Both the position numbers and the translations under genes were made by a program. Under the pieces are notes generated by a model that was given only the letters and a program-made list of their open reading frames with translations, did no database searches and was not told the origin of the DNA. A stretch of DNA of 64,000 nt from a virus: the IMG/VR virus record IMGVR_UViG_3300047994_000617, positions 1 to 64,000 of that record; one strand, given 5' to 3'. Position 1 is the first letter of the stretch; the number at the start of each line of letters is the position of its first letter. Positions 1 through 64,000 of the stretch are shown here, one piece after another.

Positions 1-702
1 TCACGCGGCCCTCCGCGCCGCGATCATCGCGGCGAGCCGATCGAGCTGGTCTCGATCGGCGTCCCGGATCGCGGCCTCGATCGCTTGCTCGTCCGTCGGC
101 CTCCCGTCCCGGCACCCCGGGCACGGGAGCTTGGGGGGCACCGTCTTGGCCAGCGAGGGCACCGCGTGGAAGCACGCCAGGATCGCGTGGGTGCGCGAAG
201 CGTGCGGCCTGCTCACCTCCACCATCGGAGCATCGCCCGTCGCGGCGGAGGCTTCCGCGGCGGCCTGGGCGGCGACGAGCAGCGACAGCGCGAACGGCGA
301 GAGCCTCTCGCTCGGCTTCAGCTTCACCGCGGGGACGATCCTCCGCGGCTTGCCGGTGCCGCAGGAGAGCAGTCCCCAGGGTTGCCGGATCCGGTCCTTG
401 CTCCGCACCACCCGTTGCCAGGGCGAGGAGACGGCGATCCAGCGGCGCGAGAGGTACGGATCGAACGCGGACCCTTTCTCCTCGTCGCCCATCTCGCTGT
501 CGAAGTCGTCCGCCCGGTCCTTGATCTCGACCATCTCGATCTGGCCCGCCATCGAGGGCCAGAAGGCGACCGCGAACACGTCTCCGATGTGCGTCCCCTT
601 CTCGCGGGGCCCGGTGTGCGTGGCCGCGTGCCGGACCAGCACCCAGCGATCGGCCGGGAACCAGAGCCGGAGCTTCCTCGCGATGGCAGCTTCAGCCGAC
701 AC
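1..702 (-). CDS. PD-(D/E)XK-type nuclease-like protein (MmcB-like)
   Basis: A 233-residue protein with a GTG start at 702. The middle reads GDVFAVAFWPS and then EMVEIK, the spacing of the acidic residue and the E-x-K pair in PD-(D/E)XK nucleases. It is followed by SRRWIAVSS and PWGLLSC, resembling later strands of the MmcB-like/phage endonuclease group. A CPGC pair lies near the C-terminus. It is the last gene of a leftward operon and overlaps the preceding gene by 11 bases. In such families the protein cuts or repairs DNA; whether this one is active cannot be told. The family assignment rests on motif reading only. Confidence 0.6.
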   Translation of the reverse strand: MSAEAAIARKLRLWFPADRWVLVRHAATHTGPREKGTHIGDVFAVAFWPSMAGQIEMVEIKDRADDFDSEMGDEEKGSAFDPYLSRRWIAVSSPWQRVVRSKDRIRQPWGLLSCGTGKPRRIVPAVKLKPSERLSPFALSLLVAAQAAAEASAATGDAPMVEVSRPHASRTHAILACFHAVPSLAKTVPPKLPCPGCRDGRPTDEQAIEAAIRDADRDQLDRLAAMIAARRAA

Positions 703-1303
703 GGCCAGCCTCCTTCCAGGGGAGGAGAGGGCAACCGCTGGGCAGGGCCGGGACGACCGTGCAGCGGGCGGAGGGCGCCCGGGGGTCGACGCGCTCCTCG
801 TCGGGCGGCGGCGGGAGGGAGGCCGGGCTCGCGCGGCGGGGGGCGCCGGGGTTCCACTCGGCGTCGGCGTCGTCGAGCTGGTCGAGCTCGGTGGTCGCCG
901 CGTCCAGGTGCTGGCGGAGCTCGATCTCCAGGCGGCGAAGGTCCCGGGGGAGCGCGGCGGCCGGGCTGAGCAGCTCGCGGCGGAGGTCCGTCAGCGCCTC
1001 GTCGACGGAGGCCAGGGTGCGGCGGACGCTCCCGAGGGCGCCGAGGGGCAGGCGGTCCACCAGGTCCTGCGCCTCGCGGACCTTCAGGGCGGCATCGTCG
1101 CCGCGATCGATGAAGGCGAGGGCCCGCGCCTTGGGGCTCAGGAGGGGCTCGGGGCCGAGCATGTCGTCGAGCGCCTGGTGGAGGCCGTCGAGGGCTCGGT
1201 TGGCGCCGGCGAGGAGGGCGCGGATGGGGTCGAGGTCGGAGCTGGAAACAGCGCCCCCGCCCGCCTGCTTGGCGGACGGAGGGCGCGGGGATACCGTGTT
1301 CAT
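692..1303 (-). CDS. Hypothetical helical protein
   Basis: A 203-residue protein of unknown function. The ATG at 1303 is preceded on the minus strand by a GAGG ribosome-binding site. Residues 20-140 are rich in Leu, Ala, Arg and Asp in a pattern typical of long helices or a coiled coil (for example DLRRLEIELRQHLDAATTEL). The C-terminus is Pro-rich and disordered. It sits between the small DNA-binding-like protein upstream and the nuclease-like gene downstream, overlapping the latter. No catalytic motif is visible. Confidence 0.75.
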   Translation of the reverse strand: MNTVSPRPPSAKQAGGGAVSSSDLDPIRALLAGANRALDGLHQALDDMLGPEPLLSPKARALAFIDRGDDAALKVREAQDLVDRLPLGALGSVRRTLASVDEALTDLRRELLSPAAALPRDLRRLEIELRQHLDAATTELDQLDDADAEWNPGAPRRASPASLPPPPDEERVDPRAPSARCTVVPALPSGCPLLPWKEAGRVG

Positions 1304-1381
1304 AGGTCGTGCCTCGGGTGTTTCGGGGTGTCGGCTCAGGGGCCCGCCGGCGGCGACAACGCCGTCGGGTCCCGCCTTTCT

Positions 1382-1627
1382 TCATCGGCTCGGCTTGCGG
1401 GCCGGCTTCTTCGTCGGGGCTCCCTTCTTGGTGACGGGCCGCTGGTAGGTGCCCGGGGGCGGGCCGATGACGTCCTCGCGGCTGGGGACGGCGACCCCGT
1501 TGCGTTCGCAGAGCTCTGCGATGGCTACCCGGGCGGCTGCGACGTCGGAACGCACGCCGATCTTGGGGCGGACCTCGCGGAGGGCCTCCCGCAGTTCGTC
1601 GGGCATCTCGATGGTCAACGTGGCCAT
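1382..1627 (-). CDS. Ribbon-helix-helix-like small protein
   Basis: An 81-residue protein from the ATG at 1627; a TTG three codons upstream is possible but less likely. The N-terminus MATLTIEMPDELREALREV has the short strand plus helix typical of CopG/MetJ ribbon-helix-helix regulators, followed by a second helix (AAARVAIAELCERNG). The C-terminal 25 residues are basic and low-complexity (TKKGAPTKKPARK). It is the first gene of the leftward operon and starts about 25 bases from a perfect dyad at 1650-1662, so autoregulation of the divergent region is plausible. The fold is inferred from sequence pattern only. Confidence 0.65.
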   Translation of the reverse strand: MATLTIEMPDELREALREVRPKIGVRSDVAAARVAIAELCERNGVAVPSREDVIGPPPGTYQRPVTKKGAPTKKPARKPSR

Positions 1628-1804
1628 GGGAATCAATTTACATCATCGAGCATTGACAATGCAAGTGGGGAGGGTCATCTTCTCCGCGACGCTGGATCTG
1701 TCCGCGTCCCCGCGCTGCCGTCCCTCCTGACGCGCGCGATCGGTGAAGTCTTGCCTGCTGCTGCCTGCGCGCTCCCCCGTCGCGCAAGGCCGGAGGTCTG
1801 CCCG
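1628..1804. promoter_or_regulatory. Divergent promoter region
   Basis: This spacer separates the only leftward operon from the long rightward gene series and is locally AT-rich (AATCAATTTACATCATCGAG) in an otherwise GC-rich window. Read leftward, TTGCAT and TAAATT are 18 bases apart, a passable -35/-10 pair just before the ATG at 1627. Read rightward, TTGACA at 1653-1658 is a perfect -35, but the expected -10 is poor. No promoter was tested; the assignment is from position and sequence. Confidence 0.5.
1650..1662. promoter_or_regulatory. Perfect 13-base dyad, likely operator
   Basis: GCATTG-A-CAATGC is a perfect inverted repeat around a single central base. It overlaps the candidate -35 elements of both directions in the divergent spacer. 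Dyads of this size are typical targets of dimeric ribbon-helix-helix or helix-turn-helix repressors, and the nearest leftward gene encodes a ribbon-helix-helix-like protein. Confidence 0.5.
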
Positions 1805-2722
1805 ATGAACGCCCCCCTTTCCCCCTGCCCCTCCCACGAGGCGACCGCGTGCCAACCCGGTCACCCGAACGATCCCTCCCTCTGCCGGTGGTGCGGCGAG
1901 GTCTGCCCGGATGCCCCCTTGGCCTACTGGGCGGGCCTGCCCGATGGTCCGGCCAGGCGCCCGGCGGCCCTCGCCGAGGCCGCCACCCTCTGGACCACCG
2001 CCCGCGCCGCCCATGAGGAGGCGGAACTGGAGGCGGGGGAGGCCCGCGATAGCGGCACCGAGGCCGAGGCGCGCCGGAGCGCCTTCGACATCGCGCTCGT
2101 CCTCCGGTGCGAGGACCGTCCTTCGCCGCCCCGTCTCGGGGAGCTGGCGGACTTCGCCGAGAGCCAGGGTGCCAAGATCCTGGCGGCCTACCTCCGGGAC
2201 GCGTCGAGCCCCTCGCCCACTCCGGCGCGCCGACGACGCACGACCCTCTCCGTCCGCCTGACCTTCTCCGGCCGCGACGTCGAGAAGGCGCAGGCGATGG
2301 TGAGCAAGATGCTCGACGTCGGTGTCTTCCAGGACGAGATCCGCGACTGGGCCGCTGCCGAGGGAGTGAAGATCAAGATCCGGCACTCGGCGGTCCGGAC
2401 GGTGCCGATGCGGAGCAAGGGCGCCAACCCGGCCCCCGCCGCCGAGCCGCTCGCGCCGACCTACAGCGTCCTCAAGGGCAACCGCTTCCTCGTCTCCGGG
2501 GTCTCTCTCGACGCTGCCCTGGCTGCCTCCGGTGAAGAGCAGGGGCACGCCTGCGTCATCGACGACGCCACCGACAAGCCCGCCTGCATGATCGGGGTCG
2601 AGCACGCCTGTCAGTGCGAGGTGTGCTCCCCCGAGGCGTGGAGCCAGGGGGAGCGGGAGAGCCTCGCGGCCGATGTCGCCGCCGCCCGCGAAGCGCTCGC
2701 CGCAGAAGGGAGCGCCTCGTGA
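1805..2722 (+). CDS. Hypothetical protein with N-terminal cysteine cluster
   Basis: A 305-residue protein starting at the ATG at 1805. The frame is open further upstream, but that part lies opposite the leftward genes. An N-terminal Cys/His cluster includes CRWCGEVCP, suggesting a small metal site. Residues about 55-135 are helical; a central basic segment (TPARRRRTTLSVRL) is followed by a region that may bind nucleic acid (EGVKIKIRHSAVRTVPMRSK). Near the C-terminus is a second Cys set (CQCEVC). Function unknown. It is the first gene of the rightward series, and its stop overlaps the next GTG by four bases. Confidence 0.7.
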   Translation: MNAPLSPCPSHEATACQPGHPNDPSLCRWCGEVCPDAPLAYWAGLPDGPARRPAALAEAATLWTTARAAHEEAELEAGEARDSGTEAEARRSAFDIALVLRCEDRPSPPRLGELADFAESQGAKILAAYLRDASSPSPTPARRRRTTLSVRLTFSGRDVEKAQAMVSKMLDVGVFQDEIRDWAAAEGVKIKIRHSAVRTVPMRSKGANPAPAAEPLAPTYSVLKGNRFLVSGVSLDAALAASGEEQGHACVIDDATDKPACMIGVEHACQCEVCSPEAWSQGERESLAADVAAAREALAAEGSAS

Positions 2723-3141
2723 GCGCGGCGCAACCCGTCGAGACCGGCGCGCGGGCGCCCACCGTCATCTTCGTCGCCTGGTGTCCGGTCCACGGACCCC
2801 TCGTGGCCGATCTGCACCGCAAGGACGCGCTGCACACGGTTTGCGGCGACCAGAGCGCGGCCAAGGAGTGTGACCGCGCCGGCGGGATCCAGGTGAGCCG
2901 CTACATCCTCGCGCCGACGGCGAAACGGACCGGGCGTCTTCCAACCCTCGCCGCTGGCGTCCTGGCGCTGCTCTCGCTCGGCGGGTGCATCGTAGTTCCG
3001 CCCGCGGCCCCCTGCTCCTCCACGGCCCCGTCGCCGACCACGTCCATGGCCTCGGCCTGCCAGGAGGCCACCAAGCCGCTCTACCCGCCGCCGGGGGACC
3101 ATCCGATCTTCACCGATCCGGGCTGGGAGACGTGCCGATGA
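2719..3141 (+). CDS. Small protein with internal lipobox
   Basis: A 140-residue reading frame whose GTG overlaps the previous stop (GTGA). The first half has cysteines (WCPVHG, CGD, EC) that could bind metal. The second half contains KRTGRLPTLAAGVLALLSLGGC, which looks like a complete lipoprotein signal: basic start, hydrophobic core and LGGC lipobox. A GTG at 2893 would start an 82-residue lipoprotein directly at this signal, so there may be two products or a different true start. The mature part is short and Pro/Ser-rich, as in phage outer spanins (Rz1-like), but no partner inner spanin was identified. Confidence 0.55.
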   Translation: MSAAQPVETGARAPTVIFVAWCPVHGPLVADLHRKDALHTVCGDQSAAKECDRAGGIQVSRYILAPTAKRTGRLPTLAAGVLALLSLGGCIVVPPAAPCSSTAPSPTTSMASACQEATKPLYPPPGDHPIFTDPGWETCR

Positions 3142-5717
3142 CCCCCAAGGAGTACACGCTCCTCTGCCTGTTCTGCGGCCTCGGCGGGGGCGGGCTCGGC
3201 TTCAAGAACGCGCACGCCCGGCTCTTCGGGACCGACGCGACGTTCCGTCTGCTCGGGGGGATCGACAACGATCCCGGCGCCTGTGAGGACTGGGAGTACC
3301 TGACCAAGAGCCCTGCCCTGTGCGCCGACCTCGCGACGATGACGCCGGGGGCGCTCCGCGAGTTCGTCGGGCCCGTCGCGCCCGATGTCGTGTTCGACAG
3401 CGCGCCGTGCAAGGCCGACTCCGGCCTCACCAACCGCGTGTTGGCGAAGACGGCGAAGTACGTCGACATGGCGGAGCTCTACGTCACCGGCGTCGAGCTG
3501 CTGCTCACCACGTGGGACGTCCCTCCGAAGCTCGTCCTCAAGGAGAACGTCTCTCGCATCTTGAGCAACGGCGCCGATCGCGTGGCCCGCGTGACGAAGA
3601 TGATGGAGGAGGCCGGCTACGCCGTTCACATCTCCACGCACGACTGCGGCGAGCTGGGCGGGCTCGCGCAGCACCGCCGGCGGGCGCTCATGGTCTGCCG
3701 CCTGAAGAGCAAGGTCACCTGCTACCTCTACCAGCCCCCCAAGCGCCGGGTGCGGGCCTGCGGCGAGGTCCTCGGCGAGCTCCCTCTGCCCGAGACGCCC
3801 TCCGCCGGGCCCATGCACAAGATGCCGCGGATCGGGTGGATGACCTGGCTCCGACTCGCGATGATCCCGCCCTCGGGCGACCACCGTGACCTCCCGGGCG
3901 TGCTCGCCGAGCACCAGGCGCGCAGCGCGGTGTGGGCGCGGCAGCACGTCGAAGCCTGGGGCGACCCGAGCGTCACGGTCACGACCTCGGGCACGAACGG
4001 CGCCTACGGCGTCGCCGATCCTCGGGTGGGCGACGAGCCGCTCGTCGTCGACCGGCTCAACGGCGCGTTCCGCGTGGAAGACTGGGCGGACCCCTCGCAC
4101 ACGATCGTCGGCCCGCACGGCACGGGTGGCAACCCCCACGTCGCCGACCCGCGTGTCGGCGTTCCCGCGTGCTCGTTCGGGAGCGCGTTCGGCGTGAAGG
4201 CGTGGGGGGAGCCGGGCGCCACGGCCACGGGTCATGGCGGGCCCGGCGGCGGTGCGTTCACCGTCGCCGATCCTCGGGTGGTCGGCTCCGACGACTGGCA
4301 CCCCGGCGCCTTCGGCGTGAAGGGCTTCGCCGACGCCGCCGGCACCGTGACGGGGCACGGACATCCGAGCGGCGGCGCCTTCGCGGTCGCCGATCCGAGG
4401 GTCGTCGAAGACGGTCGGTTCAACGGCGCGCACGGCGTGCGCGACTGGGACAAGCCAGCGACCACGGTCACCCAGGGTGGAGCCACCGGCGGGCGCTTCT
4501 CCGTCGCCGATCCGCGCGTCGTGGTGCCCGACAATAGTTTCCACGCCTACGGCGTGACGGATCTCGGCGAGGCCGCTGGGACCGTGACTTGCCACGGGCG
4601 CCCGGGCGGCGGTGCCTTCGCCGTCGCCGATAGCCGCGTCGTGCCCCAGGCCGGCAACGAGAACGCGCACTGGAACAAGCACCCGGTGACGCCCTGGGAG
4701 GGCCCGGCCGGCACCGTGGCGACCGCCACACGGCCCGGCTCGGGAGCGCCGTGCGTCGCCGATCCCCGCGCGATCGGCGCGAACCCGACGGATGGCCGCT
4801 TCTCGTCGCTCGGCGTGATGCCCTGGGACGCCGCGAGCGGCACGATCACGTCGGGAGCGCGCCCCTCTCGCGGCCGGTTCGCGGTCGCCGATGGCCGGCT
4901 CGTGGGTGCCGGGGGCGAGCCCGAGCCCGTCGAGATCGGCAAGGGCGCGTACGGGCGGAAGGACCAGCCCGGCGACCGCTTCCGCGGTTCGCTCGGCGTC
5001 GTGCGCTGGGACGCTCCCGTCGGCGTGGTCTCCAGCGCGGGCAACCCCGCCAAGGGGCCGTTCTCGGTGGCCGATGTCCGGATGCACCGGACGCCGGGCC
5101 GGAACCCCGACCACTGCATGTACGTCCTGCCGTGGTCGGCGCCGAGCTTCACCGTCCACGGCCAGGCCAACCCGGGCACGGGGGCCTACACGGTCGCGGA
5201 CGGCCGCGAGGAGGCGCAGGCGTTCGGCTTCCTCTCGCTCGACGAGGCGATGGGCACGATCAACGCGGAGGGCTGCGTCGAGCCGGGCCCCTGGGCGATC
5301 GTCGACACCGAGGGCGACACGCTGGCGTTCATCCACGGGGCCAAGCGGAGCCCCTTCGTGCTCATCGAGGAGCCGGCCAAGACGAAGCGCGGCAAGCCCA
5401 AGCTCCGCCGTGTCGACGTACCGGTCGTCATCCTCGTAGACGGCCTCTGGAAGCGCCCGATGACGCCCCTGGAGCTGGCCCGCCTCCAGGACCTGCCTGC
5501 GTTCGTCGACGGCAAGCCGCTCAAGCTCTCCGGCGAGAACGTCGGCGCTTGGGTCGAGCGCATCGGCAACGCCGTCCCCGTCGGCACGGCCAAGGCGATC
5601 GCCGAGCAGATGCTTCTGACGCTGCTCTCGTCCGAGATCGGGGCCGGCATGGCGCCGAGCGGCGGTCTGGTGTGGGTGACGCCGGAGGCGAGCGCGCTGG
5701 AAGCGGGGGCGCCGTGA
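3138..5717 (+). CDS. C5 cytosine DNA methyltransferase with repeat-expanded target region
   Basis: An 859-residue enzyme expected to methylate cytosine at C5 using S-adenosylmethionine. Motif I is FCGLGGGGLGF (residues 12-22); the catalytic Cys is about residue 91 in SAPCKADSG (variant of PCQ); the ENV motif is at about 136; QHRRR forms motif VIII; RPMTPLELARLQ forms motif IX; GNAVP (about 810) forms motif X. Between VIII and IX, where the target-recognition domain normally lies, are about ten repeats of roughly 40 residues ending in VADPRV. The ATG overlaps the previous stop (ATGA). It may protect the element from restriction or form part of a modification system; no nuclease partner is adjacent. 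Confidence 0.93.
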   Translation: MTPKEYTLLCLFCGLGGGGLGFKNAHARLFGTDATFRLLGGIDNDPGACEDWEYLTKSPALCADLATMTPGALREFVGPVAPDVVFDSAPCKADSGLTNRVLAKTAKYVDMAELYVTGVELLLTTWDVPPKLVLKENVSRILSNGADRVARVTKMMEEAGYAVHISTHDCGELGGLAQHRRRALMVCRLKSKVTCYLYQPPKRRVRACGEVLGELPLPETPSAGPMHKMPRIGWMTWLRLAMIPPSGDHRDLPGVLAEHQARSAVWARQHVEAWGDPSVTVTTSGTNGAYGVADPRVGDEPLVVDRLNGAFRVEDWADPSHTIVGPHGTGGNPHVADPRVGVPACSFGSAFGVKAWGEPGATATGHGGPGGGAFTVADPRVVGSDDWHPGAFGVKGFADAAGTVTGHGHPSGGAFAVADPRVVEDGRFNGAHGVRDWDKPATTVTQGGATGGRFSVADPRVVVPDNSFHAYGVTDLGEAAGTVTCHGRPGGGAFAVADSRVVPQAGNENAHWNKHPVTPWEGPAGTVATATRPGSGAPCVADPRAIGANPTDGRFSSLGVMPWDAASGTITSGARPSRGRFAVADGRLVGAGGEPEPVEIGKGAYGRKDQPGDRFRGSLGVVRWDAPVGVVSSAGNPAKGPFSVADVRMHRTPGRNPDHCMYVLPWSAPSFTVHGQANPGTGAYTVADGREEAQAFGFLSLDEAMGTINAEGCVEPGPWAIVDTEGDTLAFIHGAKRSPFVLIEEPAKTKRGKPKLRRVDVPVVILVDGLWKRPMTPLELARLQDLPAFVDGKPLKLSGENVGAWVERIGNAVPVGTAKAIAEQMLLTLLSSEIGAGMAPSGGLVWVTPEASALEAGAP
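3950..5215 (+). repeat. About ten ~40-residue coding repeats in the methyltransferase
   Basis: The unit carries GV..W, a conserved TVT and GGGAF, and closes with VADPRV or a close variant. VAD closings are visible near bases 4013, 4143, 4265, 4388, 4505, 4624, 4757, 4886, 5077 and 5195, giving a period of about 120-130 bases. The units diverge at DNA level but keep the protein pattern. Confidence 0.85.
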
Positions 5718-5758
5718 AGATCATCCACTGCACGAGCCGCGGCAACCTCACTTCTTTC

Positions 5759-5856
5759 GGGGTCGAGCGGTCGGCCAGCACCCTCGGGTGCGCAAACGCT
5801 CACGGCGATAATGACGATCGCCTCCTGGCGCCTGGGTTCGAGTCCCAGGGACCCCA
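5759..5856 (+). ncRNA. tRNA-like fold with T-arm and acceptor but no standard anticodon arm
   Basis: The 3' part is a textbook T-arm (CTGGG-TTCGAGT-CCCAG at 5832-5848) followed by GGACCCC and A, then CCT. GGGGTC at 5759-5764 pairs with GACCCC at 5850-5855, closing the fold with one mismatch next to it. The 98-base length and middle are not canonical: 5774-5778 can pair with 5825-5829 and enclose two hairpins (GCACC/GGTGC and GGCGAT/ATCGCC). I could not place a 7-base anticodon loop with T33 and five-pair stems. It could be a degenerate tRNA, a tRNA-mimic RNA, or a tRNA 3' end captured as an attachment core. Confidence 0.4.
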
Positions 5857-5888
5857 CCTCTCCGCGCCGATCGCGGAGCCAACAAAAG

Positions 5889-5921
5889 CCGAAACCCCGC
5901 GGGTGGAGCCGCGGGGCTCGG
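5889..5921 (+). terminator. GC-rich hairpin, possible terminator
   Basis: CCCCGCGG (5895-5902) pairs with CCGCGGGG (5909-5916) around a 6-base loop, with an outer CCGA/TCGG extension. It lies after the methyltransferase and the tRNA-like fold and before the next gene at 5949. There is no T-run, so intrinsic termination is uncertain; it may act as an RNA processing or stability element. Confidence 0.45.
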
Positions 5922-5948
5922 TGATTCATCCACCGGAGTGCATGTCCG

Positions 5949-6293
5949 ATGAACGCGTCCACAGATAGCAGAGCGGTCTTTCCCAGCAACCTTCAACGCC
6001 CGCCGTCGCTCCTTGAGCTGGCGGAGGGCGACGTCGACACGCTCGACTGCGATCCCCAAGAGATCCTCTCCGAGCCGCCCCGTTCCCCGTCCGACCGTCC
6101 CGACGCGATCGTCTGCGTCCCGCCGGCGCGCCCGACCCCGCTGCCCGAGCTCACGGAGGAGGCCAGGGCGGCGGGCTGGAACCTGTACCGCCCGGCCCCC
6201 AGGGTCGACGCGGCCCCCGCCTGGCAAGAGAGGGTCCTGACCCTCCTCGCCGAGATCGAGGCCCAGGGCGGCGCGCCGGAAGGGAGCTCGTGA
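5949..6293 (+). CDS. Hypothetical protein
   Basis: A 114-residue Pro- and acid-rich protein with no recognised domain. The ATG at 5949 follows a CCGGAG sequence. It opens a new overlapping gene series after the tRNA-like element and hairpin. Its stop overlaps the start of the next gene. Confidence 0.65.
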   Translation: MNASTDSRAVFPSNLQRPPSLLELAEGDVDTLDCDPQEILSEPPRSPSDRPDAIVCVPPARPTPLPELTEEARAAGWNLYRPAPRVDAAPAWQERVLTLLAEIEAQGGAPEGSS

Positions 6294-7129
6294 TGCGCGA
6301 CCTGCTCGACGCCCCCTCCTCCGAGCGGCCCGTGTACCTCGCCGATCTCGCCGAGCGCGAGAAGCTCCCGCCCAAGGCCCTGGGGATGCTCCGGCTGCTC
6401 CGAGAGGACCTCTCGCACAAGGGCACCCGCGACCGGGCCGTCATCCTGCTCGCTGCCGGCGGGATGGGCTTCTCCGCCGAGGAGATCGCCAACCTCGCGC
6501 GCACGGCCTGCGCAGAGCTTCCGGAAGGTCGCGTGTCCGTCACCCGACACCACCACGGGGGGCTGTCCGGGGTGTCCACGGAAACGACGGTGGGGCCGGA
6601 CCAAGCGCTGTCGATGGCGCTGCGGCTCTGGCTCCAGGTCCGGGACACCTTGGGGCCCCTCGAGGGCCCGCTCTTCATGGGCCTGGGAGACGATCCGTCG
6701 CATGGCCTGACCGCCCTGACGCCCGGGATGGTGCGCGCGATCCTCGGTGGCTACGTGACGCCCGCCGACGCGGCGAAGCGCACCGTCGAGACCCTCCAGA
6801 TGCTCTCCGTGGTGGCGGATGCCGAAGCGCTGTCCACGACCAGTGACCTTCTGAGCTTGCTGCTGACGCAAGGGTTGAACCTCACCCGTGATCGCCTCGC
6901 CCTCACGGCTGACCCGTTGGCAAGCGTCGCCATGGCGGTGAGGCACGGGATCACGCTCCAGAAGCGCGCCATCGCCTTCCAGAGGGCCACCGGCAACCCG
7001 CTCGACACCCGCGCCCTCTCCCGGCTCGAACGGGGCCTCTTCATCCTCCGCCGCGCCCGCATGGGCATCGTCTCGCAGCGGAGGATCGAGTCCGCGGAAG
7101 CACCGGCGGGAAGGGAGGGTGCCTCGTGA
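6290..7129 (+). CDS. Tyrosine-recombinase-like protein lacking catalytic residues
   Basis: A 279-residue protein starting at GTG 6290 (or ATG 6293). The segment TRDRAVILLAAGGMGFSAEE and what follows matches the layout of the phage-integrase catalytic domain (RDRAL-LLL-TGLRxSEL). A later SVTRHHHGG, TTVGPDQAL, GPLFMG and LTPGMVRAIL fit the beta-turn and helices of that fold. The catalytic Arg of the TGLR motif is replaced by Gly-Phe, and the H-x-x-R and Tyr are not seen. It would therefore be a non-catalytic DNA-binding relative. The fold is inferred by eye from motif order. Related-looking genes lie at 8305, 26820 and 32355. Confidence 0.5.
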   Translation: MMRDLLDAPSSERPVYLADLAEREKLPPKALGMLRLLREDLSHKGTRDRAVILLAAGGMGFSAEEIANLARTACAELPEGRVSVTRHHHGGLSGVSTETTVGPDQALSMALRLWLQVRDTLGPLEGPLFMGLGDDPSHGLTALTPGMVRAILGGYVTPADAAKRTVETLQMLSVVADAEALSTTSDLLSLLLTQGLNLTRDRLALTADPLASVAMAVRHGITLQKRAIAFQRATGNPLDTRALSRLERGLFILRRARMGIVSQRRIESAEAPAGREGAS

Positions 7130-7494
7130 GCCCCCTCCACATCCTCGCCGACGTGATCGGCGGTCTGCTCCTCCTGGGCCTGCTCGTCGCCTTGGCCCTG
7201 GTCCGCCGCGCGGTGCCGCCCCCTCCGAAGCCCCCGCCTCCCATCCGTACGGCGGACGACTTCCTCGACGTGCTCGGGGACGACATCGAGGCGGGCCACG
7301 TCCCCGGCGTCTGGGGGCTCGACGACCACGATCCGACAGCCGCGCCCCGGGCGTTCGATCTGCTGCTGGACGATCACAAGACGCGGCTCTGCCTGACGAT
7401 CGAAGCGCTGGATCTCCGCCACGGCCCGGAGTCCGCGCGGCGCGCCAGCGACCGGGCGCGGCGCGCCATGTCCGTGGAGGTGGGCCATGGATAG
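7126..7494 (+). CDS. Small N-terminally membrane-anchored protein
   Basis: A 122-residue protein whose GTG overlaps the previous stop. Residues 5-27 (LADVIGGLLLLGLLVALALV) form one transmembrane helix followed by Arg residues and a Pro-rich hinge (VPPPPKPPPP), leaving an acidic cytosolic or external domain with DDHDP and DDH segments. Function unknown. Confidence 0.65.
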   Translation: MSPLHILADVIGGLLLLGLLVALALVRRAVPPPPKPPPPIRTADDFLDVLGDDIEAGHVPGVWGLDDHDPTAAPRAFDLLLDDHKTRLCLTIEALDLRHGPESARRASDRARRAMSVEVGHG

Positions 7495-7744
7495 CCCGAC
7501 GCACAGGTCCTCCGCCGCAGCGTCAGCGCCGACCCGGGCCGACCGGGTGGCCGACGCATGGACGGCGCCGGATGTGGTTGTGACCGCGACGGGGGGCGCC
7601 TTCCGCTTCACGTACGCGGGCTGGCCATCGCCGCTCGAGGTCCGCAACCCCACGGCCGCGCAGCAGCTTGTCAGAACGATGCGGGGCGAGGGGCTCAAGG
7701 TCCGCACGCCGGAGCCGGAGCTCCTGGAGACCTCCGATGCGTAG
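7487..7744 (+). CDS. Hypothetical small protein
   Basis: An 85-residue protein overlapping its neighbour by eight bases. The core (VVVTATGGAFRFTYAG) looks like a compact beta-sheet protein, with a downstream helix (NPTAAQQLVRTMRGEG). No function can be assigned. Confidence 0.6.
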   Translation: MDSPTHRSSAAASAPTRADRVADAWTAPDVVVTATGGAFRFTYAGWPSPLEVRNPTAAQQLVRTMRGEGLKVRTPEPELLETSDA

Positions 7745-8069
7745 CCGCCGCTTTCGTGAGAACGACGACAGGCTCCAGAGCGCGATCAACCTCGCGGGCG
7801 CCTGGAATTTCAAACGCCCCGTCGGCACCCGCGTCGCCGTGCAACGCGATCCGGCGGGCCCCTGGTACGAGACCCGCACGCGCTGCGCGGCGTTCTCGAT
7901 CGGCTTCGAGGTGAAGGTCAGCGTCGATGGCATCGTCGGCGCGATCGGGGTGAGGCTCCTCCGCGACCTCCAGGAGGGGGAAGCGCTTCCCCTGCTCACC
8001 GAGTCGCTGGCGACGGCCGAGTCGGCGCAGCCCGGCGCGCCAGCCGAGCGCGTGCGAGGTGCAGCATGA
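7737..8069 (+). CDS. Hypothetical small protein
   Basis: A 110-residue protein starting at the ATG at 7737, overlapping the previous gene by eight bases. It has a basic N-terminus (MRSRRFRENDDR) and alternating hydrophobic strands (GTRVAVQRD, FEVKVSVDG). No recognised family. Confidence 0.6.
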   Translation: MRSRRFRENDDRLQSAINLAGAWNFKRPVGTRVAVQRDPAGPWYETRTRCAAFSIGFEVKVSVDGIVGAIGVRLLRDLQEGEALPLLTESLATAESAQPGAPAERVRGAA

Positions 8070-8308
8070 GCCCCCAGCGCCATGCTTTCGACGTCCTCGG
8101 CTGGACCGCTCGCCTGGTGGGCCGGATCGCCTGCCTCTGCGGCCACCACGACTGGCAGCGCTCCGCGCCGGAGCGCTTCGTCGCCAACACCTGGCGGACC
8201 ATCGCCCGATGCCGTCGGTGCCTGAAGACGCAGACCACGATCGACGAGCGCCCCGCGGCGCACCTGTCGTGGGTCCCCGGCCAGAACGCGCCTGGGGGTG
8301 ACGCGTGA
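8066..8308 (+). CDS. Small zinc-ribbon-like protein
   Basis: An 80-residue protein with CLCGHHDW and, about 25 residues later, CRRC, a spacing that would fit one zinc site. Trp- and Arg-rich, suggesting nucleic-acid or protein binding. The ATG overlaps the preceding TGA (ATGA). Function unknown. Confidence 0.65.
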   Translation: MSPQRHAFDVLGWTARLVGRIACLCGHHDWQRSAPERFVANTWRTIARCRRCLKTQTTIDERPAAHLSWVPGQNAPGGDA

Positions 8309-8964
8309 CCCCGGCCTCCATGCCCTACGTGGTCGTGGTCATCGACAAGGCCCTCGTCGAGACGCGGACGCCTGCGGCCGACGAGGCGAGCGCCCGCGCG
8401 ACCTGGGAGAAGGCGTGCGGCACCGCGGGCGTGCTCGCTGCCTCCGTACAGCGGACGGAGGGCCCGCACTCCGAGCGGTTCGTCCCGGGCTGTGAGTGGT
8501 CGGCGCTTGCTGCCCAGTCCGCTTCCCCCGTGGGCCCGGACGAGCTCCGCGCGATGGCCAGGGTCTGCCTGGGCGAGCGCGACGCGCTCGTCGGGGCTCG
8601 GAGCTGGGCGCTGGTGCTCCTGGCGGCCTCCGGCGTGCTTCGGCCGTCCGAGATCGCAGACCTGGGCGTCGTGCATGTCAAATTGCGCGCGCACCACGTC
8701 GTGATCAGCGCGGGCCCGCGGGAGATCACCCTCCACGCAGCCGCCGACGACACCGTGTGTCCCGTCGTGGCCCTCTCCTGCTGGATGGCCGTGCGGGAGG
8801 AGTGGCTCCCCGCATCTGAGGGGCCCTGCTTCTTCGCGATCGAGAGCGGAAGGGCCCGCCGACTGCGGCACGAGGAGGTCAGCGCCATCGTGTCCGTTAC
8901 GCGCAACCGAGCGGGCGCTCTCGGCGCGGCTGCCGGCGAGGGAGGCTCCGATGCCCAGGGCTGA
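8305..8964 (+). CDS. Degenerate tyrosine-recombinase-like protein
   Basis: A 219-residue protein with GTG start overlapping the previous stop. The C-terminal two thirds contain LVLLAASGVLRPSEIADLGV, matching the first catalytic block of phage integrases (LLLxTGLRxSEL) and keeping an Arg. It continues through a beta-turn region, PVVALSCWM, and GPCFFAIESGRARRL. The protein ends at the next helix, so the second Arg, the HxxR and the Tyr are missing. It is probably a DNA-binding or regulatory relative rather than a working recombinase. Confidence 0.5.
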   Translation: MTPASMPYVVVVIDKALVETRTPAADEASARATWEKACGTAGVLAASVQRTEGPHSERFVPGCEWSALAAQSASPVGPDELRAMARVCLGERDALVGARSWALVLLAASGVLRPSEIADLGVVHVKLRAHHVVISAGPREITLHAAADDTVCPVVALSCWMAVREEWLPASEGPCFFAIESGRARRLRHEEVSAIVSVTRNRAGALGAAAGEGGSDAQG

Positions 8965-9439
8965 CCGGCACCCCATCTCGACCCTCTACCGCGCCGACGG
9001 GCCGGAGAAACTGCCCCGCGCCTACGTCGCGGCCCTGAGGTTCCTGGCGCACCCGTGCGCCGAGCGATCCTCGTCGCCGAAGGTGCGCCCCGCGAGCACG
9101 CTCCTTCACGAGCTCTATGTGCTCGGGTTGGTCTCGCTGGGCGGTCCGGATACAGCGCTGCTCTCCACCTCCGGCTGGGCGGTGCTCGCCGCGCATGACG
9201 TACCGACCGCGAGCCGCTTCCGACGCGAGGCCCCGCCGCCGGTCTGCGAGGCGCGCGCCCGCCTCGCACGCGCGCTGAAGGTGGACCCGGTTCTCGTCGC
9301 CTGCACGGACTGCCACTCGGGCCGCCTGGCGGTGTGCTTGTCTCGCGTCGGGCGCTCGGTCGCGTTCGCCATTCCGCGCGCGGTGACGATCGGCGACGCG
9401 GCCCCGACGTCTCCCACGCCCGAGGTGGTCCGTGCCTGA
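8951..9439 (+). CDS. Hypothetical protein with winged-helix-like N-terminus
   Basis: A 162-residue protein. Residues 20-85 alternate helices and a short wing (LLHELYVLGLVSLGG then TALLSTSGWAVLA), the pattern of a winged helix-turn-helix. The C-terminal half has one CTDCH cluster. It overlaps both neighbours by 8-14 bases. The DNA-binding role is inferred only from the pattern. Confidence 0.55.
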   Translation: MPRADRHPISTLYRADGPEKLPRAYVAALRFLAHPCAERSSSPKVRPASTLLHELYVLGLVSLGGPDTALLSTSGWAVLAAHDVPTASRFRREAPPPVCEARARLARALKVDPVLVACTDCHSGRLAVCLSRVGRSVAFAIPRAVTIGDAAPTSPTPEVVRA

Positions 9440-9821
9440 GCCCGTCGTCCAAAGAGAGGCGAGCGACGTGCTGGACACCATCGCCGATTGGGTCCGCGGG
9501 CTCCCTAAATGCCCGATGTGCGGGGCGCCGACCGGCTGCTCACACGTCTGGCGGTGCGCGCTTGGACGGGTGCCCAGGCTCCATACACTGCTCGACGGTG
9601 CCAGCGATCCCGCATACCTGTTCCTCCTTGGGGAGCTGCGCCGCGAGCGCGCGGGATTCCACCTCGGAGTGCCGGAGGCTGCCCCGGAACCTCCAGCTCC
9701 CGCGACCGCGGCGTCGGCGCGAGCGACACCCGACGCGGAAGAGCCCCCGCCGAGCACGAAGCCGGAGCGACGCTCCGGTGCTCCCCGCCTCACGCTCCTG
9801 CCGCGCGGAGGGGCGTCGTGA
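9432..9821 (+). CDS. Small protein with zinc-ribbon-like motif
   Basis: A 129-residue protein with GTG start. CPMCGAPTGCSHVWRC supplies four Cys and a His in a compact zinc-ribbon-like cluster. The C-terminal 50 residues are Pro/Ala-rich and disordered. It lies directly upstream of the PP2C phosphatase gene and overlaps it by four bases. Confidence 0.6.
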   Translation: MPEPVVQREASDVLDTIADWVRGLPKCPMCGAPTGCSHVWRCALGRVPRLHTLLDGASDPAYLFLLGELRRERAGFHLGVPEAAPEPPAPATAASARATPDAEEPPPSTKPERRSGAPRLTLLPRGGAS

Positions 9822-10651
9822 AGGGCCTCGTCGTCGAGAGCGGCGTCGCCGTCGGGGGTCGCGTGACGTACGCCGCCGCGAGTCACGAGGCTCTCCGCGC
9901 CCGGAACGAGGATCGGGCGCTCGTCGCCCCCGAGCTCGGTCTCTTCGGCGTCGCCGACGGCATGGGCGGGCACGCCGACGGCGCCAAAGCCGCCACGCTC
10001 GCCGTCGAGACGATGGCGCACACCGTCCGCGAGCGCATGATCTCGGGTCCGCTCGATCGCCATGCCGCCATCCTGTCGCGCTGTGCGCAGGCCGCCAACC
10101 TCGCCGTCTGGGAGGCGGGCCGGGGGCAAGGCGTCGCACGCATGGGGACCACGCTCGAAGCGGTCCTCGTCACCTGGCCCTGGCTTCTCGGCGTCCACGT
10201 CGGCGACAGCCGCGTGTACCTGCTCCGGCACGGTGCGCTGGTGCAGCTCACCGAGGATCACACCGTCCGCCAGGATTACATCAGGCGCGGCTTGGTCACC
10301 GCGGACGAGGCGACCGCACTCCTGCCCGCCAACGTGATCACCCGGGCGCTCGGCGCTGCGACCGTCAACGTCGACGCGTGGAACCATCGCGTGCGCCCGG
10401 GCGACAGCTTCCTGATCTGCTCTGACGGGCTTCACGGCGCCCTCCCGGACAGCGCCAGCGCCGACGCCCTCACCCAGGCACTCCGAGCCGGCCTTGGGGC
10501 CGAAGGGGCGATGCGGGCCCTCTTCGCGCGGGTGGCGCCGTTCGCGAGCGACAACGTGACCGCGGTGCTGCTCTGCGTGGGCGGACCCGCCGAGATCGAT
10601 GCCTCGCGATACCCGGATCGAAACGAAGCGCTGGAGGGATCTCGCTCATGA
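9818..10651 (+). CDS. PP2C-family Ser/Thr protein phosphatase
   Basis: A 277-residue PrpC/Stp-type metal-dependent phosphatase, the usual single-domain length. Visible motifs in order: RNEDR (29-33), GVADGMGGH (44-52), MGTTL, HVGDSRVYL (about 130), LTEDHT, SDGLHG and SDNVTAVLL. The Asp residues that bind the two metal ions are all present. The enzyme removes phosphate from Ser/Thr of proteins in the cytoplasm. The GTG start overlaps the previous stop. Host-type PP2C enzymes are uncommon in phages; a plausible role is to oppose host Ser/Thr kinases, but that is inference. Confidence 0.93.
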   Translation: MKGLVVESGVAVGGRVTYAAASHEALRARNEDRALVAPELGLFGVADGMGGHADGAKAATLAVETMAHTVRERMISGPLDRHAAILSRCAQAANLAVWEAGRGQGVARMGTTLEAVLVTWPWLLGVHVGDSRVYLLRHGALVQLTEDHTVRQDYIRRGLVTADEATALLPANVITRALGAATVNVDAWNHRVRPGDSFLICSDGLHGALPDSASADALTQALRAGLGAEGAMRALFARVAPFASDNVTAVLLCVGGPAEIDASRYPDRNEALEGSRS

Positions 10652-12162
10652 TGTCCGTGCCGGATCGGTACCGCCGCGGTTCCCCCGTCAAGGTCGAGCC
10701 GCCTCTCGTGAACGGCCGCGTGCCGCCGCACGATCTCGACGCCGAGGCGGCCGTGCTCTCGGCCATCCTCCTGAGCCGGGACGCCCTCGATCGCGTGCTG
10801 GAGATCCTCAAGCCCGAGCACTTCTACTCGGACGCCAACGGCCGGATCTATGAGGCGGCCCAGGCCCTGGCCCTGGCGGGCCAGCCGATCGACGTGGTGC
10901 AGGTCGCCTCGTACCTCCGCGACCGTGAGCGCCTTGGGCAGGTCGGCGGGCTCGTCTATCTGGCCCAGCTCGCCGACGCCACGCCCGCCGTGGCGCACGT
11001 CGGCGCCCATGCCCAGACCGTCTACGAGAAGTGGCGGGTCCGGGCGCTGATCGCCACCTGCCAGCGGGTCTCCGCCGAGGGCTACGGCGACTACGGCACG
11101 GCGCAGGGGTTCATCGACGGCGCCGAGCACGACATCTACAAGCTCGCTCGCACCGCGGGGACCACCACCGTCCAGCCCATGAGCGCAGTCCTCCGGGTCG
11201 CGTTCAAGCAGTTGCAAGACGCAGCCGAGCGCGGCGACCGCATCACCGGGATCTCCACCGGCTACGACAAGCTCGACGGCAAGACTGCCGGCCTCCACGC
11301 CGGCGATCTCATGATCATCGCCGCCAGGCCGGGGATGGGGAAGACGAGCTTCACCACCGGGCTCGGCGTGAACGTCGCCTCACCGCGCGCGGTGGCCGGA
11401 GACCGCAACGAGCCGGAGCGCCAGGAACCCGGCTTCGGCGTGTGCATCTTCTCCCTGGAAATGCCACGCGAGCAGCTCGCCACCCGCATGGTCTGCGCCG
11501 AGGGCCGGGTCGACGTCGGCAAGGTCCGCCAGGGGTACCTTCAGCCCGACGACTGGCGCCGCCTCACCGAGGCCGCCGCTTACCTGTCGAGCCTCCCCCT
11601 CTGGATCGACGACACCTCCGCGCTCGGCATCCTTGAGCTCCGCGCCAAGGTCCGGCGGATCCAGGCCGAATACAACCGTGAGGCCATCCCTGCCGACCCG
11701 GTGAAGGGCACACCGGCGATCGCCGAGCGGAAGGTGGGCCTCGTGATCGTCGACTACCTCCAGCTCATGAAGGGGCGCGACGGGGTGAACAACCGCGAGC
11801 AGGAGATCAGCGAGATCAGCCGGGGCCTCAAGCAGCTCGCCAAGGAGCTCTCGGTCCCCGTCATCGCCCTCTCCCAGCTCAACCGCGCTGTCGAGACCCG
11901 GACCGTGAAGGGGGACAAGCGCCCCCAGCTCTCGGACCTCCGCGAATCCGGCGCGATCGAAGCGGACGCGGACACCATCATCTTCATCTACCGGGACGAG
12001 TATTACAACCCGGAGACCACCAACGCGAAGGGCATCGCGGAGCTCCTCATCGCGAAGCAGAGGAACGGTCCGACGGGCAAGGTGCTGACCCGGTTCACGG
12101 CCTCCTGCACGCGCTTCGATTCCCTCGCCGCCGGGGACTACCCCGAGATGGAGGAGCCGTGA
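10648..12162 (+). CDS. dnaB: Replicative DNA helicase DnaB
   Basis: A 504-residue hexameric 5'-3' helicase of normal family length. The N-terminal DnaB domain starts at PPHDLDAEAAVLSAIL. The RecA-like C-terminal domain has Walker A ARPGMGKTS (about 225-233), SLEMPREQLATRM, Walker B LVIVDYLQLM, and the LSQLNRAVETR / LSDLRESGAIEADAD blocks. The ATG at 10648 overlaps the phosphatase stop. A DnaC-like ATPase at 44030 is a candidate loader. It is expected to unwind DNA at the element's replication fork. Confidence 0.97.
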   Translation: MMSVPDRYRRGSPVKVEPPLVNGRVPPHDLDAEAAVLSAILLSRDALDRVLEILKPEHFYSDANGRIYEAAQALALAGQPIDVVQVASYLRDRERLGQVGGLVYLAQLADATPAVAHVGAHAQTVYEKWRVRALIATCQRVSAEGYGDYGTAQGFIDGAEHDIYKLARTAGTTTVQPMSAVLRVAFKQLQDAAERGDRITGISTGYDKLDGKTAGLHAGDLMIIAARPGMGKTSFTTGLGVNVASPRAVAGDRNEPERQEPGFGVCIFSLEMPREQLATRMVCAEGRVDVGKVRQGYLQPDDWRRLTEAAAYLSSLPLWIDDTSALGILELRAKVRRIQAEYNREAIPADPVKGTPAIAERKVGLVIVDYLQLMKGRDGVNNREQEISEISRGLKQLAKELSVPVIALSQLNRAVETRTVKGDKRPQLSDLRESGAIEADADTIIFIYRDEYYNPETTNAKGIAELLIAKQRNGPTGKVLTRFTASCTRFDSLAAGDYPEMEEP

Positions 12163-12845
12163 TGGACGCGCGACTGGACGGCTTCCGGACGCTCGCCCAA
12201 ACGGATGCGCCGACGGCCCCTGGCCCCGCCACGAGCGAGACCACGCGCCGGCGCAAGCGGGCCGCCCCTCCGGTCAACGTCGACCGTGAGATGAAGCTCG
12301 CCCCCGACGATCGGACCGATCACCTGGCCCGGATCGAGAAGGCGAGGGCCGTCGCGGCGCTCCGTTGGACCAAGGCCGAGAAGGCAGCGGAGCTCACCCG
12401 CGCCGCGTACGCGCGCCTCGGCAACGTCTCCCGGGAGGAACTCTCCATCGAGGCCGACGCCTGGGAGCTGGTCGAGGCGGACGGGGCGACTGCGGAGGCG
12501 ATCGAGGCGCACCGGAAGGAAGCGCTGGAGGACCTCGGCGCGGAGGGCAACGAAGAAGACCTCGACGTCGTAACCGTCCAGGCGACCCACGACCTGGCCA
12601 GGGACCTGCTCGAGCTGGTGGATGACGATGCCTACGAGGTCAAGACGCTCCTTGGGCTGAACCTCGGGGAGTCCGAAGAGTCCCCCGGCCAGGCCCGGGC
12701 GCGGTTCGCGATGGCGGCGAAGCTCCGCGCCCTGGTGAACGCCTACGCGGCCGAGCTCGCGGCCTACCTCGCCACCTACCCGGCGGACGAGCGAGATCAG
12801 GCGGAAGAGGCCCTTCGGGACCTCGTGTTCGGAGAGGAATCATGA
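12159..12845 (+). CDS. Hypothetical helical protein
   Basis: A 228-residue, Ala/Glu/Arg-rich, mostly helical protein with a basic N-terminal stretch (TTRRRKRAA). The C-terminal segment has long heptad-like helices (AAKLRALVNAYAAELAAYLA). It follows dnaB with a four-base overlap, so it may work with the replication proteins, but no family is recognised. Confidence 0.65.
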   Translation: MMDARLDGFRTLAQTDAPTAPGPATSETTRRRKRAAPPVNVDREMKLAPDDRTDHLARIEKARAVAALRWTKAEKAAELTRAAYARLGNVSREELSIEADAWELVEADGATAEAIEAHRKEALEDLGAEGNEEDLDVVTVQATHDLARDLLELVDDDAYEVKTLLGLNLGESEESPGQARARFAMAAKLRALVNAYAAELAAYLATYPADERDQAEEALRDLVFGEES

Positions 12846-14119
12846 AGACTGAACACCGACCGGTCTCGCGAGGGGAAGCCCTTGCGCTCCCCTCTTCCCC
12901 CGAGGTGTCGCCGGCGGCGCCCGCGTTTGCGTGCTGCCCCCTCTGCCGGGGTCCCGCCCGGCTCTGCGGCGGCCACGCCCGATGCACGGGCGGAGGGACC
13001 ACCGCCGATCAGCTCCGGTGGGTGACGGGGATCCGGTGCGTCTACGGCGCCCTCTTCCTCCTCGGCACGCCGGCCATGGTCTGGAGCGGCTCCCTGCTCC
13101 GGCTCGGGCGGCTCGTCGTGGCGGGCACGAGGCCGCCGTCTGGCGTGGTCGACGTGGCCGCCGCGCGCGTGCCGCTCGCTCTCGAGGTGGACGGCGCGTA
13201 CGCCGCCAGCCTGGCGATCGGCTACCTCACTCAGGAGGACCTCGACCAGCTCTGGGACCTCAAGACGCTGGTCGTAGAGGCCGCGAGGGCGCGGACCATC
13301 GACCCCTGGGTCGACGATCTCTGGGTGGCGGTGCGCGCCGCCCTCGCGACGCCCCTGGAGCCGAATGCCTTCCCGCTCTTCGCCGTCCGCTGCCAGGATT
13401 GCTGGAAGCCCGGCGCCGGCAGGAAGCTCCCGCCCCTCCTGGTCGACGTCGGGACGTTCGATGATGCGATCCGGTGCCCGGGGTGCGGCGAGATCCCCGC
13501 GCACCCGCTCCCGGACGTGAAGACGCGGGCGCCCCACCCGGTCGGGCGATGCCTCGGCGGCGCCTGGGGGAGCCCGAACCGGTGCCAGGCCCACGAGGGT
13601 TTCGAGCTCGACGAGACGGGCTTGTGCGTCGAAGGCCGGGCGGTGATGGAGAAGGCGGTCCCGCTGGCCGCCGCCATGGTCGACGGGACCCACCATCCCC
13701 ACGACGAGGCGCTCGTGCGCGCGGTGGTGAGGGCCCACGAGAGCGCCCAGCGAGCGCTCGCGGAGGAGCAGCACCAGGCGATCAGCCGCAGCATGGAGGC
13801 CCTCGTCCTCGGGATGAAGGCGCGCGGTGGTCCGCCCTCGAAGGATCAGATCCTCGGCAACTACGAGGAGCACATGGGGGGCTTCCAGACGGTCCTCGAG
13901 GAGGCGTTCGGGAGCGTCGATGCCTTCGTGAACCGCATGGATCAGGTCGTCGAGGGCGCGGGCGGCCTCGGGCCGTTCATCGGTAAGTTCGTTGCGGGGA
14001 TCTTCGGGGCCGGTGCGTCGGCGGAGCCGACGGCCGACGAACAAGCGGTTCTGCCGCCGGCGCCGCCCGAGAAGCGGAAGCGGAAGGCGCGCCGGCGGCG
14101 GGCAAGAGGGGGCGCGTGA
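12842..14119 (+). CDS. Large zinc-binding protein of unknown function
   Basis: A 425-residue protein with an N-terminal cluster CCPLCRGPARLCGGHARC and a second set (CQDCW, CPGCG) near residues 185-220, both typical of zinc ribbons. The C-terminal third is helical and ends in a strongly basic tail (RKRKARRRRARGG). The combination suggests nucleic-acid binding. No enzyme motif was found. Confidence 0.6.
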   Translation: MKTEHRPVSRGEALALPSSPEVSPAAPAFACCPLCRGPARLCGGHARCTGGGTTADQLRWVTGIRCVYGALFLLGTPAMVWSGSLLRLGRLVVAGTRPPSGVVDVAAARVPLALEVDGAYAASLAIGYLTQEDLDQLWDLKTLVVEAARARTIDPWVDDLWVAVRAALATPLEPNAFPLFAVRCQDCWKPGAGRKLPPLLVDVGTFDDAIRCPGCGEIPAHPLPDVKTRAPHPVGRCLGGAWGSPNRCQAHEGFELDETGLCVEGRAVMEKAVPLAAAMVDGTHHPHDEALVRAVVRAHESAQRALAEEQHQAISRSMEALVLGMKARGGPPSKDQILGNYEEHMGGFQTVLEEAFGSVDAFVNRMDQVVEGAGGLGPFIGKFVAGIFGAGASAEPTADEQAVLPPAPPEKRKRKARRRRARGGA

Positions 14120-14673
14120 TGGGCCTCTTCGACGATCTGCGCGAGGCGGCCGCGGGCTTCGTCCAAGCCGTGGAGGGCGGACGCAAGGTAGTCACGGCTG
14201 CCGACGCGGCCGCGGTGAAGGCCGGGCGGGTCGCCGGTCACCTCACCGACGAGAAGACCGTGGCCAAGGTGGTCGGCGCCGGCGTCGGCGCCGCGCTCAG
14301 CGTCGCCGCGGACGAGGCGAGGCGCGCGGCCGATGGCGCGTCCGGCCCGCGGGCACCGGCCCCCGCGCAGGCGGGGCGGAGGCCGGGCAAGAGCCTGGGG
14401 ATCTGCTGCGCTGGACACGGCGAGCAGCGGTGGAGCACATGGCGGCACACCATCGTTTGCGCCGCCCCGCGGTGCGGGCGGATCTTCCAGACCATCAACC
14501 CGGCCGGACGGCACTTCGCGCCCCCGGTCTGCGCCTGCGGGGCCCGCCTCCTGCCGCCGGCGGTTCCGGATGGGGAGCCCTCGAGCGCGGTGCCCCTGTG
14601 CAGCCCCTGCTTCGACGAGGCCGTGGCGGCGGGCGTGGACCGCATGACCCAGGACCCGGGAGGGAGAGCCTGA
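14116..14673 (+). CDS. Hypothetical protein with Cys-rich C-terminus
   Basis: A 185-residue protein. The N-terminal half is Ala/Val-rich and amphipathic (VGAGVGAALSVAADEARR) and may associate with membranes. The C-terminal half carries ICCAGH, CAAPRCG, CACG and CSPC, enough for one or two zinc sites. GTG/ATG start in tandem at 14116/14119. Confidence 0.6.
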   Translation: MMGLFDDLREAAAGFVQAVEGGRKVVTAADAAAVKAGRVAGHLTDEKTVAKVVGAGVGAALSVAADEARRAADGASGPRAPAPAQAGRRPGKSLGICCAGHGEQRWSTWRHTIVCAAPRCGRIFQTINPAGRHFAPPVCACGARLLPPAVPDGEPSSAVPLCSPCFDEAVAAGVDRMTQDPGGRA

Positions 14674-15200
14674 TGCAGTTCGACACTTACGACGCCGACC
14701 TCTCCCGGGCGCTCGGTGGGATCCCCGCCCGCGGCACGGTGCTCGTCACGGGTGCCGCCGCCACCGGGAAGAGCTCGCTGATCGCTCGGCTCCTCCGGGC
14801 GGTGGCCCTGGCCCCCACGCCCGGCGCCATCCACTGGCTCGACCGCGATCGCACGCCGGAGGGGGCGCTGGCGTTCTTGAAACGCGCCGGCGTCCAGGTC
14901 GGGCGCTTCCCGCGTCTGGTCGTGCGCGACACCGGCACCGTGCGCGTCGTGCCTGCGGACGCCGCGGCGCTCGCAATGCTCACGCTGGAGGAGTGGGCGA
15001 CCTCGGTCCAAGAGCGGGAAGCCTTGCTGCGGGACGTCTTCGCCCACCCGGCCCGGGTGAAGGTGGTGGAGCTCCGAACCCGGACCCTGCCCATGATGAT
15101 GCAGGCGATCCGCACTGAGCGGGATGGGAGCCGTATCGCGGTGGTGAACGTGCGGCAGGGCGGGATGCCGGTCTCCATCCGCGGCTGGGGAGAGTCATGA
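14673..15200 (+). CDS. Small P-loop ATPase
   Basis: A 175-residue protein starting at the ATG at 14673 (TGATG overlap). Walker A is GAAATGKSSL at residues 26-35 after VLVT; a second strand IHWLDRD may supply the acidic base or sensor. It resembles a minimal RecA/AAA-type NTPase domain. It is too short for RecA and lacks known sub-family motifs. It could be a recombination or helicase accessory protein. Confidence 0.65.
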   Translation: MQFDTYDADLSRALGGIPARGTVLVTGAAATGKSSLIARLLRAVALAPTPGAIHWLDRDRTPEGALAFLKRAGVQVGRFPRLVVRDTGTVRVVPADAAALAMLTLEEWATSVQEREALLRDVFAHPARVKVVELRTRTLPMMMQAIRTERDGSRIAVVNVRQGGMPVSIRGWGES

Positions 15201-15508
15201 CCGCCCCGTGCACCGCCAAGCCCTGCCCGGAACACGTCTACCGGCCCTGGTCCACCGCCGACTGCGGCGACCTCTCGCTGAAGGACATCGAGCAGATCCG
15301 TGCCGACGCCGCCAGGGTCGAGCGTCTCGCCCAGGTGGTTCCGCTCGCCGCCAACGTGGCGCGGGGGACCCGGGCCCTCGCCGACCAACTCGAGCGGGCG
15401 GCGCATAAGCTGGGGCTGGAGTTCCTGGCCCGAACCGGCCAGATCGAACGGCGCCGGGCCGATGCGGATGCACGGGCGATGGCGCCCCTGGAGAGAGCCC
15501 CGCGATGA
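15197..15508 (+). CDS. Hypothetical helical protein
   Basis: A 103-residue protein with an N-terminal Cys/His cluster (CTAKPCPEH) and then one long Ala/Arg/Leu-rich helix suited to coiled-coil pairing. It overlaps both neighbours by four bases. Confidence 0.6.
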   Translation: MTAPCTAKPCPEHVYRPWSTADCGDLSLKDIEQIRADAARVERLAQVVPLAANVARGTRALADQLERAAHKLGLEFLARTGQIERRRADADARAMAPLERAPR

Positions 15509-15753
15509 GCGCGTCGAGCGTGCCCCGGGAGACCTGCGAGCGGTGCGGCGAGCTCCGCGTGGTCGAGGTCGTCGACGGCATCAAGGAGATCCTCGTCGGA
15601 CGTCGCCCGCCGAACCTGCGAGATGATGCGTGGAACGCGAGAATCCACGCAGCGCCCCGGGGCGACGTCCGCTGGTGCCGGGGGTGCCGAAGCGTCCTCG
15701 GGACGGGGCAGACCGAGCTCCCCCTGAACGCACCCAAGGGACGGGCAGCATGA
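15505..15753 (+). CDS. Small zinc-ribbon-like protein
   Basis: An 82-residue protein with CERCGE at the start and CRGC 40 residues later, forming a probable four-Cys zinc ribbon. The tail GQTELPL is a weak candidate for a sliding-clamp-binding peptide. Function unknown. Confidence 0.6.
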   Translation: MSASSVPRETCERCGELRVVEVVDGIKEILVGRRPPNLRDDAWNARIHAAPRGDVRWCRGCRSVLGTGQTELPLNAPKGRAA

Positions 15754-16412
15754 GCGACCCGAACGAGCCGAGGCGCTACCTCACCGGCGACGCGGACCAG
15801 GCCCGCGTCGAGCTCGTCATCCGCGGCCCCGAGGGGAACGGGGACTACTACGTCTCGATCGTCCCCGAGGGGCACAAGCTCGCGCGGCTGGCGGACGTCA
15901 CCCAGACCGGGGAGGATCTCAAGGTCGCGCTCGGGCCCTATGCGACCGTCCGGGTGGTGACCAGCGGGGAGCCGTCCCAGCACCAGGGCGTCGCGGAGGC
16001 GGTGGCGCAGCTCTACCGGGCGATGGGGGGCGAGGTCCGGCGGCAGATGCTGCTGGCGGATCCGGCGCCGACGCGGCGGGACTCGGAGGACGGGACGTCC
16101 GCCGAGCTGGAGGCGCTCCGTGCCCGCGCCGAGAAGGCCGAAGCCGCCTTCGCACCCCTCGCCGCTCACTTCGAGCGGGAGGGATTGGCGCTCGACGGGG
16201 AGACGACCCTGGAGACGGCGCTGCGGATCCTCGCGCTGCGCGGTGACGAGATCGCTTCGCTCAAGGCCCAGCTCGCCGACGCGAGCGCAGCGAGCAAAAC
16301 CGCCGTGGAGGAGATCGCGCGGGTCGGTCGCGAGATCAAGGCCGACGGGTTCCTCGTCTGGGGCTCTGCGCTTGAGGCGGTGGCCGCGCAGCTCCACCCG
16401 AGGTCCCCATGA
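15750..16412 (+). CDS. Hypothetical coiled-coil protein
   Basis: A 220-residue protein starting at the ATG at 15750. The N-terminal 90 residues look beta-rich (RVELVIRGPEGNGDYYVSIV). Residues 110-200 form coiled coil (SAELEALRARAEKAEAAF). It precedes the second methyltransferase with a four-base overlap. Confidence 0.65.
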   Translation: MSDPNEPRRYLTGDADQARVELVIRGPEGNGDYYVSIVPEGHKLARLADVTQTGEDLKVALGPYATVRVVTSGEPSQHQGVAEAVAQLYRAMGGEVRRQMLLADPAPTRRDSEDGTSAELEALRARAEKAEAAFAPLAAHFEREGLALDGETTLETALRILALRGDEIASLKAQLADASAASKTAVEEIARVGREIKADGFLVWGSALEAVAAQLHPRSP

Positions 16413-17891
16413 GAGCCTTCGAGCTCTTCGCCGGCTCCGGCGCCCTCGCCTACGGCTTCCGTCAGGCCGGGATCACGTTCGAGATGGTGATCGACGCCGA
16501 TCCGAACGCCTGCGCCAGCTACGAGGCCAACCTCGGCCAGCGCCCCGTCCAGATGGACGTCCGGGATCTGATCCGGCTCCTCAAGGCCGGCTGGTCCCCG
16601 GGCCCCATCGACCTCCTCTGCGCCGATCCGCCGTGCGCCATGTGGAGCCGCGCCGGGAAGCGAGAGGGACTCGAGGATCCCCGGGACACGCTGGAGGAGA
16701 CCGTGGAGGTGGTGCGGCTGACGATGCCCACCGCGTTCCTGATCGGCAACATCCCCGGCCTCCAGGACTCGACGCACCTCCCCGTCGTGAGGGCCACGAT
16801 CGGGAGCCTGGCCAGGAAGGGCTACTGCATCCACTTCGCCGAGTTCGACGCGGTGGACTTCGGCGTCCCGCAGTTTCGGGCGCGGCCGTTTTGGTTCGGC
16901 CACCGCGCTGGTCCCTGCATCGTTTGGCCGGTGCCGACCCACGGGAACCCGAAGAAGCTGAAGCAGCACGGGCTCCCGCTCGCGGGGGTGGAGACGCGGG
17001 CGCCCTGGGTGACATGCCAGGAAGCCCTCGCCGGCCTCGCTCCGGAGGACATGGGGCGCGTCACGCACGTGAAGGAGCCGAAGGCGCGCGTCGTGAACGA
17101 GAAGCTGGTCGCGCCGCCGGCGCCTGGGCAGGCCGGGCTCGGGCTGGAGGGGACTCCGCAGCCCGAGGCGGGGCGAGTGAAAGCGCGCGCCCGCATCCCT
17201 CAGTCCGCTCGCCTTGGGGACCCGGCGGCGCCGGCGATGACGATGACCACCAAGCCCGCGAGGGCGGGCGCCGGGGATTCGGTGGTGCTCGCGCTCCACC
17301 CGAAGCACCCGATCAGCCAACCGGACGCTCCGAGCTTCGCCATCGGCGTGGGCGCATCGGGCGGAGGCGCGCAGGGCGGCAAGGTGCTGGCGCTCGGCGA
17401 CTCGCGCGACGGCCGCGCCGTGCGGGACCAGCCCCTGATGGGCAACCGGATCGGCATTGCAGAAGCGCCGAGCGCGGCGGTCACGGCGAAGCCCTCCCGA
17501 GTCGGGGCCGGCGCCGCCGTCGTCCTCGGGTGGCCCTGGGATCGGCCCTCCACCGCGGTCACGACGGACGATCGCATTGCGCCGCCGGGGCACATCGATC
17601 GACTCAAGGTCTCGGCGATCTTCTCCCAGCCCAACGCGATCGTGCTCTCCGAGAAGGCCGCCACGCGCCTCCAGGGGCTCCCGGACGGCTGGGTCTTCAT
17701 CGGCGACACCAAGAGGGCCCGCTGGTCCCAGCTCGGGCAGGCGCTGCCCCCCCCCCGTCGCCAGGGCGATCGGGCTGTCGATCCTGGTGTGCTTCAAGGG
17801 CATGCCCCAGGCGGTGCCGGTCCCCATCCGACGCCGGCGCGCGAAGCCTCCGGTGCAGCTTCCCCTCGCGGCGGAAGGGGGAAACCGATGA
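16409..17891 (+). pseudogene. C5 cytosine DNA methyltransferase with frameshift in a C10 tract
   Basis: A second C5 methyltransferase of about 490 residues. Motif I is LFAGSGALAYGF (6-17), catalytic DPPC is at about 73-76, the ENV motif is changed to GNI, and QFRARP forms motif VIII. SEKAATRLQGLPDGW forms motif IX. In the sequence as given, the frame is lost in a run of ten C at 17747-17756. With nine C the protein continues ALPPPVARAIGLSIL (motif X) and stops at 17891, where the stop overlaps the next ATG. The shift instead runs on into the downstream membrane-protein gene. An assembly error, a phase-variable tract or a true mutation are all possible. Confidence 0.85.
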
Positions 17892-18394
17892 GCGTCGAGC
17901 ACCTCATCGCCGTACTCGGGGCCGCCGTGTCGATCCTCGTCACCATCGTGCCGATGGCGCTGCTCCCCGACGTGGATCCCCCGCCTCCGGGACCGGCGCC
18001 CGATGATCCGCTCCGCGAGGCGGTGAGCTACCGGGACAACCCCCGAGCTCGGAGGCTCTCCCGGTGGCATCGGATTCGCGCGTGGGCACGCCGAGCGTGG
18101 GCAAGTAGGCCCTGGGGTGGGGAGGGGAACGCGACGAACACGGTCGCGGGACACCTCGTCCACTTCCACGCCGGCCACGAGCGCACGGCGTGCGACAGGG
18201 CGCTGGCGGATGTGCGGGCGTGGCGCGTCGGGCGCACCAATTTCGACATCGAGGGGGACGACCGCTGCCCCGCGTGCCTCGCCGTGCTCGAAAGGCGCGA
18301 ACTGCACCGTCCGCGCCGGCAGATGAAGCTCGCGGCCCTCGGTCTCGCTGCTCTCGCTCTTGTCGCTCTCACGATCTGGAGGTGGCTGTGGTGA
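17888..18394 (+). CDS. Small protein with two membrane segments
   Basis: A 168-residue protein starting at the ATG at 17888 (ATGA overlap with the restored methyltransferase stop). An N-terminal hydrophobic helix (LIAVLGAAVSILVTIVPMAL) and a C-terminal one (LAALGLAALALVALTIW) flank a hydrophilic part with HERTACD and CPAC residues. As drawn, the frameshift upstream fuses it to the methyltransferase, but the start overlap argues for a separate gene. Confidence 0.65.
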   Translation: MSVEHLIAVLGAAVSILVTIVPMALLPDVDPPPPGPAPDDPLREAVSYRDNPRARRLSRWHRIRAWARRAWASRPWGGEGNATNTVAGHLVHFHAGHERTACDRALADVRAWRVGRTNFDIEGDDRCPACLAVLERRELHRPRRQMKLAALGLAALALVALTIWRWLW

Positions 18395-18768
18395 ACCTCG
18401 ACGACAAGTCCCTGGCCCTGCTCGAAGCTCTCCGGTCCGGCCCGGGGTACGGGCTCGATTTGGTCAGCCGCGTGCAGACCCGGCACGGCATCGCGCTCTC
18501 GCTGCCCGACGTCCACCCGATCCTCCGGGACCTGGAGACGGAGGGGCTCCTGGTGAGCTGGAACGGGGAGACGGCGCCGGCCAAGGGAGCGAGGCCGCGG
18601 AGGTACTACGCGCTGACCCCGGAGGGGGAGCGCCACGCGCGGGAGGCGCTCCAGACCGAGCCGGAGGCCCGATGGCGGCGGATCTTCAAGGGCGTGGCTG
18701 TCGGACTCGCGCTCGTGCTCCTCGTGGTGACCCTGGGGGCGCTCGTGATCCGGGGGTGCGGGGGATGA
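18391..18768 (+). CDS. PadR-like winged-helix regulator with C-terminal membrane anchor
   Basis: A 125-residue protein with GTG start at 18391. Residues 6-90 read as a PadR winged helix: LLEALRSGPGYGLDLV, LSLPDVHPILRDLETEGLL and RRYYALTPEGERH. It then has a short linker and a transmembrane helix (FKGVAVGLALVLLVVTLGAL). A membrane-tethered PadR domain is unusual; it could sense a membrane signal or keep the regulator away from DNA until released. Confidence 0.75.
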   Translation: MNLDDKSLALLEALRSGPGYGLDLVSRVQTRHGIALSLPDVHPILRDLETEGLLVSWNGETAPAKGARPRRYYALTPEGERHAREALQTEPEARWRRIFKGVAVGLALVLLVVTLGALVIRGCGG

Positions 18769-19083
18769 AGATGCGACGACGAGCGGTGGTGCGCGTCTTT
18801 CACGCGGGGGCCGAACGCGTCGAGCGTCCGCTGCCCGAGGGTGGAAGCCAGACGGCGGGAGCATCTTCCGGAGGAGGCAAAGAGGTTCACGCGGTGCCGG
18901 TGTGCCCGGCGCGCGCCGGCGGCGGAACCGGTGTCGTACGACTCCCTCGCGACTGGATTGAGGTGCTGCTCATCAGGGCGACAGGCCGCGGGTGGGACGC
19001 TCCGGAGAAGTCCGACACCACGATGCCGCGACCGAACCAATCAACTTCGGCAGGGCCGTCGGCCCGAGTAGATCGTTCAGCCA
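18769..19083 (+). other. Unassigned 315-base stretch before the FinO-like gene
   Basis: No convincing gene. The frame of the next gene is open back to an ATG at 18765, giving a 106-residue extension that looks low in coding character. Another frame has GTG 18841 to TAG 19071 (76 residues, Cys/Arg-rich). The segment is less GC-rich near 18990-19110 than its surroundings, which would suit a promoter for the downstream gene. Confidence 0.4.
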
Positions 19084-19397
19084 TGACGCCTGGAAAACTC
19101 GAAGTCACGATCAAGATCAACGAGCTCCCCACCGAGGTGACCGCGAACAAGAACGGGTGGAAGGAGTTCGTGCTCGACTGCGGCGGGCGGGTCGTCACCA
19201 TCGCCCTCCGGCCGAGGATGTGGACCAAGATCGAGGAGGCCGCGAAGCAGTGGCCCCTCTGGCTCGCCAGCATCACCGGGCAGATGGGCAAGCCCAACGG
19301 GGCCGGCTTCGAGCTGCTCGAGCCGGCGGTCCAGGTCTTCGAGCGGAAGACGAAGCCCGCCGCCGAGCCCGCGCAACAGACGGGGGACCCGCGATGA
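19084..19397 (+). CDS. Small conserved protein resembling cyanobacterial FinO-like annotations
   Basis: A 104-residue protein from the ATG at 19084. The pattern KLEVTIKINELP, NGWKEF, VVTIALRPRMW, ITGQMGK and VQVFERK matches my memory of small proteins annotated as fertility inhibition FinO-like in cyanobacteria. That name may be only a database label; an RNA-chaperone role is not demonstrated. The same frame is open to 18765, so a longer form cannot be excluded. Confidence 0.6.
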
Positions 19398-19708
19398 TCT
19401 CCTACGGCATTTCCCCCACGCTCGGGCCCTGCATGACCATCACCATGCCCGTCGGCGGGCCGTGCGAGATCCACGACCACCCCGGGGGAGGCCCGTGCCC
19501 TGGGTGCATCGCCGAGATCCAGCGCTTCAACGAGGAGTGCCGTCGGGCGTTCCCGCCGAGCCTCCCGACGTACCCGATCCCGGCCGCGATCTGGCCGCCG
19601 CCGGTGCCGGGCGTCACCGGGCCGTGGGTGCCCCCGATCCAATACGTGGGGACGCCGATGCCCGGCCAGTGCGCGGAGATCACCTGCGGACCCGCGAGGG
19701 ACCTGTGA
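19394..19708 (+). CDS. Hypothetical Cys/Pro-rich protein
   Basis: A 104-residue protein with CEIHDH and CPGC clusters, then a Pro-rich C-terminus with further Cys. ATGA overlap with the previous gene. Possibly a zinc-stabilised scaffold; no family recognised. Confidence 0.55.
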   Translation: MISYGISPTLGPCMTITMPVGGPCEIHDHPGGGPCPGCIAEIQRFNEECRRAFPPSLPTYPIPAAIWPPPVPGVTGPWVPPIQYVGTPMPGQCAEITCGPARDL

Positions 19709-20199
19709 GCGCGGCCCCGATCGGCATCGAAGGCTGGACCCTCACCTCGCAGGGCTACGTCCGTGGCACCTGGCGGATCTACGCGGAGACGAGGCGGTGG
19801 TTCGCGGCCTGGCGGTCCGACGTCGAGCACAGGATGCCCCGCTTCTTCGAGTCGCCCGAGGCGGCGGTGACCTTCCTGACAAGCGCCGGCGACGCTGAGA
19901 CCGAGGACGAAGCGGTGGAGGTGATGACCCTCCGGCAGCAGCGAACGCTCGACCTCCTGGAAGAGGCGCTCGCTGCCAAGCGACGCCTGGACACCTCCGC
20001 CGACACGGAGAAGGCGTCCGCCCTCGGCGACGCGCTGGACGCGAGACGCCGCTGGCTGGCAGCGGTCGACGAGGAGATCGCGGCAACGGAGGTGTGGTGC
20101 TTCATGTGGGAGGCGGCCCGCGCAGCGTCGCCCAGGGAGCGTGAGATCGCCGCCCTCAAGGCGCTGGGCTCGTCCTCCGCAACCCCGGGGAGCGTCTGA
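19705..20199 (+). CDS. Hypothetical protein
   Basis: A 164-residue protein with GTG start. The N-terminal 50 residues suggest a small beta sheet (TLTSQGYVRGTWRIYAETRR). The rest is a long charged helical region (LRQQRTLDLLEEALAAKRRL), likely coiled coil. No function assigned. Confidence 0.65.
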   Translation: MSAAPIGIEGWTLTSQGYVRGTWRIYAETRRWFAAWRSDVEHRMPRFFESPEAAVTFLTSAGDAETEDEAVEVMTLRQQRTLDLLEEALAAKRRLDTSADTEKASALGDALDARRRWLAAVDEEIAATEVWCFMWEAARAASPREREIAALKALGSSSATPGSV

Positions 20200-20202
20200 G
20201 CG

Positions 20203-20460
20203 ATGCGCCGCCAGTACCCCCGGGCCCAGGTCCCCGTCGACCACGGCGAAGATGCGGCCGTCGGGCTGTTCGAGCCGGTGCCGTCGGCCGCCACTGCCGC
20301 CTCTCCGCGTCCCGCGCCTCCGCCTCCGGCGCCGTCGGCGCCCACGGACACCGACGCCGGTCCGCAGGTCCCTGACGAGCGGATGACCCCGCACGATCGG
20401 ATGGCCCGGATGCTCGGCTCCCGCACGTGGGGCGCGGCTCCGGATCGGGGCACCCGATGA
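20203..20460 (+). CDS. Hypothetical Pro-rich small protein
   Basis: An 85-residue, largely disordered Pro/Ala-rich protein with a short helical C-terminus (MTPHDRMARMLGSRTWG). It starts three bases after the preceding stop and overlaps the following gene. Confidence 0.5.
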   Translation: MRRQYPRAQVPVDHGEDAAVGLFEPVPSAATAASPRPAPPPPAPSAPTDTDAGPQVPDERMTPHDRMARMLGSRTWGAAPDRGTR

Positions 20461-20750
20461 TCGGCACGCTCGTGGTCATGGCGCTGCTCTGCGGCCTGTC
20501 GGGCTTCGTCTATCGGCGGTACTGGGCTCCGGGATCGCCTCGGGCGCCCGCGCCGTTCGTGCTCGACCCGATGCTCGTCCACGTCCGGGTGCAGCTCGAC
20601 GTCGGCGCCCGCGGCGCGTTCATCGTGATCGTCAACGGCCATCCGGTCGCCGCCATCTCGGCGGACGCCAGCCGGGGCCTCGCGCGCACCGTGCTGGAGA
20701 GGCAAGGCGCGGAGGCCCTCATCTCCGCGCCCCTCCGGAGGGCCTCCTGA
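20457..20750 (+). CDS. Small membrane-anchored protein
   Basis: A 97-residue protein with one N-terminal transmembrane helix (IGTLVVMALLCGLSGFVY) followed by RRY and a soluble beta-rich domain (VHVRVQLDVGARGAFIVIV). ATG start at 20457 overlapping the preceding stop. Function unknown. Confidence 0.6.
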   Translation: MIGTLVVMALLCGLSGFVYRRYWAPGSPRAPAPFVLDPMLVHVRVQLDVGARGAFIVIVNGHPVAAISADASRGLARTVLERQGAEALISAPLRRAS

Positions 20751-21466
20751 TGGACCTTCGCGCCCTCGTCGACCAGGCCGCCGGCCAGCTCGGCTACCGC
20801 GGCTCGCTCTCGGGCCGGATGCTCGGCCAGGTCCGCTACCGCATCCACGATGCTGGGCGCCGCGGCGCCTACGCGCTCCGGGACCTCGCCGACCGGTTCG
20901 ATCCCTCCGAGGTGCTCTCGGCCCGCGCCTACGAGGCCGGCTACCGGGTGGCGGCGGACGAGATCACCCAGGGGATCGCCTGCCACGTCTACGCCAAAGA
21001 GCGCGGTCTCTACCCTGGCGATCAGGATCAGCGGGTCGCGTGGAGCCGGGGGTACGACGCGGCGATCTGTGCCCACCGGCTCGGGCTCAACGTCGCCGAG
21101 CTGGTGCGCGGCGGCATGCTCCCGGAGAGCCTGGTCACGCCCCACGGCATCCTCGAGCAGCTCGACGCCGGGAAGACGATCCGGCCGGACCCTCGGCAAA
21201 GGCATTCGGTCTCGGCGCCCGAGTGGCAGCGGATGGGCATGCCGACCGTGGGCGTCCGGGCGGTCCGCTGGCAGTTCTCGGTGGTCCCGCTCGGCGCCGA
21301 GGTCCGCGTGGTGTTCCCCGGGCTGGAAGGCGCCGCCTCGGCGCGGGTGGCCGGCTACGACGCGCCTGAGGGGCGCGAGCCCCTGGTGCTCACGGACCGG
21401 TTCGGGGCGGTGCCGGCGAGCATGGTCTGGGCGCGAGCCCAGGCTGCGGAAGGGGGCGCACCGTGA
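20750..21466 (+). CDS. Hypothetical protein
   Basis: A 238-residue protein with TGATG overlap. The first 130 residues are helical and contain repeated AY-E-GYRVA / GYDAAI-like segments. The C-terminal part is beta-rich (QFSVVPLGAEVRVVFPG). No known domain was recognised. Confidence 0.65.
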   Translation: MDLRALVDQAAGQLGYRGSLSGRMLGQVRYRIHDAGRRGAYALRDLADRFDPSEVLSARAYEAGYRVAADEITQGIACHVYAKERGLYPGDQDQRVAWSRGYDAAICAHRLGLNVAELVRGGMLPESLVTPHGILEQLDAGKTIRPDPRQRHSVSAPEWQRMGMPTVGVRAVRWQFSVVPLGAEVRVVFPGLEGAASARVAGYDAPEGREPLVLTDRFGAVPASMVWARAQAAEGGAP

Positions 21467-21918
21467 TCCCGAACCTCTACGACCTCTCCCACGGGCGAGC
21501 CGGTCTCGACCAGGCGGCATGCATGCGCCGAGGCGCCGCCCGCACACGAGGCGAGCGCCGCGAGGGATGGGAAGAGATGGCGGACGGCACCGAACGGAGC
21601 GCGGACGTCCTCGAGGCGCAAGCGCGGGCCGAGTTGCTCCCCGCGGAGCTGATCGTCGGTGTCTGGCTCCTCGACTCGGACGCCCTGGCGGCCGAGGATC
21701 GATGCGCCCGCGGCGATCTCGTGGAGGTCCTCGTGGGGGCCGCGGCTTGGTCGTTGTCGACGAGTGAGCCGCCGCGCGGCATGCGCGCCAAGGTCGTCGC
21801 CATCCACGAGGTCGGCCGCTACCCGGGCCAACAGGTGGTCTCGATCGCCGGCGAGTACGGCGGCTACACCGTGGGTCGCTGCGCGCTGCGGAAGCTGGCC
21901 ACGGAAGGTGCCTCGTGA
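21463..21918 (+). CDS. Hypothetical protein
   Basis: A 151-residue protein. The N-terminal half is charged; the C-terminal half is beta-rich (AKVVAIHEVGRYPGQQVVSI) and may be a small barrel. It precedes the cysteine peptidase-like gene with a four-base overlap. Confidence 0.6.
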   Translation: MIPNLYDLSHGRAGLDQAACMRRGAARTRGERREGWEEMADGTERSADVLEAQARAELLPAELIVGVWLLDSDALAAEDRCARGDLVEVLVGAAAWSLSTSEPPRGMRAKVVAIHEVGRYPGQQVVSIAGEYGGYTVGRCALRKLATEGAS

Positions 21919-22664
21919 TGCGTGTCACGATCGGCGAGCTGCTCGGGGTCACCACGGCCGAGGAAGGCGAGCGCCTCGAGCACGAGGCGAGCATGAGGCG
22001 CTGGGAGCAGGAGCATGCCGCCGACATCGCTGACCGCAACGCCCGGCTCGCCGATGCCAGGGCGCGCTTCGGTCTCGCTCCCGCCGCGGCTCCTGCTGTG
22101 CCCGTGCCCCATGTCCTCACCCTGGCGGAGCTCCACGCGGCGCCCTGGGCGTCATGCGGCCCAGCCTCCCTCGCCGCGCTCCTCGGCCGCTCGCTGGCTG
22201 AGATCCACCGCGCCTTCCCGGATAAGCCCGCGGGCCAGACGTGGACGAGCCACGGTCAAATGTGCGACGCGATCGAGGCGACGTTCGGGCGCCGGCGCTG
22301 CTGGCGGCCGACGGGGTTCGATCCCCGCGAGGGGCTGCCCGCGAATCGCGCGTGGCCTGTCCGCGGCCTGGTGCTCGTCCAGTTCCGCGGCTCCTGGGAC
22401 GCCCTGCCTGAGGGCCACTCCGCGCCGTTGCAGCGGAGCCACTGGATCGCGGTGAAGCCGCACCCGACGCTGGCCGGCGTCCCGCTCATCTTCGACATCA
22501 ACGCGATCGACGACGGGCCGCCCATGTCGCTGGCGTGGTGGCAGCCGCTGGAATCGTGGCACGCCATCATCCGCCCCGAGATCGCAAAGAGCTACGAGCC
22601 GAAGGCCACAGGGGAGTGGTGGGTGCGGGCGGGGATCGAAGTGCTCGACGGAGGCGCGCGATGA
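21915..22664 (+). CDS. C39-like / papain-fold cysteine peptidase candidate
   Basis: A 249-residue protein. WASCGPASLAALLGR places a candidate nucleophile Cys at about residue 81 in the CGPAS context of C39-like peptidases. SHWIAV gives a His at about 176, and FDINAID supplies a following Asp/Asn. The first 60 residues are a charged helix with many Glu/Arg. No signal peptide is visible, so the substrate would be cytoplasmic: processing of an element protein or attack on a host protein is possible. The triad is inferred from motif order. Confidence 0.65.
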   Translation: MMRVTIGELLGVTTAEEGERLEHEASMRRWEQEHAADIADRNARLADARARFGLAPAAAPAVPVPHVLTLAELHAAPWASCGPASLAALLGRSLAEIHRAFPDKPAGQTWTSHGQMCDAIEATFGRRRCWRPTGFDPREGLPANRAWPVRGLVLVQFRGSWDALPEGHSAPLQRSHWIAVKPHPTLAGVPLIFDINAIDDGPPMSLAWWQPLESWHAIIRPEIAKSYEPKATGEWWVRAGIEVLDGGAR

Positions 22665-23002
22665 GGCGCATCGGAGGGTACAAGGGCCGCCCCGCGTGGC
22701 GTTGTGGGCATTGCCACCGCACCGTGACCGACGGGGAGGTCTCCAGCCATCGCCCGAACTGCGTCGCGCAGCCGCCGGTGCCCTGGAGAGTTCCCGAGCC
22801 CGCGAGGGCGCCGCGACGCGTTCCGACGTCCTGCGACGGCAGGGTCTCGTCGGCGCGTGAGCAACCCACGCCTCTCGCTGGGCTTGCGCTCGGGTGCCGG
22901 CGGTGTCGGCTCCGCCGGTGCTGGCGGGTGAGCCGGGACGAGCTCCGCGCGACCATCGAGGCAGAGCGGGCGGCGGCGCGCACGGAACGGAGGGCCGCCT
23001 GA
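22661..23002 (+). CDS. Cys-rich small protein
   Basis: A 113-residue protein with CGHCHR, then HRPNC, a typical zinc-finger start. A later CRRCRLRRC cluster forms a second Cys group. The C-terminus is a charged helix. ATG at 22661. Probable nucleic-acid or protein binder. Confidence 0.6.
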   Translation: MRRIGGYKGRPAWRCGHCHRTVTDGEVSSHRPNCVAQPPVPWRVPEPARAPRRVPTSCDGRVSSAREQPTPLAGLALGCRRCRLRRCWRVSRDELRATIEAERAAARTERRAA

Positions 23003-23511
23003 TGGGCAAGCCTACCCGCGCCGCCCTCTTCGCGATCGCGAATACCGTTCCGCTCTCGGCCGCAGAGCACCGCGGAGACGACCCGCTCAACGGGACCTGC
23101 AACGTCTGCGGGGCGCCCGCTCCGCAGCTCAAGCTCTACTGGGAGCACGACGAGCACGACCGTCCCCGGGGGCGAGCCTTCGTCGTGTACGTCGGCGTCG
23201 GGCCCGACCACAAGCGGTGTGAGAAGGCCGTGGAGGATCACCCGCGGCTCTACGAGGTCCATCCGGGCCTCCCCGGGTGCTTCCCTCTGCTCTGCGGGCC
23301 GTGTTCCTACCGGCGCGGGCTCAACTGCACCCACCGGGATCTGAAGGCCAACGGCGGCGGGGGGCTGGTGGTCACGATGCCCGGGCCTCGCGGGATCATG
23401 TGCACCCGAGACGGGTGCATCAACCTCAACCACTTGCGGGTCGCGACGGTGTGCAAGGGGCGCAGGACCCTCCGCGTTGTCGCCGATCCGCAGCAAGGGA
23501 GCGCAGCGTGA
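23002..23511 (+). CDS. HNH-endonuclease-like Cys/His protein
   Basis: A 169-residue protein with CNVCG, CGPCSYRRGLNC, CTRDGCINLNHL. The last part (His after Asn-Leu-Asn within a Cys frame) resembles the core of HNH-type phage proteins, in which the HNH motif is built between zinc-binding CxxC pairs. The full H-N-H triad is not certain here. TGATG overlap with the preceding gene. Confidence 0.5.
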   Translation: MGKPTRAALFAIANTVPLSAAEHRGDDPLNGTCNVCGAPAPQLKLYWEHDEHDRPRGRAFVVYVGVGPDHKRCEKAVEDHPRLYEVHPGLPGCFPLLCGPCSYRRGLNCTHRDLKANGGGGLVVTMPGPRGIMCTRDGCINLNHLRVATVCKGRRTLRVVADPQQGSAA

Positions 23512-23758
23512 AGGGATCGAAGGATCTGGACGGGAAGCGCGTCCGCCTCTTGCGGGACGCGCAGACCAAGGGCCGCGTCAAGTTCAAGGCCGGGGACGAG
23601 GGCCGCTTCACCAAGCTCGGCACCGTCAGGTGCGAGTTCAAGACGGACGATGGCCGCACGATCGATGCCGGCCACATGGATCGCAGCGACTTCGCCCTCG
23701 TGGCGACGAAGAAGAAGAAGAGGCCCGGGAGGATCGAGCATGTCGACGACGAGCGTGA
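23508..23758 (+). CDS. Small protein, apparent frameshift before its stop
   Basis: The GTG at 23508 overlaps the previous stop and the frame reads MKGSKDLDGKRVRLLRD then FKAGDEGRFTKLG and ATKKKKRPG, a convincing small basic protein. Its own frame has no stop before 27905. A TGA at 23756-23758 lies one frame back, 16 bases into the next gene. One extra base near the CCCGGG at 23724 would restore an 80-odd residue protein. The KOW/SH3-like pattern is only a guess. Confidence 0.5.
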
Positions 23759-24036
23759 CCAAGTGCGACGCGGCGGAGTGCGGAAAGGTGGAGCCGGAGA
23801 CCGGCCCGTTCTTCCACTTCGTGATCCCCTGCAACCTGCTCAACCACCCGCGCCTGAGCGATCACCGGCACGCGTGCAGCCTCGCCTGCCTGGAGACAGT
23901 GCTGCGGGCCTTCGCGGACGAGGTGCATGCGACGGTGGCGGCGATCCCGCCGCCGCCCGCTCCGGTGCCCCCGGTGCCGGCGACGCCACCGGCCGGACGC
24001 CCAAAGCGCCGGTTCGCGGGCGACCCGCCAGACTGA
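23740..24036 (+). CDS. Small Cys-rich protein
   Basis: A 98-residue protein: CDAAECG near the start, then FHFVIPCN, HRHACSLACLE, forming a probable zinc site. The tail is Pro-rich. The ATG at 23740 follows a GGAGGA-like sequence. It reads in a frame different from the long open frame that overlaps it. Confidence 0.6.
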   Translation: MSTTSVTKCDAAECGKVEPETGPFFHFVIPCNLLNHPRLSDHRHACSLACLETVLRAFADEVHATVAAIPPPPAPVPPVPATPPAGRPKRRFAGDPPD

Positions 24037-24262
24037 GGCCGCCCGCCGGTCCCTCGGTCGCCCAGGTCGTCAAGGTGTTCGTCGACTGCCTCTCGGACGG
24101 TCGCCCCTGGCCGATCCTCGCCTTGGAGATCGAGCTGCGCGAGCGCCTCTCGCCGCCGCTCTCCTGGGACGGGCTGGAGGTGATGCGCGCCGCCGCCCTC
24201 CAGCTCGTGGAGCACGGGAAGGCGACCCGGGAAGGCCAGGTGATCACGGCTGCGACACCTAG
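24033..24262 (+). CDS. Small helical protein, likely CTG start and frameshifted end
   Basis: The frame reads GPSVAQVVKVFVDCLSDG, RPWPILALEIELRERLS and LEVMRAAALQLVEHGKATR, which looks like a winged-helix protein. A CTG at 24033 overlaps the previous TGA (CTGA), imitating the GTGA/ATGA overlaps used throughout; GTG at 24075 is the alternative. A TAG at 24260 is one frame back, so the end requires a one-base change near the CCCGGG at 24228. Confidence 0.4.
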
Positions 24263-24306
24263 GGCCGACCGAGACCACCCGAAGGACACGAAGGGAGCAG
24301 GCGACC

Positions 24307-24558
24307 ATGCAGAAGACCGAACCGCAGGCGCCGACCGAGGCCGATCTCGTGCGAGAGACCAGGGCAACGATCCTGGCCTACCGGAGGATCGCACGGCTCC
24401 CCGAGGTCGTGGAGGCCGTAGACGCGATTCTGCAACGGGATTGGGAGACGTGCGACGCCCTGCTCGAAGCGTTCGCCCCGTGGATGGATCGCGAGAGTCG
24501 GTGGCGGGAGATGCTCGAGCGCATCGCGCCGACGCCGCCCTGGGCGCCTCGCCGGTAG
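24307..24558 (+). CDS. Hypothetical small protein
   Basis: An 83-residue helical protein with an ATG well placed after AAGGGAGCAG. Charged helices (EADLVRETRATILAYRRIAR and WMDRESRWREMLERI). Its frame differs from the long open frame covering the region. Function unknown. Confidence 0.65.
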   Translation: MQKTEPQAPTEADLVRETRATILAYRRIARLPEVVEAVDAILQRDWETCDALLEAFAPWMDRESRWREMLERIAPTPPWAPRR

Positions 24559-24632
24559 CGATCCTCGCCTCCCTCCCCCAGCACCCTCCGGGCTACGACG
24601 CCCACTCGCGCAAGAAGCTCGCCGAGCTACGG

Positions 24633-26011
24633 ATGACGCCCCCGACGCCCCGGGACGTCCTGGCGGCGCTGAAGGACAAGCCGAGCGACGTCCGCCCCCT
24701 GACCAGCCGCTGGCGCTCCGCGCTCGGGGGCGCCGGCTGGGTGCTGGTGACGGTCCGGGCCCTCCTGGAGGGGGGGCTTGTGGTCCGGGGAGCCGGGAAG
24801 GTCTACAGGCCCTCCAAGGCCGGCCTGGCGGCCCTAGGCGCGCCCGCGACGGTTCGCGTCGAGCCCCAGGCCGCTCCCGACGCGCCGGCGCCTCAAGCGC
24901 CGACGACGGGCGAGCTGCCTCCGCTCACCCCCGCCGCGTTGCGCGTCCTCGTCGAGCTCGTGCAGAGTCCCGTCCCTCGCCAGGAGGTCAACCCCGGCAT
25001 CGTGGACCGCCTGACGCGCGGGGATCTCGTCGAAGAGATCGATCTCCCGAGCCCGTACAAGATGGTCAAGGGGAGGGTTCCGCACCTGAGCATCACGCCA
25101 ACGGGGCGTGCGGAGCTCACGGAAGCCTACGCGCGAGGCTTCGAGCGTGGGGGCTTCAGCCGCAGCTCGCCGTCCGTGGCGCGCGCCGTGGCGGAGATCG
25201 CGACCACGCCCCCTCGGCCCGATGAGAAGACCCAGGACGCCCTCGCCGAGCGGATCGTCCACTACCTCGAGCCGGGGCCCGCGCCCGGCTTGGACATCCT
25301 CGGCGACCTCTCCGACGGGGATCCCGTCGCCTGGGCCCACGTGGAGTTCGTGCTCCGCCAACTCGTCCGCACGGGGAGGATCTCCTACGACGAGAAGGAC
25401 GTCTACGCCGTGATCCCGGCCCCAGGGGAGGCCGCGGCTTCCGCGCCGGTCGACCCCGCGTTGCCGGCGCCCACCATGGACCGCGTCGACGCGCGCGTCG
25501 CCGAGGGGACCCGCTGTCTCTCCCTCGTCAACCCTTTCGAGGGCCTCCCTCCGGTCCCAGCGATCTACGGCGAGGGCCCCGCCCACGCCGATCTCTTCGC
25601 CCGCCTGGCCCAGGGCCCCGCGACGCATCTGGTCCTCTGCAAGGCATGGCCTGGCCAGGGCGGAGCGATCTCCGAGGCGCTCGCCATCCTCGCCGACGCC
25701 GGCCTCGTGCGGACGCGGAAGGGGACGAAGGACTGGGCGCTCACCGAGATCGGGGTCCGCCTCGCCTCGCGCCTGGCGAGAGAGGGCGCACCGGCGAAGG
25801 GAAAGAGGCGCGGAGGGGAGATCGACACCCTCAAGGACCAGATCCGGGCCGAGCTCGCCGCGGGGACCGTCGAGATTCCCCAGCGGCTCCTCGGGATGCC
25901 GCGCGACGCCTCGGCCCTCTTCTCCCTCGCCCTCAATGCGCTCGTCATGGGCGGCGAGGCGTATGGCTCGTGCGACACGGGGGACGGGCTGACCTACCGC
26001 CTCCACCATAG
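24633..26011 (+). CDS. Multi-winged-helix protein, apparent frameshift before its stop
   Basis: From the ATG at 24633 the frame encodes about 455 residues made of four or five similar helical modules ending in a wing, e.g. LLEGGLVVRGAGKVYRPSKA, LTRGDLVEEIDLPS with LSITPTGRAEL, LVRTGRISYDEKDVYAVI, and LADAGLVRTRKGTKDWALTE. Each looks like a winged-helix (MarR/PadR-like) unit. A tandem array of this kind suggests sequence-specific DNA binding over a long site. Coding sense ends near TYRLHH at 26009, where TAG is one frame back. The true start may lie up to 90 bases upstream. Confidence 0.55.
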
Positions 26012-26025
26012 AGAGGGAGCCGACC

Positions 26026-26407
26026 ATGCGCGTCACGAGGGGGGATCTGGCCTCGGCAGCGGAGGAGGGGCGGCAGACGCCGCGGCGGAAGTCCGCACGG
26101 CTCTCGCCGGTGACGAGGAAGCCGACGCGACCCCCTCCGACGCTGGCTCGGCGGATCCTTCACCGGCGCCTGCTGCGCCCGCGCTCCCGTCGCCGGGGCT
26201 CCCCACCTGGTACAACGAGGCCGCCTGCCGTTGGGAGCCCCGTTACGAGGTCATCTGCGGCTGCGGATTCGTGAGCCGGTGCGATCCCCTCCCCGAGCTG
26301 ATCGAGGCTCTGGAGGGGGCAGGGTGCCCGGCCTGCAGGGTGGTGTGGCGAAGGGCGGTGAGGGCGACGCCAGCGGCGGAGATCCATCAGGAGGAGGCTG
26401 CTCGTGA
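26026..26407 (+). CDS. Zinc-finger protein with apparent frameshift in a G-run
   Basis: The ATG at 26026 has a good ribosome-binding site (AGAGAGGGAG) and reads MRVTRG. A frame change at the six-G run (about 26037-26042) would join it to the open frame reading WYNEAACRWEPRYEVICGCG, SRCDPLPELIEALEGAGC and PACRVVW, a clear four-Cys zinc module. A TGA at 26405 that overlaps the next GTG lies one frame back, so a second change is needed. Confidence 0.45.
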
Positions 26408-26583
26408 ACAAGGCAAAGAAGGCCGCCAAGCAGATCGTCAGGGCCGCGCAGCGCAAGGCGGCGCGCAAGGCGCGAACGCTGATCCACCTCAGAGCCCGGG
26501 ACCTGAAGGGGCAGCCGAGCCTCTGCCCCGAGCCCGGACAGTCGCCGATTCCGAGGCCGTGGACCATGCGGGGCCCGTCGTAG
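26404..26583 (+). CDS. Small basic protein
   Basis: A 59-residue protein: MNKAKKAAKQIVRAAQRKAA then RKARTLIHLRARDLKG and a Pro-rich tail with one Cys. The GTG is preceded by a strong AGGAGG at the right distance, better than most in this window. The Lys/Arg/Ala helix suggests nucleic-acid binding. Confidence 0.6.
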   Translation: MNKAKKAAKQIVRAAQRKAARKARTLIHLRARDLKGQPSLCPEPGQSPIPRPWTMRGPS

Positions 26584-26819
26584 CGGAGGCGGAACTGGTC
26601 GATGACCGAAGCAAGCAAGACGCGACGGAGCGGGGGCCCCTGGAAGATCCCGAGCGGATCCACGTGGATGTCCTGGAAGCGCCCTCGCCGGCTAGTGCGG
26701 GCGAAGGACTCCACGATCTCGACGCGGGTCGGGGTGGGCGGCCGGACGCACCGGCGCCGTCGCCGTCGACGGCCCCGCAAGCCTTCGCCCTCTGCGCGCC
26801 TCCGCTCCGTCTCGTTCCC

Positions 26820-27905
26820 ATGCTCGAGCCCGGCGTGCCGTCGCGCGACCCCAGCGACGACGACCCTGGCGCCCGAGGCGGTCCGGATTCAGAGGCGCCC
26901 CTCCTTGATGACGACGCGCCCATCGATCCGGAGATGCCGGCGTCCCCGCCCCCGCCACCCTCCTACACCCGACCGACGCCGATCCCCGGAGTGGCCGAGG
27001 CAAGCCTCCCGGATCCCCTGGCCGTGCTCACCGGCGAGCAGGTCCTCGACGAGGAGATCGCGCTCCTTCCCGCGGACGCCCGCGCGGTGAGCCTGGGCGT
27101 CGACGCCGATGCCCATTTCGACGTGTCGGGGATCCCGCGCAACACAGCCACGGTCTACTCGCAACGATGGCGGCTCTTCGTCGCGTGGTGCGCCGCGAAC
27201 GGGCTTCGCGCGCGGCCCGTTCACCCGGAGACCCATCGCCTGTACCTCCTCTCGCTCGCGAGCGCGGGCAAGAGCCCCTCGACCATCGAGGTGAGCCACG
27301 CCGCCATCGGGATGGCCCATCGGAAGTCAGGGATCCCCTACGCCGGCTCGGAAAAACTGCGGAGGGTGGTCGCTGCCCTCCGCCACTCGCTGGGATCGCG
27401 GGCCCAAGGCGAACCCATCGACCTCGAAGTGCTCGGGCGGATCTCTCGGGCCTGCCGGGGCGACATCCTCGCGGTCCGCGATCGGGCCCTGCTCCTGACG
27501 GTCTACTTCGCCCGCCTCCAACGGCCCGACGCGGTGCAGCTCACGCGAGGACACCTCGAGCGGCACGGGTCCACGTTCCTGGTCCGGCTCGACGCGCGCG
27601 ACGTGCGGATGCTGCGCACCGGCCAGGACGAGGACCTCTGCCCGGTGAGGGCGCTCGACGCCTGGCTCGCCGAGCGTGTCCAGTGCCGACTCCCCGAGCG
27701 CACCGGACCGCTTTTTGTCGGCCTGCATCGTGGGCGTCGGCGTCCCGTCCGGGCGGGCAAACCGCTCACGCCGAAGGACATCGACCGCGTGCTCCACCGT
27801 CGGCTGATCAAGGCCGGGCTGAAGGCGGACGCCTTCGCATCGCTCGACCTTCGGGCGACATTGCTGGTGGACCCAAAGCCGCGCGCGCAGGGGGAGGCCC
27901 GCTGA
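26820..27905 (+). CDS. Tyrosine recombinase (XerC/D-like), truncated before the active-site Tyr
   Basis: About 361 residues from the ATG at 26820; the frame is open upstream, so the start is uncertain. After a Pro/Asp-rich N-terminus comes a core-binding domain (RNTATVYSQRWRLFVAWCAA and HRLYLLSLASAGKSPSTIEV). The catalytic domain follows (RDRALLLTVYFARLQRPDAV, CPVRALDAWLAE, GPLFVGLHRGRR, LTPKDIDRVLHRRLIKAG). It then ends in LRATLLVDPKPRAQGEAR. The H-x-x-R block and the Tyr are absent, so it is not expected to recombine DNA unless the C-terminus is lost by frameshift. Confidence 0.75.
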   Translation: MLEPGVPSRDPSDDDPGARGGPDSEAPLLDDDAPIDPEMPASPPPPPSYTRPTPIPGVAEASLPDPLAVLTGEQVLDEEIALLPADARAVSLGVDADAHFDVSGIPRNTATVYSQRWRLFVAWCAANGLRARPVHPETHRLYLLSLASAGKSPSTIEVSHAAIGMAHRKSGIPYAGSEKLRRVVAALRHSLGSRAQGEPIDLEVLGRISRACRGDILAVRDRALLLTVYFARLQRPDAVQLTRGHLERHGSTFLVRLDARDVRMLRTGQDEDLCPVRALDAWLAERVQCRLPERTGPLFVGLHRGRRRPVRAGKPLTPKDIDRVLHRRLIKAGLKADAFASLDLRATLLVDPKPRAQGEAR

Positions 27906-28138
27906 TGGCCTCGTGGTACCACACCGAGGTCGAATGGACGGCAGATGTGTCGTCGGAGCGGGCGTGCGAGGCGCTCGCGGACCTGTCGGGGCGGCGCCTC
28001 GACGTCTTCGAGCCGGCCGCCGGTTTCTCGCGCCGATTTTCTAGGTTCTTGCCGCCCCCGCCGGCGCCCTGGGTCAACGACTCGCGGCGTCGCAACGCCG
28101 GCCAGAAGGCGTGCCAGAGAGAGGAGGCTCGGGCGTGA
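27905..28138 (+). CDS. Hypothetical small protein
   Basis: A 77-residue protein starting in TGATG overlap with the recombinase stop. WYHTEVEWTADVSSERACEA and a Pro-rich turn (LPPPPAPWVND). No family recognised. Confidence 0.55.
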   Translation: MASWYHTEVEWTADVSSERACEALADLSGRRLDVFEPAAGFSRRFSRFLPPPPAPWVNDSRRRNAGQKACQREEARA

Positions 28139-28374
28139 ACGAGGACGACAAGATCAGCCGGCTTCTCCGCGAACTGCGCTCCGAGGGCGCGGATGTGGCC
28201 ATGGCAGCCGAGGCGCTCCTGAAGACGGCGGAGGACCGGGGACAAGAAACCCTCTTCGAGAGCGAAGCCGTGCGAGGCCTTGAGGACGCACTCGCGGTCT
28301 ACCGCCTCAAGGCGGCCGAGGGCGCCGCGATGATCGAGCGGGCCGAGGCCAAGATGGAGGTGCGCTGTGGGTGA
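28135..28374 (+). CDS. Small helical protein with QETLF motif
   Basis: A 79-residue helical protein, GTGA overlap at the start. It contains GQETLFESE, which fits the loose sliding-clamp-binding consensus QxxLF seen in several other proteins here. The rest is amphipathic helix (ALAVYRLKAAEGAAMIERAE). Confidence 0.6.
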   Translation: MNEDDKISRLLRELRSEGADVAMAAEALLKTAEDRGQETLFESEAVRGLEDALAVYRLKAAEGAAMIERAEAKMEVRCG

Positions 28375-28690
28375 TCGGAGCATGAGACCCCTCCCCGGTA
28401 TGGCAGCGGCGCTCGCCGCGCTCGGTGTCCTGCCGCCGCTGCCGGAGCCGCGCCCTGCGCCGACCCCCGAGTCTCCGGAGCCGTTCGAGCTGCCGAGGCT
28501 GCCCCGCGAGGCGTTCGGCAAGTACGAGACCGCGCTGGAGCTCGGGAGCCGGTTCGAGGACCGAGCGAGCTTGCCGGATGCCGCCGAAGAGCGAGAGCCC
28601 GCAGAGCGCGAGCGGAGGCGCCCGCTCGCCGAGCGGAAGGAGCGACGCAGGAAGCGCGCGGAGAAGTCCAAGGCGAGGAGGCGACCGTGA
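28367..28690 (+). CDS. Hypothetical protein with basic coiled-coil tail
   Basis: A 107-residue protein: hydrophobic start, Pro-rich middle (LPPLPEPRPAPTPE), then a long highly charged helix with many Arg/Lys/Glu (AERKERRRKRAEKSK). Eight-base overlap with the previous gene. Probably binds nucleic acid. Confidence 0.55.
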   Translation: MGDRSMRPLPGMAAALAALGVLPPLPEPRPAPTPESPEPFELPRLPREAFGKYETALELGSRFEDRASLPDAAEEREPAERERRRPLAERKERRRKRAEKSKARRRP

Positions 28691-28860
28691 GCGACGAGGA
28701 CCTCGACACGCCGATTGGCGACCCCGGCGACTCCATCACGCTCCGCGAGGTGATCGCCCTCAGTGACGAGCTCGCCGCCCACCCGGACAGGAACCCCGTC
28801 ACCCTCGTGTGGCACGGAGAGCCCGATGGCGAGCCCGGCGCGGGAGGAGGTGCCCGATGA
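28687..28860 (+). CDS. Small acidic protein
   Basis: A 57-residue protein with GTGA overlap at its start and ATGA overlap at its end. Acidic N-terminus (SDEDLDTPIGDPGDS) and a helix-strand segment (LREVIALSDELAAHPDR then VTLVWHGE). Function unknown. Confidence 0.6.
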   Translation: MSDEDLDTPIGDPGDSITLREVIALSDELAAHPDRNPVTLVWHGEPDGEPGAGGGAR

Positions 28861-29351
28861 AGGGGATCGCCACGACGGCCAGGCTCCACGTGAAGGCGGG
28901 TGCCTACTACCGCGTCGACACCATGGTGCCCGCGCCGGCCGGAATGCGCGCCGTGTTCTATCACGAGAGCGTGGCCTGGGAGGCTCCCGTGCTGGCCCTG
29001 GGCACGGGACGTCGACAGATCGACGAGGACGGCCAGCTCGTCTTCTGCGACGAGAGCGACCCGCTCGGCTTCTTCCTCGACGGCGATGGCGCGCTTCAGA
29101 TCGTCGAGGGGGAAGATCCGGACCAGAGCGGGTGTTTCGTCGGCTACCGCTTCGCGCAGGAGGGGTCGCTGGAGGCGTGGATCGAGGAGCACGCCGAAAC
29201 GGGATCGGTACCCGAGACCGGGCGGAGCGAGGCCCAGAAGGCGGCGATGGAGCGTGTCCGCCTCGCCGACGCTGAACTGCGGGCTGCTCACGCGGCCTTC
29301 GCGGTGGCGGCGGGATGGGCCGAGGCCCCCGCGGGAGAGGGAGGGACCTGA
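28857..29351 (+). CDS. Hypothetical protein
   Basis: A 164-residue protein starting at the ATG at 28857. Beta-rich N-terminal half (LHVKAGAYYRVDTM, MRAVFYHES) with acidic turns (DESDPLGFFLDGDG), and a helical C-terminus (AAMERVRLADAELRAAHAAF). No recognised family. Confidence 0.6.
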   Translation: MKGIATTARLHVKAGAYYRVDTMVPAPAGMRAVFYHESVAWEAPVLALGTGRRQIDEDGQLVFCDESDPLGFFLDGDGALQIVEGEDPDQSGCFVGYRFAQEGSLEAWIEEHAETGSVPETGRSEAQKAAMERVRLADAELRAAHAAFAVAAGWAEAPAGEGGT

Positions 29352-30208
29352 TGGGCCGCCGATCAGCCTTCTCGCGCAAGCAGTCCTCCGGCCCGTCGAC
29401 GCTCCGCCTCCGCGACGAGGCGGCGCGCGCCATCGCCGAACGCGCCGACCGCTACCGCCGGGAGCTCGACCACGCCACCACGGCAAAGGCGCGCAGCGCG
29501 GCGCTGGAGACACTCGGCGCCGATCTTGGTCCGCTGGTCGACCGGTACCGGGAGCGAGACCGGACCCACGAGAGCCTCAAGACCGACTCGATCGCCATCG
29601 CCGACGGTGCCGGGCTGCTCGACCGGCTCAAGAAAGCTCCTTGGGACAGCCCGCAGAAAAAGCGCGTCGCGGATGCGGCCCAGAAGTGGCTTCTGTTGCC
29701 CGCGCAGCGCGTGAGGGTCGGGGCCGAGGGGCGCCCCGTCGTGCTCCGGATGGCCGGGAGGCACGGGGAGAACCTCTACGGCTCCCGCGAGGGGCGGAGC
29801 AACTTCGTAGCAATCGAGACGGCTCTCGAGTCGGAGCGCTGCACCACATTCGAGCCGTTCATCGGGCCGGAACTGCCGCCTGACGACGACCAAACCACCT
29901 GCTACTGCGAGAAACGCCACGCCTTCGTCGACTGCCCCTTTGCCCGTCCGTGCGAGGGGGGCTGCGGGACGCTGACGAAGCACGGCGACAAGTGCAGGTT
30001 CTGCGACTACCCGCGTTGGGTCGCCGCGGCCTGGCTGGTCCCGTCCAAGTCGACCCTGCCCGATCTGACCAAGGTGCTCCGGGAGGCCGAGATCGAGACG
30101 TTCGAGGTCCCGCCTCTGCCGGACGGTGCATGGGGTCCGCGGTGGTGCTGCCGGCTCAAGTTCCCGCGCCCTGCCGATGCGACCGTGGAGGTTTCCCGTG
30201 TGGTGTGA
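29351..30208 (+). CDS. Zinc-cluster protein of unknown function
   Basis: A 285-residue protein. The first half is charged and helical. Residues 195-225 hold CYCEKRHAFVDCPFARPC, CGTL and CRFCDY, a dense Cys/His cluster likely to bind two zinc ions. The C-terminal part looks like a small mixed domain. It overlaps its downstream neighbour by 11 bases. No catalytic signature is visible. Confidence 0.6.
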   Translation: MGRRSAFSRKQSSGPSTLRLRDEAARAIAERADRYRRELDHATTAKARSAALETLGADLGPLVDRYRERDRTHESLKTDSIAIADGAGLLDRLKKAPWDSPQKKRVADAAQKWLLLPAQRVRVGAEGRPVVLRMAGRHGENLYGSREGRSNFVAIETALESERCTTFEPFIGPELPPDDDQTTCYCEKRHAFVDCPFARPCEGGCGTLTKHGDKCRFCDYPRWVAAAWLVPSKSTLPDLTKVLREAEIETFEVPPLPDGAWGPRWCCRLKFPRPADATVEVSRVV

Positions 30209-30728
30209 CCGCTTCGACGGCGACCTCTATGCCCTCGTCCCCCAGGCGAGAGAGGTGCTTGCGCCCCTCGCCGAGGTGAAGCTCTGGACCCACGGTCACG
30301 AGACCGACGGGAAGCTCAACCACCCCTCGGTCTGGAACCACGACCGAGGCTTCGTCGCCTTCTTCGGCCTGGCCGCACAGCCTCCCCAACCGGGCTTCTA
30401 CTACACCGGGGAGCCGCTCGTCGCCTGCACCCTGGAGGAGGCCGTGCGCCACCTCTGGGCGCACGGGCCGGTCCTGCTCAAACTCTGCCGTGACGACTGG
30501 CCGCGCTCGGCTCGCTACACCGATCTCTGGGACTCGGGGAAGGTCCAAGGCGCCTTCTGGAAGCTGCTCTTCCTCGCCCGGGGCTCGACGCTGGCCCGGC
30601 ACGGCAACGCCGACCAGGAACGGGGACACGTCCTCGACAACCTGATCGCCCTCGTGCGGCGGGTGCGCGAACTGGGCCTTCTCCCGGTGGAGCAAGCGGT
30701 GCCGGCGACGTCGACGGGGGCGGCATGA
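30198..30728 (+). CDS. Hypothetical protein
   Basis: A 176-residue protein with GTG start at 30198 inside the end of the previous gene. Trp/His-rich start (WCDRFDGDLYALVPQ, KLWTHGHETDGKLNHPSVW), then mixed alpha/beta. No recognised domain; the compact, well-ordered composition suggests an enzyme or binding protein. Confidence 0.6.
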   Translation: MWCDRFDGDLYALVPQAREVLAPLAEVKLWTHGHETDGKLNHPSVWNHDRGFVAFFGLAAQPPQPGFYYTGEPLVACTLEEAVRHLWAHGPVLLKLCRDDWPRSARYTDLWDSGKVQGAFWKLLFLARGSTLARHGNADQERGHVLDNLIALVRRVRELGLLPVEQAVPATSTGAA

Positions 30729-31153
30729 AGGTCTCCGCTGGCCATACCAAGCGCGCGGCCACCGCGAACCGCATGCTGCGCCATCTGGCGAAAGTGGGGG
30801 TCGACGCGACGCTCGATTTCCTGCCGGAGCCCGGGAGCGCCCGCCTGCATGTCCTCGACCTGGACGTCGTGCTCTACGTGGGCGACGGCCACGTCGTCTT
30901 CCCGTGCACGACGACTCATGGCTTCGTGCCCGTGAGCAAGCGCCGGCAGCGCTATCCACGACGCACACACCCCGCGTTCTCCCGGCAGGAGATCGTCCGG
31001 ATGCTCGCGCTCTGCGCACCTGAGGCAGCCCCGTCGAGCGCTGCCAGCGTGACGCTCAACGACCCGCGGCTTCGCTGCCCCGCGTGCGGCGACCCGAGGA
31101 TGGTCGGGCACTTCCACCACTGCTGGCCGGCGCCGGCGACGGGGGCAGCATGA
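30725..31153 (+). CDS. Zinc-ribbon-like protein
   Basis: A 142-residue protein: helical basic start, a beta hairpin (LHVLDLDVVLYVGDGHVVF), and a C-terminal CPACGDPRMVGHFHHC that provides three Cys and several His for a metal site. Overlaps both neighbours by four bases. Confidence 0.6.
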   Translation: MKVSAGHTKRAATANRMLRHLAKVGVDATLDFLPEPGSARLHVLDLDVVLYVGDGHVVFPCTTTHGFVPVSKRRQRYPRRTHPAFSRQEIVRMLALCAPEAAPSSAASVTLNDPRLRCPACGDPRMVGHFHHCWPAPATGAA

Positions 31154-31611
31154 GGCTCCGCCCCACGACGTCCACCGACCTCGGCCCCAACGGCCTCGAC
31201 GCCAACGAGGTCCATCCGGGGCTCTGGGTCGGCGCTCTGCCGCCGGAGGGATATGCGGTGCGTCGGGCCGGCTTCGACGCCGTGGTCCTCTGCGCCCGGC
31301 AGTACCAGGACGGCCACTACGAGGGCGTCCACGTCCTCCGCTGCCCTCTTGATGACGGGGGCGTGCCCCTCGTCCCGGTGCAGTGGGATCGGGCCGTCGA
31401 CGCGGCGAGGAAGGTGGCCGGCGCCGTGAAGCGCGGGGCTCGGGTCCTGGTCACCTGCCAGATGGGGATCAACCGTAGCGCCTTGGTGGCGGCGCTGGCG
31501 CTGCGGATGCTCACCGGCTGGTCGGGGGCGGTCTGCCGGATGACGGTGCAGATGGGCCGTCCGGGATCGCTCGGCAACCAGGGCTTCGTCCGCCAGTTGG
31601 AGGGGACGTGA
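31150..31611 (+). CDS. Dual-specificity/tyrosine-type phosphatase
   Basis: A 153-residue protein with the CX5R active site CQMGINR (Cys about 103, Arg about 109) in the context VLVTCQMGINRSALVAALAL, as in compact dual-specificity phosphatases. The earlier LWVGALPP and AVVLCA segments match the family's N-terminal strands, and CPLDDGG supplies the usual general-acid Asp region. Expected to remove phosphate from Tyr/Ser/Thr or from RNA or lipid. Together with the PP2C gene at 9818, the element carries two unrelated phosphatases. Confidence 0.85.
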   Translation: MRLRPTTSTDLGPNGLDANEVHPGLWVGALPPEGYAVRRAGFDAVVLCARQYQDGHYEGVHVLRCPLDDGGVPLVPVQWDRAVDAARKVAGAVKRGARVLVTCQMGINRSALVAALALRMLTGWSGAVCRMTVQMGRPGSLGNQGFVRQLEGT

Positions 31612-32251
31612 CGATGCTCTGGTCTCTCTCATGGCGCGCCGACCCGCGCGCGAAGGCGCTGGCGGATCAGCACTACAACCGCCAGAACAAGGACTCCGCG
31701 CAGTTCGTGCCGCCGGGCCGCTGCCTCGTGCTCTACCGCGAGACGTCCCTCGGGCGCGCCTTCTGGGTGTCGAGTTACCCCTTCGCCGAGCACGTGAAGC
31801 ACGCGTGCGCCGGAGCCTTCGTCTGCTCTGCGTTCCGGAACGAGGGCGCCGGGCTGTCGAGCGACATGATCCGCGAGGCCGTTGCGGCGACACGCTGGCG
31901 ATGGCCGGACGTGCCGTCGCTCGGCATGGTGACCTTCGTCGATCCGGCGCAGACGACAGCGGGAAGAGGTCGGTTCTCGCGGCCGGGCAAGTGCTACGTC
32001 GAGGCCGGCTTTCAGGCCCCGAAGTGCCGTCCCTGCCACGGGCTCGGGTCGCGGACCGAGGCGCGGCGGTCGGAGGATCGTCGGCGAGCGCGCCGCGGGG
32101 TGCGGCGGCCGGCGGACTGCCCGGCGTGCTTCGGTACGGGCGACGCGCACACGGCGGGCGGGCTGCCCGCGTTCCAGATGGTGCCGGGAAGGATGCCCCC
32201 CCCGCGGCACCCCTCGGCGTGCAGGGCGATCTTTTCGGGAGGGTGGCGTGA
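31608..32251 (+). pseudogene. Conserved phage-type protein with CXXCXGXG pairs, frameshift in a C8 run
   Basis: The GTG overlaps the previous stop. The frame reads ALADQHYNRQNKDSAQFVPP, FRNEGAGLSSDMIREAVAA, LGMVTFVDP and GKCYVEAGF, a pattern I recall in uncharacterised actinobacterial and phage proteins. Two DnaJ-like motifs follow, CRPCHGLG and CPACFGTG. At eight C (32196-32203) the frame runs on into the next genes; with nine C it continues PPPAAPLGVQGDLFGRVA and stops at 32249-32251, where the stop overlaps the next ATG. That ending carries a clamp-binding-like QGDLF. Confidence 0.7.
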
Positions 32252-32355
32252 TGCGCCGGATCAAGCACGAGACGGTCGCCGCCCTCCAGCCCGGCGGCCT
32301 GGGCGATCGGACCGGCGCGCAGGGCGATCTGTTCACCGAGAGGAGGGCTTCCTGA
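32251..32355 (+). CDS. 34-residue peptide with QGDLF motif
   Basis: A very small frame with TGATG overlaps at both ends. The product MRRIKHETVAALQPGGLG then DRTGAQGDLFTERRAS is basic and ends with the same QGDLF motif as its upstream neighbour. If made, it could be a minimal clamp-binding peptide. Its size makes the call tentative. Confidence 0.45.
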   Translation: MRRIKHETVAALQPGGLGDRTGAQGDLFTERRAS

Positions 32356-33251
32356 TGATGTCCGAACGCGACGCAAACCTGTTCCTGTCCGTCATCGACC
32401 GCGCAACGGAGGCGTTGGACCGGGCAGCGGGCGACCTCCTCGCCGGCCGCAGAGGCGACATGGACGGGGCCGCCCAGGCGCTCGACGAGGTTCGTGACGC
32501 CGCCGTGCGCTTCCTCGCGGCAGGCACCGCTTCACCGACCGAGGCGCTGGGCGCCGCCGCGATCCGCGATCACGCACAGGAACATGCCGAGGCCCTGCGC
32601 GGTCGTCCGCGGCCTACCGCCGGCGCCGTGCGCCGCTGGTACTCGTTCTGGCAGGGAACCGCCGTCGGAGCGCGGGACGCGTGGCGCTCCCAGCGGGATC
32701 CCGCCGGACCGGTTACCGACGGCGACCGCTGGCCGCCTTCCCCGCCGAGCGAAGCGGCGAAGGTGAGCGACGCGATGCTGGACGCGACGCTCGCCGCGGC
32801 GCGTGGCGCCCGCGAGCGCATGCTGATCCAACTCGTCGTTGGTGGGTGGCTCCCGGAAGACCTCTGCACGCTCCGTCTCGACCAGGTGCAGCCCTACGTC
32901 GGCACGCTTCTCCGCCTCGTGGACGATGAGCCGTCGCCCAGCGGGATGACGCATTACACGGTGCTCGACGAGACGAAGAGCGAGACGATGCGCGTTTGGC
33001 TGGCTCTGCGGGTGGTCACCGCCGCCGGGACCCCCTTCCTCTTTCCGGGGCTCACGCCCGAACGCGTCGCGGAGACGCTGCGCGACGTGGCGCATCGCGC
33101 CGGCGTTCCGGAGGTGACGCTCGACGCAATCAGGGTGCGCCGCGACGCCGAGATCGAAGCCATGGCAGAGCGCATCTTCTATTCCAGCCCCAGGGTTCAC
33201 GCGCACCTCGCCACGCAGGCGGCCAGGCGCGGAAAGGACCGGCCGTCGTGA
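32355..33251 (+). CDS. Degenerate tyrosine-recombinase-like protein
   Basis: A 298-residue protein starting at the ATG at 32355. The first half is helical, like a core-binding domain. The second half reads RERMLIQLVVGGWLPEDLC, LRLDQVQPYVGTLLRLVD, FLFPGLTPERVAETLRDVA and LDAIRVRRDAEIEA, matching the strand and helix order of a phage-integrase catalytic domain. The position of the first catalytic Arg holds Trp-Leu-Pro, and no Tyr motif follows the LDAIRVRR block. A third probable inactive relative of the 6290 and 8305 genes. Confidence 0.5.
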   Translation: MMSERDANLFLSVIDRATEALDRAAGDLLAGRRGDMDGAAQALDEVRDAAVRFLAAGTASPTEALGAAAIRDHAQEHAEALRGRPRPTAGAVRRWYSFWQGTAVGARDAWRSQRDPAGPVTDGDRWPPSPPSEAAKVSDAMLDATLAAARGARERMLIQLVVGGWLPEDLCTLRLDQVQPYVGTLLRLVDDEPSPSGMTHYTVLDETKSETMRVWLALRVVTAAGTPFLFPGLTPERVAETLRDVAHRAGVPEVTLDAIRVRRDAEIEAMAERIFYSSPRVHAHLATQAARRGKDRPS

Positions 33252-33370
33252 AAGGACTCGGCATCTGCCAGCCCAAGGGTCGCGCCCACGCCGAGACGGC
33301 TCTCACCGAACCGCCGAAGGGAGACTCGGTCTCCGACGGGTTCACCTACTCCGAGAGGAGGGCCGGCTGA
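33248..33370 (+). CDS. 40-residue peptide
   Basis: GTGA overlap at the start and TGATG overlap at the end. The sequence MKGLGICQPKGRAHAETALT and a polar tail give no clue to function. Supported mainly by its tight overlaps. Confidence 0.45.
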   Translation: MKGLGICQPKGRAHAETALTEPPKGDSVSDGFTYSERRAG

Positions 33371-33558
33371 TGAGCGCGGTGTTCCCCTGGAAGCGCGGCC
33401 CCTCCGCGCGCCGCGATGACATCGACCCCGGGCGTGAGATCGGGAGCTTCCAGCACCGGCCCATCGCCCAGCTCCTGACGCTCGGCCTCGTCGAGCGAGC
33501 GGATCCCGACGGGCGACGCTACCGGGCCGTCCAGCAGACCGACAGGAGGGCCGGGTGA
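33370..33558 (+). CDS. Small winged-helix-like protein
   Basis: A 62-residue protein. IAQLLTLGLVERADPDGRRY looks like the recognition helix and wing of a winged-helix domain, preceded by a short basic N-terminus (WKRGPSARRDD). DNA binding is possible. Confidence 0.5.
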   Translation: MSAVFPWKRGPSARRDDIDPGREIGSFQHRPIAQLLTLGLVERADPDGRRYRAVQQTDRRAG

Positions 33559-33863
33559 TGTTCGACCTGCAAATTGAAGAGCGCGTGCTCAGCGAGCTTC
33601 TCGCAGCGCCCGCACCCTCGCTCCCGCACCTCCCGCTTCGCACCCGCCTGCCGCGGTACCGGCTGGCGCCGCCCTCGTTCCGCGTCGCGCTAATGACCCC
33701 GGCGCAGGAAGCAGCCCTCATGGGTCTCGTCTGCGCGTGCTCCAGCGACGCATGCCTTCGAGGCAACCACCAGGACCACGAGCCTATCGACACCGCCCTC
33801 TGCCCGGCTGGACAGGCCGCAGAAGGCGCATGGCGCGACAGCGCCGGGAGCACCAACCGATGA
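33555..33863 (+). CDS. Hypothetical protein
   Basis: A 102-residue protein with GTG start. Pro/Leu-rich N-terminal half and a C-terminal part with CACSSDAC and further Cys/His, perhaps a small metal site. Function unknown. Confidence 0.55.
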   Translation: MMFDLQIEERVLSELLAAPAPSLPHLPLRTRLPRYRLAPPSFRVALMTPAQEAALMGLVCACSSDACLRGNHQDHEPIDTALCPAGQAAEGAWRDSAGSTNR

Positions 33864-34135
33864 TCCCTTCCCCCGTCGTCGACACGATTCTTCCCCCCTC
33901 CCTCGCCTACGAGATCGGCCGCGACGCCGAGAAGCGCGCCGCTGACGTGCGCGAGGGGCGCGCCACCCAGGAGGGCCGCTTCGTCGAGCTCCCTGGACGT
34001 TGGACCCAGACCATCCTCCGGCCCGAGGACTTTCTCGGCTGGGAGGAGCCGGCGCTCTCGCTCACGGAGAAGCACCCCAAGCGCCACGGGGGCGTCCCAA
34101 GCCCGGTGGCCGATCTCGTGCGGAGGCCCCGATGA
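33860..34135 (+). CDS. Hypothetical small protein
   Basis: A 91-residue protein starting at the ATG at 33860. Charged helix (YEIGRDAEKRAADVREGRAT) followed by Trp-rich turns (PGRWTQTILRPEDFLGWEEP). No family recognised. Confidence 0.55.
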   Translation: MIPSPVVDTILPPSLAYEIGRDAEKRAADVREGRATQEGRFVELPGRWTQTILRPEDFLGWEEPALSLTEKHPKRHGGVPSPVADLVRRPR

Positions 34136-34407
34136 ACGATCCCAAGAAGACCCCCGAGCGCGTGGTCCATGAGCACCCCAACGGCGCACCCCACCTCACC
34201 GTCGACCCCGCCGGCGCCGTCCGCCACTACTGCCACGGCACCGGCGCCCAGGGCGAGGACTTTGGCACCCTCGGCCCGGGTGACGCCCTGGTACTGGTCC
34301 GGCCCGCACGGGCCTCCACGGGCCCCGCCATGGTCGCTTCCAGCGCCTACCGGGCCGGCTGGGAGGGGATCGACTGGACCCGGAAGGAAGGGGGCAAGCC
34401 CTCGTGA
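34132..34407 (+). CDS. Hypothetical small protein
   Basis: A 91-residue protein, ATG at 34132. Contains HEHPNGAPHLTVDPAGAVRH and a beta-rich middle (GDALVLVRPAR). No function assigned. Confidence 0.55.
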   Translation: MNDPKKTPERVVHEHPNGAPHLTVDPAGAVRHYCHGTGAQGEDFGTLGPGDALVLVRPARASTGPAMVASSAYRAGWEGIDWTRKEGGKPS

Positions 34408-34958
34408 GAACCCTCTCCGATCTGCTCGGCATCGACGGCGCCGATGCGCGCCTCGTCAACGCCTTGCCCTACCTCGGCGCCTACTTCGTCGGCCGCAAGG
34501 TCGGCCGCAAGGCGCGCGCCTCCCTGAACCGCCTCCCGCGCCGGACGATCGCCTCCGAGGCCGGGCCCTACCTCACCCGCTACACCCTCGCCGATCTCCC
34601 CGGAGGCCGGCACGCCTACCTGCACTTCTTCCACAGGGGCGACCACGATCGCCAGCTTCACTCGCACCCGTGGAACGGCCTGTCCCTGATCTTGACCGGC
34701 GGCTACCGGGAGGAGCGCCGAGCCGGATCTCCGGGCAGCTACCGGATCGAGGAGCGGATCTACCGGCCCGGGTCCGTGAACCTCCTTCAGCCCGACACCT
34801 TCCACCGCGTCGAGCTGCTCGACGAAGCCGCGGGGTGCTGGACGCTCTTCCTCGCAGGGAAGCGCTCGGACGAGTGGGGGTTCTGGGACAGGGACAACGA
34901 GAGCTTCACACACTGGGAAGTGTTCCAGGGCCCCCGCGTGGCGGGGAGGGCTTCCTGA
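34404..34958 (+). CDS. Cupin-fold protein
   Basis: A 184-residue protein with LHFFHRGDHDRQLHSHPW, GLSLILTGGYREER, and RPGSVNLLQPDTFHRVEL, the first and second cupin motifs with their metal-binding His residues (HSHP and FHRVEL). Cupins of this size bind a metal and act as small dioxygenases, isomerases or binding proteins. The N-terminal 60 residues are basic. The substrate is unknown; its position before the adenine methyltransferase gives no clear link. Confidence 0.75.
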   Translation: MRTLSDLLGIDGADARLVNALPYLGAYFVGRKVGRKARASLNRLPRRTIASEAGPYLTRYTLADLPGGRHAYLHFFHRGDHDRQLHSHPWNGLSLILTGGYREERRAGSPGSYRIEERIYRPGSVNLLQPDTFHRVELLDEAAGCWTLFLAGKRSDEWGFWDRDNESFTHWEVFQGPRVAGRAS

Positions 34959-36157
34959 TGTCCAGGCTCGCCGCCCCGTTCCCTTACTTCGGCAGCAAGC
35001 GCGCGGCCGCGCCTCTGATCTGGGCGGCGCTCGGCGCCGAGGTACCCAACTTCGTCGACGCCTGCTGCGGATCCGCCTCCGTGCTCTGGGCTCGTCCGAC
35101 GGTCGGTAAGGTCGAGACGCTCAACGATGCCTGGGGGGCCATCCCGAACTTCCTCCGGGCGCTTCAGCGCGACCCGGAGGGCACGGCCGAGCACGCTTCC
35201 TACCCCGTGTCCGAGCTCGACATGCAGGCGTGGCACGCCTGGCTGGTCGAGAAGATGGACGCGGCCTTCGTCGAGAAGCTCCGCCGCGATCCGAGGTTCT
35301 ACGATGTCGAGGTCGCCGGGCGCTGGGTCTGGGGCCAGTCGATGTGGATCGGCTCAGGCTGGTGCGTCGCCGGTCATGGCGGAGGCAGCAACCGCCAGCG
35401 CCCTGCGCTCTCAGGGGGCACCACGAAGGCGAAGAAGCGGCCGATGCTCGGCGGACACGCCGGCGGCGGGCGCGAGGGCTACCCCAAGGAGGGGGTCGGC
35501 ATCTTCCGCAACCTGTCCCGCCAGCTTCCGCACCTCTCGGGGACGACCACGAAGAACGGCGAGCACGCTGGGCACGTGCGTGAAGGCGTCGGCCTCCACC
35601 GTGCCGGACTGCACCACAAGCGCCCCGAAATCGGAGGGACCGGCGCCGCCGGTGAGGGACGCGCGAGCCGCCGCGGGATCTTCGCCCAGGGCCGCGCCGA
35701 CCTCTTCGCCTACTTCCACGCGCTCGCCGGTCGGCTCGCTCGGGTCCGGATCATCTGCGGCGACTGGAAGCGCGTCGTCACGCCGGCGGTCACCACCTCC
35801 AACGGACTGACGGGCGTCTTGCTCGACTTCCCGTACGGCAAGGCGGCGAAGCGCACCAAGGGCCTCTACGCCAAGGACGACGGCGACGTTGCGACCGCCG
35901 GGCGCGCGTGGTGCGCGAAGAACGGCGCGAACCCGCTGCTCCGGATCGTCCTCTGCGGCTACGAGGGCGAGCACGAGGCCCTCCTGGCTCACGGCTGGCG
36001 CTGCATCCCCTGGAAGGCTGGCGGGGGCTACGGGAACCAGGATGGCGAGAACGCCAACGCGGGCCGCGAGCGCCTCTGGCTCTCGCCTTACTGCAACCAG
36101 CGCGAGAACCAGCTCGATCTGTTCACCGCCGAGATGGCCCCGGAGGCTGCCGAATGA
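34958..36157 (+). CDS. D12-class N6-adenine DNA methyltransferase
   Basis: A 399-residue protein starting at the ATG at 34958. FPYFGSKRAAAPLIW and NFVDACCGSASVLWARP match motifs X and I of Dam/D12 methyltransferases, and ETLNDAWGAIPNFLRALQ follows as expected. The catalytic DPPY is LDFPYG (about 289-294), an unusual variant. Between them is an insertion rich in Gly/His (about residues 145-235, e.g. GTTKAKKRPMLGGHAGGG). The end NQRENQLDLFTAEM contains a consensus sliding-clamp motif QLDLF. It should methylate adenine in DNA, unless the variant motif inactivates it. Confidence 0.88.
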   Translation: MSRLAAPFPYFGSKRAAAPLIWAALGAEVPNFVDACCGSASVLWARPTVGKVETLNDAWGAIPNFLRALQRDPEGTAEHASYPVSELDMQAWHAWLVEKMDAAFVEKLRRDPRFYDVEVAGRWVWGQSMWIGSGWCVAGHGGGSNRQRPALSGGTTKAKKRPMLGGHAGGGREGYPKEGVGIFRNLSRQLPHLSGTTTKNGEHAGHVREGVGLHRAGLHHKRPEIGGTGAAGEGRASRRGIFAQGRADLFAYFHALAGRLARVRIICGDWKRVVTPAVTTSNGLTGVLLDFPYGKAAKRTKGLYAKDDGDVATAGRAWCAKNGANPLLRIVLCGYEGEHEALLAHGWRCIPWKAGGGYGNQDGENANAGRERLWLSPYCNQRENQLDLFTAEMAPEAAE

Positions 36158-36627
36158 TCACCCCCACCAACTTCGACGCCACCCGCGCCCAGGTGCTCAA
36201 GCACCCCATCGCCCGATCGGCGTTCGATCGCGCGCTTTTCGAGCGCTACCGCGATCCTCCCCCCGTCCCTGACACGGTGCTCGCCGTCGCCTTCCGCCGC
36301 CCCTGGGGTGCGATGGTGGTCGATGGGGTGAAGCCGACCGACACCCGCGAGCGCCCCTTCGATCGGCCGGGCGGCCCGCAGTGGATCGCCGTCTACAACT
36401 GCCTGCGCGTCGACGAGCTCCAGGCGAACGCCCGCATCCTCCCCGGCGCGTTGCCCTACCACTACGGCGGGAGCCCGGACGAGGATCGCTTCGTCGAGGA
36501 GCGCCAGGGCCCGCCCCAGACGGTGATTTGCAACGCGTACGTCGTCGACCTCGAAGCCTTGGCGGGCTGGGCCGGGAAGCCGCGTCCCTCGAACTGGACC
36601 GCCCGTGAAGGGAGCGTCGGCGCGTGA
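36154..36627 (+). CDS. ASCH/PUA-like protein (paralogue of the 41917 gene)
   Basis: A 157-residue protein. VLAVAFRRPWGAMVVDGVKP, then TRERPFDRPGGPQWIAVY, matches the start of ASCH domains (S-RQPW-...-GxKxxExR). The neighbour at 41917 repeats the same pattern. ASCH/PUA folds usually bind RNA or modified nucleic acids. It overlaps the methyltransferase and the helicase genes by four bases. The ASCH label is from motif recall. Confidence 0.65.
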   Translation: MITPTNFDATRAQVLKHPIARSAFDRALFERYRDPPPVPDTVLAVAFRRPWGAMVVDGVKPTDTRERPFDRPGGPQWIAVYNCLRVDELQANARILPGALPYHYGGSPDEDRFVEERQGPPQTVICNAYVVDLEALAGWAGKPRPSNWTAREGSVGA

Positions 36628-38036
36628 TCGACCTTCGCCCTTACCAGGAGCGCACCGTCGAGCGGATCCTCGGGTATGCGACGGAGCGGCCCCGTGGGCG
36701 GCTCCTCGTGGTCCTGCCTCCGCGCACCGGCAAGACGCCGACGTTCTGCGTGGCGGCGCGCTTGCTCCTCGGCGCGACACCCCCGCCGGGAGGAGCGCGG
36801 GCGCGGGGTCTGTGCGTCGTGCCCAGGGTGGAGATCCTCGACGCGACGCTTGAGCACGCGCTCGACGTCGGCATCCCCGAGAGCGACATCGGTGTGGTCT
36901 ACCAGGATCGCCCGCTCGACCTCTCGCGGCCCTTCCAGATCGCCACCGAGGGCACGCTCGACCGAAGGAACAAGCCCGAGGCCGATTTCGTCGTCTGGGA
37001 CGAGGGGCATCACAACGCCTGCCCGCGGCGGCGGAGGATCCACGGGCTCTACCCGAACGCCCTCCACCTCGGCTTCACCGGCACCCCGGAGCGGCTCACC
37101 GGCGCCGGCCTCGATGAAGACTACGACGACATGATCGTGCCGGCGCGTTCGTACGAGCTGATCCACGACGGGTTCTTGTCAGTGCCGACCATTTTCGACC
37201 CGGGCGAGAAGGTGTTGCCGAAGACGAAGGGGCTCCGGGTCCGGGGCGGTGACTTCGCGGTCGATCAGCTCGAGAAGCTCGTCGGGCACGGCGCCTTCGT
37301 GGACCGCCTGGTGGACGACTGGCTCCGCCTCGCAGAGGGCCGTCGGACGGTCGTCTTCGCCGTCTCGGTGGCGCACTCTAAGATGATCGTAGAGCGCTTC
37401 CGCGCGCGGGGTGTGCCTGCCCATCACCTCGACGGCGACACCTCCAAGGCCGACGTCTCCCGCGATCCCAACGTCCTGACCCGGCGACAGATCCTCGAGC
37501 AGCTCCGGACGGGAGACCTACGGGTGGTGTCTTCGGTCGACGTCCTCGGCGAAGGCGTCAACTTGCCCGAGGTCAAATGCGTGGTGCTCGGTCGGCCCAC
37601 GCTCTCCCTGGCGCTGCACATCCAGCAGTCTGCTCGCTGCATGACGCCGTTTCGCGGCGAGCGGCCCCGGATCCTGGACATGGTGGGCAACACGCGCTGG
37701 CGGCACGGTCTCCCTTGGGAAGACCGGCCCTGGTCGCTCGCCCGGCGACGAAAGAGTCGGGGGCGCGCAGCGGGGAACGGGGGCGCGAAGGTGCGGGGGT
37801 GCGAATGCGGCGCGCTCTCGCCCATCGGGTCGCTCGCCTGCGCGGCGTGCGGCCACGTCGTCCCCGTCGCGGATCCGCCCCCCGTCGACGCCAAGCCCCT
37901 CGTCGAGGTCCGGTTCACGCCCGATGAGCTGGACGCGCGACGGGAGAACCTCCGGACGTTCGCGCGATCGAACGACTTCGGCGAGGCGTGGGTGGAACGG
38001 GTGATGGCGGAGATCGTCGGCGCGGAGGCGGCATGA
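36624..38036 (+). CDS. SF2 DNA/RNA helicase with C-terminal zinc finger
   Basis: A 470-residue helicase. MIDLRPYQERTVERIL is the typical Q-like start; motif I is LPPRTGKTPT; motif II is VWDEGHH; motif III is FTGTPERLT. SVDVLGEGVNLP and QQSARCMTPFRGERP are motifs V and VI. A C-terminal CECGALSPIGSLACAACG is a four-Cys zinc finger. It resembles the UvsW/type-III-restriction helicase group. Likely role: fork repair, recombination or transcription clearance. Confidence 0.92.
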   Translation: MIDLRPYQERTVERILGYATERPRGRLLVVLPPRTGKTPTFCVAARLLLGATPPPGGARARGLCVVPRVEILDATLEHALDVGIPESDIGVVYQDRPLDLSRPFQIATEGTLDRRNKPEADFVVWDEGHHNACPRRRRIHGLYPNALHLGFTGTPERLTGAGLDEDYDDMIVPARSYELIHDGFLSVPTIFDPGEKVLPKTKGLRVRGGDFAVDQLEKLVGHGAFVDRLVDDWLRLAEGRRTVVFAVSVAHSKMIVERFRARGVPAHHLDGDTSKADVSRDPNVLTRRQILEQLRTGDLRVVSSVDVLGEGVNLPEVKCVVLGRPTLSLALHIQQSARCMTPFRGERPRILDMVGNTRWRHGLPWEDRPWSLARRRKSRGRAAGNGGAKVRGCECGALSPIGSLACAACGHVVPVADPPPVDAKPLVEVRFTPDELDARRENLRTFARSNDFGEAWVERVMAEIVGAEAA

Positions 38037-38494
38037 CCCGGGCGGCGTGCGGCGAGAACAAGCGCACGAAGATGCGCGACTTCCTGCGCGGCTTCGACGG
38101 CTTGCAGGCCGCCCAGGAGCCCGAGGCGCGGCGCCAGCGTACCTCTTACCAACCTCGCCGGCGCCGGCGCTCCTTCTCCAACGCCGAGAAGCGCTACGAG
38201 CTCGGCGGCAAGCTCCTGTCGCTGCGCGATCTCGACAAGATCAGCGTCGTCAACATCGGCACGTTGCGCGCGCGGCTCGACGCGGGGATGCCGGTCGCGG
38301 AAGCGTGTTTCAAGCCTGCTGCCCCCCGCGCCCCGGTTGACCGCTCCGTGCGCTACGATGTCGGCGGTGGCACCTTCATGACGGTGCCGGAGATGGCGCT
38401 CGCCGCGGGTGTCAGCCGCTGCACCATCTATGTCCGGCTCCGCTATGGCTACACGCCGGGCGAGGCGATCAGGATGGGAAGGGCCGCCCGATGA
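38033..38494 (+). CDS. Double helix-turn-helix protein
   Basis: A 153-residue protein with a very basic middle (QRTSYQPRRRRRSFS). Two similar modules follow: YELGGKLLSLRDLDKI...TLRARLDAGMPVAEAC and YDVGGGTFMTVPEMALAAGV...IYVRLRYGYTPGEAI. Each reads like a phage helix-turn-helix used with HNH or regulator proteins. It probably binds DNA. ATG at 38033 overlaps the helicase stop. Confidence 0.65.
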   Translation: MTRAACGENKRTKMRDFLRGFDGLQAAQEPEARRQRTSYQPRRRRRSFSNAEKRYELGGKLLSLRDLDKISVVNIGTLRARLDAGMPVAEACFKPAAPRAPVDRSVRYDVGGGTFMTVPEMALAAGVSRCTIYVRLRYGYTPGEAIRMGRAAR

Positions 38495-39027
38495 TGGCGA
38501 ACCTCGCCACCATGGCCACCCGCTGGCTCGCGCTCGTGCGCGGAGCGCCGGCTCCGGCCGCGGCCCAGGCGCCCGCACCCGACGTGGACCATTCCAGCGC
38601 CGACGCTCTTGCACCCAGCGCGCCGCGCGCGGTGCCGCCCGCGCCCACGAGGGCACCGCCGACGCCGATGGTGAACGCCGCGCCGCGGGGACCCTCGACG
38701 GCACCAACAACCCCTGGGCCTGTCCGCGCCGAAGCGCGACCCGCCCCGGCGCCCGCCGGGCGAGCCCTGCCCGTGTTGGCGGTGAGCGCGATCACCACCG
38801 CGCGCGATCTCTTCTTCTGCGACCCCTTTAAGACGAAGCTCTCGGCGGGCGCCTGCATGCACCGCCAGCGGGCCGCCGATCCCGATACCCGCAGGGCGAT
38901 GACCGCTGGCGACCGCCTCGCCTCGGGCTCCGCCGAAGCGCTCGCCAAGTGCCGATCCTGCGCACTCGGCAAGGCCGTCGCGGCGCGGCTCCCCACCCCT
39001 GTACCCACCGAAAGGAAGGTCGGATGA
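38491..39027 (+). CDS. Hypothetical protein with Pro/Ala linker and Cys-rich end
   Basis: A 178-residue protein: an N-terminal helix, about 75 residues of Pro/Ala/Thr linker, then LFFCDPFKTKLSAGACMHRQ and CRSCALG, a small possible zinc-binding domain. Function unknown. Confidence 0.55.
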   Translation: MMANLATMATRWLALVRGAPAPAAAQAPAPDVDHSSADALAPSAPRAVPPAPTRAPPTPMVNAAPRGPSTAPTTPGPVRAEARPAPAPAGRALPVLAVSAITTARDLFFCDPFKTKLSAGACMHRQRAADPDTRRAMTAGDRLASGSAEALAKCRSCALGKAVAARLPTPVPTERKVG

Positions 39028-41351
39028 ACACCCACCCCCTCCCCGAGCCGGGCGCGCCGGATGCCCTCTACCTGCTCGATCTGTCGAGCTGGGCCCGAGC
39101 CTTCTACGAGATGGCGCGCCACCTGACGCGCACCAACCCGAAGGCCCCCGATCCGGACGCTCCCGATCACGTCGGCGTCGCGCACAGCGTCGCCCGCCGG
39201 CTCATCGACGACGTGATCGTCGCCCGCAAGCCCGCCTTCCTGGGGATCGCGCTCGACGTGATCGGCGAGCGCCCCGCCCGGGCCGACATCTGGGACGGCT
39301 ACAAGATCGGCCGCAACCCGCCCGGCCCCGGCTACGCCCGCCAGGTAGGGATCTTGCTCGAAGTGTTCCTGGCGCACCGGATCCCGTGCTTCCAGTCGTC
39401 GGGCCTCGAGGCGGACGACTTCGTGGCCACGCTCACCCGGCGCGCGCGTCGCGCCGGGCTTCGGGTCGTCAACCTCACCGCCGATCAGGACCTCTGGCAG
39501 CTCTTCGAGACCGCTGATCCTGCGGGCGTGCTCTCGTGGGACGTCGGGAAGGGCCAGGTCTGGAGCGCCGAGGACTGCCTGAAGAAGTACGGCGTCCCGC
39601 CCGAGCAGCTCGCCGACGCGATGGCCCTTGCCGGCGACGGCGACGAGGCTCCCGGCATCAAGGGGATCGGGGTCGACAAGGCCGCGAAGCTCCTCCGGCG
39701 GCACGGCAACCTGGAGACCGTCCTCCTGCGCTGGCAGTGGGAGCGCGGCAAGCTCTCGACGAACCTCCGCGACGGCGCCGAGGACGCCCGGATGTCGAAG
39801 CGCCTGGTCGCTCTGGACGATCGGGCGCCGATCGTCTGCCCGCTCCAGGCCCTCGCGCTCGGCTGGAGCGAGGAGGATGCCCGCGCGATCGCCCGGTTGG
39901 GGGTGAAGTACGGCCTCGGCGTGCTCGGGTACGTGAAGCCGGGCGCTTACCCCAAGGCGATCGTCGATCCGGCACTGGAAGCCCGCTGGGCCGGTGCCGC
40001 CACGACCAGCGCGAGCAACGCTGCGACCGCCGAGGTCGAGCTTCCCCCGCTTCCCGAGAGGGATCCTGTCGAGCAGCAAGAGCCCCTCGCACACGAGGCC
40101 CTGGCCGGCGATGGCCCCACGTCGGCCATGTCGATGGGGGAGCCCGTTGTCGAGGACGACGAGGACAAGGTCGATCCTCTCACCGAGGACCTCGATGAGA
40201 ACGATCCGGGGGTGGGCGACTGCAGCCACCGGCGCCGGGCACGCGAGCGCTTCTCCGCCGTCCTCCGCGCGGCCGAGAGCGACAACCCCGAGGCCAACAA
40301 GGCTCTCGAACGGCTGCGCAACCATCGGATCGCCCTGTTCGATGCCCACGTCGCCAAGGTCCGCGTTCGGTGCCCCACCGAGGAGAAGCTCAAGGCAGCG
40401 TGCCGAGCCCGATTCGCAGAGCTGCGCCCGGACCTCCCTCCGGTTTTCCTCCTCGCCGAGGTCCGCTTCAGCCTGGAGCGGCTCGCCGTAGACGCTCCTC
40501 TGGACGGGAGCGGCGCTCTCTCCGCCGGGAGCGCGGACGAGGCCCTGGACCCGGCAGCCCCCGCTAGCGCTCCCGAGGAAGCGAGCGGCACTCCCTCCGC
40601 CGGGAGCGCGGACGCGCCTCCGGCGCCCGGCCGGTGCGCCGACCCGACGTGCTTCATCCACGATGGGGAGCGGTGCGCCCGTGGCCAGATGCGCCCCGTC
40701 GACTGTCCCATGGCCGCTGCCCTCTTCGCTGCCGGCTGGCGGTCCATGCTCACCTGGCCGACCGCGGAAGAGGAAGACGCCACGCCGGTCAACCGGTGGT
40801 CGCTCGTCGAGGGCCGCTGGGCCGAGCTCGTCCGCGAAGGTGCCGCGCCCGAGGCCGCGCTGCTCTACGTTCTACGGTCGGAGTACGACGAGGAGGCCGC
40901 CACGACCGAGGGCCGCATGCACAAGCCCCGGTCCCTCGTCCGGGTGTTCTGGCGGGGGACGACGGAGGACGTCGAGATCCCCAACCGCCTCGTCGCCCGC
41001 TACCTCCAATTCGGCGAGCCCGTGCCGGATCCCGCGCTTCCGATCCTGCCGGTGAAGCGCCCCCGCGTCGTGGGCACCCCCGCGCCGGCACACTACGCGG
41101 ACGCCGACCGTCGCGGCGCCGGAGCCCGCGCGCGGGCCATCCTCGCGGGGCACAGCGTCGCCTGTGCCGAGTTCGGCAACGACCCCGCTTGCAGAGCGGC
41201 AGACCCGGCGCCGAGTCCCACGGCGGTGACGCCCTCGCCAGCGTCCACCGCGACCGCCGAGGCACTCCACGGCAGGACGCGGCACGGGAACACCGGCGCG
41301 AAGGCGCCGCCGCCCGATGACCAACTCGCCATGTTCGGAAGGCCCCGTTGA
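39024..41351 (+). CDS. 5'-3' exonuclease / flap endonuclease with long C-terminal extension
   Basis: A 775-residue protein from the ATG at 39024. Residues 1-310 follow the Pol I 5'-nuclease family: LYLLDLSSWARAFYEMA, a Lys/Arg tract (DGYKIGRNPPG), GLEADDFVATLTRRA and TADQDLWQLFE metal-binding Asp residues. The helix-hairpin region is GIKGIGVDKAAKLLRRHG. The remaining 460 residues are unusual: acidic linkers, a CADPTCFIHDGERC zinc-like motif, and a second small domain. The last residues DDQLAMFGRPR fit a sliding-clamp motif. Likely removes primers or flaps during element replication; no polymerase domain is attached. Confidence 0.88.
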   Translation: MNTHPLPEPGAPDALYLLDLSSWARAFYEMARHLTRTNPKAPDPDAPDHVGVAHSVARRLIDDVIVARKPAFLGIALDVIGERPARADIWDGYKIGRNPPGPGYARQVGILLEVFLAHRIPCFQSSGLEADDFVATLTRRARRAGLRVVNLTADQDLWQLFETADPAGVLSWDVGKGQVWSAEDCLKKYGVPPEQLADAMALAGDGDEAPGIKGIGVDKAAKLLRRHGNLETVLLRWQWERGKLSTNLRDGAEDARMSKRLVALDDRAPIVCPLQALALGWSEEDARAIARLGVKYGLGVLGYVKPGAYPKAIVDPALEARWAGAATTSASNAATAEVELPPLPERDPVEQQEPLAHEALAGDGPTSAMSMGEPVVEDDEDKVDPLTEDLDENDPGVGDCSHRRRARERFSAVLRAAESDNPEANKALERLRNHRIALFDAHVAKVRVRCPTEEKLKAACRARFAELRPDLPPVFLLAEVRFSLERLAVDAPLDGSGALSAGSADEALDPAAPASAPEEASGTPSAGSADAPPAPGRCADPTCFIHDGERCARGQMRPVDCPMAAALFAAGWRSMLTWPTAEEEDATPVNRWSLVEGRWAELVREGAAPEAALLYVLRSEYDEEAATTEGRMHKPRSLVRVFWRGTTEDVEIPNRLVARYLQFGEPVPDPALPILPVKRPRVVGTPAPAHYADADRRGAGARARAILAGHSVACAEFGNDPACRAADPAPSPTAVTPSPASTATAEALHGRTRHGNTGAKAPPPDDQLAMFGRPR

Positions 41352-41908
41352 TGCGCGCGATCGTGTGCTGGCCAGCCTGGATCCCCCTTCTCCAAGCTCG
41401 TGCTGAAGGAGAACGCTTCGATCTCGTGCTCGGCAAGGTCGAGCGCCCCCGGATCCCCCTGCTCCCGCGGGACGGGCTCGCGTCGAAGCCGTCCGAGCCG
41501 GTGAAGGTCTACCTCATCGCCCACGGCCGACTCCGAGCCCACGTTCCCCTCTCGGCGATCCGCAACACCGTGCAGGGCTTCGTCCTGGAGCTCCACGACC
41601 TCGCCGCCCTCGAGCCGGTGACCGTCCGGGGCCTCGTGCTCCCCTGGTGGCTCGGCGCCAAGGTCGTGGAGGACGTCTTTGCACGAGGCCAGGACGAGGG
41701 CGCCTGGAAGGACTCCGAAGAGATCCCCTTCCCGGGATGGGCCACCGAGGGCCTACCTGCGCCTCTCCAGGCCGAGGCGGCGCAGTTCGCCGCCCGCGTC
41801 CGCCGCCCCGCCCCCATCGCTCCTGCCACGCCTGCGGCGCAGTCCGGCGCCCGCGGACGCCCCGCGCCCGCCGCATCGTCCAGCTCTGCACAGCCCACCC
41901 TGTTTTGA
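41351..41908 (+). CDS. Hypothetical protein ending in QPTLF
   Basis: A 185-residue protein starting at the ATG at 41351. Beta-rich N-terminal region (VKVYLIAHGRLRAHVPL, GFVLELHDLAA), then a Pro/Ala/Ser linker, and the C-terminal five residues QPTLF, the place and form of a sliding-clamp-binding tail. It follows the exonuclease with a TGATG overlap, supporting a shared replication role. Confidence 0.65.
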   Translation: MRAIVCWPAWIPLLQARAEGERFDLVLGKVERPRIPLLPRDGLASKPSEPVKVYLIAHGRLRAHVPLSAIRNTVQGFVLELHDLAALEPVTVRGLVLPWWLGAKVVEDVFARGQDEGAWKDSEEIPFPGWATEGLPAPLQAEAAQFAARVRRPAPIAPATPAAQSGARGRPAPAASSSSAQPTLF

Positions 41909-41916
41909 GGGATCCG

Positions 41917-42534
41917 ATGACCAGCTTGGCCACCGTCACCGACCACCATGCCACCCGCCCCGGCGTGCCGCACCCTGCTCCCGTCGCCCGCTCGCCCTTC
42001 GACGCTGCCCTCCTGGAGCGCTACCGCAAGCCGCCTCCGATCCCGGACGTCGTGCTCGCCGTCGCGTTCCGTCGTCCCTACGGCGGCCTGGTGGCCGACC
42101 GCGTGAAGCTCATCGACGCCCGGGACCAGCCCTTCAACAGGCCGGGGGGCGCGCAGTGGATCGCGATCTACAACTGCAAGCACGTCGACGAGCTCCAGGT
42201 GGGCGTCCGCGGCCGCGCCGGCGCGCTGCCCTACCAATTCGGCAAGGGGCCGGACGCCGATCGCCTCGTCGAGAGGCGCCAAGGACCGGCCCAGCGGGTG
42301 ATCGGGTTGGTGTTCGTGGTGGGCTCGCGGCTCCTTCGTCTGGAGGACATCCCGCTGAGCTATTTCTTCGAGCGTGGGCGCTTCGCCTGGCTCCTCGCGC
42401 ACGCGGTCCGGTTCTCGACGCCGGTCACGATGGAGGCCCTCGGCCTCCGGAACGGCCCGCAGGGGCCCGTGAGGGTCCCCGGCGCGCCGCTCCGGGCGGC
42501 TCTCGCACAGACACAGAAGGATTCGGATCGATGA
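41917..42534 (+). CDS. ASCH/PUA-like protein (paralogue of the 36154 gene)
   Basis: A 205-residue protein with a GAGGGA ribosome-binding site. SPFDAALLERYRKPPPIPDV, VLAVAFRRPYGGLVADRVKL and RPGGAQWIAIYNCKHVDELQ are nearly the same as in the 36154 product, followed by a longer C-terminal helix pair. The two genes clearly share an ancestor. The ASCH-like core suggests RNA or nucleotide binding. Confidence 0.7.
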   Translation: MTSLATVTDHHATRPGVPHPAPVARSPFDAALLERYRKPPPIPDVVLAVAFRRPYGGLVADRVKLIDARDQPFNRPGGAQWIAIYNCKHVDELQVGVRGRAGALPYQFGKGPDADRLVERRQGPAQRVIGLVFVVGSRLLRLEDIPLSYFFERGRFAWLLAHAVRFSTPVTMEALGLRNGPQGPVRVPGAPLRAALAQTQKDSDR

Positions 42535-44033
42535 CGCCCGCGGCTCTCCCTGTTGCCGCGGCCGAGGCCGCAGAGCCCACGGCCTCGCCGACGCGAAGGC
42601 GCTGGAAGCCGAAGCCCGGTGAGCCCGGGGCCCTGGATTGCCTCCGGTACGTCTGGATCGGTGCCGACGGCACCGTCCGTCAGCCGAGCGATGTGGCGGA
42701 AACCTGGCTCGACCGAGAGGCCCGGGTGCTGACTGTGCTCCTGCTCCTCGCCTGGGCCGAAGCGAAAACGGACGTGAACGGCGATCGCATCGTGGTGAAG
42801 GGCTACGTCCTGGAGTACCTGCTCCAAAGAAGCCGGCTGTCGCGCTCCGATTGGTTCCGGGCCGTCAACTTGCTCAAGCTCGCCGGGGTGCTCTCGGTAG
42901 GTGGCGGCAAGCGCCGTGACGCGAAGGGGAAGGTCCGGAGCGTCATCAACGGGTACGTCCTCCACGTCCAGCGGCTTCTGGAATGGACCGGCAAGCCCCG
43001 GCCGCTCGAATGGCCAAAGGCGGCGACACGAGCGAGCCAGCCGGATCAGGGGCCCGGCGAGCTGGAAGCCGCCCTCGAGGAGGCCCGGGTCACCTTGGGC
43101 CTCGCCGAGGCCGACGTCGCCGCCAAGCGCGCCCTCGCCCGCCAGGCCGACCGAGAGGCCCGGCGCCTCAACGCAACCGAGGAGCGCCTCAACAGGGAAA
43201 TCAAGCGCCTCCGCGAGCGCCGGGAGGAGTTCGAGCGGCTTAAGGCGACGAAGGCCGTGGCCGAGGTCTCCGCGCTCCGCCTCCAGGCCGGGCTCTGCGA
43301 GGCGCCGGCCAGCCTGGTGCGCCCTGTCCGGCTCGATACTCACGCGACGGACACCGCTCTTTCACCCGTGATCTCGGATGGTTCCGAGAGCCACCGGCGG
43401 TACAACGAGACCCCCGTAGGCGCCGCGGCGCCGTCCCTGGGGAAACCCCCGGTGGCTTCCTGCGCTCCGCTGGCTGACGCCCCGCCTTCGTCTGTGATCT
43501 CGGAGGGTTCCGAGGGCCACCGGCGGTACAACGAGACCACCGCCACCACCGCCACCACCGCCACCACCGCCACCACCGCCACCACCGCCACCACCGCCAC
43601 CACCGCCACCACCGCCACCGCCACCGCCACCACCGCCACCGCCACCGCCACCACCGCCACCGCCACCACCGCGGCCTCCGTGCCGCCGCCCGGCGCCGAA
43701 GCAACCGTGCCGACCAAGCCCCGCCCCGAGCTCCGCGAGCAGGACCGCGAGCTCGTCGAGGCTGCCGAGGAGCTCGGTCCGTTCGTCCCCATCTGCGCCA
43801 ACATGTGCGCCAACGCGCGCGCCCGCGGCTTCGTGACGCTCCGCGAGCGTCCAATCCTCGAGCAGGAAGTAGCAGCCAAGCGGGGGCCAGGTCCCCGCAA
43901 GACGGGCGATCCAATGCACAACAGCCTCCAGCCCATGGCCGGGCCGGGCGAGCACAACTGGGTGACGAAGCACAAGGAGAAGGGGCTCATCATCCGCGCG
44001 AACGCCCGATCACGGGCGGGAGGAAGCCAATGA
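42531..44033 (+). CDS. Winged-helix protein, candidate replication initiator, with repeats
   Basis: A 500-residue protein. Residues 30-145 read as a replication-type winged helix (TWLDREARVLTVLLLLAWAE, GYVLEYLLQRSRLSRSDWF, AVNLLKLAGVLSVGGGKRRD). Residues 175-245 are coiled coil. It then holds two copies of a 45-base motif (VIS.GSE.HRRYNET), a 45-residue Ala/Thr run made by a trinucleotide-type repeat, and a C-terminal region with CANMCANA. It sits directly upstream of the DnaC-like loader, as initiator and loader genes often do. The initiator role is inference from fold and position. Confidence 0.6.
   Translation: MTPAALPVAAAEAAEPTASPTRRRWKPKPGEPGALDCLRYVWIGADGTVRQPSDVAETWLDREARVLTVLLLLAWAEAKTDVNGDRIVVKGYVLEYLLQRSRLSRSDWFRAVNLLKLAGVLSVGGGKRRDAKGKVRSVINGYVLHVQRLLEWTGKPRPLEWPKAATRASQPDQGPGELEAALEEARVTLGLAEADVAAKRALARQADREARRLNATEERLNREIKRLRERREEFERLKATKAVAEVSALRLQAGLCEAPASLVRPVRLDTHATDTALSPVISDGSESHRRYNETPVGAAAPSLGKPPVASCAPLADAPPSSVISEGSEGHRRYNETTATTATTATTATTATTATTATTATTATATATTATATATTATATTAASVPPPGAEATVPTKPRPELREQDRELVEAAEELGPFVPICANMCANARARGFVTLRERPILEQEVAAKRGPGPRKTGDPMHNSLQPMAGPGEHNWVTKHKEKGLIIRANARSRAGGSQ
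43368..43538 (+). repeat. Two 45-base direct repeats, each with an inverted repeat
   Basis: Copies at 43368-43412 and 43494-43538 differ at only a few bases. Each contains CTCGGA-NGGT-TCCGAG, a perfect 6-base inverted repeat, followed by CCACCGGCGGTACAACGAG. Located inside a candidate replication-protein gene, they resemble iterons or a replication-origin element, but could simply be a duplicated protein segment. Confidence 0.55.
43535..43671 (+). repeat. GCC/ACC microsatellite
   Basis: About 137 bases of imperfect (GCCACCACC)n and (GCCACC)n units encoding Ala/Thr. All units are multiples of three, so length changes would keep the reading frame. The minus-strand reading gives a false poly-Gly or Trp-Arg-rich frame, which is not a gene. 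Confidence 0.9.
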
Positions 44034-45049
44034 CCGCGACAGCACCGGTAACGGAGCCCTCGACGATCGACTCGATGAGCGACCAGGAGGCGTTCCGCCT
44101 GCTCGCCGATCTCACCGCCACCAGCCGCACGCGCCTGGGGCTCGGGCCCGACGGCCGCGCGCCCCCCGCCCCGCCGAATCAGCGCACGCCAGCAACCGCG
44201 CCAGCTTCGAAGATCGATCTGTCCCTGGCCGTCGGCAGCCTCGGCGCGGTCGCCCCCGAAGTCGACGACCCCGAGGAGCACGAGCCCGAGATGCTCGATC
44301 CCGTGCGCCTGCCCGGCTGGAGCCGCGCCCAGCGGGCCTTCGCCCTCCGAGGGGCTCACGTCTGCCGCGGTGGGCCGCTCGTCCGGGGGAAGCCCTCTTG
44401 GGCGTGCAGCGTGCCCCTCCCTGGCCCCGGCCTCTGCGTCGAGTGCTTCAAGCGCATCCGCGCCGCCGAGCGCGCCGAGGCGATCGACGCCCTCGTGCGG
44501 GAGCGCATGCCCCAGAAGCACTGGGATTGCTCCTGGGAGACGCTGCCCACCCTTCGAGACGAGGAGGACGATGGTCCTCGCGTGGATGTCTCGGTCGAGA
44601 CCCTGGCCGAGATCCGCGCGGCACTCGACAGCCGACGGCGGGCAATCCTTCACGGCCCCCCCGGCGCTGGGAAGAGCACCCTCGCAGCCTGCTATCTCCG
44701 AGCCGCCATCGAAGCAGGCGCGCGGGCGTACTTCGTGATGGCGGTGCTTCTGGATGACACCGAAGAGGGCCGGGCCCTCTTCGATCGGTGCCTCCACGCC
44801 GACACGCTCGTGCTCGACGATCTCAGCGGCGAGTTCCTTGGTGCGCCGCCCGAGGGGAGCGTAGGCGCCATCCGGGCGAAGCTCACGCTCAAGCTCCTCA
44901 CCCTGCGCTTCGCCCACAGCCGACGCACGGTGGTCACCTCGGGACGCTCCCTCGAGGAGCTCGCACCCCTTTACGGGGGCGGGCCGCTCCGCCGGATCTT
45001 CCAAGGCGCGGCCGAGATCGAAGTCGGCGGAAGCGCGGGGGACGAATAG
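44030..45049 (+). CDS. DnaC/IstB-like AAA+ ATPase (helicase loader candidate)
   Basis: A 339-residue protein. Walker A is HGPPGAGKST (about 207-216) and Walker B is TLVLDDLSGEFLG (about 259-271). A later RRTVVTSGRSLEELAPLYGG fits sensor-1 and the IstB/DnaC end. A Cys set (CRGG, ACSV, CVEC) at residues 105-140 is a likely zinc site, as in DnaC-type loaders. It should load DnaB onto DNA. The dnaB gene lies far away at 10648; the candidate initiator is immediately upstream. Confidence 0.85.
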   Translation: MTATAPVTEPSTIDSMSDQEAFRLLADLTATSRTRLGLGPDGRAPPAPPNQRTPATAPASKIDLSLAVGSLGAVAPEVDDPEEHEPEMLDPVRLPGWSRAQRAFALRGAHVCRGGPLVRGKPSWACSVPLPGPGLCVECFKRIRAAERAEAIDALVRERMPQKHWDCSWETLPTLRDEEDDGPRVDVSVETLAEIRAALDSRRRAILHGPPGAGKSTLAACYLRAAIEAGARAYFVMAVLLDDTEEGRALFDRCLHADTLVLDDLSGEFLGAPPEGSVGAIRAKLTLKLLTLRFAHSRRTVVTSGRSLEELAPLYGGGPLRRIFQGAAEIEVGGSAGDE

Positions 45050-45109
45050 CGTGGCGGTCGCGCCCCCCATTGCTCTTGCCGCGCGCCGGCCGGTGGTAAC
45101 GTTGACCCG

Positions 45110-47131
45110 ATGGATCGTCCGGTAGAGCAGCTCCCCTACCGCTGCCCGATCTGCCTGCGGCGCACCGGCGATCCGACCGAGACCTGCGGAGGGTGCGGAG
45201 CGCTCGCCTGGGAGAACACCTCCCCCGCCCCGAGGCCGGCTCCCGCGCCCGCCGGGCGCGCGCTCCCTCCTTCGGCGCCTCAGGCGGGTGCCCGGGCGCT
45301 CGCTGCCCTCGCGACGAGCTCGTCCTCCCCGCGCCCCATCGATCTGCCCTACCGGTGCCCGGGCTGCGGACGGCGAGGGGATGACCCGAACGCGGCGTGC
45401 AGCGGGTGCGGTCGGGTCGCCTGGGAGAACACTACGCCGCGCCCGCTCGCCCAGGGCCCGCGGCGCCCCTTCCCGGCGCCCGCGAGGCGCCCGATGGCCG
45501 GATGGCCTCTCGGGCCTCCTGCTCGCCCTCTCACGCCCCCTGAGCGGGCTCCTGTCGCCCCCCGCAGCCCTGTCGCTGGCGCGCCCCCGGCCGCCCCGAG
45601 CCCCCCTGTCGCTGGCGCGGCGGTCCCTGGCCCGGCTGTGGTCGCCGAGGAGCCGCACACCGCGGAAGATCGCAAGTGGCTGAAGGCGATGGAGGCCCAG
45701 ACGCGAAGCGCTCTCCACCAAGCGAAGGCGATCCGCGTCCGGCTTACCCCAAACAGCGCCCTGCTCACCTTCGCCGGGTCCGCCAACCTGACGGTGGACC
45801 AGATCCAGAAGCGGCGCTCGGAGCTCTTGACCACGTTCGGGGTGGAGATCATCGCTGTCCAGCCGGAAGCGGGCGCGATCACGCTCGCCATCGCGCGGCC
45901 CACCCGGCGGGTCGTTCGGTTCCAAGACCTCTGGGGGCAGTGGCGGCCGGAGTCGACCCAAGGCAACAGCGATCTCCTCATCGGCGTCCGCGAGGCCGAC
46001 GGGGCGCTCCTGGTCCTCTCCCCGGGAGCAGCCCATGCTCCGCACACGCTGATCGCGGGCTCGACCGGCAGCGGCAAGTCCGTGCTGATGCAAAACATCT
46101 GCCTCTGCATCGCCGCGACGAACACGGTGGAGCAGGCGGAGATCGTGCTCATCGACCCGAAGCTCGGCGTCGATTACTTCCAGCTCGAGGATCTCCCCCA
46201 CCTTCGCGACGGTGTGATCTGTGACCAGGCGACCGCGCTCAGCCGCCTCCGGGCCCTGGTCGAGGAGATGAACGACCGGTACCGGCGCTTCAAGGAGGCC
46301 AAGGTCCCGAACCTGCGCGCCTACAACACGAAGGCCGGCGCGAGCGATCGGCTCCCGACCATCTGGCTCATCCACGACGAGTTCGCCGAGTGGATGATGG
46401 TCGAGGAGTACAAGGCGGAGGTGATCTCGATCGTGGGTCGCCTCGGCGTGAAGGCCCGCGCCGCCGGCATCCACCTCGTCTTCGCGGCGCAGCGGCCGGA
46501 GGCCAGCGTCATGCCGATGCAGCTCCGCGCGAACCTTGGCAACCGCCTGATTCTGCGCGTCGACTCCAAGGGCACCTCCGAGATCGCCCTCGGCGGCGAG
46601 AAGGGCGCCGAGCAGCTCCTCGGCAAGGGCCACCTACTGGCCAAGCTCGAAGGGACCAGCGGGCTCCACTACGCCCAGGTCCCCTACGTCGACCCCGAGA
46701 CGATGGAGAGCTTCGTGCGGGAGATCGCCCCCGCGGGCACCCCGCGGGTTCGGCGGCCGCCACCCGTGGTGATCGGCCCCGAGGAAGCGCCGCGCCCCAC
46801 CCAGGACCCCGCTCGCAGCTCACGGTCCGCCGGCGCGGCGGGCGGCGACGAGCGGCGGGACGCGCCCGACGGGCGAGGGCGCGGCGCCTCGCCGGACTTC
46901 ACCCGTCCCTTCCTCGCCCACGCCGCCCGCCGCTGGGGCGCCCCCGAGGTCGAGGGCTACCTGGCCGAGCTTCGCGCGAGCGGCGTCCACCCGCAGTCCG
47001 TCAAAGGCTGGCACGACTCCTTCCTGGCCGTCCGCAAAGAACTTCAAGCGATGGCGCGCGAGGACGACGACGGCGAGGACGACGACGGCGATCCGCCGGT
47101 CGGATCGACGGGCTCCAAGCTCTTCCACTGA
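45110..47131 (+). CDS. FtsK/HerA-type DNA-translocating ATPase with N-terminal zinc ribbons
   Basis: A 673-residue protein. Two similar N-terminal zinc ribbons (YRCPICLRRTGDP...CGGCGALAWENT and YRCPGCGRRGDDP...CSGCGRVAWENT) are followed by a Pro/Ala linker. The motor has Walker A AGSTGSGKSVLM (about 315-326), VLIDPKLGVDYFQ, Walker B WLIHDEFAEWMM (about 418-429), and VFAAQRPEASVMPMQLRANL, all FtsK-family hallmarks. Possible roles: packaging of DNA into a virion (as the related PRD1-type ATPases do), conjugative transfer (TraB-like), or segregation. It directly precedes the virion-like module, favouring packaging. Confidence 0.88.
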   Translation: MDRPVEQLPYRCPICLRRTGDPTETCGGCGALAWENTSPAPRPAPAPAGRALPPSAPQAGARALAALATSSSSPRPIDLPYRCPGCGRRGDDPNAACSGCGRVAWENTTPRPLAQGPRRPFPAPARRPMAGWPLGPPARPLTPPERAPVAPRSPVAGAPPAAPSPPVAGAAVPGPAVVAEEPHTAEDRKWLKAMEAQTRSALHQAKAIRVRLTPNSALLTFAGSANLTVDQIQKRRSELLTTFGVEIIAVQPEAGAITLAIARPTRRVVRFQDLWGQWRPESTQGNSDLLIGVREADGALLVLSPGAAHAPHTLIAGSTGSGKSVLMQNICLCIAATNTVEQAEIVLIDPKLGVDYFQLEDLPHLRDGVICDQATALSRLRALVEEMNDRYRRFKEAKVPNLRAYNTKAGASDRLPTIWLIHDEFAEWMMVEEYKAEVISIVGRLGVKARAAGIHLVFAAQRPEASVMPMQLRANLGNRLILRVDSKGTSEIALGGEKGAEQLLGKGHLLAKLEGTSGLHYAQVPYVDPETMESFVREIAPAGTPRVRRPPPVVIGPEEAPRPTQDPARSSRSAGAAGGDERRDAPDGRGRGASPDFTRPFLAHAARRWGAPEVEGYLAELRASGVHPQSVKGWHDSFLAVRKELQAMAREDDDGEDDDGDPPVGSTGSKLFH

Positions 47132-47517
47132 GCCAGGGAGATGAAGGGCCTGGGATCGCTCCCAAGCTCTCCGTGGTGGCCGTGGGCCAGCTTGCCCCTC
47201 TCGATGGGGTCCGGCGCCAGCGCTTCCACGCTCCCACCAATGGGCTCGGCTGCGCGGCGGTTCATGCGGGATCGCGTCGCGCCCACTTCGCGAAGCCGCC
47301 CGTGCCCATCTCCGGCGGCGAGGTCGCGACGTGTTGAAGCCCCGACCGAAAGGCCGGCGGCCGCCTCTGTCCAGCGGTCCGGCTCCCCACGGGATCCCGG
47401 GTCCGCGCCCTCGCCGAGGTCTCCCCGTGGTCGAAACCCGTCCCCCTGTGGGACGCGCCGAGATCCCACCCCGCGACGCATTCTGATCTGCCTCCGGATC
47501 GATCTGCCTCCTGCCCT

Positions 47518-47543
47518 CGGAGAGAGACAGCGGTCTCTCTCCG
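47518..47543 (+). terminator. Perfect 11-base inverted repeat
   Basis: CGGAGAGAGAC pairs with GTCTCTCTCCG around a four-base loop. It lies about 390 bases after the ATPase gene. No T-run follows, so it may be a terminator, an RNA processing site or a protein-binding dyad. Confidence 0.45.
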
Positions 47544-47662
47544 GGGGTGATGATGAGGGGATCCCGGAGAGCAGAAGCGCACCTTTCCACACATTACTTC
47601 CAGGGAGCAAGCCAGCGTGGGTACCTCGCTGCGGTCCACCCTGCCTCGGACCCTGGCCCCCC

Positions 47663-47767
47663 GGGTGGGGAGGTGGGGTGGCCCCGGGGGTGGGGGGATG
47701 GGTGGCTCTTGGGTGGGGGGTGGGGTGGTCGAGGGTGGCAAATCGCTGGGTTTGGGTGGGTCCGGGG
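47663..47767 (+). other. G-rich tract with quadruplex-forming potential
   Basis: More than ten runs of three to six G separated by short loops (for example GGGTGGGGAGGTGGGG). This satisfies the usual quadruplex pattern many times over. It lies just upstream of the conserved 22-base element and the virion-like gene series. Confidence 0.7.
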
Positions 47768-47782
47768 TCCGGCCGCAAATTC

Positions 47783-47804
47783 GGCGTGACCCGATTCCAC
47801 TTAT
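47783..47804 (+). promoter_or_regulatory. Conserved 22-base element, copy 1
   Basis: GGCGTGACCCGATTCCACTTAT, shared almost exactly with 50709-50730 and, inverted, with 52285-52306. Here it is followed by CAGTTTG and lies 38 bases before the ATG at 47843. The near-identical distance in copy 2 suggests a promoter or activator site for the virion-like genes. Confidence 0.6.
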
Positions 47805-47842
47805 CAGTTTGCAGAGGCTTGTCCGGGCCCCATGCTGGCGGC

Positions 47843-49612
47843 ATGACCCAGCACCCGGAGGGCGAGCATGCACCCTACGATCCCTCTGGGGGGGCTGGCG
47901 TACAGACAGGCTATCGACCCTCGCCGCCGCATCCGCCGATCAAGTCACATCCGCTGTTTCCGCTCCCGCTCGACGAGCAGGGGGCGCCCGTCGGCTTCGA
48001 GACGGTCGAGATCTGCTACGTCTGCTTCCTCCGCAAGGGGCAGCCCAATATCTACGCACCGCAGAACTTCGAGGCTGACGACCCGCGCGTACAGGATTGG
48101 GCCTGGGTCGCCGCGACGTGGGGCGGCGGCCAGTACCAGGCCATCGCCAAGGACGCGCAGCGGAGGGTGATCCGGCACTCCGGTGAGTGGATCCTCTTCG
48201 ATGGACCGTCGAAGCCGATGGTGATGCCGCCCGACGGCCCGCCGATGGCGACTGTCGCAGCGCATCAGGCCCCGCCAGCGCCCGCTGCCACTGCCGCGCA
48301 GGTGCCTCCGCCCGCCGCCAGCCTCTCCCCGGAGGTGGCTGCACTCGTCGGCGTGGTCAAGGCGCTCGCCGAGGAGGTCCAGCACATGAAGGCCGCTCCG
48401 CCGGCGCCGCCTCCCCCGACTCCAGAGCAGACGATCCTGCTGAAGGTCGTCGAGAAGCTGGACCGGATGGACGAGAGGTCGCGCGAGCGCCCGCCGGCGC
48501 CAGCGGATTCGCTGGTGGCCGTGATGCCGATGTTCCTTCAGCAGATGAAAGACGCCAGCGACAACAACCGGCTCATCATGCAGGCGATGATGGACCGGAG
48601 GAACGAGACTCCGGTGGCGAGCGTGGTTCCACCGTCGCCGGTGGACCAGATGGCCACTCTCATCAAGATGCTCGAGCCGTGGATCAAGCCCCCGCCGCAG
48701 GCCCCCGCGCCGGCCCCGACTGCACCGGCAGCACCGGCCCCAGATCCGCTCGCTTCGACGTTCGCGGTCATGGACAAGCTCAAGGAGCACGGGATGATGC
48801 CCGGTGCCACCGGAGCAGGGAGCAACGACTTGAAGTCGGTGATCGATGGTGGCGCGGCGGTCGTGACGAGGTTCATCGACGCGAAGGCGAAGACGGACGC
48901 GGCTGCCCTCGAGCTGAAGAGGGAAGAGCTCCGGGCGAGCAGGACGGTCCTCCCGCCGCCGGCCCAGGCCGCACCTCCGCCCCAGGCCGCGCCGCCGGCC
49001 CAGGCAGCGCCGCCGGCCCAGGCCGCGCCTCCGCCCCAGGCCGCGCCGCTGGCGGTCCAGGCCGCGCCTCCGCCCCAGGCCGCGCCGCCGGTGGTCCAGG
49101 CCGCGTCTCCGCCCCAGGCCGCGCCGCCGGTGGTCCAGGCCGCGTCTCCGCCCCAGGCCGCGCCGCAGGCGGTCCAGGCCGCGTCTCCGCCCCAGGCCGC
49201 GCCGCCGGCGGTCCAGGCCGCGCCGTCGCGCGACGAGGCACCTGTGGTGGCCCCTTCACCGCCTCCGCCACCGGGCGCGCGGTCTCCCGCTCCGCCGTCG
49301 CCCGTCGCCGAAGCCGCTTCGATCCTCGAAGAGCTGCCCGCCGACACAACGAGCCTTCTCAGGGAGGCTGCGTCGTCGATCACGGTCGAGGAGCAGATGG
49401 GCGCCGCGCAGGCGTTTGCTGGGCTGAAGAGCCTTTCTCAGTCCGAGCGCGTACCGGTCTTGGAGAGCATGTTCCCCAACATGGACACCGGGATGGCCAC
49501 CGGCGTCTCCCGCATGCTCGACGACCTCCCTGTGGACATGCTCCTGCAGAGCCTCCACGGCATGAAGATGAAGATCCTCCTCAACGGGCATAACCCGCCC
49601 CCGGTGGCCTGA
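47843..49612 (+). CDS. Ala/Pro-repeat coiled-coil protein
   Basis: A 589-residue protein starting at the ATG at 47843; the frame is open further upstream through the G-rich region but lacks coding character. Residues 45-120 form a small globular domain with CYVC. Residues 160-400 mix Pro-rich linkers and helices. Residues 370-470 are a tandem QAAPPP/QAASPP region. The C-terminus is a helical domain (SSITVEEQMGAAQAFAGLKS, MFPNMDTGMATGVSRMLDD). No family recognised. It is the first gene of the putative virion unit, under the conserved 22-base element. Confidence 0.7.
   Translation: MTQHPEGEHAPYDPSGGAGVQTGYRPSPPHPPIKSHPLFPLPLDEQGAPVGFETVEICYVCFLRKGQPNIYAPQNFEADDPRVQDWAWVAATWGGGQYQAIAKDAQRRVIRHSGEWILFDGPSKPMVMPPDGPPMATVAAHQAPPAPAATAAQVPPPAASLSPEVAALVGVVKALAEEVQHMKAAPPAPPPPTPEQTILLKVVEKLDRMDERSRERPPAPADSLVAVMPMFLQQMKDASDNNRLIMQAMMDRRNETPVASVVPPSPVDQMATLIKMLEPWIKPPPQAPAPAPTAPAAPAPDPLASTFAVMDKLKEHGMMPGATGAGSNDLKSVIDGGAAVVTRFIDAKAKTDAAALELKREELRASRTVLPPPAQAAPPPQAAPPAQAAPPAQAAPPPQAAPLAVQAAPPPQAAPPVVQAASPPQAAPPVVQAASPPQAAPQAVQAASPPQAAPPAVQAAPSRDEAPVVAPSPPPPPGARSPAPPSPVAEAASILEELPADTTSLLREAASSITVEEQMGAAQAFAGLKSLSQSERVPVLESMFPNMDTGMATGVSRMLDDLPVDMLLQSLHGMKMKILLNGHNPPPVA
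48955..49225 (+). repeat. Tandem coding repeat (QAAPPP / QAASPP)
   Basis: About eight units of roughly 27-39 bases built on GCCCAGGCCGCGCCGCCG with GTCCAG joints. The protein product is a flexible Ala/Pro linker. Units are nearly identical at DNA level, so length may vary between isolates. Confidence 0.85.
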
Positions 49613-49615
49613 GAC

Positions 49616-50644
49616 ATGCGCTACGCCGACCTGGGCCACGGACTCGAGCGCGCTCCCCGTGGTCCCTTCCTGTCCTTCCCGCCCGTGGACGCTCCGGTCC
49701 CCGACATCCGCCCGATCGGCGGGTTCGGACCGGTGCAACTGCACCCCTGGCGCGGCCCCTTCCCTCCCGTGCCCCTGCACGTCGCGCGCTGGCGCTGGAC
49801 CGGCTACCCCGATCTCTTCGACGCGCTCGACGCGAACGACGACGAGGCTGTCGACGAGGACGAGCTCGCCCGAGGCATCGGCCGGGGGCTCCATCTCCTG
49901 CGCGGCGAGGCGGCGGGGCCGATCGACGAAGAGGACTGGCAGGGAGACCCCGAGGCATTCCGTCTGGTCGACGCCGACGGCGACGGCCGCGTGAGCCACC
50001 GCGAGCTGGCGCAGGCCCTCGGGCCTCACGCCATCCGCCTCGCGCACGGGCATCCGGCGCACGGCCCGATGCTGCCTGCGGGATCGGAGCAGGCGTTCAC
50101 CGCCCACGCCCGCTGGGTCGTGTTCAAGAACCGCGAGGACAAGGCGCAGTACATGCGCCGCGCGGCGATCCACGACGCACAGGATCCCCAGGTCAAGTCG
50201 TGGGCGGTGGAGTTCCTCAAGCTGCCCGAGGACAAGCGCGCGACCGCGATCCTCCGCTTCGTGCAGGAGTGCGTCCGCTACGAGAGGGACCCGGCCACCT
50301 TCGATCCCGATGGCACCCGCCACGGCATCGAGCTCCTCGACAGCGCGCCCACGGGGCTCTGCCGCGGCTACGGGGACTGCGATCTCAAGGCGAGGCTGTT
50401 CGTGGCGCTCTGCCTCGCCTCGGGGATCCCCGCGCAGATCGACCCGGTGTTTCGGGGCGAGACGGGGTTTCCCCATGTCCGCGCGCGGGTGCTGCGCATC
50501 GGGGGAGAGACGTCGGACCCCAGGAACTGGGACGTCGCCGACCCCACGATCGTCAACTCCGACATCGGCAAGCTCCCGGCCAAGCCGCTCACCGCCTGGC
50601 CGGAGCACGCGGGAGAGGCACGGCGGGACACCGGGCCCGAGTGA
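49616..50644 (+). CDS. EF-hand plus transglutaminase-like cysteine protease protein
   Basis: A 342-residue protein. Two canonical calcium-binding loops, DANDDEAVDEDEL (about 72-84) and DADGDGRVSHREL (about 120-132), precede a transglutaminase/papain-like domain. In that domain YGDCDLKARLFVALCLASGI has the nucleophile Cys at about 255, FPHVRARV the His at about 286, and WDVADPT the Asp at about 307. The order and spacing fit the bacterial transglutaminase-like peptidase fold. Located in the virion-like unit, it might cross-link or cleave virion or host surface proteins, possibly under calcium control. Confidence 0.85.
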   Translation: MRYADLGHGLERAPRGPFLSFPPVDAPVPDIRPIGGFGPVQLHPWRGPFPPVPLHVARWRWTGYPDLFDALDANDDEAVDEDELARGIGRGLHLLRGEAAGPIDEEDWQGDPEAFRLVDADGDGRVSHRELAQALGPHAIRLAHGHPAHGPMLPAGSEQAFTAHARWVVFKNREDKAQYMRRAAIHDAQDPQVKSWAVEFLKLPEDKRATAILRFVQECVRYERDPATFDPDGTRHGIELLDSAPTGLCRGYGDCDLKARLFVALCLASGIPAQIDPVFRGETGFPHVRARVLRIGGETSDPRNWDVADPTIVNSDIGKLPAKPLTAWPEHAGEARRDTGPE

Positions 50645-50708
50645 GCCCCGGCCGGGTCGGAGACGCGAAGCGTCGAGTCGCACGGACCACGCCGCCCGCC
50701 GAAAAATC

Positions 50709-50730
50709 GGCGTGACCCGATTCCGCTTAT
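50709..50730 (+). promoter_or_regulatory. Conserved 22-base element, copy 2
   Basis: GGCGTGACCCGATTCCGCTTAT, one base different from copy 1, preceded by GAAAAATC (copy 1: GCAAATTC) and followed by GCGTTGG (copy 1: CAGTTTG). It lies 39 bases before the GTG at 50770. Positional conservation relative to the start codon supports a promoter or leader role. Confidence 0.6.
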
Positions 50731-50769
50731 GCGTTGGTGCCTGTCCTTGGGCGGAGGAATACTCACGTC

Positions 50770-51723
50770 GTGGACTTCTCCTTCAGCCGGGGCTCGGGGG
50801 TTCCCACACCGCCGCCGGCGCTCGGTTCTGACACGAACCCGGCGACGCTGACCGGCGCCGCGGCGGCGGCCTACGTCACCAACGACAACTGCGTCACCTT
50901 CCAGCTCGTCGAGGCCGGACCGCAACCGCTGCACCTCGCCGTCGCGGCCGCCTTCGTGGGGACCGGCACGCCGGGGCTGGTGACGCTTAGCCTGTACGTC
51001 TGGGACCCGACCACGGGGACCTGGTTTGCCCTCCCGACCCCCGCGACGCTCGACGTTGGCCAGGAGGTTACGGTCGACGTCCCGGTGGTGATGAGCACGA
51101 CCCTGGCCTGGACGCTGGCGATCGTCGCGTCGGTGGCCTCCCCGGGGGCCGGGATCTACACGTTCGAGGCGGGGCTCAGCGAGAGCGCCGCCGCCGGGAC
51201 CGGCGGCGGCGGGCCGACGACCGTCGTCGCGAACCAGGGCCTGCCAACGGCGGACACGACCAGCGCCGCGTGGCCCGAAATCGCGGCCAACTCGACGTAC
51301 GGTGCATGCTGGGGGGGCACGGCGCCGTTCGGCGCGCCGACCGCTCCGCCGCTCGCCCCTAACTTCGCGCCGGGCGGCTCGGCGGTGGAAGCCGGCGCGG
51401 TGCGGGTGGTCGCCGGCGGCGTCGTGCGCTGCCTCACGGGCGGGCACGTCGCCGCGAACCCGCCGCCCAATGGCGCGCAGGGCGTGACGAGCACGGACGG
51501 CGCCGGCAACGAATGGCTCGGGCTCGGCCCGCTCAAGCAGGGCATCGTCCTGCGAAACCTCGACGCGACCAACGTGCTCATGTGGGACTGGTTCCCCGAC
51601 CAGGCCGCGGGGTTCCCCATCGGCCCCGGCGCCGCGATGGAGATCCCGGTCTCGGACCCCTCGCTGATCTACGTCTGGGGTGCGACGGCCGCCGTCGGGT
51701 GGGCCGTCGCGGGGGCGTCGTGA
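50770..51723 (+). CDS. Beta-rich surface-like protein
   Basis: A 317-residue protein with GTG start after GAGGAA. Rich in Gly, Ala, Thr and Val with few Lys, typical of beta-sandwich or fibre proteins: LHLAVAAAFVGTGTPGLVTL, SLYVWDPTTGTWFALPTP, GIVLRNLDATNVLMWDWFP. No catalytic motif. In the virion-like unit it is a plausible spike or capsid-associated protein. Function is inferred from composition and neighbours. Confidence 0.65.
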   Translation: MDFSFSRGSGVPTPPPALGSDTNPATLTGAAAAAYVTNDNCVTFQLVEAGPQPLHLAVAAAFVGTGTPGLVTLSLYVWDPTTGTWFALPTPATLDVGQEVTVDVPVVMSTTLAWTLAIVASVASPGAGIYTFEAGLSESAAAGTGGGGPTTVVANQGLPTADTTSAAWPEIAANSTYGACWGGTAPFGAPTAPPLAPNFAPGGSAVEAGAVRVVAGGVVRCLTGGHVAANPPPNGAQGVTSTDGAGNEWLGLGPLKQGIVLRNLDATNVLMWDWFPDQAAGFPIGPGAAMEIPVSDPSLIYVWGATAAVGWAVAGAS

Positions 51724-52121
51724 GGCGCGGACTGGCCTACGTGGCCGCGCCCGGATCATCGGGGCCGACGTCGTTCACGCGCTCAGCCGTCGTGACCACG
51801 ACGGGGAACGGCGCGACCCCCGCTGACATCGCCGTCGCGCCCGGCGCGATCGGTGTGGCCTCGGCGACGTTCGTTCCGGATCCGACCTCGATCGTTCCGT
51901 ACGCGATCCAGGTGACCTTCACGTCGCCGATGCCGTACGCGCTGTACGTCGTGGAAATCCAGTTGGACGGGCAGACCAGCGCCTACGAAATCGGTGCCGG
52001 TTTCGTGGCGCCGGGGACGATGACCGAGAACGGCTTCGTATTTCGGGTGAGCTTCGGAGGGTTTGTCGACCCGAGCACCTACGCGCTGAACATCAGCCTG
52101 ATCTGCATCTCAGGCCCGTGA
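51720..52121 (+). CDS. Beta-rich protein
   Basis: A 133-residue protein, GTGA overlap with the previous gene. Alternating beta strands (VVTTTGNGATPADIAVAPG, ALYVVEIQLDGQTSAYEIGA, MTENGFVFRVSFGGF, YALNISLICIS). Likely a small beta-sandwich accessory to its upstream neighbour, perhaps in a spike complex. Confidence 0.65.
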   Translation: MRRGLAYVAAPGSSGPTSFTRSAVVTTTGNGATPADIAVAPGAIGVASATFVPDPTSIVPYAIQVTFTSPMPYALYVVEIQLDGQTSAYEIGAGFVAPGTMTENGFVFRVSFGGFVDPSTYALNISLICISGP

Positions 52122-52285
52122 TGGCCGCGCCGCGATTGGTCAGCCGCAACGGCGCCCTCTCCCCGCGACCCGTGACGCATCGGCGCGTCGTGGCAGCGCG
52201 CTCCCGCTGCTCGACGCACGACGCTCCGCCGACCCCGTCGGCGTCGCGACCCAATAAGTCGATTTATTGGGTCGCGACCCCGTAA
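52121..52285 (+). CDS. Possible 54-residue peptide
   Basis: The ATG shares its first base with the preceding TGA and the frame ends with TAA at 52283. The product is basic at first and then polar, with weak coding character; its 3' end lies inside the strong palindrome. It may be only a chance frame in the intergenic region. Confidence 0.3.
   Translation: MAAPRLVSRNGALSPRPVTHRRVVAARSRCSTHDAPPTPSASRPNKSIYWVATP
52243..52278. terminator. 15-base inverted repeat, likely bidirectional terminator or operator
   Basis: GTCGCGACCCAATAA pairs perfectly with TTATTGGGTCGCGAC around GTCGAT. It is by far the strongest palindrome in the window and sits between the small beta-rich gene and the giant LysM gene. 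The A/T-rich inner stem would make it a poor classical terminator; it could equally be a protein-binding site. Confidence 0.55.
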
Positions 52286-52306
52286 TAAGCCAAATCGGGT
52301 CACGCC
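52285..52306 (-). promoter_or_regulatory. Conserved 22-base element, copy 3 (inverted)
   Basis: Read on the minus strand, GGCGTGACCCGATTTGGCTTAT matches copies 1 and 2 except at three central bases. It points leftward, seven bases from the large palindrome, where no minus-strand gene is seen. This argues for a binding site rather than a simple promoter. Confidence 0.55.
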
Positions 52307-52371
52307 AAACACCCTATCAGGGGTTGTCTCGTACGGTGTGCTCAGCGCACGCTGACCACATGGAGACTGAG

Positions 52372-55300
52372 ATGCCGGCGCTGCTGGTGGATGGCGACAC
52401 TCGGGCCGCCGACACGCGTCCACTCGACTTGTCGGGCGGCGAGACCGGGGCGGACATCCTGCCCGTCGGCGGCAAGCCCGCGCGCGCGCCGGAGCCCCTC
52501 CACCTGGACAACCTCGCTGGGCAGCCGGCCCCCCTCCAGCTTTCGCCGGAGCCCGCTCCGAGCGCGCCGAAGCCCGCGCCGCGCGCGCCGTCGCCGCCTC
52601 TCCAGCTCAGCGGCGAGCCCGCTCCCAGCCCGCCGCGGTCTCCGGGGCCCCGTCCCCTCCACCTCGGCGCGTCGCCGGCTTCTCCCGTCAACCCGGTCAC
52701 CCCCAGCGCGCCGTCGGCGCGACCGAGGGGGCCGGGCGAGCCGCGGTCGCTGGTCCCCGGCCTCGGCGGGATCCACGCGGGTCACATGGGCGCGGCCACC
52801 GGCCTCGTCCACGGCGCGGTCTCCCAGGTCGGCCGAACGCACCCCCACAACGTCCACATGGGCCAGCTCGCCCACGGCGCGCACGCCGATCCGGTGCGGT
52901 ACGGCGGCGACTTCCTGATCGCGAGCCACGGACCGAAGCGCTTCCACGAGCTCCACGGGGAAGGGCGGCTCCCGTCGCAGGCGTGGGAGCGCCACCGCGA
53001 TATCGCGCGCCATGCGCGCCGCGTCCACGAGGAGCTGGGCGGCGAGCTCGCGCGCCGCCACGGACGCCGGCCCCTCGGGGAGCGCACCCTGATCGGGATC
53101 GCCGCCATGAACGGGGCGCACGACGACATGGCGCGTTACCTCGACGCCCAGCGGGTCCACCCGCACCACCCGGCGCACGAGAGCTGGCACGTCCTGATGC
53201 GCGGCTTTCACCCGCGCGAGATCGCTCGCGTGGGCTCGGAGATCGTGCCCGGGGGGGCCATCGAGCCGGCGGTCGACGCCTACCGCGCGATCTGGGTGGA
53301 GCGCGCTTCAAAGGCACGCGCGGCGCGCCGCGCGTTGCTCGCGCGCCTCCGCGCCCTCTGGGCCTCAGGCGATCCCTCGCTCGTGCCGGCCTTCGAGGGC
53401 GTCGTCCGGGGCATGAGCCCGGAGCAGACGGCGCGGCTCCGTACGACGATCGAGCAGGACGGGGACATCGCGCGCGTGCTCGAGGAGATCGAGGCCGCCA
53501 ATGCCGAGGCGCGCATGGCCTCACGCGAGGCCGCCATGCGGCGCTGGCTCGCCGAGTACCACGCCAACCGCGACCCGGAGGCCCAGACCCCCCTGGACGA
53601 GCTGGCGATGACGCCCCCCTCAAGCGCGCTCATCGGCGCGGCCGAGGGCGACGAGGACGACGACGAGGACGAGGGGGACACGGGCGGTCGCGGCGGAGGC
53701 GGCGGTCACGGCGGAGGCAGCGGACGCGGCGGAGGCCGCCGTCCGAGCGCATGGGGAGGTGCGTGGGGTGGCGGGGGCACACCTGGCTGGTTCTTCCTGC
53801 CCGAGGACCCCGACGAGGCTCTCGACGACCCCGATCCCGAGGCGGGCGCTCCGATGGGCGCCCCGGCCGTGGCCCCGCTGCGGGCGCCGTCTCCCGGCGC
53901 GCACACCGCCGACGGCGTGGTCCCCCTCCACGAGCTCGTGCAGGGCTTCGGTCGCGCCGGCCGCGAGCAGCTCCGCCAAGCCTGGGACCGCGGCAACCCC
54001 TACGACGCCTACCGCGCGATCCTCGATCAGCGGGGCGAGGCGACGCGCGCCGCGCGCGAGGCCGCGTTCGTGGCGCGTCTGGAGCGCCTCGGCTGCATGG
54101 CCGACGGGCTCTGCGAGATCCCCCGCGAACGGCTCACCGCATTCAGCGACCTCACCGAGATGTTCAGCCCGGAGCAGTGGGCGCGGTTCGCGGCCGCGCT
54201 CACCCAGGGCGAGGACAAGCCGCTCGACCTCTTCCGCCAGATCGAGGCGGAGAACCTCGACGCCGCGAAGGCCACCCGGCCGCTCGCCTTCATGCGCTAC
54301 TTCGGATCCTGGGGGCAGCACGCCGCCCGCTGGAACCCGCTGGAGTGGGCCATGCTGGCCCCCCGGATCGGGGTCGACGCGGCGGACGCGGCGGACGCCG
54401 CTGGGATCTTCGACGACCTGAGCGGCGCCCTGGGCGGCGCGCTCAGCGGAGCGGGCGGTGGCGGCGGCGGCAACCCGCTGTCCGGGCTGTCCGGGCTCCT
54501 GGGCGGCGGTGGCGGGGGCGGCGGGGGCGGCGGGGGTGGTCCGGACTTCGGGCAGATCGCCGGCCTCGTCACCAAGGTCGGCGGCGCGATCGCTGGTGCA
54601 GCAGGGGGGCACCCGGGTGCGGGTCTCCCGCCCGACCTGGCCGGCTTCGCCGCCAAGGCCGTCGGAGCACTCACGGGGCGGGCGGCAGCGCCTCCCGTGG
54701 GGCCTCCCATCGGCGCGCCCGCGGCCCAACCGATCCAGGCCCCGACCCGGCCGGTCGTGCATCCAGCGCCCCCGCCGCCGCCCACGCACGAAGGACCGCC
54801 GCGGCACTTCTTCAAGGTGATCGAGGCGTGGGGCCCGCGCGGCAAGACGCAGCTCGCCCACGAGTGGGTCAAGGGGCTCGTCGGGATCGGCCTCGGCGAG
54901 ATGGCGCAGGCGCAGGGGCCCGCCCTCCTGGATCGGATCGCGGTGCGGGAGCTCCCCGCCGCCAACACCGATCCGGCCCAGGGGTGGTGGTCGCAGCTCA
55001 TCGCGCACCAGGGGATCGACGGGAACGAGGCGGAGGTCGTGCTCGCCGCGATCAACGCCGGCCCGGACGCGATCCCGCAGGCCGTCGCGGCCTACCGCCG
55101 CGTGCTCGAGGGGCCCGTACGCCACCAGGCCCTGGAGCGCGAACACCTCTTCGCCGAGGTGCTCGCCGCGGCGCAGAAGGCCGCCGGCAAGCCCGGCTTC
55201 GACCCGAAGCGGCTCCCCGGCCTCGGCAACCCGTTCGAGGCGTTCTCCCACCGCGCCGGCCGCTGGGGCGCCGTCCACCAGGCGCTCCTCAACGGTTCGG

Positions 55301-58300
55301 GCGCCGCGGAGGCATTCCGCGGGAGCGAGGACCAGCGCGTCGCCGACTACCTCCGCCTGGCCGGTGAGCGGATGGAGCACTTCGCCCGCGAGCTCTGGGC
55401 ACGTCGCTCCAAGGCGGCCCCCGCGCCGTCGCCGGCGGCGCCGTCGGGCCCCGAGGCGGGCGACCCGTTCGAGGCGGGCGCCCTGTGGGGCAATCGCTTC
55501 GGGCGCGAGGGCATCCGCCGCGAGGGCATCGTTCGCGAGGGCTTCGGGCGCGAGGGCATCCGCCGCGAGGGCGTCCTTCGCGAGGGCTTCGGGCGGGAAG
55601 GCATCCGCCGCGAGGGCATCCTCCGGGAGGGCTTCGGGCGCGAGGGCATCCGCCGCGAGGGCGCGCTCCGCGGTCCCCCGATGGGTCCCGGCTGGGGCGG
55701 CCGGCAGTGGTCCGCCGGTCACCCGGGGGCGCACAGCTTCGTCGGGTACGACGGCAAGACCCGCATGGGGGAGCACTTCGTCGATTCGCACGGCTATCAG
55801 GCGATGCGGACGGCGGACGGCCACGTCTGGCTGTGGCAGACGGACGGGTCGGGGTGGAAGGACAATGGCCCGGGAGGGAAAAGCCCCGGGTACAGCGAGA
55901 GAGGCCTCCAGGGCTTCTTCGCGCACGTTCACGCGGCCGAGACCCACGGGCCGGAGGAGGAGGCGGGCTTCGCTGTCCGTCGTCCGCGTCCCTTCTTCCA
56001 CCTCGGATTCAACCGGCCGTGGAGCCGGCTCGAGATGGCCCGCATGCTGGAGGCGGTCCCACAACTCCGGGCGCATCCCGATGGTGTGCTCCAGGAGATC
56101 GCGGGGCGCCGGGCGCGTCCGCGCGACCTGCGAGGCGTGGACGCGACACGCCTCGAATACCACATCCTGCCTCGCGGCGAGTCCTTCAACGACATCGCCG
56201 CGAAGCTGGTCGGGGACCGCCGCCGCGGGGCCGAGATCGTCTTCGCCAACCCCGGGCTCGGCGAGGGCCAACGGACCCTCCGGATCCCTCCGGGATGGCT
56301 CGGCCGGATCCCCCTCCGGATCCCCGCGCACCTCGTTCACGAAGCCGCCGGCCTCGATGCCGGGGAAGCCGGCGAAACCGGCGAGGCCGGGTCGGTCCGA
56401 CGTTCTCGGCGCCGCAACGGCGGTGGGAGAGGGCGGGGAGGGCGGGGCGGCCACGGGGGCGGAGGAGGCGGCTACGGCGGCTTCCAGGGCCCCCAGGGGC
56501 CCCCGGGACCCCCGGGCGACGCCGAGCCGGACGACGACGACGCCAGCGGCTTCGTCGACGACCTCCGGGCCCTCGTGCTCGGGGGCGGCGCCCCCGCGCC
56601 CATGATCTCCCCCCAGCCGGAGCCGCCCATCGACGAGACCCCGGTCGATCTCCTGGAGACGCCCCGCGGCCTCGAGACGCCGGCCCCCGGCCACGGCAGC
56701 GCGGTGGACGGTCCGCGGAGCCCGCTGACCCGCACCACCTACAAGGTCGAGCGGTCCGGCATGGGGATGTTCGCCATCGCCCAGAAGTTCGGAGCCGTGC
56801 CGCCGAAACGCGCCCACTGGTTCGGCGAGCTCCGCGACGCGAACCCGCACAAGCACATCGCCGTCGACAGCGCTGGCAAGCAGATCGGCTGGCAGAGCCT
56901 CGGCAAGGGCGAGGAGATCAACATCCCCGACGCCTGGATCGCGAAGGGCGAGGCCTCCGGCGTCGACGAGGAGGCCGGACAGCCCCTCGCGCTGACCGAC
57001 GAGAACCTCGTGGAGGCGGGGCCCCCCATCTTCGCCAAGCTCGGCGACATCGCCGGCGCGACCAAGATCCTGAGGGCCATCCAGGGGCGCCTCGGGAACG
57101 AGGGGCTCGACACGTTTCAGCGAAGGATCTTCGACGCCATCACGGGGTACTCGGACAAGGACCCGGCGATCGTCGAGGTCTATGCGCTCCTCGGCCGTGA
57201 CCGCGGCGTGGCGGCGGCGCTGGACGGACTCCGGAGCGGGCGGCGCGACAGCAAGGACATCTCCCGCTTCGGCCGGAGGGTGCTCGCTGCGCTCACGGGC
57301 GAGCTCGAAGTGGCCCCTCGCCCCCGCAACTACGACACGCAGGGCCTCGACGAGGCGGGCGACACGGGCGCCATCGACGAGGACGCCCTCCGCCAGAACA
57401 TCACCCAGCGCACGTACGTGGTCCAGCGCGGCGACGGGATGCAGGCGATCGCGAAAAAGCTGGGCGCCTTCCCCGCGCGGCCCAAGTGGTTCGCGGAGCT
57501 CCGGGACGCCAACCCCCACAAGGAGATGGCCACCCAGGGCGGCAAGCAGATCGGCTGGAAGCGCCTCTACGCCGGCAAGGTCATCAACATCCCCGACGTC
57601 TGGCCGGAGTCGCCCGCGCTGGTCGCGCCGCCGAGCGGACCGACCGTCGCTCCCCCGCACCCCGGGATCGAGCACGCGCCCGGAGGCCCGGGAGGGGCAA
57701 CCCCCTCCGTGACGGCCCCGCCGGGGACGATCCCCGCGGCCGCCACGATCGACAAGGGGACCATCCATCGGGTGCAGGCGTACCTCGTGCTGTTCCGCAC
57801 GGGTCACCCGGACGCGATCGATCCGAAAGACTTCGGCGTCGGGATGCCGGTCTCCCAGGACGTGATCGGCGTTCCCTCGGCGCGCACGACGAGGGCCATC
57901 GGGAGCTTCCAGCGCTGGAGCAACCGGACCGCGGGCACGCACCTCCGCGAGGACGGTCAGCTCGACCCGGCCACGATCGAGGCGCTCGATCACTACGCGC
58001 TCACGGCCCTCGACCTGCCCCCGCGGCCGGCCCTGGCGCCGGTCCTCGGCGGGGAGATGCCCCACCCGGCCGACCCCTACGGGCCGCTGCTCGACGGCGC
58101 GGCCCACGACGTGACCCAGGTCGCCGTGGACATCGCCCGCAAGGCCGGCGAGCTCCCGCGCCCGCAGACGCCGCCGCCCGGCGCCGCCCAAATCCCCGAG
58201 GACCCGTACCGAGACCTCCCCAAGCTGCGCGGCGAGGTGATCCGCGTGCTCGACGGCGGCCCCCCGGCCCAGCCGCCCGGTCCCGCTCCGCAGCCGCCGG

Positions 58301-58647
58301 CGCCGGCGCCCCCGCCCGCGGGCCCGCCGCCGCGTCCGGGTCCCCCGCCGCGCCGGCACCGTCCGCCGCGTGACGCGGGGCCCGACATGCGCGCCTCCTA
58401 CGACGCGCCGATCCCGTCGCTCGCGCCCGCCCCTCGGGCGCCGGACGGGCTCCCGCCCGCCGCGCCCCCGGACGCGTCGCGCCCGCCGCCGAAGAAGAAG
58501 GCGGAGGGCGACGTCGGCCCGATGATCGGCGGGACGCTGCTGGGCGGCCTGCTCGGCGGCCCGATCGGAGCGGTCATGGGCTTCATCGGCGGCGCGATCG
58601 CGTCGGAGGACCCGAAGCCGACCCCGCCGCCCGCGAGAAGGGCCTGA
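52372..58647 (+). CDS. Giant (about 2,090-residue) LysM / peptidoglycan-binding protein with glycine zipper
   Basis: The ATG at 52372 has GGAG at a good distance; ATG 52360 is an alternative. In order: Pro-rich segment with PLHL/PLQL repeats (1-110); long helical repeats (150-900, with a poly-Gly stretch near 700-725); an 11-residue GREGIRREG repeat (1038-1100). Three LysM-like modules follow (about 1259-1322, 1455-1524, 1679-1745; e.g. TYKVERSGMGMFAIAQKFGA, TYVVQRGDGMQAIAKKLGA), then a PG_binding_1-like helix set (1792-1876). A Pro-rich tail and a glycine zipper membrane segment close it (2049-2079, GGTLLGGLLGGPIGAVMGF). No hydrolase domain was recognised. It is probably a virion or cell-wall penetration protein. 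Confidence 0.8.
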   Translation: MPALLVDGDTRAADTRPLDLSGGETGADILPVGGKPARAPEPLHLDNLAGQPAPLQLSPEPAPSAPKPAPRAPSPPLQLSGEPAPSPPRSPGPRPLHLGASPASPVNPVTPSAPSARPRGPGEPRSLVPGLGGIHAGHMGAATGLVHGAVSQVGRTHPHNVHMGQLAHGAHADPVRYGGDFLIASHGPKRFHELHGEGRLPSQAWERHRDIARHARRVHEELGGELARRHGRRPLGERTLIGIAAMNGAHDDMARYLDAQRVHPHHPAHESWHVLMRGFHPREIARVGSEIVPGGAIEPAVDAYRAIWVERASKARAARRALLARLRALWASGDPSLVPAFEGVVRGMSPEQTARLRTTIEQDGDIARVLEEIEAANAEARMASREAAMRRWLAEYHANRDPEAQTPLDELAMTPPSSALIGAAEGDEDDDEDEGDTGGRGGGGGHGGGSGRGGGRRPSAWGGAWGGGGTPGWFFLPEDPDEALDDPDPEAGAPMGAPAVAPLRAPSPGAHTADGVVPLHELVQGFGRAGREQLRQAWDRGNPYDAYRAILDQRGEATRAAREAAFVARLERLGCMADGLCEIPRERLTAFSDLTEMFSPEQWARFAAALTQGEDKPLDLFRQIEAENLDAAKATRPLAFMRYFGSWGQHAARWNPLEWAMLAPRIGVDAADAADAAGIFDDLSGALGGALSGAGGGGGGNPLSGLSGLLGGGGGGGGGGGGGPDFGQIAGLVTKVGGAIAGAAGGHPGAGLPPDLAGFAAKAVGALTGRAAAPPVGPPIGAPAAQPIQAPTRPVVHPAPPPPPTHEGPPRHFFKVIEAWGPRGKTQLAHEWVKGLVGIGLGEMAQAQGPALLDRIAVRELPAANTDPAQGWWSQLIAHQGIDGNEAEVVLAAINAGPDAIPQAVAAYRRVLEGPVRHQALEREHLFAEVLAAAQKAAGKPGFDPKRLPGLGNPFEAFSHRAGRWGAVHQALLNGSGAAEAFRGSEDQRVADYLRLAGERMEHFARELWARRSKAAPAPSPAAPSGPEAGDPFEAGALWGNRFGREGIRREGIVREGFGREGIRREGVLREGFGREGIRREGILREGFGREGIRREGALRGPPMGPGWGGRQWSAGHPGAHSFVGYDGKTRMGEHFVDSHGYQAMRTADGHVWLWQTDGSGWKDNGPGGKSPGYSERGLQGFFAHVHAAETHGPEEEAGFAVRRPRPFFHLGFNRPWSRLEMARMLEAVPQLRAHPDGVLQEIAGRRARPRDLRGVDATRLEYHILPRGESFNDIAAKLVGDRRRGAEIVFANPGLGEGQRTLRIPPGWLGRIPLRIPAHLVHEAAGLDAGEAGETGEAGSVRRSRRRNGGGRGRGGRGGHGGGGGGYGGFQGPQGPPGPPGDAEPDDDDASGFVDDLRALVLGGGAPAPMISPQPEPPIDETPVDLLETPRGLETPAPGHGSAVDGPRSPLTRTTYKVERSGMGMFAIAQKFGAVPPKRAHWFGELRDANPHKHIAVDSAGKQIGWQSLGKGEEINIPDAWIAKGEASGVDEEAGQPLALTDENLVEAGPPIFAKLGDIAGATKILRAIQGRLGNEGLDTFQRRIFDAITGYSDKDPAIVEVYALLGRDRGVAAALDGLRSGRRDSKDISRFGRRVLAALTGELEVAPRPRNYDTQGLDEAGDTGAIDEDALRQNITQRTYVVQRGDGMQAIAKKLGAFPARPKWFAELRDANPHKEMATQGGKQIGWKRLYAGKVINIPDVWPESPALVAPPSGPTVAPPHPGIEHAPGGPGGATPSVTAPPGTIPAAATIDKGTIHRVQAYLVLFRTGHPDAIDPKDFGVGMPVSQDVIGVPSARTTRAIGSFQRWSNRTAGTHLREDGQLDPATIEALDHYALTALDLPPRPALAPVLGGEMPHPADPYGPLLDGAAHDVTQVAVDIARKAGELPRPQTPPPGAAQIPEDPYRDLPKLRGEVIRVLDGGPPAQPPGPAPQPPAPAPPPAGPPPRPGPPPRRHRPPRDAGPDMRASYDAPIPSLAPAPRAPDGLPPAAPPDASRPPPKKKAEGDVGPMIGGTLLGGLLGGPIGAVMGFIGGAIASEDPKPTPPPARRA
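55486..55670 (+). repeat. GREGIRREG-type coding repeat
   Basis: About 185 bases of tandem units of 33-66 bases encoding FGREGIRREG.LREG. DNA copies are very similar. The product is a strongly charged, regularly patterned helix, possibly a fibre or coiled-coil arm. Confidence 0.85.
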
Positions 58648-58649
58648 CC

Positions 58650-59558
58650 GTGGCAACGGTGCCCCAGGCGCTCGCCTCGCCGACGTCGATCACGTGGAAA
58701 CACGTCGATCCGGATCTCGGCGCCCAGGTCAAGGCGGCGCTCGCGCTGCGCTCGAGGCCGGGCGCTGACCCACGCGAGGCGTTCCGGAAGATGAGCAGCT
58801 CAGAGCGCGTGCGCTTCCTGCGCGCCCTCTCGATCGGGACGCTGCTCGCCATCGAGGACAGCCGCGTGGGCGGGATCCCTCCCCTCGGGGAGATGGACAC
58901 CGCGCTCACGCTGGGGCGCAAGCCCGTCCGAGCGGACCAGTTCGCGACGCCCGGTCACCTCTACGCCGCGTCGATGCTGGCGCGGGCGCCGATGATGATC
59001 GGCGATCCGGGCAAGCACATGGTCTACAGCGCGGAGACGCGCGAGGGTGACCCCGCTGCCCTCGACACCAAGGGCCCCTCGGCGGAGACCGGAGGAGGCA
59101 CGGACACGGGCCTCGCCCCGATCTTGGTCGGGGTGGCCATCGTGGCGACCACGGGCGTGCTCGGCATCGCCATCTGCTACTGCGGCCAGCTCGCCGCCGA
59201 GGTCGTCGATCGCAAGCTGGCGGACGACGCGCTGACCGCGCGCATGGTGATGACCCAGGCATCGGCCTCGGATCTGGTCATGGCGCACACGGCCCGCGAG
59301 CAGGCCGCGGGCGGCGCCCCGATCCCGTACGACGCGGGGGAGCTGAAGGTGCTCGACATGCTCGGCGGCGCGTACGTCGCGCTGGCGAAGAGAGACAGGA
59401 GCCCGATCCCCAACCCCTTCGCCGGTGCGGTGAAGAGCGCGGGGCGGGCCGTAGAGAACGCTGCGAGCGGCGTGGGCTTCGGCCTGGTCGTCGCGCTGGC
59501 AGCCGCGGGGGCCCTCTACGCCGCATCGCGCGCGGAGGCCGCTCCAGCAGAGCACTGA
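58650..59558 (+). CDS. Integral membrane protein of the virion-like unit
   Basis: A 302-residue protein with GTG start. Hydrophobic segments LAPILVGVAIVATTGVLGIA (about 150-172) and GFGLVVALAAAGALYAAS (about 278-295) are probable membrane helices. It follows the giant protein by two bases. Membrane proteins are unusual among tailed-phage virion genes, so this gene supports a membrane-containing particle. No family recognised. Confidence 0.7.
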   Translation: MATVPQALASPTSITWKHVDPDLGAQVKAALALRSRPGADPREAFRKMSSSERVRFLRALSIGTLLAIEDSRVGGIPPLGEMDTALTLGRKPVRADQFATPGHLYAASMLARAPMMIGDPGKHMVYSAETREGDPAALDTKGPSAETGGGTDTGLAPILVGVAIVATTGVLGIAICYCGQLAAEVVDRKLADDALTARMVMTQASASDLVMAHTAREQAAGGAPIPYDAGELKVLDMLGGAYVALAKRDRSPIPNPFAGAVKSAGRAVENAASGVGFGLVVALAAAGALYAASRAEAAPAEH

Positions 59559-59618
59559 TTTTCGGCCGCGCCGAGCGGAAGCAGGCGCGCGCCCCAGGAC
59601 AACGAAGGAGACGGTGAG

Positions 59619-60209
59619 ATGACGACTCAAGCAGCGGGAGCGGGTGTGATCACGGTGGACGAGAAGGAGTACGCGTCCGGCGTCCGAGCGAAGGCGAAGC
59701 TCGAGGAGCTGAAGCTCGCCGGGAACACCGAAGAGGGTATGGGCCTCATCAAGGGCGGGAAGTACGGCGCCGGCGTGCTCAAGATCGCGGGCGGCTGGGG
59801 CCCCCTGATCACGGCGGCGCTCGCGGGCGGAGCGATCTTCGCCCTGTCCGAGATGAAGTCCGTCAAGGGCATCCAGTTCTTCAAGGACCACTGGTACGCG
59901 AGGGGCATCGCCGGCCTCTTGCTCGCCGCGTTCTTGTGGAAGAAGGGCTATCAAGTGTGGGCCGCGGCCCTCGCCTCCACCGCGCTCGGCCTGATGTACG
60001 CCGACCACGAGAACCGCCAGGGCGCGCCCCCGAAGGAGGCCAGCGGCCCGGAGGACCCGGACGCCGGGTACTGGATCGGCGGCGCGTGGTACCCGCGGCG
60101 CCACTGGGACGACCCGCGGCTCGTCGAGCGCTACCGCCTGGAGGAGCTGCTCCCCGCGCGGCGCGCGGCCGAGGCGCGGGCGGAGCGCCTCTACGAGGTC
60201 GGGGTCTAG
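59619..60209 (+). CDS. Small integral membrane protein
   Basis: A 196-residue protein with a strong GAAGGAG ribosome-binding site. About three hydrophobic segments: LITAALAGGAIFALSEM, GIAGLLLAAFLW, WAAALASTALGLMYA, followed by a hydrophilic tail with YWIGGAWYPRRHW. Second membrane protein in a row before the candidate capsid gene. Confidence 0.7.
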   Translation: MTTQAAGAGVITVDEKEYASGVRAKAKLEELKLAGNTEEGMGLIKGGKYGAGVLKIAGGWGPLITAALAGGAIFALSEMKSVKGIQFFKDHWYARGIAGLLLAAFLWKKGYQVWAAALASTALGLMYADHENRQGAPPKEASGPEDPDAGYWIGGAWYPRRHWDDPRLVERYRLEELLPARRAAEARAERLYEVGV

Positions 60210-60231
60210 GCGCGGCGGCGAGGCCGTGAAC

Positions 60232-60268
60232 GCGCAGCCGCGGACCCGAGGGGTCCGCGGGGCTGCGC
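60232..60268 (+). terminator. Strong hairpin before the candidate capsid gene
   Basis: Sixteen base pairs (60232-60247 with 60251-60268) with a two-base bulge and a three-base loop. A stable hairpin without a T-run; it may partly terminate upstream transcription or protect the mRNA of the following gene. Confidence 0.6.
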
Positions 60269-60304
60269 TCCACAAGGATGAGACGAGGACGGGAGAGCAA
60301 GGAC

Positions 60305-61627
60305 ATGGACGCACAGCAGGTTCTCAGTGAAGTGAAGGGTAAGGTCTCCGCCGCCGCGGCGCGGGAGGCCGCCGGGATGGAGGCTGGCGAAGCGGCGGGT
60401 GACACCGCCGGCGTGGACACGGCCCTGGCCGAGGCCGGCGCGGCCGCGGAGGCGCCCGCCGTGATCGTGACGGCGCCGTCGATCGAAGCCGGCATCGAGC
60501 ACCTCAAGCGCGAGGGCGCCCTCAACGTGGAGACCCTGGTGGGCCTCACGCACCACGCGGCGCGGGTCCAGGGCAAACACAGCCATCGGCATGGCTTCCG
60601 CCAGGGCCTGAACCACCACCGCAGGGTCCGGGGAGCGTTCATGCGGCCCCACGACTTCCCGGTGCCGTACGGCCGGAGCGAGGACATGAAGGGGTTCCGG
60701 TACGACGTCATCCAGCGCTTCGCCGAGGGGAACGGCGGCAAGGTGGTGTCGCAGGCGGGCGAATACTACGGGACCTTCCAGACCGCCTTCACCGTTTCGT
60801 CCTTCGGCGGATCGAGCCCGACGAGCGGTCTCTTCTCGATCGTGGTCCCGCCCACGCCGGCGAGCAGCACCTACTACGTCAACCCCCCCGCCGACACCTG
60901 CTTCGACTTCAGCATCGGGGAGTCGGACCCGAACTGGTTCGGGGGGCCACACACGATGACCCTCGCGGACACGAACCTGCAATACCCCGGCCAGGGCCTC
61001 TACCAGAAGGAGGTCTTCATCATCGAGGCGTGGGAGGCCCGCTTCAAGGGGCTCCGGATTCAGTTCGACACCACGAAGATCCCGGGCTTCTCGGCCCTCC
61101 CGCTGCCCATCCAGGCCATGCTGCAGGGGCAGGCATGCATCTGGGATCGCGAGAACCTGGTGCTGCCCTCGGGCATCTTCAACAAGCTCACCGACGTCTG
61201 CGAGCTCGCGCAGGCGCTGGCGGAGGTCGCCAGCATCCAGCTCGAGTGGGTCAACCTCGGGCCCGGGTCGAACAACGTCGTCGCCACGAAGCCTCTCGGG
61301 CGCATGTGCGGCAACCCCTCGACCTACCGCCGGAGCGTCGTGGAAACGAGCGGCGGCGGTCTCGCGCTCGACCTCCCCCGCGGCTACATCTGGTGCCAGG
61401 ACGAGACGTTCCAGCCCAACGAGGACAGCGGCGGCAATGGCTTGCTCTACGGGCAGCTCCTCCTGAACGACAACGTGGACTGGCCGTTCCCGGCGCTCGC
61501 GTCGGTCTACGGGTCGGGCCCCATCGTGCCGACGGGGATCGCCCTGGAGTGGCAGTTCAAGGTCTACGGCACCGCGCTCCTGCCCTCGAAGGCGGACCGG
61601 CGCCTGAACGTCCAGCGCCGAAGCTAG
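60305..61627 (+). CDS. Candidate major capsid protein (unassigned family)
   Basis: A 440-residue protein starting at the ATG at 60305 with GGGAG upstream; ATG 60278 is possible. The first 100 residues are helical and charged, with a His-rich turn (HHAARVQGKHSHRHGFRQ). The remaining 340 are beta-rich with many aromatic and Pro residues (YYGTFQTAFTVSSFGG, VFIIEAWEARFKGLRIQFD, LALDLPRGYIWCQDE, WQFKVYGTALLPSK), typical of jelly-roll proteins. It is bracketed by strong hairpins, suggesting high expression, and does not look like HK97-fold capsids. The capsid identity is inference; a spike is the alternative. Confidence 0.5.
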   Translation: MDAQQVLSEVKGKVSAAAAREAAGMEAGEAAGDTAGVDTALAEAGAAAEAPAVIVTAPSIEAGIEHLKREGALNVETLVGLTHHAARVQGKHSHRHGFRQGLNHHRRVRGAFMRPHDFPVPYGRSEDMKGFRYDVIQRFAEGNGGKVVSQAGEYYGTFQTAFTVSSFGGSSPTSGLFSIVVPPTPASSTYYVNPPADTCFDFSIGESDPNWFGGPHTMTLADTNLQYPGQGLYQKEVFIIEAWEARFKGLRIQFDTTKIPGFSALPLPIQAMLQGQACIWDRENLVLPSGIFNKLTDVCELAQALAEVASIQLEWVNLGPGSNNVVATKPLGRMCGNPSTYRRSVVETSGGGLALDLPRGYIWCQDETFQPNEDSGGNGLLYGQLLLNDNVDWPFPALASVYGSGPIVPTGIALEWQFKVYGTALLPSKADRRLNVQRRS

Positions 61628-61643
61628 AGCGCCGGAGGAGCAA

Positions 61644-61669
61644 GCCCCGCGCCGGCGACGGCGCGGGGC
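61644..61669 (+). terminator. Hairpin after the candidate capsid gene
   Basis: GCCCCGCGCC pairs with GGCGCGGGGC around GGCGAC. It lies 17 bases after the preceding stop. Together with 60232-60268 it brackets the gene, as seen for highly expressed structural genes. Confidence 0.6.
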
Positions 61670-61703
61670 GCAGCGGCTCAACCTTTCGAGGAGTCGACCA
61701 AAA

Positions 61704-62288
61704 GTGCCCGTCCCGCTCCTCCCCGCCAACGTCAACGCCCAGAAGATCGATCCTCGGGAGCGCGATCCGAGGAAGAACGTGCTGGAGATCGCTCTCCCCT
61801 CGCCTGGCATCCGGCGGGCGTACATCGTCCTCCAGACCGGCACGATCACGGACGAGGAGTGGAATCGGATCTGGTGGACGCTTCAGGCCGACGTGATGCT
61901 TGCGGAGACCTTCGACGGCCTCGACCACATCTCCCTCCTGCCAGGCCTGCTGGAGATCGCGCCGCTCACGACCACCGTCGCTCACGTGGCCACGGCATAC
62001 TGGGTGGAGGGTTTGCCCGCGACGAGTATCCGCGTGCGCGTGTCGAGCTACGGAGAGCAGCCCTCGGGCTATGCGCAGGTCTACGGCTGGGGCGACACGA
62101 CCCCGCACGACAAGTCGGGGCTCTGGCCGGCGCCCTATGGGCACGTCCGTCAGCCGCGACGCATCGTCGCGCCACTGCCCGATCCCGAGCAGACCCTCGG
62201 CGAGACGTCGCTCGTCGATTTCCTCATGTTCACCGACCGGATCGGCGCGCCGCCGCGCGAACCGCAGGTGAAGCTGCACAAACGTTAA
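61704..62288 (+). CDS. Beta-rich virion-like protein
   Basis: A 194-residue protein with GTG start after GAGGAG. Alternating strands and Trp/Tyr-rich turns (RRAYIVLQTGTITDEEWNRI, SIRVRVSSYGEQPSGYAQVY). No known family. Placed between the candidate capsid gene and another small beta-rich gene, it may be a minor capsid or spike protein. Confidence 0.65.
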   Translation: MPVPLLPANVNAQKIDPRERDPRKNVLEIALPSPGIRRAYIVLQTGTITDEEWNRIWWTLQADVMLAETFDGLDHISLLPGLLEIAPLTTTVAHVATAYWVEGLPATSIRVRVSSYGEQPSGYAQVYGWGDTTPHDKSGLWPAPYGHVRQPRRIVAPLPDPEQTLGETSLVDFLMFTDRIGAPPREPQVKLHKR

Positions 62289-62313
62289 CGGCCCCAGGCC
62301 AAGGATTTTTGCC

Positions 62314-62757
62314 ATGTCCGCTGTTGCCCCCAGCCTCATCCTGCCCGTACAAGTCATCAGCCCCGTCCCGTGGACGGGGAACATGCAAGCCGTCGTCACC
62401 GTCAACTGCCTCGACGGCGATACCGGCCAGACGGCCTCCCGCGCGAGCGCCTGGATCCAAGTGCCACCGGGCATGATCCCCCAGCTCTCGCTCGGCCTCA
62501 GCGCGGAGACCGGTACCTTCGGGTGCTACCTCGAGACCTGCAACCAGGTCGTCGCCGGCGCCGCCGTCGACACCCCCCGCCCCATCGGCTACTTCAAGCA
62601 GACCCCCGGGGCCGCGCTGCCGACCTCCACGCCGATGTCGGGAGGCCAGCCCACCGACAACTGGGTCCGCGTCCAGAGTCAGGTCGGCAACGGCGGCAGC
62701 GTCGCATGGCTGGTGAGCGGTCGCTTCATCGCCGCGTCGTACGCGCAGCAGCTCTGA
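62314..62757 (+). CDS. Small beta-rich protein
   Basis: A 147-residue protein, rich in Val, Thr, Gly and Pro, e.g. LILPVQVISPVPWTGNMQAV, VVTVNCLDGDTGQTASRAS, GCYLETCNQVVAGAAVD. Looks like a single beta-sandwich domain. Probably structural; family unknown. Confidence 0.6.
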   Translation: MSAVAPSLILPVQVISPVPWTGNMQAVVTVNCLDGDTGQTASRASAWIQVPPGMIPQLSLGLSAETGTFGCYLETCNQVVAGAAVDTPRPIGYFKQTPGAALPTSTPMSGGQPTDNWVRVQSQVGNGGSVAWLVSGRFIAASYAQQL

Positions 62758-62769
62758 TCTCGAGGTCGA

Positions 62770-64000
62770 GTGGCCCTCTTGCTGATCCAGGCGGGGACTG
62801 GCGGCGCGCTCTGCGTCTACGCCAGCCCCTTGCCTGACGTCAGCCCGGGCCACCCGGACACCACCACCGCGCCCGGCATGCCCGGGCCGACCAAGGCCGC
62901 CCTCGGCCCCGTCCCCTGCATCGTCGGCGTCAACGCCCGGGGCTCCGAGACCCCGGAAGAGATCCTCGCCTTCGCCACGGCGAAGACGGGCCGGGAGCTC
63001 TGGTGGGGTGCGCTGATCGGCGTCTCCCGGGGCTGCCAGAGGGTCCGCGACCTGTGGATCGCCGGCGCTGGGGCCCTCGCCCTGGTCCTCATCGACGGCA
63101 TGGCTGGCGTGAAGCCGCCCACCGAGATGCAGAAGGGCTTCACCCAAACCATCGTCGCCCTCGCGCGGTCCGGCGCGATCCTTTTGGTCGTCAGCCACAC
63201 GTACATCGACCAGGGCAAGGCGATCACCTCGACCGCCGAGATGGCGCGGACCGCCACGGGGTGGTCGCTGCCCCCTCCGCCCGTCGGGGAGACCGTGCGC
63301 CGGGTCCAGATGCCCGCCGGCGAGACGCCAGCCCCTCCCGGCTGGCGCGGGGGCCTGGTGGTCTTCTCGACGGGCTCGGGCCCGGCCGATGGCGGCGCCC
63401 ACCGCGACCAGATGGGCAAGCTGCTCCCGCTCATCCTCGAGGATCGGGTGCGGCCCCTGGTGAGCCTGGCGGAGCGGCCCGAGGTGGTCGCCTCCGCGGT
63501 GCCGGCGAGCTCGCCGGAGCCGGAGGCCGAGACGGGGCCGTGGAGTCGCCTGGGCGCCTTGCCGGCGCATGGATCTACGGCTGCACCTACCGCTGCACCA
63601 ACCGCTGCACCAACCGCTGCACCAGGGCGCACGACCGCAGACGGGGCGCGGCGCTACCTCTTGATCGGCGACTCGTTCGCCCAGGGCTTCGGGCCGCCCC
63701 TCGCCGAGCTGGCCGGGAAGCGGCGCCTCGCCTTCCGGGGGGTCGGCATCAAGTCGACCACGATGGGCGACTGGCTCACGGGCGGGCGCGGGGCGGACCT
63801 CCGCGGCGCCGTCGAGGCCGCCGACCCAACGGTCACGATCGTGTCGCTCGGTGCGAACGACATGGCCGGAGGCGATGCAGCGGGCCGCCGGGCCGGGGAC
63901 GTTATCGACACCCTCCGCCGCAACGGCTCGGCCGCAGTGCTCTGGGTGGCGCCGCCGAAGATGCCCACCGAGAGCGCCCCCTTCCGCACCGCCCTCGCCG
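62770..64000 (+). CDS. SGNH/GDSL hydrolase, partial
   Basis: GTG start at 62770; the frame is open to the window end (410 codons). The first 250 residues form an alpha/beta domain (WWGALIGVSRGCQRVRDLWI, ALVLIDGMAG, ILLVVSHTYIDQGKA). A TAAP-repeat linker leads to a clear SGNH hydrolase start: LIGDSFAQGFG (block I Ser), GVGIKSTTM (block II Gly), and SLGANDMAGG (block III Asn). Block V with Asp and His lies beyond the window. Such enzymes remove acetyl or acyl groups, often from cell-surface glycans or peptidoglycan. Likely a virion or lysis function. Confidence 0.85.
   Translation, partial: MALLLIQAGTGGALCVYASPLPDVSPGHPDTTTAPGMPGPTKAALGPVPCIVGVNARGSETPEEILAFATAKTGRELWWGALIGVSRGCQRVRDLWIAGAGALALVLIDGMAGVKPPTEMQKGFTQTIVALARSGAILLVVSHTYIDQGKAITSTAEMARTATGWSLPPPPVGETVRRVQMPAGETPAPPGWRGGLVVFSTGSGPADGGAHRDQMGKLLPLILEDRVRPLVSLAERPEVVASAVPASSPEPEAETGPWSRLGALPAHGSTAAPTAAPTAAPTAAPGRTTADGARRYLLIGDSFAQGFGPPLAELAGKRRLAFRGVGIKSTTMGDWLTGGRGADLRGAVEAADPTVTIVSLGANDMAGGDAAGRRAGDVIDTLRRNGSAAVLWVAPPKMPTESAPFRTALA
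63579..63624 (+). repeat. 12-base tandem repeat (TAAP linker)
   Basis: About four near-identical units of ACCGCTGCACCA encode Thr-Ala-Ala-Pro, joining the N-terminal domain and the SGNH hydrolase. Unit number could vary without changing the frame. Confidence 0.85.

What the first reader, a model, noticed from the sequence alone, without database searches (positions are those of the whole stretch)
52372..58647. Giant LysM protein with glycine-zipper end and no hydrolase
About 2,090 residues combine long helical repeats, an 11-residue charged repeat, three LysM-like modules, a peptidoglycan-binding-like domain and a membrane-inserting glycine zipper. The order suggests a protein that binds the cell wall and then inserts into or bridges a membrane. 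I know of no described protein with this full architecture.
Basis: partly seen in the sequence, partly recalled or inferred. Interest (0 to 1): 0.68.

Follow-up and report, generated by a model that had tools for sequence, protein, structure and literature searches.

The report
Giant cell-wall-binding, membrane-anchored phage protein
A little-known, GC-rich virus of bacteria carries a 2,091-residue protein that has at least two cell-wall-binding (LysM) modules and a membrane-inserting tail, and the enzyme that would cut the wall is a separate protein about four kilobases downstream, so the pair probably helps the virus cross or break the bacterial envelope.

Summary
The ORF is real: ATG 52372, stop 58647, 2,091 aa, GC3 0.91, GGAG upstream. 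No relative was found in phage, plasmid, viral-contig or species-genome collections. The domain list is partly right. Two LysM modules are well supported: they are 61% identical to each other, the predicted fold is beta-alpha-alpha-beta, Foldseek returns many LysM domains, and one scores far above shuffles with an E. coli-derived LysM profile. The third 'LysM' is not supported. A peptidoglycan-binding domain is suggestive but below threshold. The charged repeat is a 15-residue unit, not 11. The C-terminal glycine zipper is real. 'No hydrolase' is true of the polypeptide only: six genes downstream on the same strand, gaps of at most 76 bp, lies a 1,039-aa SpoIID lytic-transglycosylase/SGNH protein that also ends in a hydrophobic segment. 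The record (128,625 bp, IMG/VR) shows no terminase (two Pfam families tried), portal, HK97 capsid or tape-measure match. Best reading: a tail-anchored, wall-binding entry (or lysis) protein working with that hydrolase in a virus of unknown morphology. A tape measure or baseplate protein of a very divergent tailed phage is not excluded. In passing: a repeated 'ARLAGFALLG' tag on DarB-like and other enzymes, probably a capsid-targeting signal.

The parts
52243..52278 (.). perfect 15-bp inverted repeat (GTCGCGACCCAATAA-GTCGAT-TTATTGGGTCGCGAC) about 94 bp upstream of the gene, a possible operator or terminator
   Evidence: sequence shows it; the arm occurs nowhere else in the window except a third 2-mismatch copy beside it
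52372..58647 (+). giant protein, 2,091 aa
   Evidence: open frame, GC3 0.91, GGAG before ATG
53275..53616 (+). helical repeat copy 1 (aa 302-415)
   Evidence: Smith-Waterman against copy 2, z=13.5, 0 of 300 shuffles
54004..54363 (+). helical repeat copy 2 (aa 545-664)
   Evidence: as above
55498..55677 (+). four copies of a 15-residue charged repeat FGREGIRREG(I/V)(V/L)REG (aa 1043-1102; fourth copy ends ALRGP)
   Evidence: TRF and direct reading
   Evidence: 0.1 bits with a LysM profile, within shuffles; no Pfam match
56722..56946 (+). LysM module (aa 1451-1525)
   Evidence: 61% identical to the other LysM; weak on its own (2.2 bits)
57397..57621 (+). LysM module with a hairpin insertion (aa 1676-1750)
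   Evidence: Pfam LysM E=0.008, AF2 fold, Foldseek, profile 11.1 bits
57868..57987 (+). PG_binding_1-like segment (aa 1833-1872), below threshold
   Evidence: E=0.0076 and 0.005
58510..58611 (+). C-terminal glycine zipper / tail anchor (aa 2047-2080), 11 residues from the C-terminus
   Evidence: hydropathy 1.6, 7 GxxxG, shuffles 2 of 2,000; NCBIfam PdsO zipper region E=0.0013
58650..59558 (+). membrane protein, 302 aa, one internal and one C-terminal hydrophobic helix; starts 2 bp after the giant gene
59619..60209 (+). small protein with moderately hydrophobic stretches, probably membrane, 196 aa (no 19-residue window reaches 1.5)
60278..61627 (+). 449-aa protein, capsid candidate by eye only; unverified
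   Evidence: no database match; AF2 without alignment failed, pLDDT 33
61704..62288 (+). 194-aa protein of unknown function
62314..62757 (+). 147-aa protein of unknown function
62770..64000 (+). start of a 1,039-aa wall-hydrolase protein (runs to record position 65889): SGNH hydrolase + SpoIID lytic transglycosylase + C-terminal hydrophobic tail
   Evidence: Lipase_GDSL_2 8e-7 (below its cut-off) and DUF459 2e-6 (just over its cut-off), SpoIID 5e-11, alignment to solved SpoIID, one frame across the window end

Best explanation
It is a virus-encoded, tail-anchored, cell-wall-binding envelope protein. Inferred steps: helical and Pro/Gly-rich linker segments act as a long spacer; the two C-terminal LysM modules and the PG-binding-like segment dock on peptidoglycan; the C-terminal glycine zipper inserts into a membrane (virion membrane or host inner membrane), so the protein holds wall and membrane together. 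The wall itself is cut by the separate SGNH/SpoIID protein encoded six genes downstream, which carries its own C-terminal hydrophobic tail and could sit in the same membrane. The likely use is genome entry (gripping protein and hydrolase on the particle, as with PRD1's membrane-associated lytic enzyme), with release at lysis the second choice. Shown: modules, gene order, shared C-terminal tails. Not shown: that either protein is in the particle, that the two act together, or the particle's morphology.
For: Two LysM modules; sub-threshold PG_binding_1; zipper as only membrane segment, 11 residues from the end. The following gene starts 2 bp later and encodes a membrane protein with a C-terminal helix; gaps of 2-76 bp run through to the hydrolase. 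SpoIID domain aligned to solved SpoIID over its LP(M/L)EEYV..VV..E stretch. Three genes within 13.5 kb (giant, 58650, 62770) end in a hydrophobic segment 14 or fewer residues from the C-terminus. Precedent: the membrane-containing phage Jorvik carries a P7-like lytic transglycosylase and an M15 peptidase (PMC10589892), and the Bam35/Toil tectivirus maps include a LysM protein (PMC5894146).
Against: No homologue anywhere searched, so no comparative test. The capsid is unidentified; the only fold attempt failed. Known prokaryotic double-jelly-roll viruses found by a capsid probe have roughly 7-18 kb genomes (PMC5894146), not 128 kb. LysM domains also occur in baseplates, where they may be structural (Foldseek hits phi812, phiCD508 and PVC baseplates). 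The FtsK ATPase at 45110-47131 is closest (53-63%) to plasmid proteins beside cysteine-desulfurase/PAPS-reductase genes, so it is not evidence of packaging.
Confidence: 0.42

Rival explanations
1. It is the tape measure (or a baseplate/hub protein) of a very divergent tailed phage: helical segments set tail length, LysM modules sit in the baseplate, the hydrophobic end enters the host membrane on ejection.
For: Tape measures are long, helical, and often carry wall-active domains (P1 Sit, PMC9024508). LysM occurs in phage baseplates. A DarB-like antirestriction protein in the record (phrog_10089 8.6e-29) is typical of P1-like tailed phages. Three paralogous fibre/spike-like proteins share a 95-aa N-terminus, one weakly matching a tail PHROG.
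Against: No terminase (PF03354, PF03237), portal, HK97 capsid or PhageMin_Tail match in six frames of the whole record. Half of the protein is low-complexity, unlike a continuous tape-measure helix. The neighbours tested have no PHROG tail match.
Confidence: 0.25
2. It is a late lysis-stage protein: it crosslinks inner membrane and wall, or places the SpoIID hydrolase, to release progeny (spanin- or holin-like role).
For: Tail-anchored membrane topology, wall-binding modules, same-strand hydrolase downstream; a second, GH25-type endolysin exists elsewhere (L005:324-1076) and a small multi-helix membrane protein could be a holin (L002:8257-8700).
Against: 2,091 aa is far larger than any spanin or holin I know of; it sits among candidate structural genes, while the GH25 gene is about 66 kb away in the record.
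Confidence: 0.13
3. It is a 'polyvalent' co-injected protein or virion-internal cargo.
For: The same record encodes giant multidomain proteins (DarB-like methylase-helicase; 3,285-aa serpin protein), and polyvalent proteins can carry wall-active domains including SpoIID (PMC5512222).
Against: It lacks the GFALLG-type tag found on such proteins of this record and has no detected enzymatic domain; polyvalent proteins combine several biochemical activities.
Confidence: 0.1
4. The record is a plasmid or chromosomal island of a high-GC bacterium misfiled as a virus, and the protein is an ordinary surface protein of its host.
For: 72% GC, ParA, kinase, PP2C phosphatase, serpin; plasmid-like FtsK; no standard tailed-phage hallmark genes.
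Against: Endolysin-type GH25, DarB-like antirestriction, pRha, DnaB/DnaC-type replication genes and spike paralogues; no match in plasmid or species-genome searches.
Confidence: 0.1

Closest known systems
PRD1 P7-type, membrane-associated lytic protein of tailless membrane phages (tectiviruses, Jorvik)
   Same: wall-active function linked to a membrane, encoded among structural genes; in Jorvik two wall hydrolases were shown active (PMC10589892)
   Different: P7 is 265 aa (from its annotated CDS) and carries the enzyme itself; here the 2,091-aa protein only binds and the enzyme is separate; no sequence similarity to PRD1, PM2 or P23-77 structural proteins
LysM protein of Rhodococcus phage Toil (tectivirus)
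   Same: LysM fold matched by Foldseek (rmsd 2.4, TM 0.56 by query length); Bam35/Toil group maps list LysM (PMC5894146)
   Different: 328 aa; no evidence of the other modules or of common descent beyond the LysM fold
Tape measure / baseplate LysM proteins of tailed phages and contractile injection systems
   Same: long, helical segments, LysM modules
   Different: no family match; no detected tail module in the record; Pro/Gly-rich linkers and C-terminal zipper
Polyvalent proteins / P1 Dar proteins
   Same: giant proteins, one of them DarB-like, in the same record
   Different: no enzymatic domain and no tag in this protein

Membership tests
LysM domain (PF01476) | beta-alpha-alpha-beta fold with YxVxxGDxxxxIA motif | tested here: met
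   aa 1676-1744: AF2 fold, Foldseek, Pfam E=0.008, profile 11.1 bits against at most 4.6 in shuffles; below Pfam's gathering score
   two copies supported; aa 1256-1325 at shuffle level
PG_binding_1 (PF01471) | match above the curated cut-off | tested here: not met
   16.9 and 14.5 bits against 23
Peptidoglycan hydrolase | catalytic domain in the polypeptide | tested here: not met
   no catalytic family in whole protein or segments
Tape measure protein | match to PF10145 or a PHROG tail family | tested here: not met
Tape measure protein | neighbouring tail tube / sheath / baseplate genes | tested here: inconclusive
   neighbours tested have no PHROG tail match, but are orphans
Tailed phage (Caudoviricetes) | terminase, portal, HK97 capsid | tested here: inconclusive
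   PF03354, PF03237, PF04860, PF05065 absent in six frames; only these families were tried and the record may be a fragment
Tailless membrane-containing phage | jelly-roll major capsid protein | tested here: inconclusive
   candidate 60278-61627 failed to fold without an alignment; no convincing similarity to P23-77, PM2 or PRD1 except a PAPS reductase
Tailless membrane-containing phage | FtsK/HerA packaging ATPase | tested here: inconclusive
   FtsK present but closest to plasmid Dnd-like cluster proteins
Polyvalent protein | several distinct biochemical (mostly catalytic) domains in one polypeptide | tested here: not met
Tail-anchored membrane protein | single hydrophobic segment at the C-terminus, inserted in membrane | tested here: inconclusive
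   segment present; insertion not testable here

The most novel reading that the evidence does not exclude
A tailless or otherwise unclassified 128-kb bacterial virus, with no detectable relatives, enters cells with a two-part membrane-tethered machine: a giant non-catalytic wall-gripping protein and a separate tail-anchored multi-domain hydrolase, both held in the virion membrane. This would be an entry apparatus not described before, in a genome several times larger than known prokaryotic membrane-containing viruses.
Probability: 0.17. Interest if true: 0.78.

Novelty: new variant of a known kind. Interest (0 to 1): 0.5.

Why it matters
If the protein is in the particle, it separates wall gripping from wall cutting in a viral entry system, jobs that are often combined in one enzyme. 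The record also gives a place to test whether a large bacterial virus without recognisable tail genes exists. Even if it turns out to be a tape measure, it marks a structural module that current phage family libraries miss completely.

Tried and rejected
Relatives of the giant protein: tblastn in phages and plasmids, pattern scans of viral and species-genome contigs, then LysM-only queries; none. Relatives through neighbours (FtsK, capsid candidate, spikes, 31608 protein, 58650 protein, 194-aa protein) in viral contigs: none. FtsK as packaging ATPase: weakened because plasmid Dnd-like proteins are the nearest. Capsid fold of 60278-61627: failed, pLDDT 33, not used. M15 and CHAP domains that I saw by eye in the 1,039-aa protein: not confirmed (PF08291, PF05257 absent; Pfam on segments), though aa 76-189 of its second part matches phage proteins of unknown function at 40%. 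Direct comparison with P23-77, PM2 and PRD1: only a PAPS-reductase match.
Full report
What was checked. The window is the first 64,000 bases of a 128,625-base virus record; I read the rest in four pieces. The finding's ORF is real: ATG 52372 to stop 58647, 2,091 aa, codon-position GC 0.78/0.57/0.91, with GGAG before the ATG. Whole-protein searches give no Pfam family, one PHROG 'endolysin' match at E=0.03 over aa 1676-1745, and an NCBIfam match over the glycine zipper only. No relative was found in phage or plasmid records, IMG/VR or species genomes, with the full protein or the LysM pair. The pattern-based scans find close relatives only, so for those collections this is a statement about close kin.

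Modules. Two LysM modules hold up. aa 1451-1525 and 1676-1750 are 61% identical. The profile of the pair finds only four PDB chains at E<=10 and all four are LysM proteins, in register. AlphaFold2 on the pair gives beta-alpha-alpha-beta with a hairpin inserted before the last strand, pLDDT 75; Foldseek puts LysM domains throughout the top hits in PDB and BFVD, though no hit is below E=0.001. A profile of five LysM domains from E. coli MltD, NlpD, Kbp and ActS scores the second module at 11.1 bits, maximum 4.6 in 500 shuffles; the first scores 2.2, inside shuffle noise, and counts as LysM through its paralogue. The PG-binding-like segment is below threshold. The zipper has 7 GxxxG motifs, reached by 2 of 2,000 shuffles. 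The charged repeat is 15 residues, four copies. Two 115-120-residue helical segments are repeats of each other. About half the chain is low-complexity.

Neighbourhood. The gene opens a run of seven same-strand genes with gaps of 2, 60, 68, 76, 25 and 12 bp: giant protein, membrane protein with a C-terminal helix, small probable membrane protein, 449-aa protein, 194-aa and 147-aa proteins, then a 1,039-aa protein running from 62770 to record position 65889. This last protein has an SGNH-type domain, a SpoIID lytic-transglycosylase domain (E=5e-11; aligned to solved SpoIID) and ends two residues after a hydrophobic segment. Thus the wall enzyme that the finding misses is encoded close by. The giant protein, the 302-aa protein and the hydrolase all end in a hydrophobic segment within 14 residues of the C-terminus. 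Upstream are an EF-hand/transglutaminase-like protein and a further protein of unknown function. Downstream are three proteins that share a 95-aa N-terminal domain with different ends, one C1q-like, probably spikes or fibres.

What kind of virus. Six-frame searches of the whole record found no terminase (two families), portal, HK97 capsid or PhageMin_Tail, and no tested neighbour of the giant gene matches a PHROG tail family. This leaves either a tailless virus or a tailed one too divergent for these profiles. The capsid could not be settled: the one fold attempt failed without an alignment. The FtsK ATPase would fit a tailless virus, but its nearest relatives (53-63% identity) are the ends of large plasmid proteins beside cysteine desulfurase, DUF4007 and PAPS reductase genes, so I do not use it as evidence. 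A DarB-like protein points towards a P1-like particle; P1 is tailed.

Mechanism. The most likely reading is a tail-anchored wall-binding protein of the particle or of the late infected cell, which holds peptidoglycan close to a membrane while the separate tail-anchored hydrolase cuts it. Membrane-containing phages are known to carry lytic enzymes (PMC10589892) and LysM proteins occur in the Bam35/Toil group (PMC5894146). What is shown is anatomy and gene order; location, partnership and morphology are inferred. The main rival, a divergent tape measure or baseplate protein, keeps about a quarter of the probability.

Novelty. No described protein with this combination was found (one literature search for LysM, glycine zipper and phage together returned nothing), but each module is of a known kind, so 'new variant of a known kind' is the fair label.

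In passing. A short tag, (S/T)AR(L/T)xGFALL(G/R), recurs in one to three copies at the ends of several unrelated proteins of this record, including the DarB-like methylase-helicase. In P1 the first 30 residues of DarB suffice to direct a reporter to the capsid (PMC9024508). The tag is therefore a candidate capsid-targeting peptide shared by a set of cargo enzymes; I did not test its statistics beyond counting.

Noticed in passing
L003:10094, 10187, 10280; L004:12861, 13770, 13827, 13884, 14939, 17676, 17736, 17804 (record about 94-122 kb): Short tag ((S/T)AR(L/T)xGFALLG/R, 'GFASLG/A' in the DarB-like protein) in one to three copies, spaced by Pro/Ala linkers, at the N-terminus (or C-terminus, L004:17676-17736) of a DarB-like methylase-helicase, a LigT-type 2H phosphoesterase (Pfam 1e-20), a PAPS-reductase-like protein, a NUDIX protein, another PAPS reductase and a phrog_5935 protein. 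Candidate capsid-targeting peptide for co-packaged enzymes, by analogy with the P1 DarB N-terminal signal.
   Followed up: partly
L004:1689-11546: 3,285-aa open frame holding a full serpin domain (Pfam 3.5e-105) and a C39-peptidase-like segment; a serpin in a virus record of this kind is unusual as far as I know.
   Followed up: no
window 45110-47131: FtsK/SpoIIIE ATPase 53-63% identical to the C-terminal parts of about 1,750-aa plasmid proteins in clusters with cysteine desulfurase, DUF4007 and PAPS reductase (Dnd-like) across Alphaproteobacteria, Bacteroidota and Chloroflexota.
   Followed up: partly
L002:3822-8042: Three paralogous proteins share a 95-aa N-terminal domain (64-72% identity to the first) and differ in their C-terminal parts, one C1q-like, one collagen-like, one Gly-rich: probably alternative spikes or fibres.
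   Followed up: partly
window 52243-52285: Perfect 15-bp inverted repeat plus a third imperfect arm upstream of the giant gene; no other copy in the window or L002.
   Followed up: partly
window 49616-50644: EF-hand pair fused to a transglutaminase-like domain directly upstream of the cluster.
   Followed up: no
window 31608-33251: N-terminal 134 aa match phrog_24928 (4.5e-37), shared at 38-59% identity with Micromonospora, Salinibacter and Paenibacillus phages.
   Followed up: no
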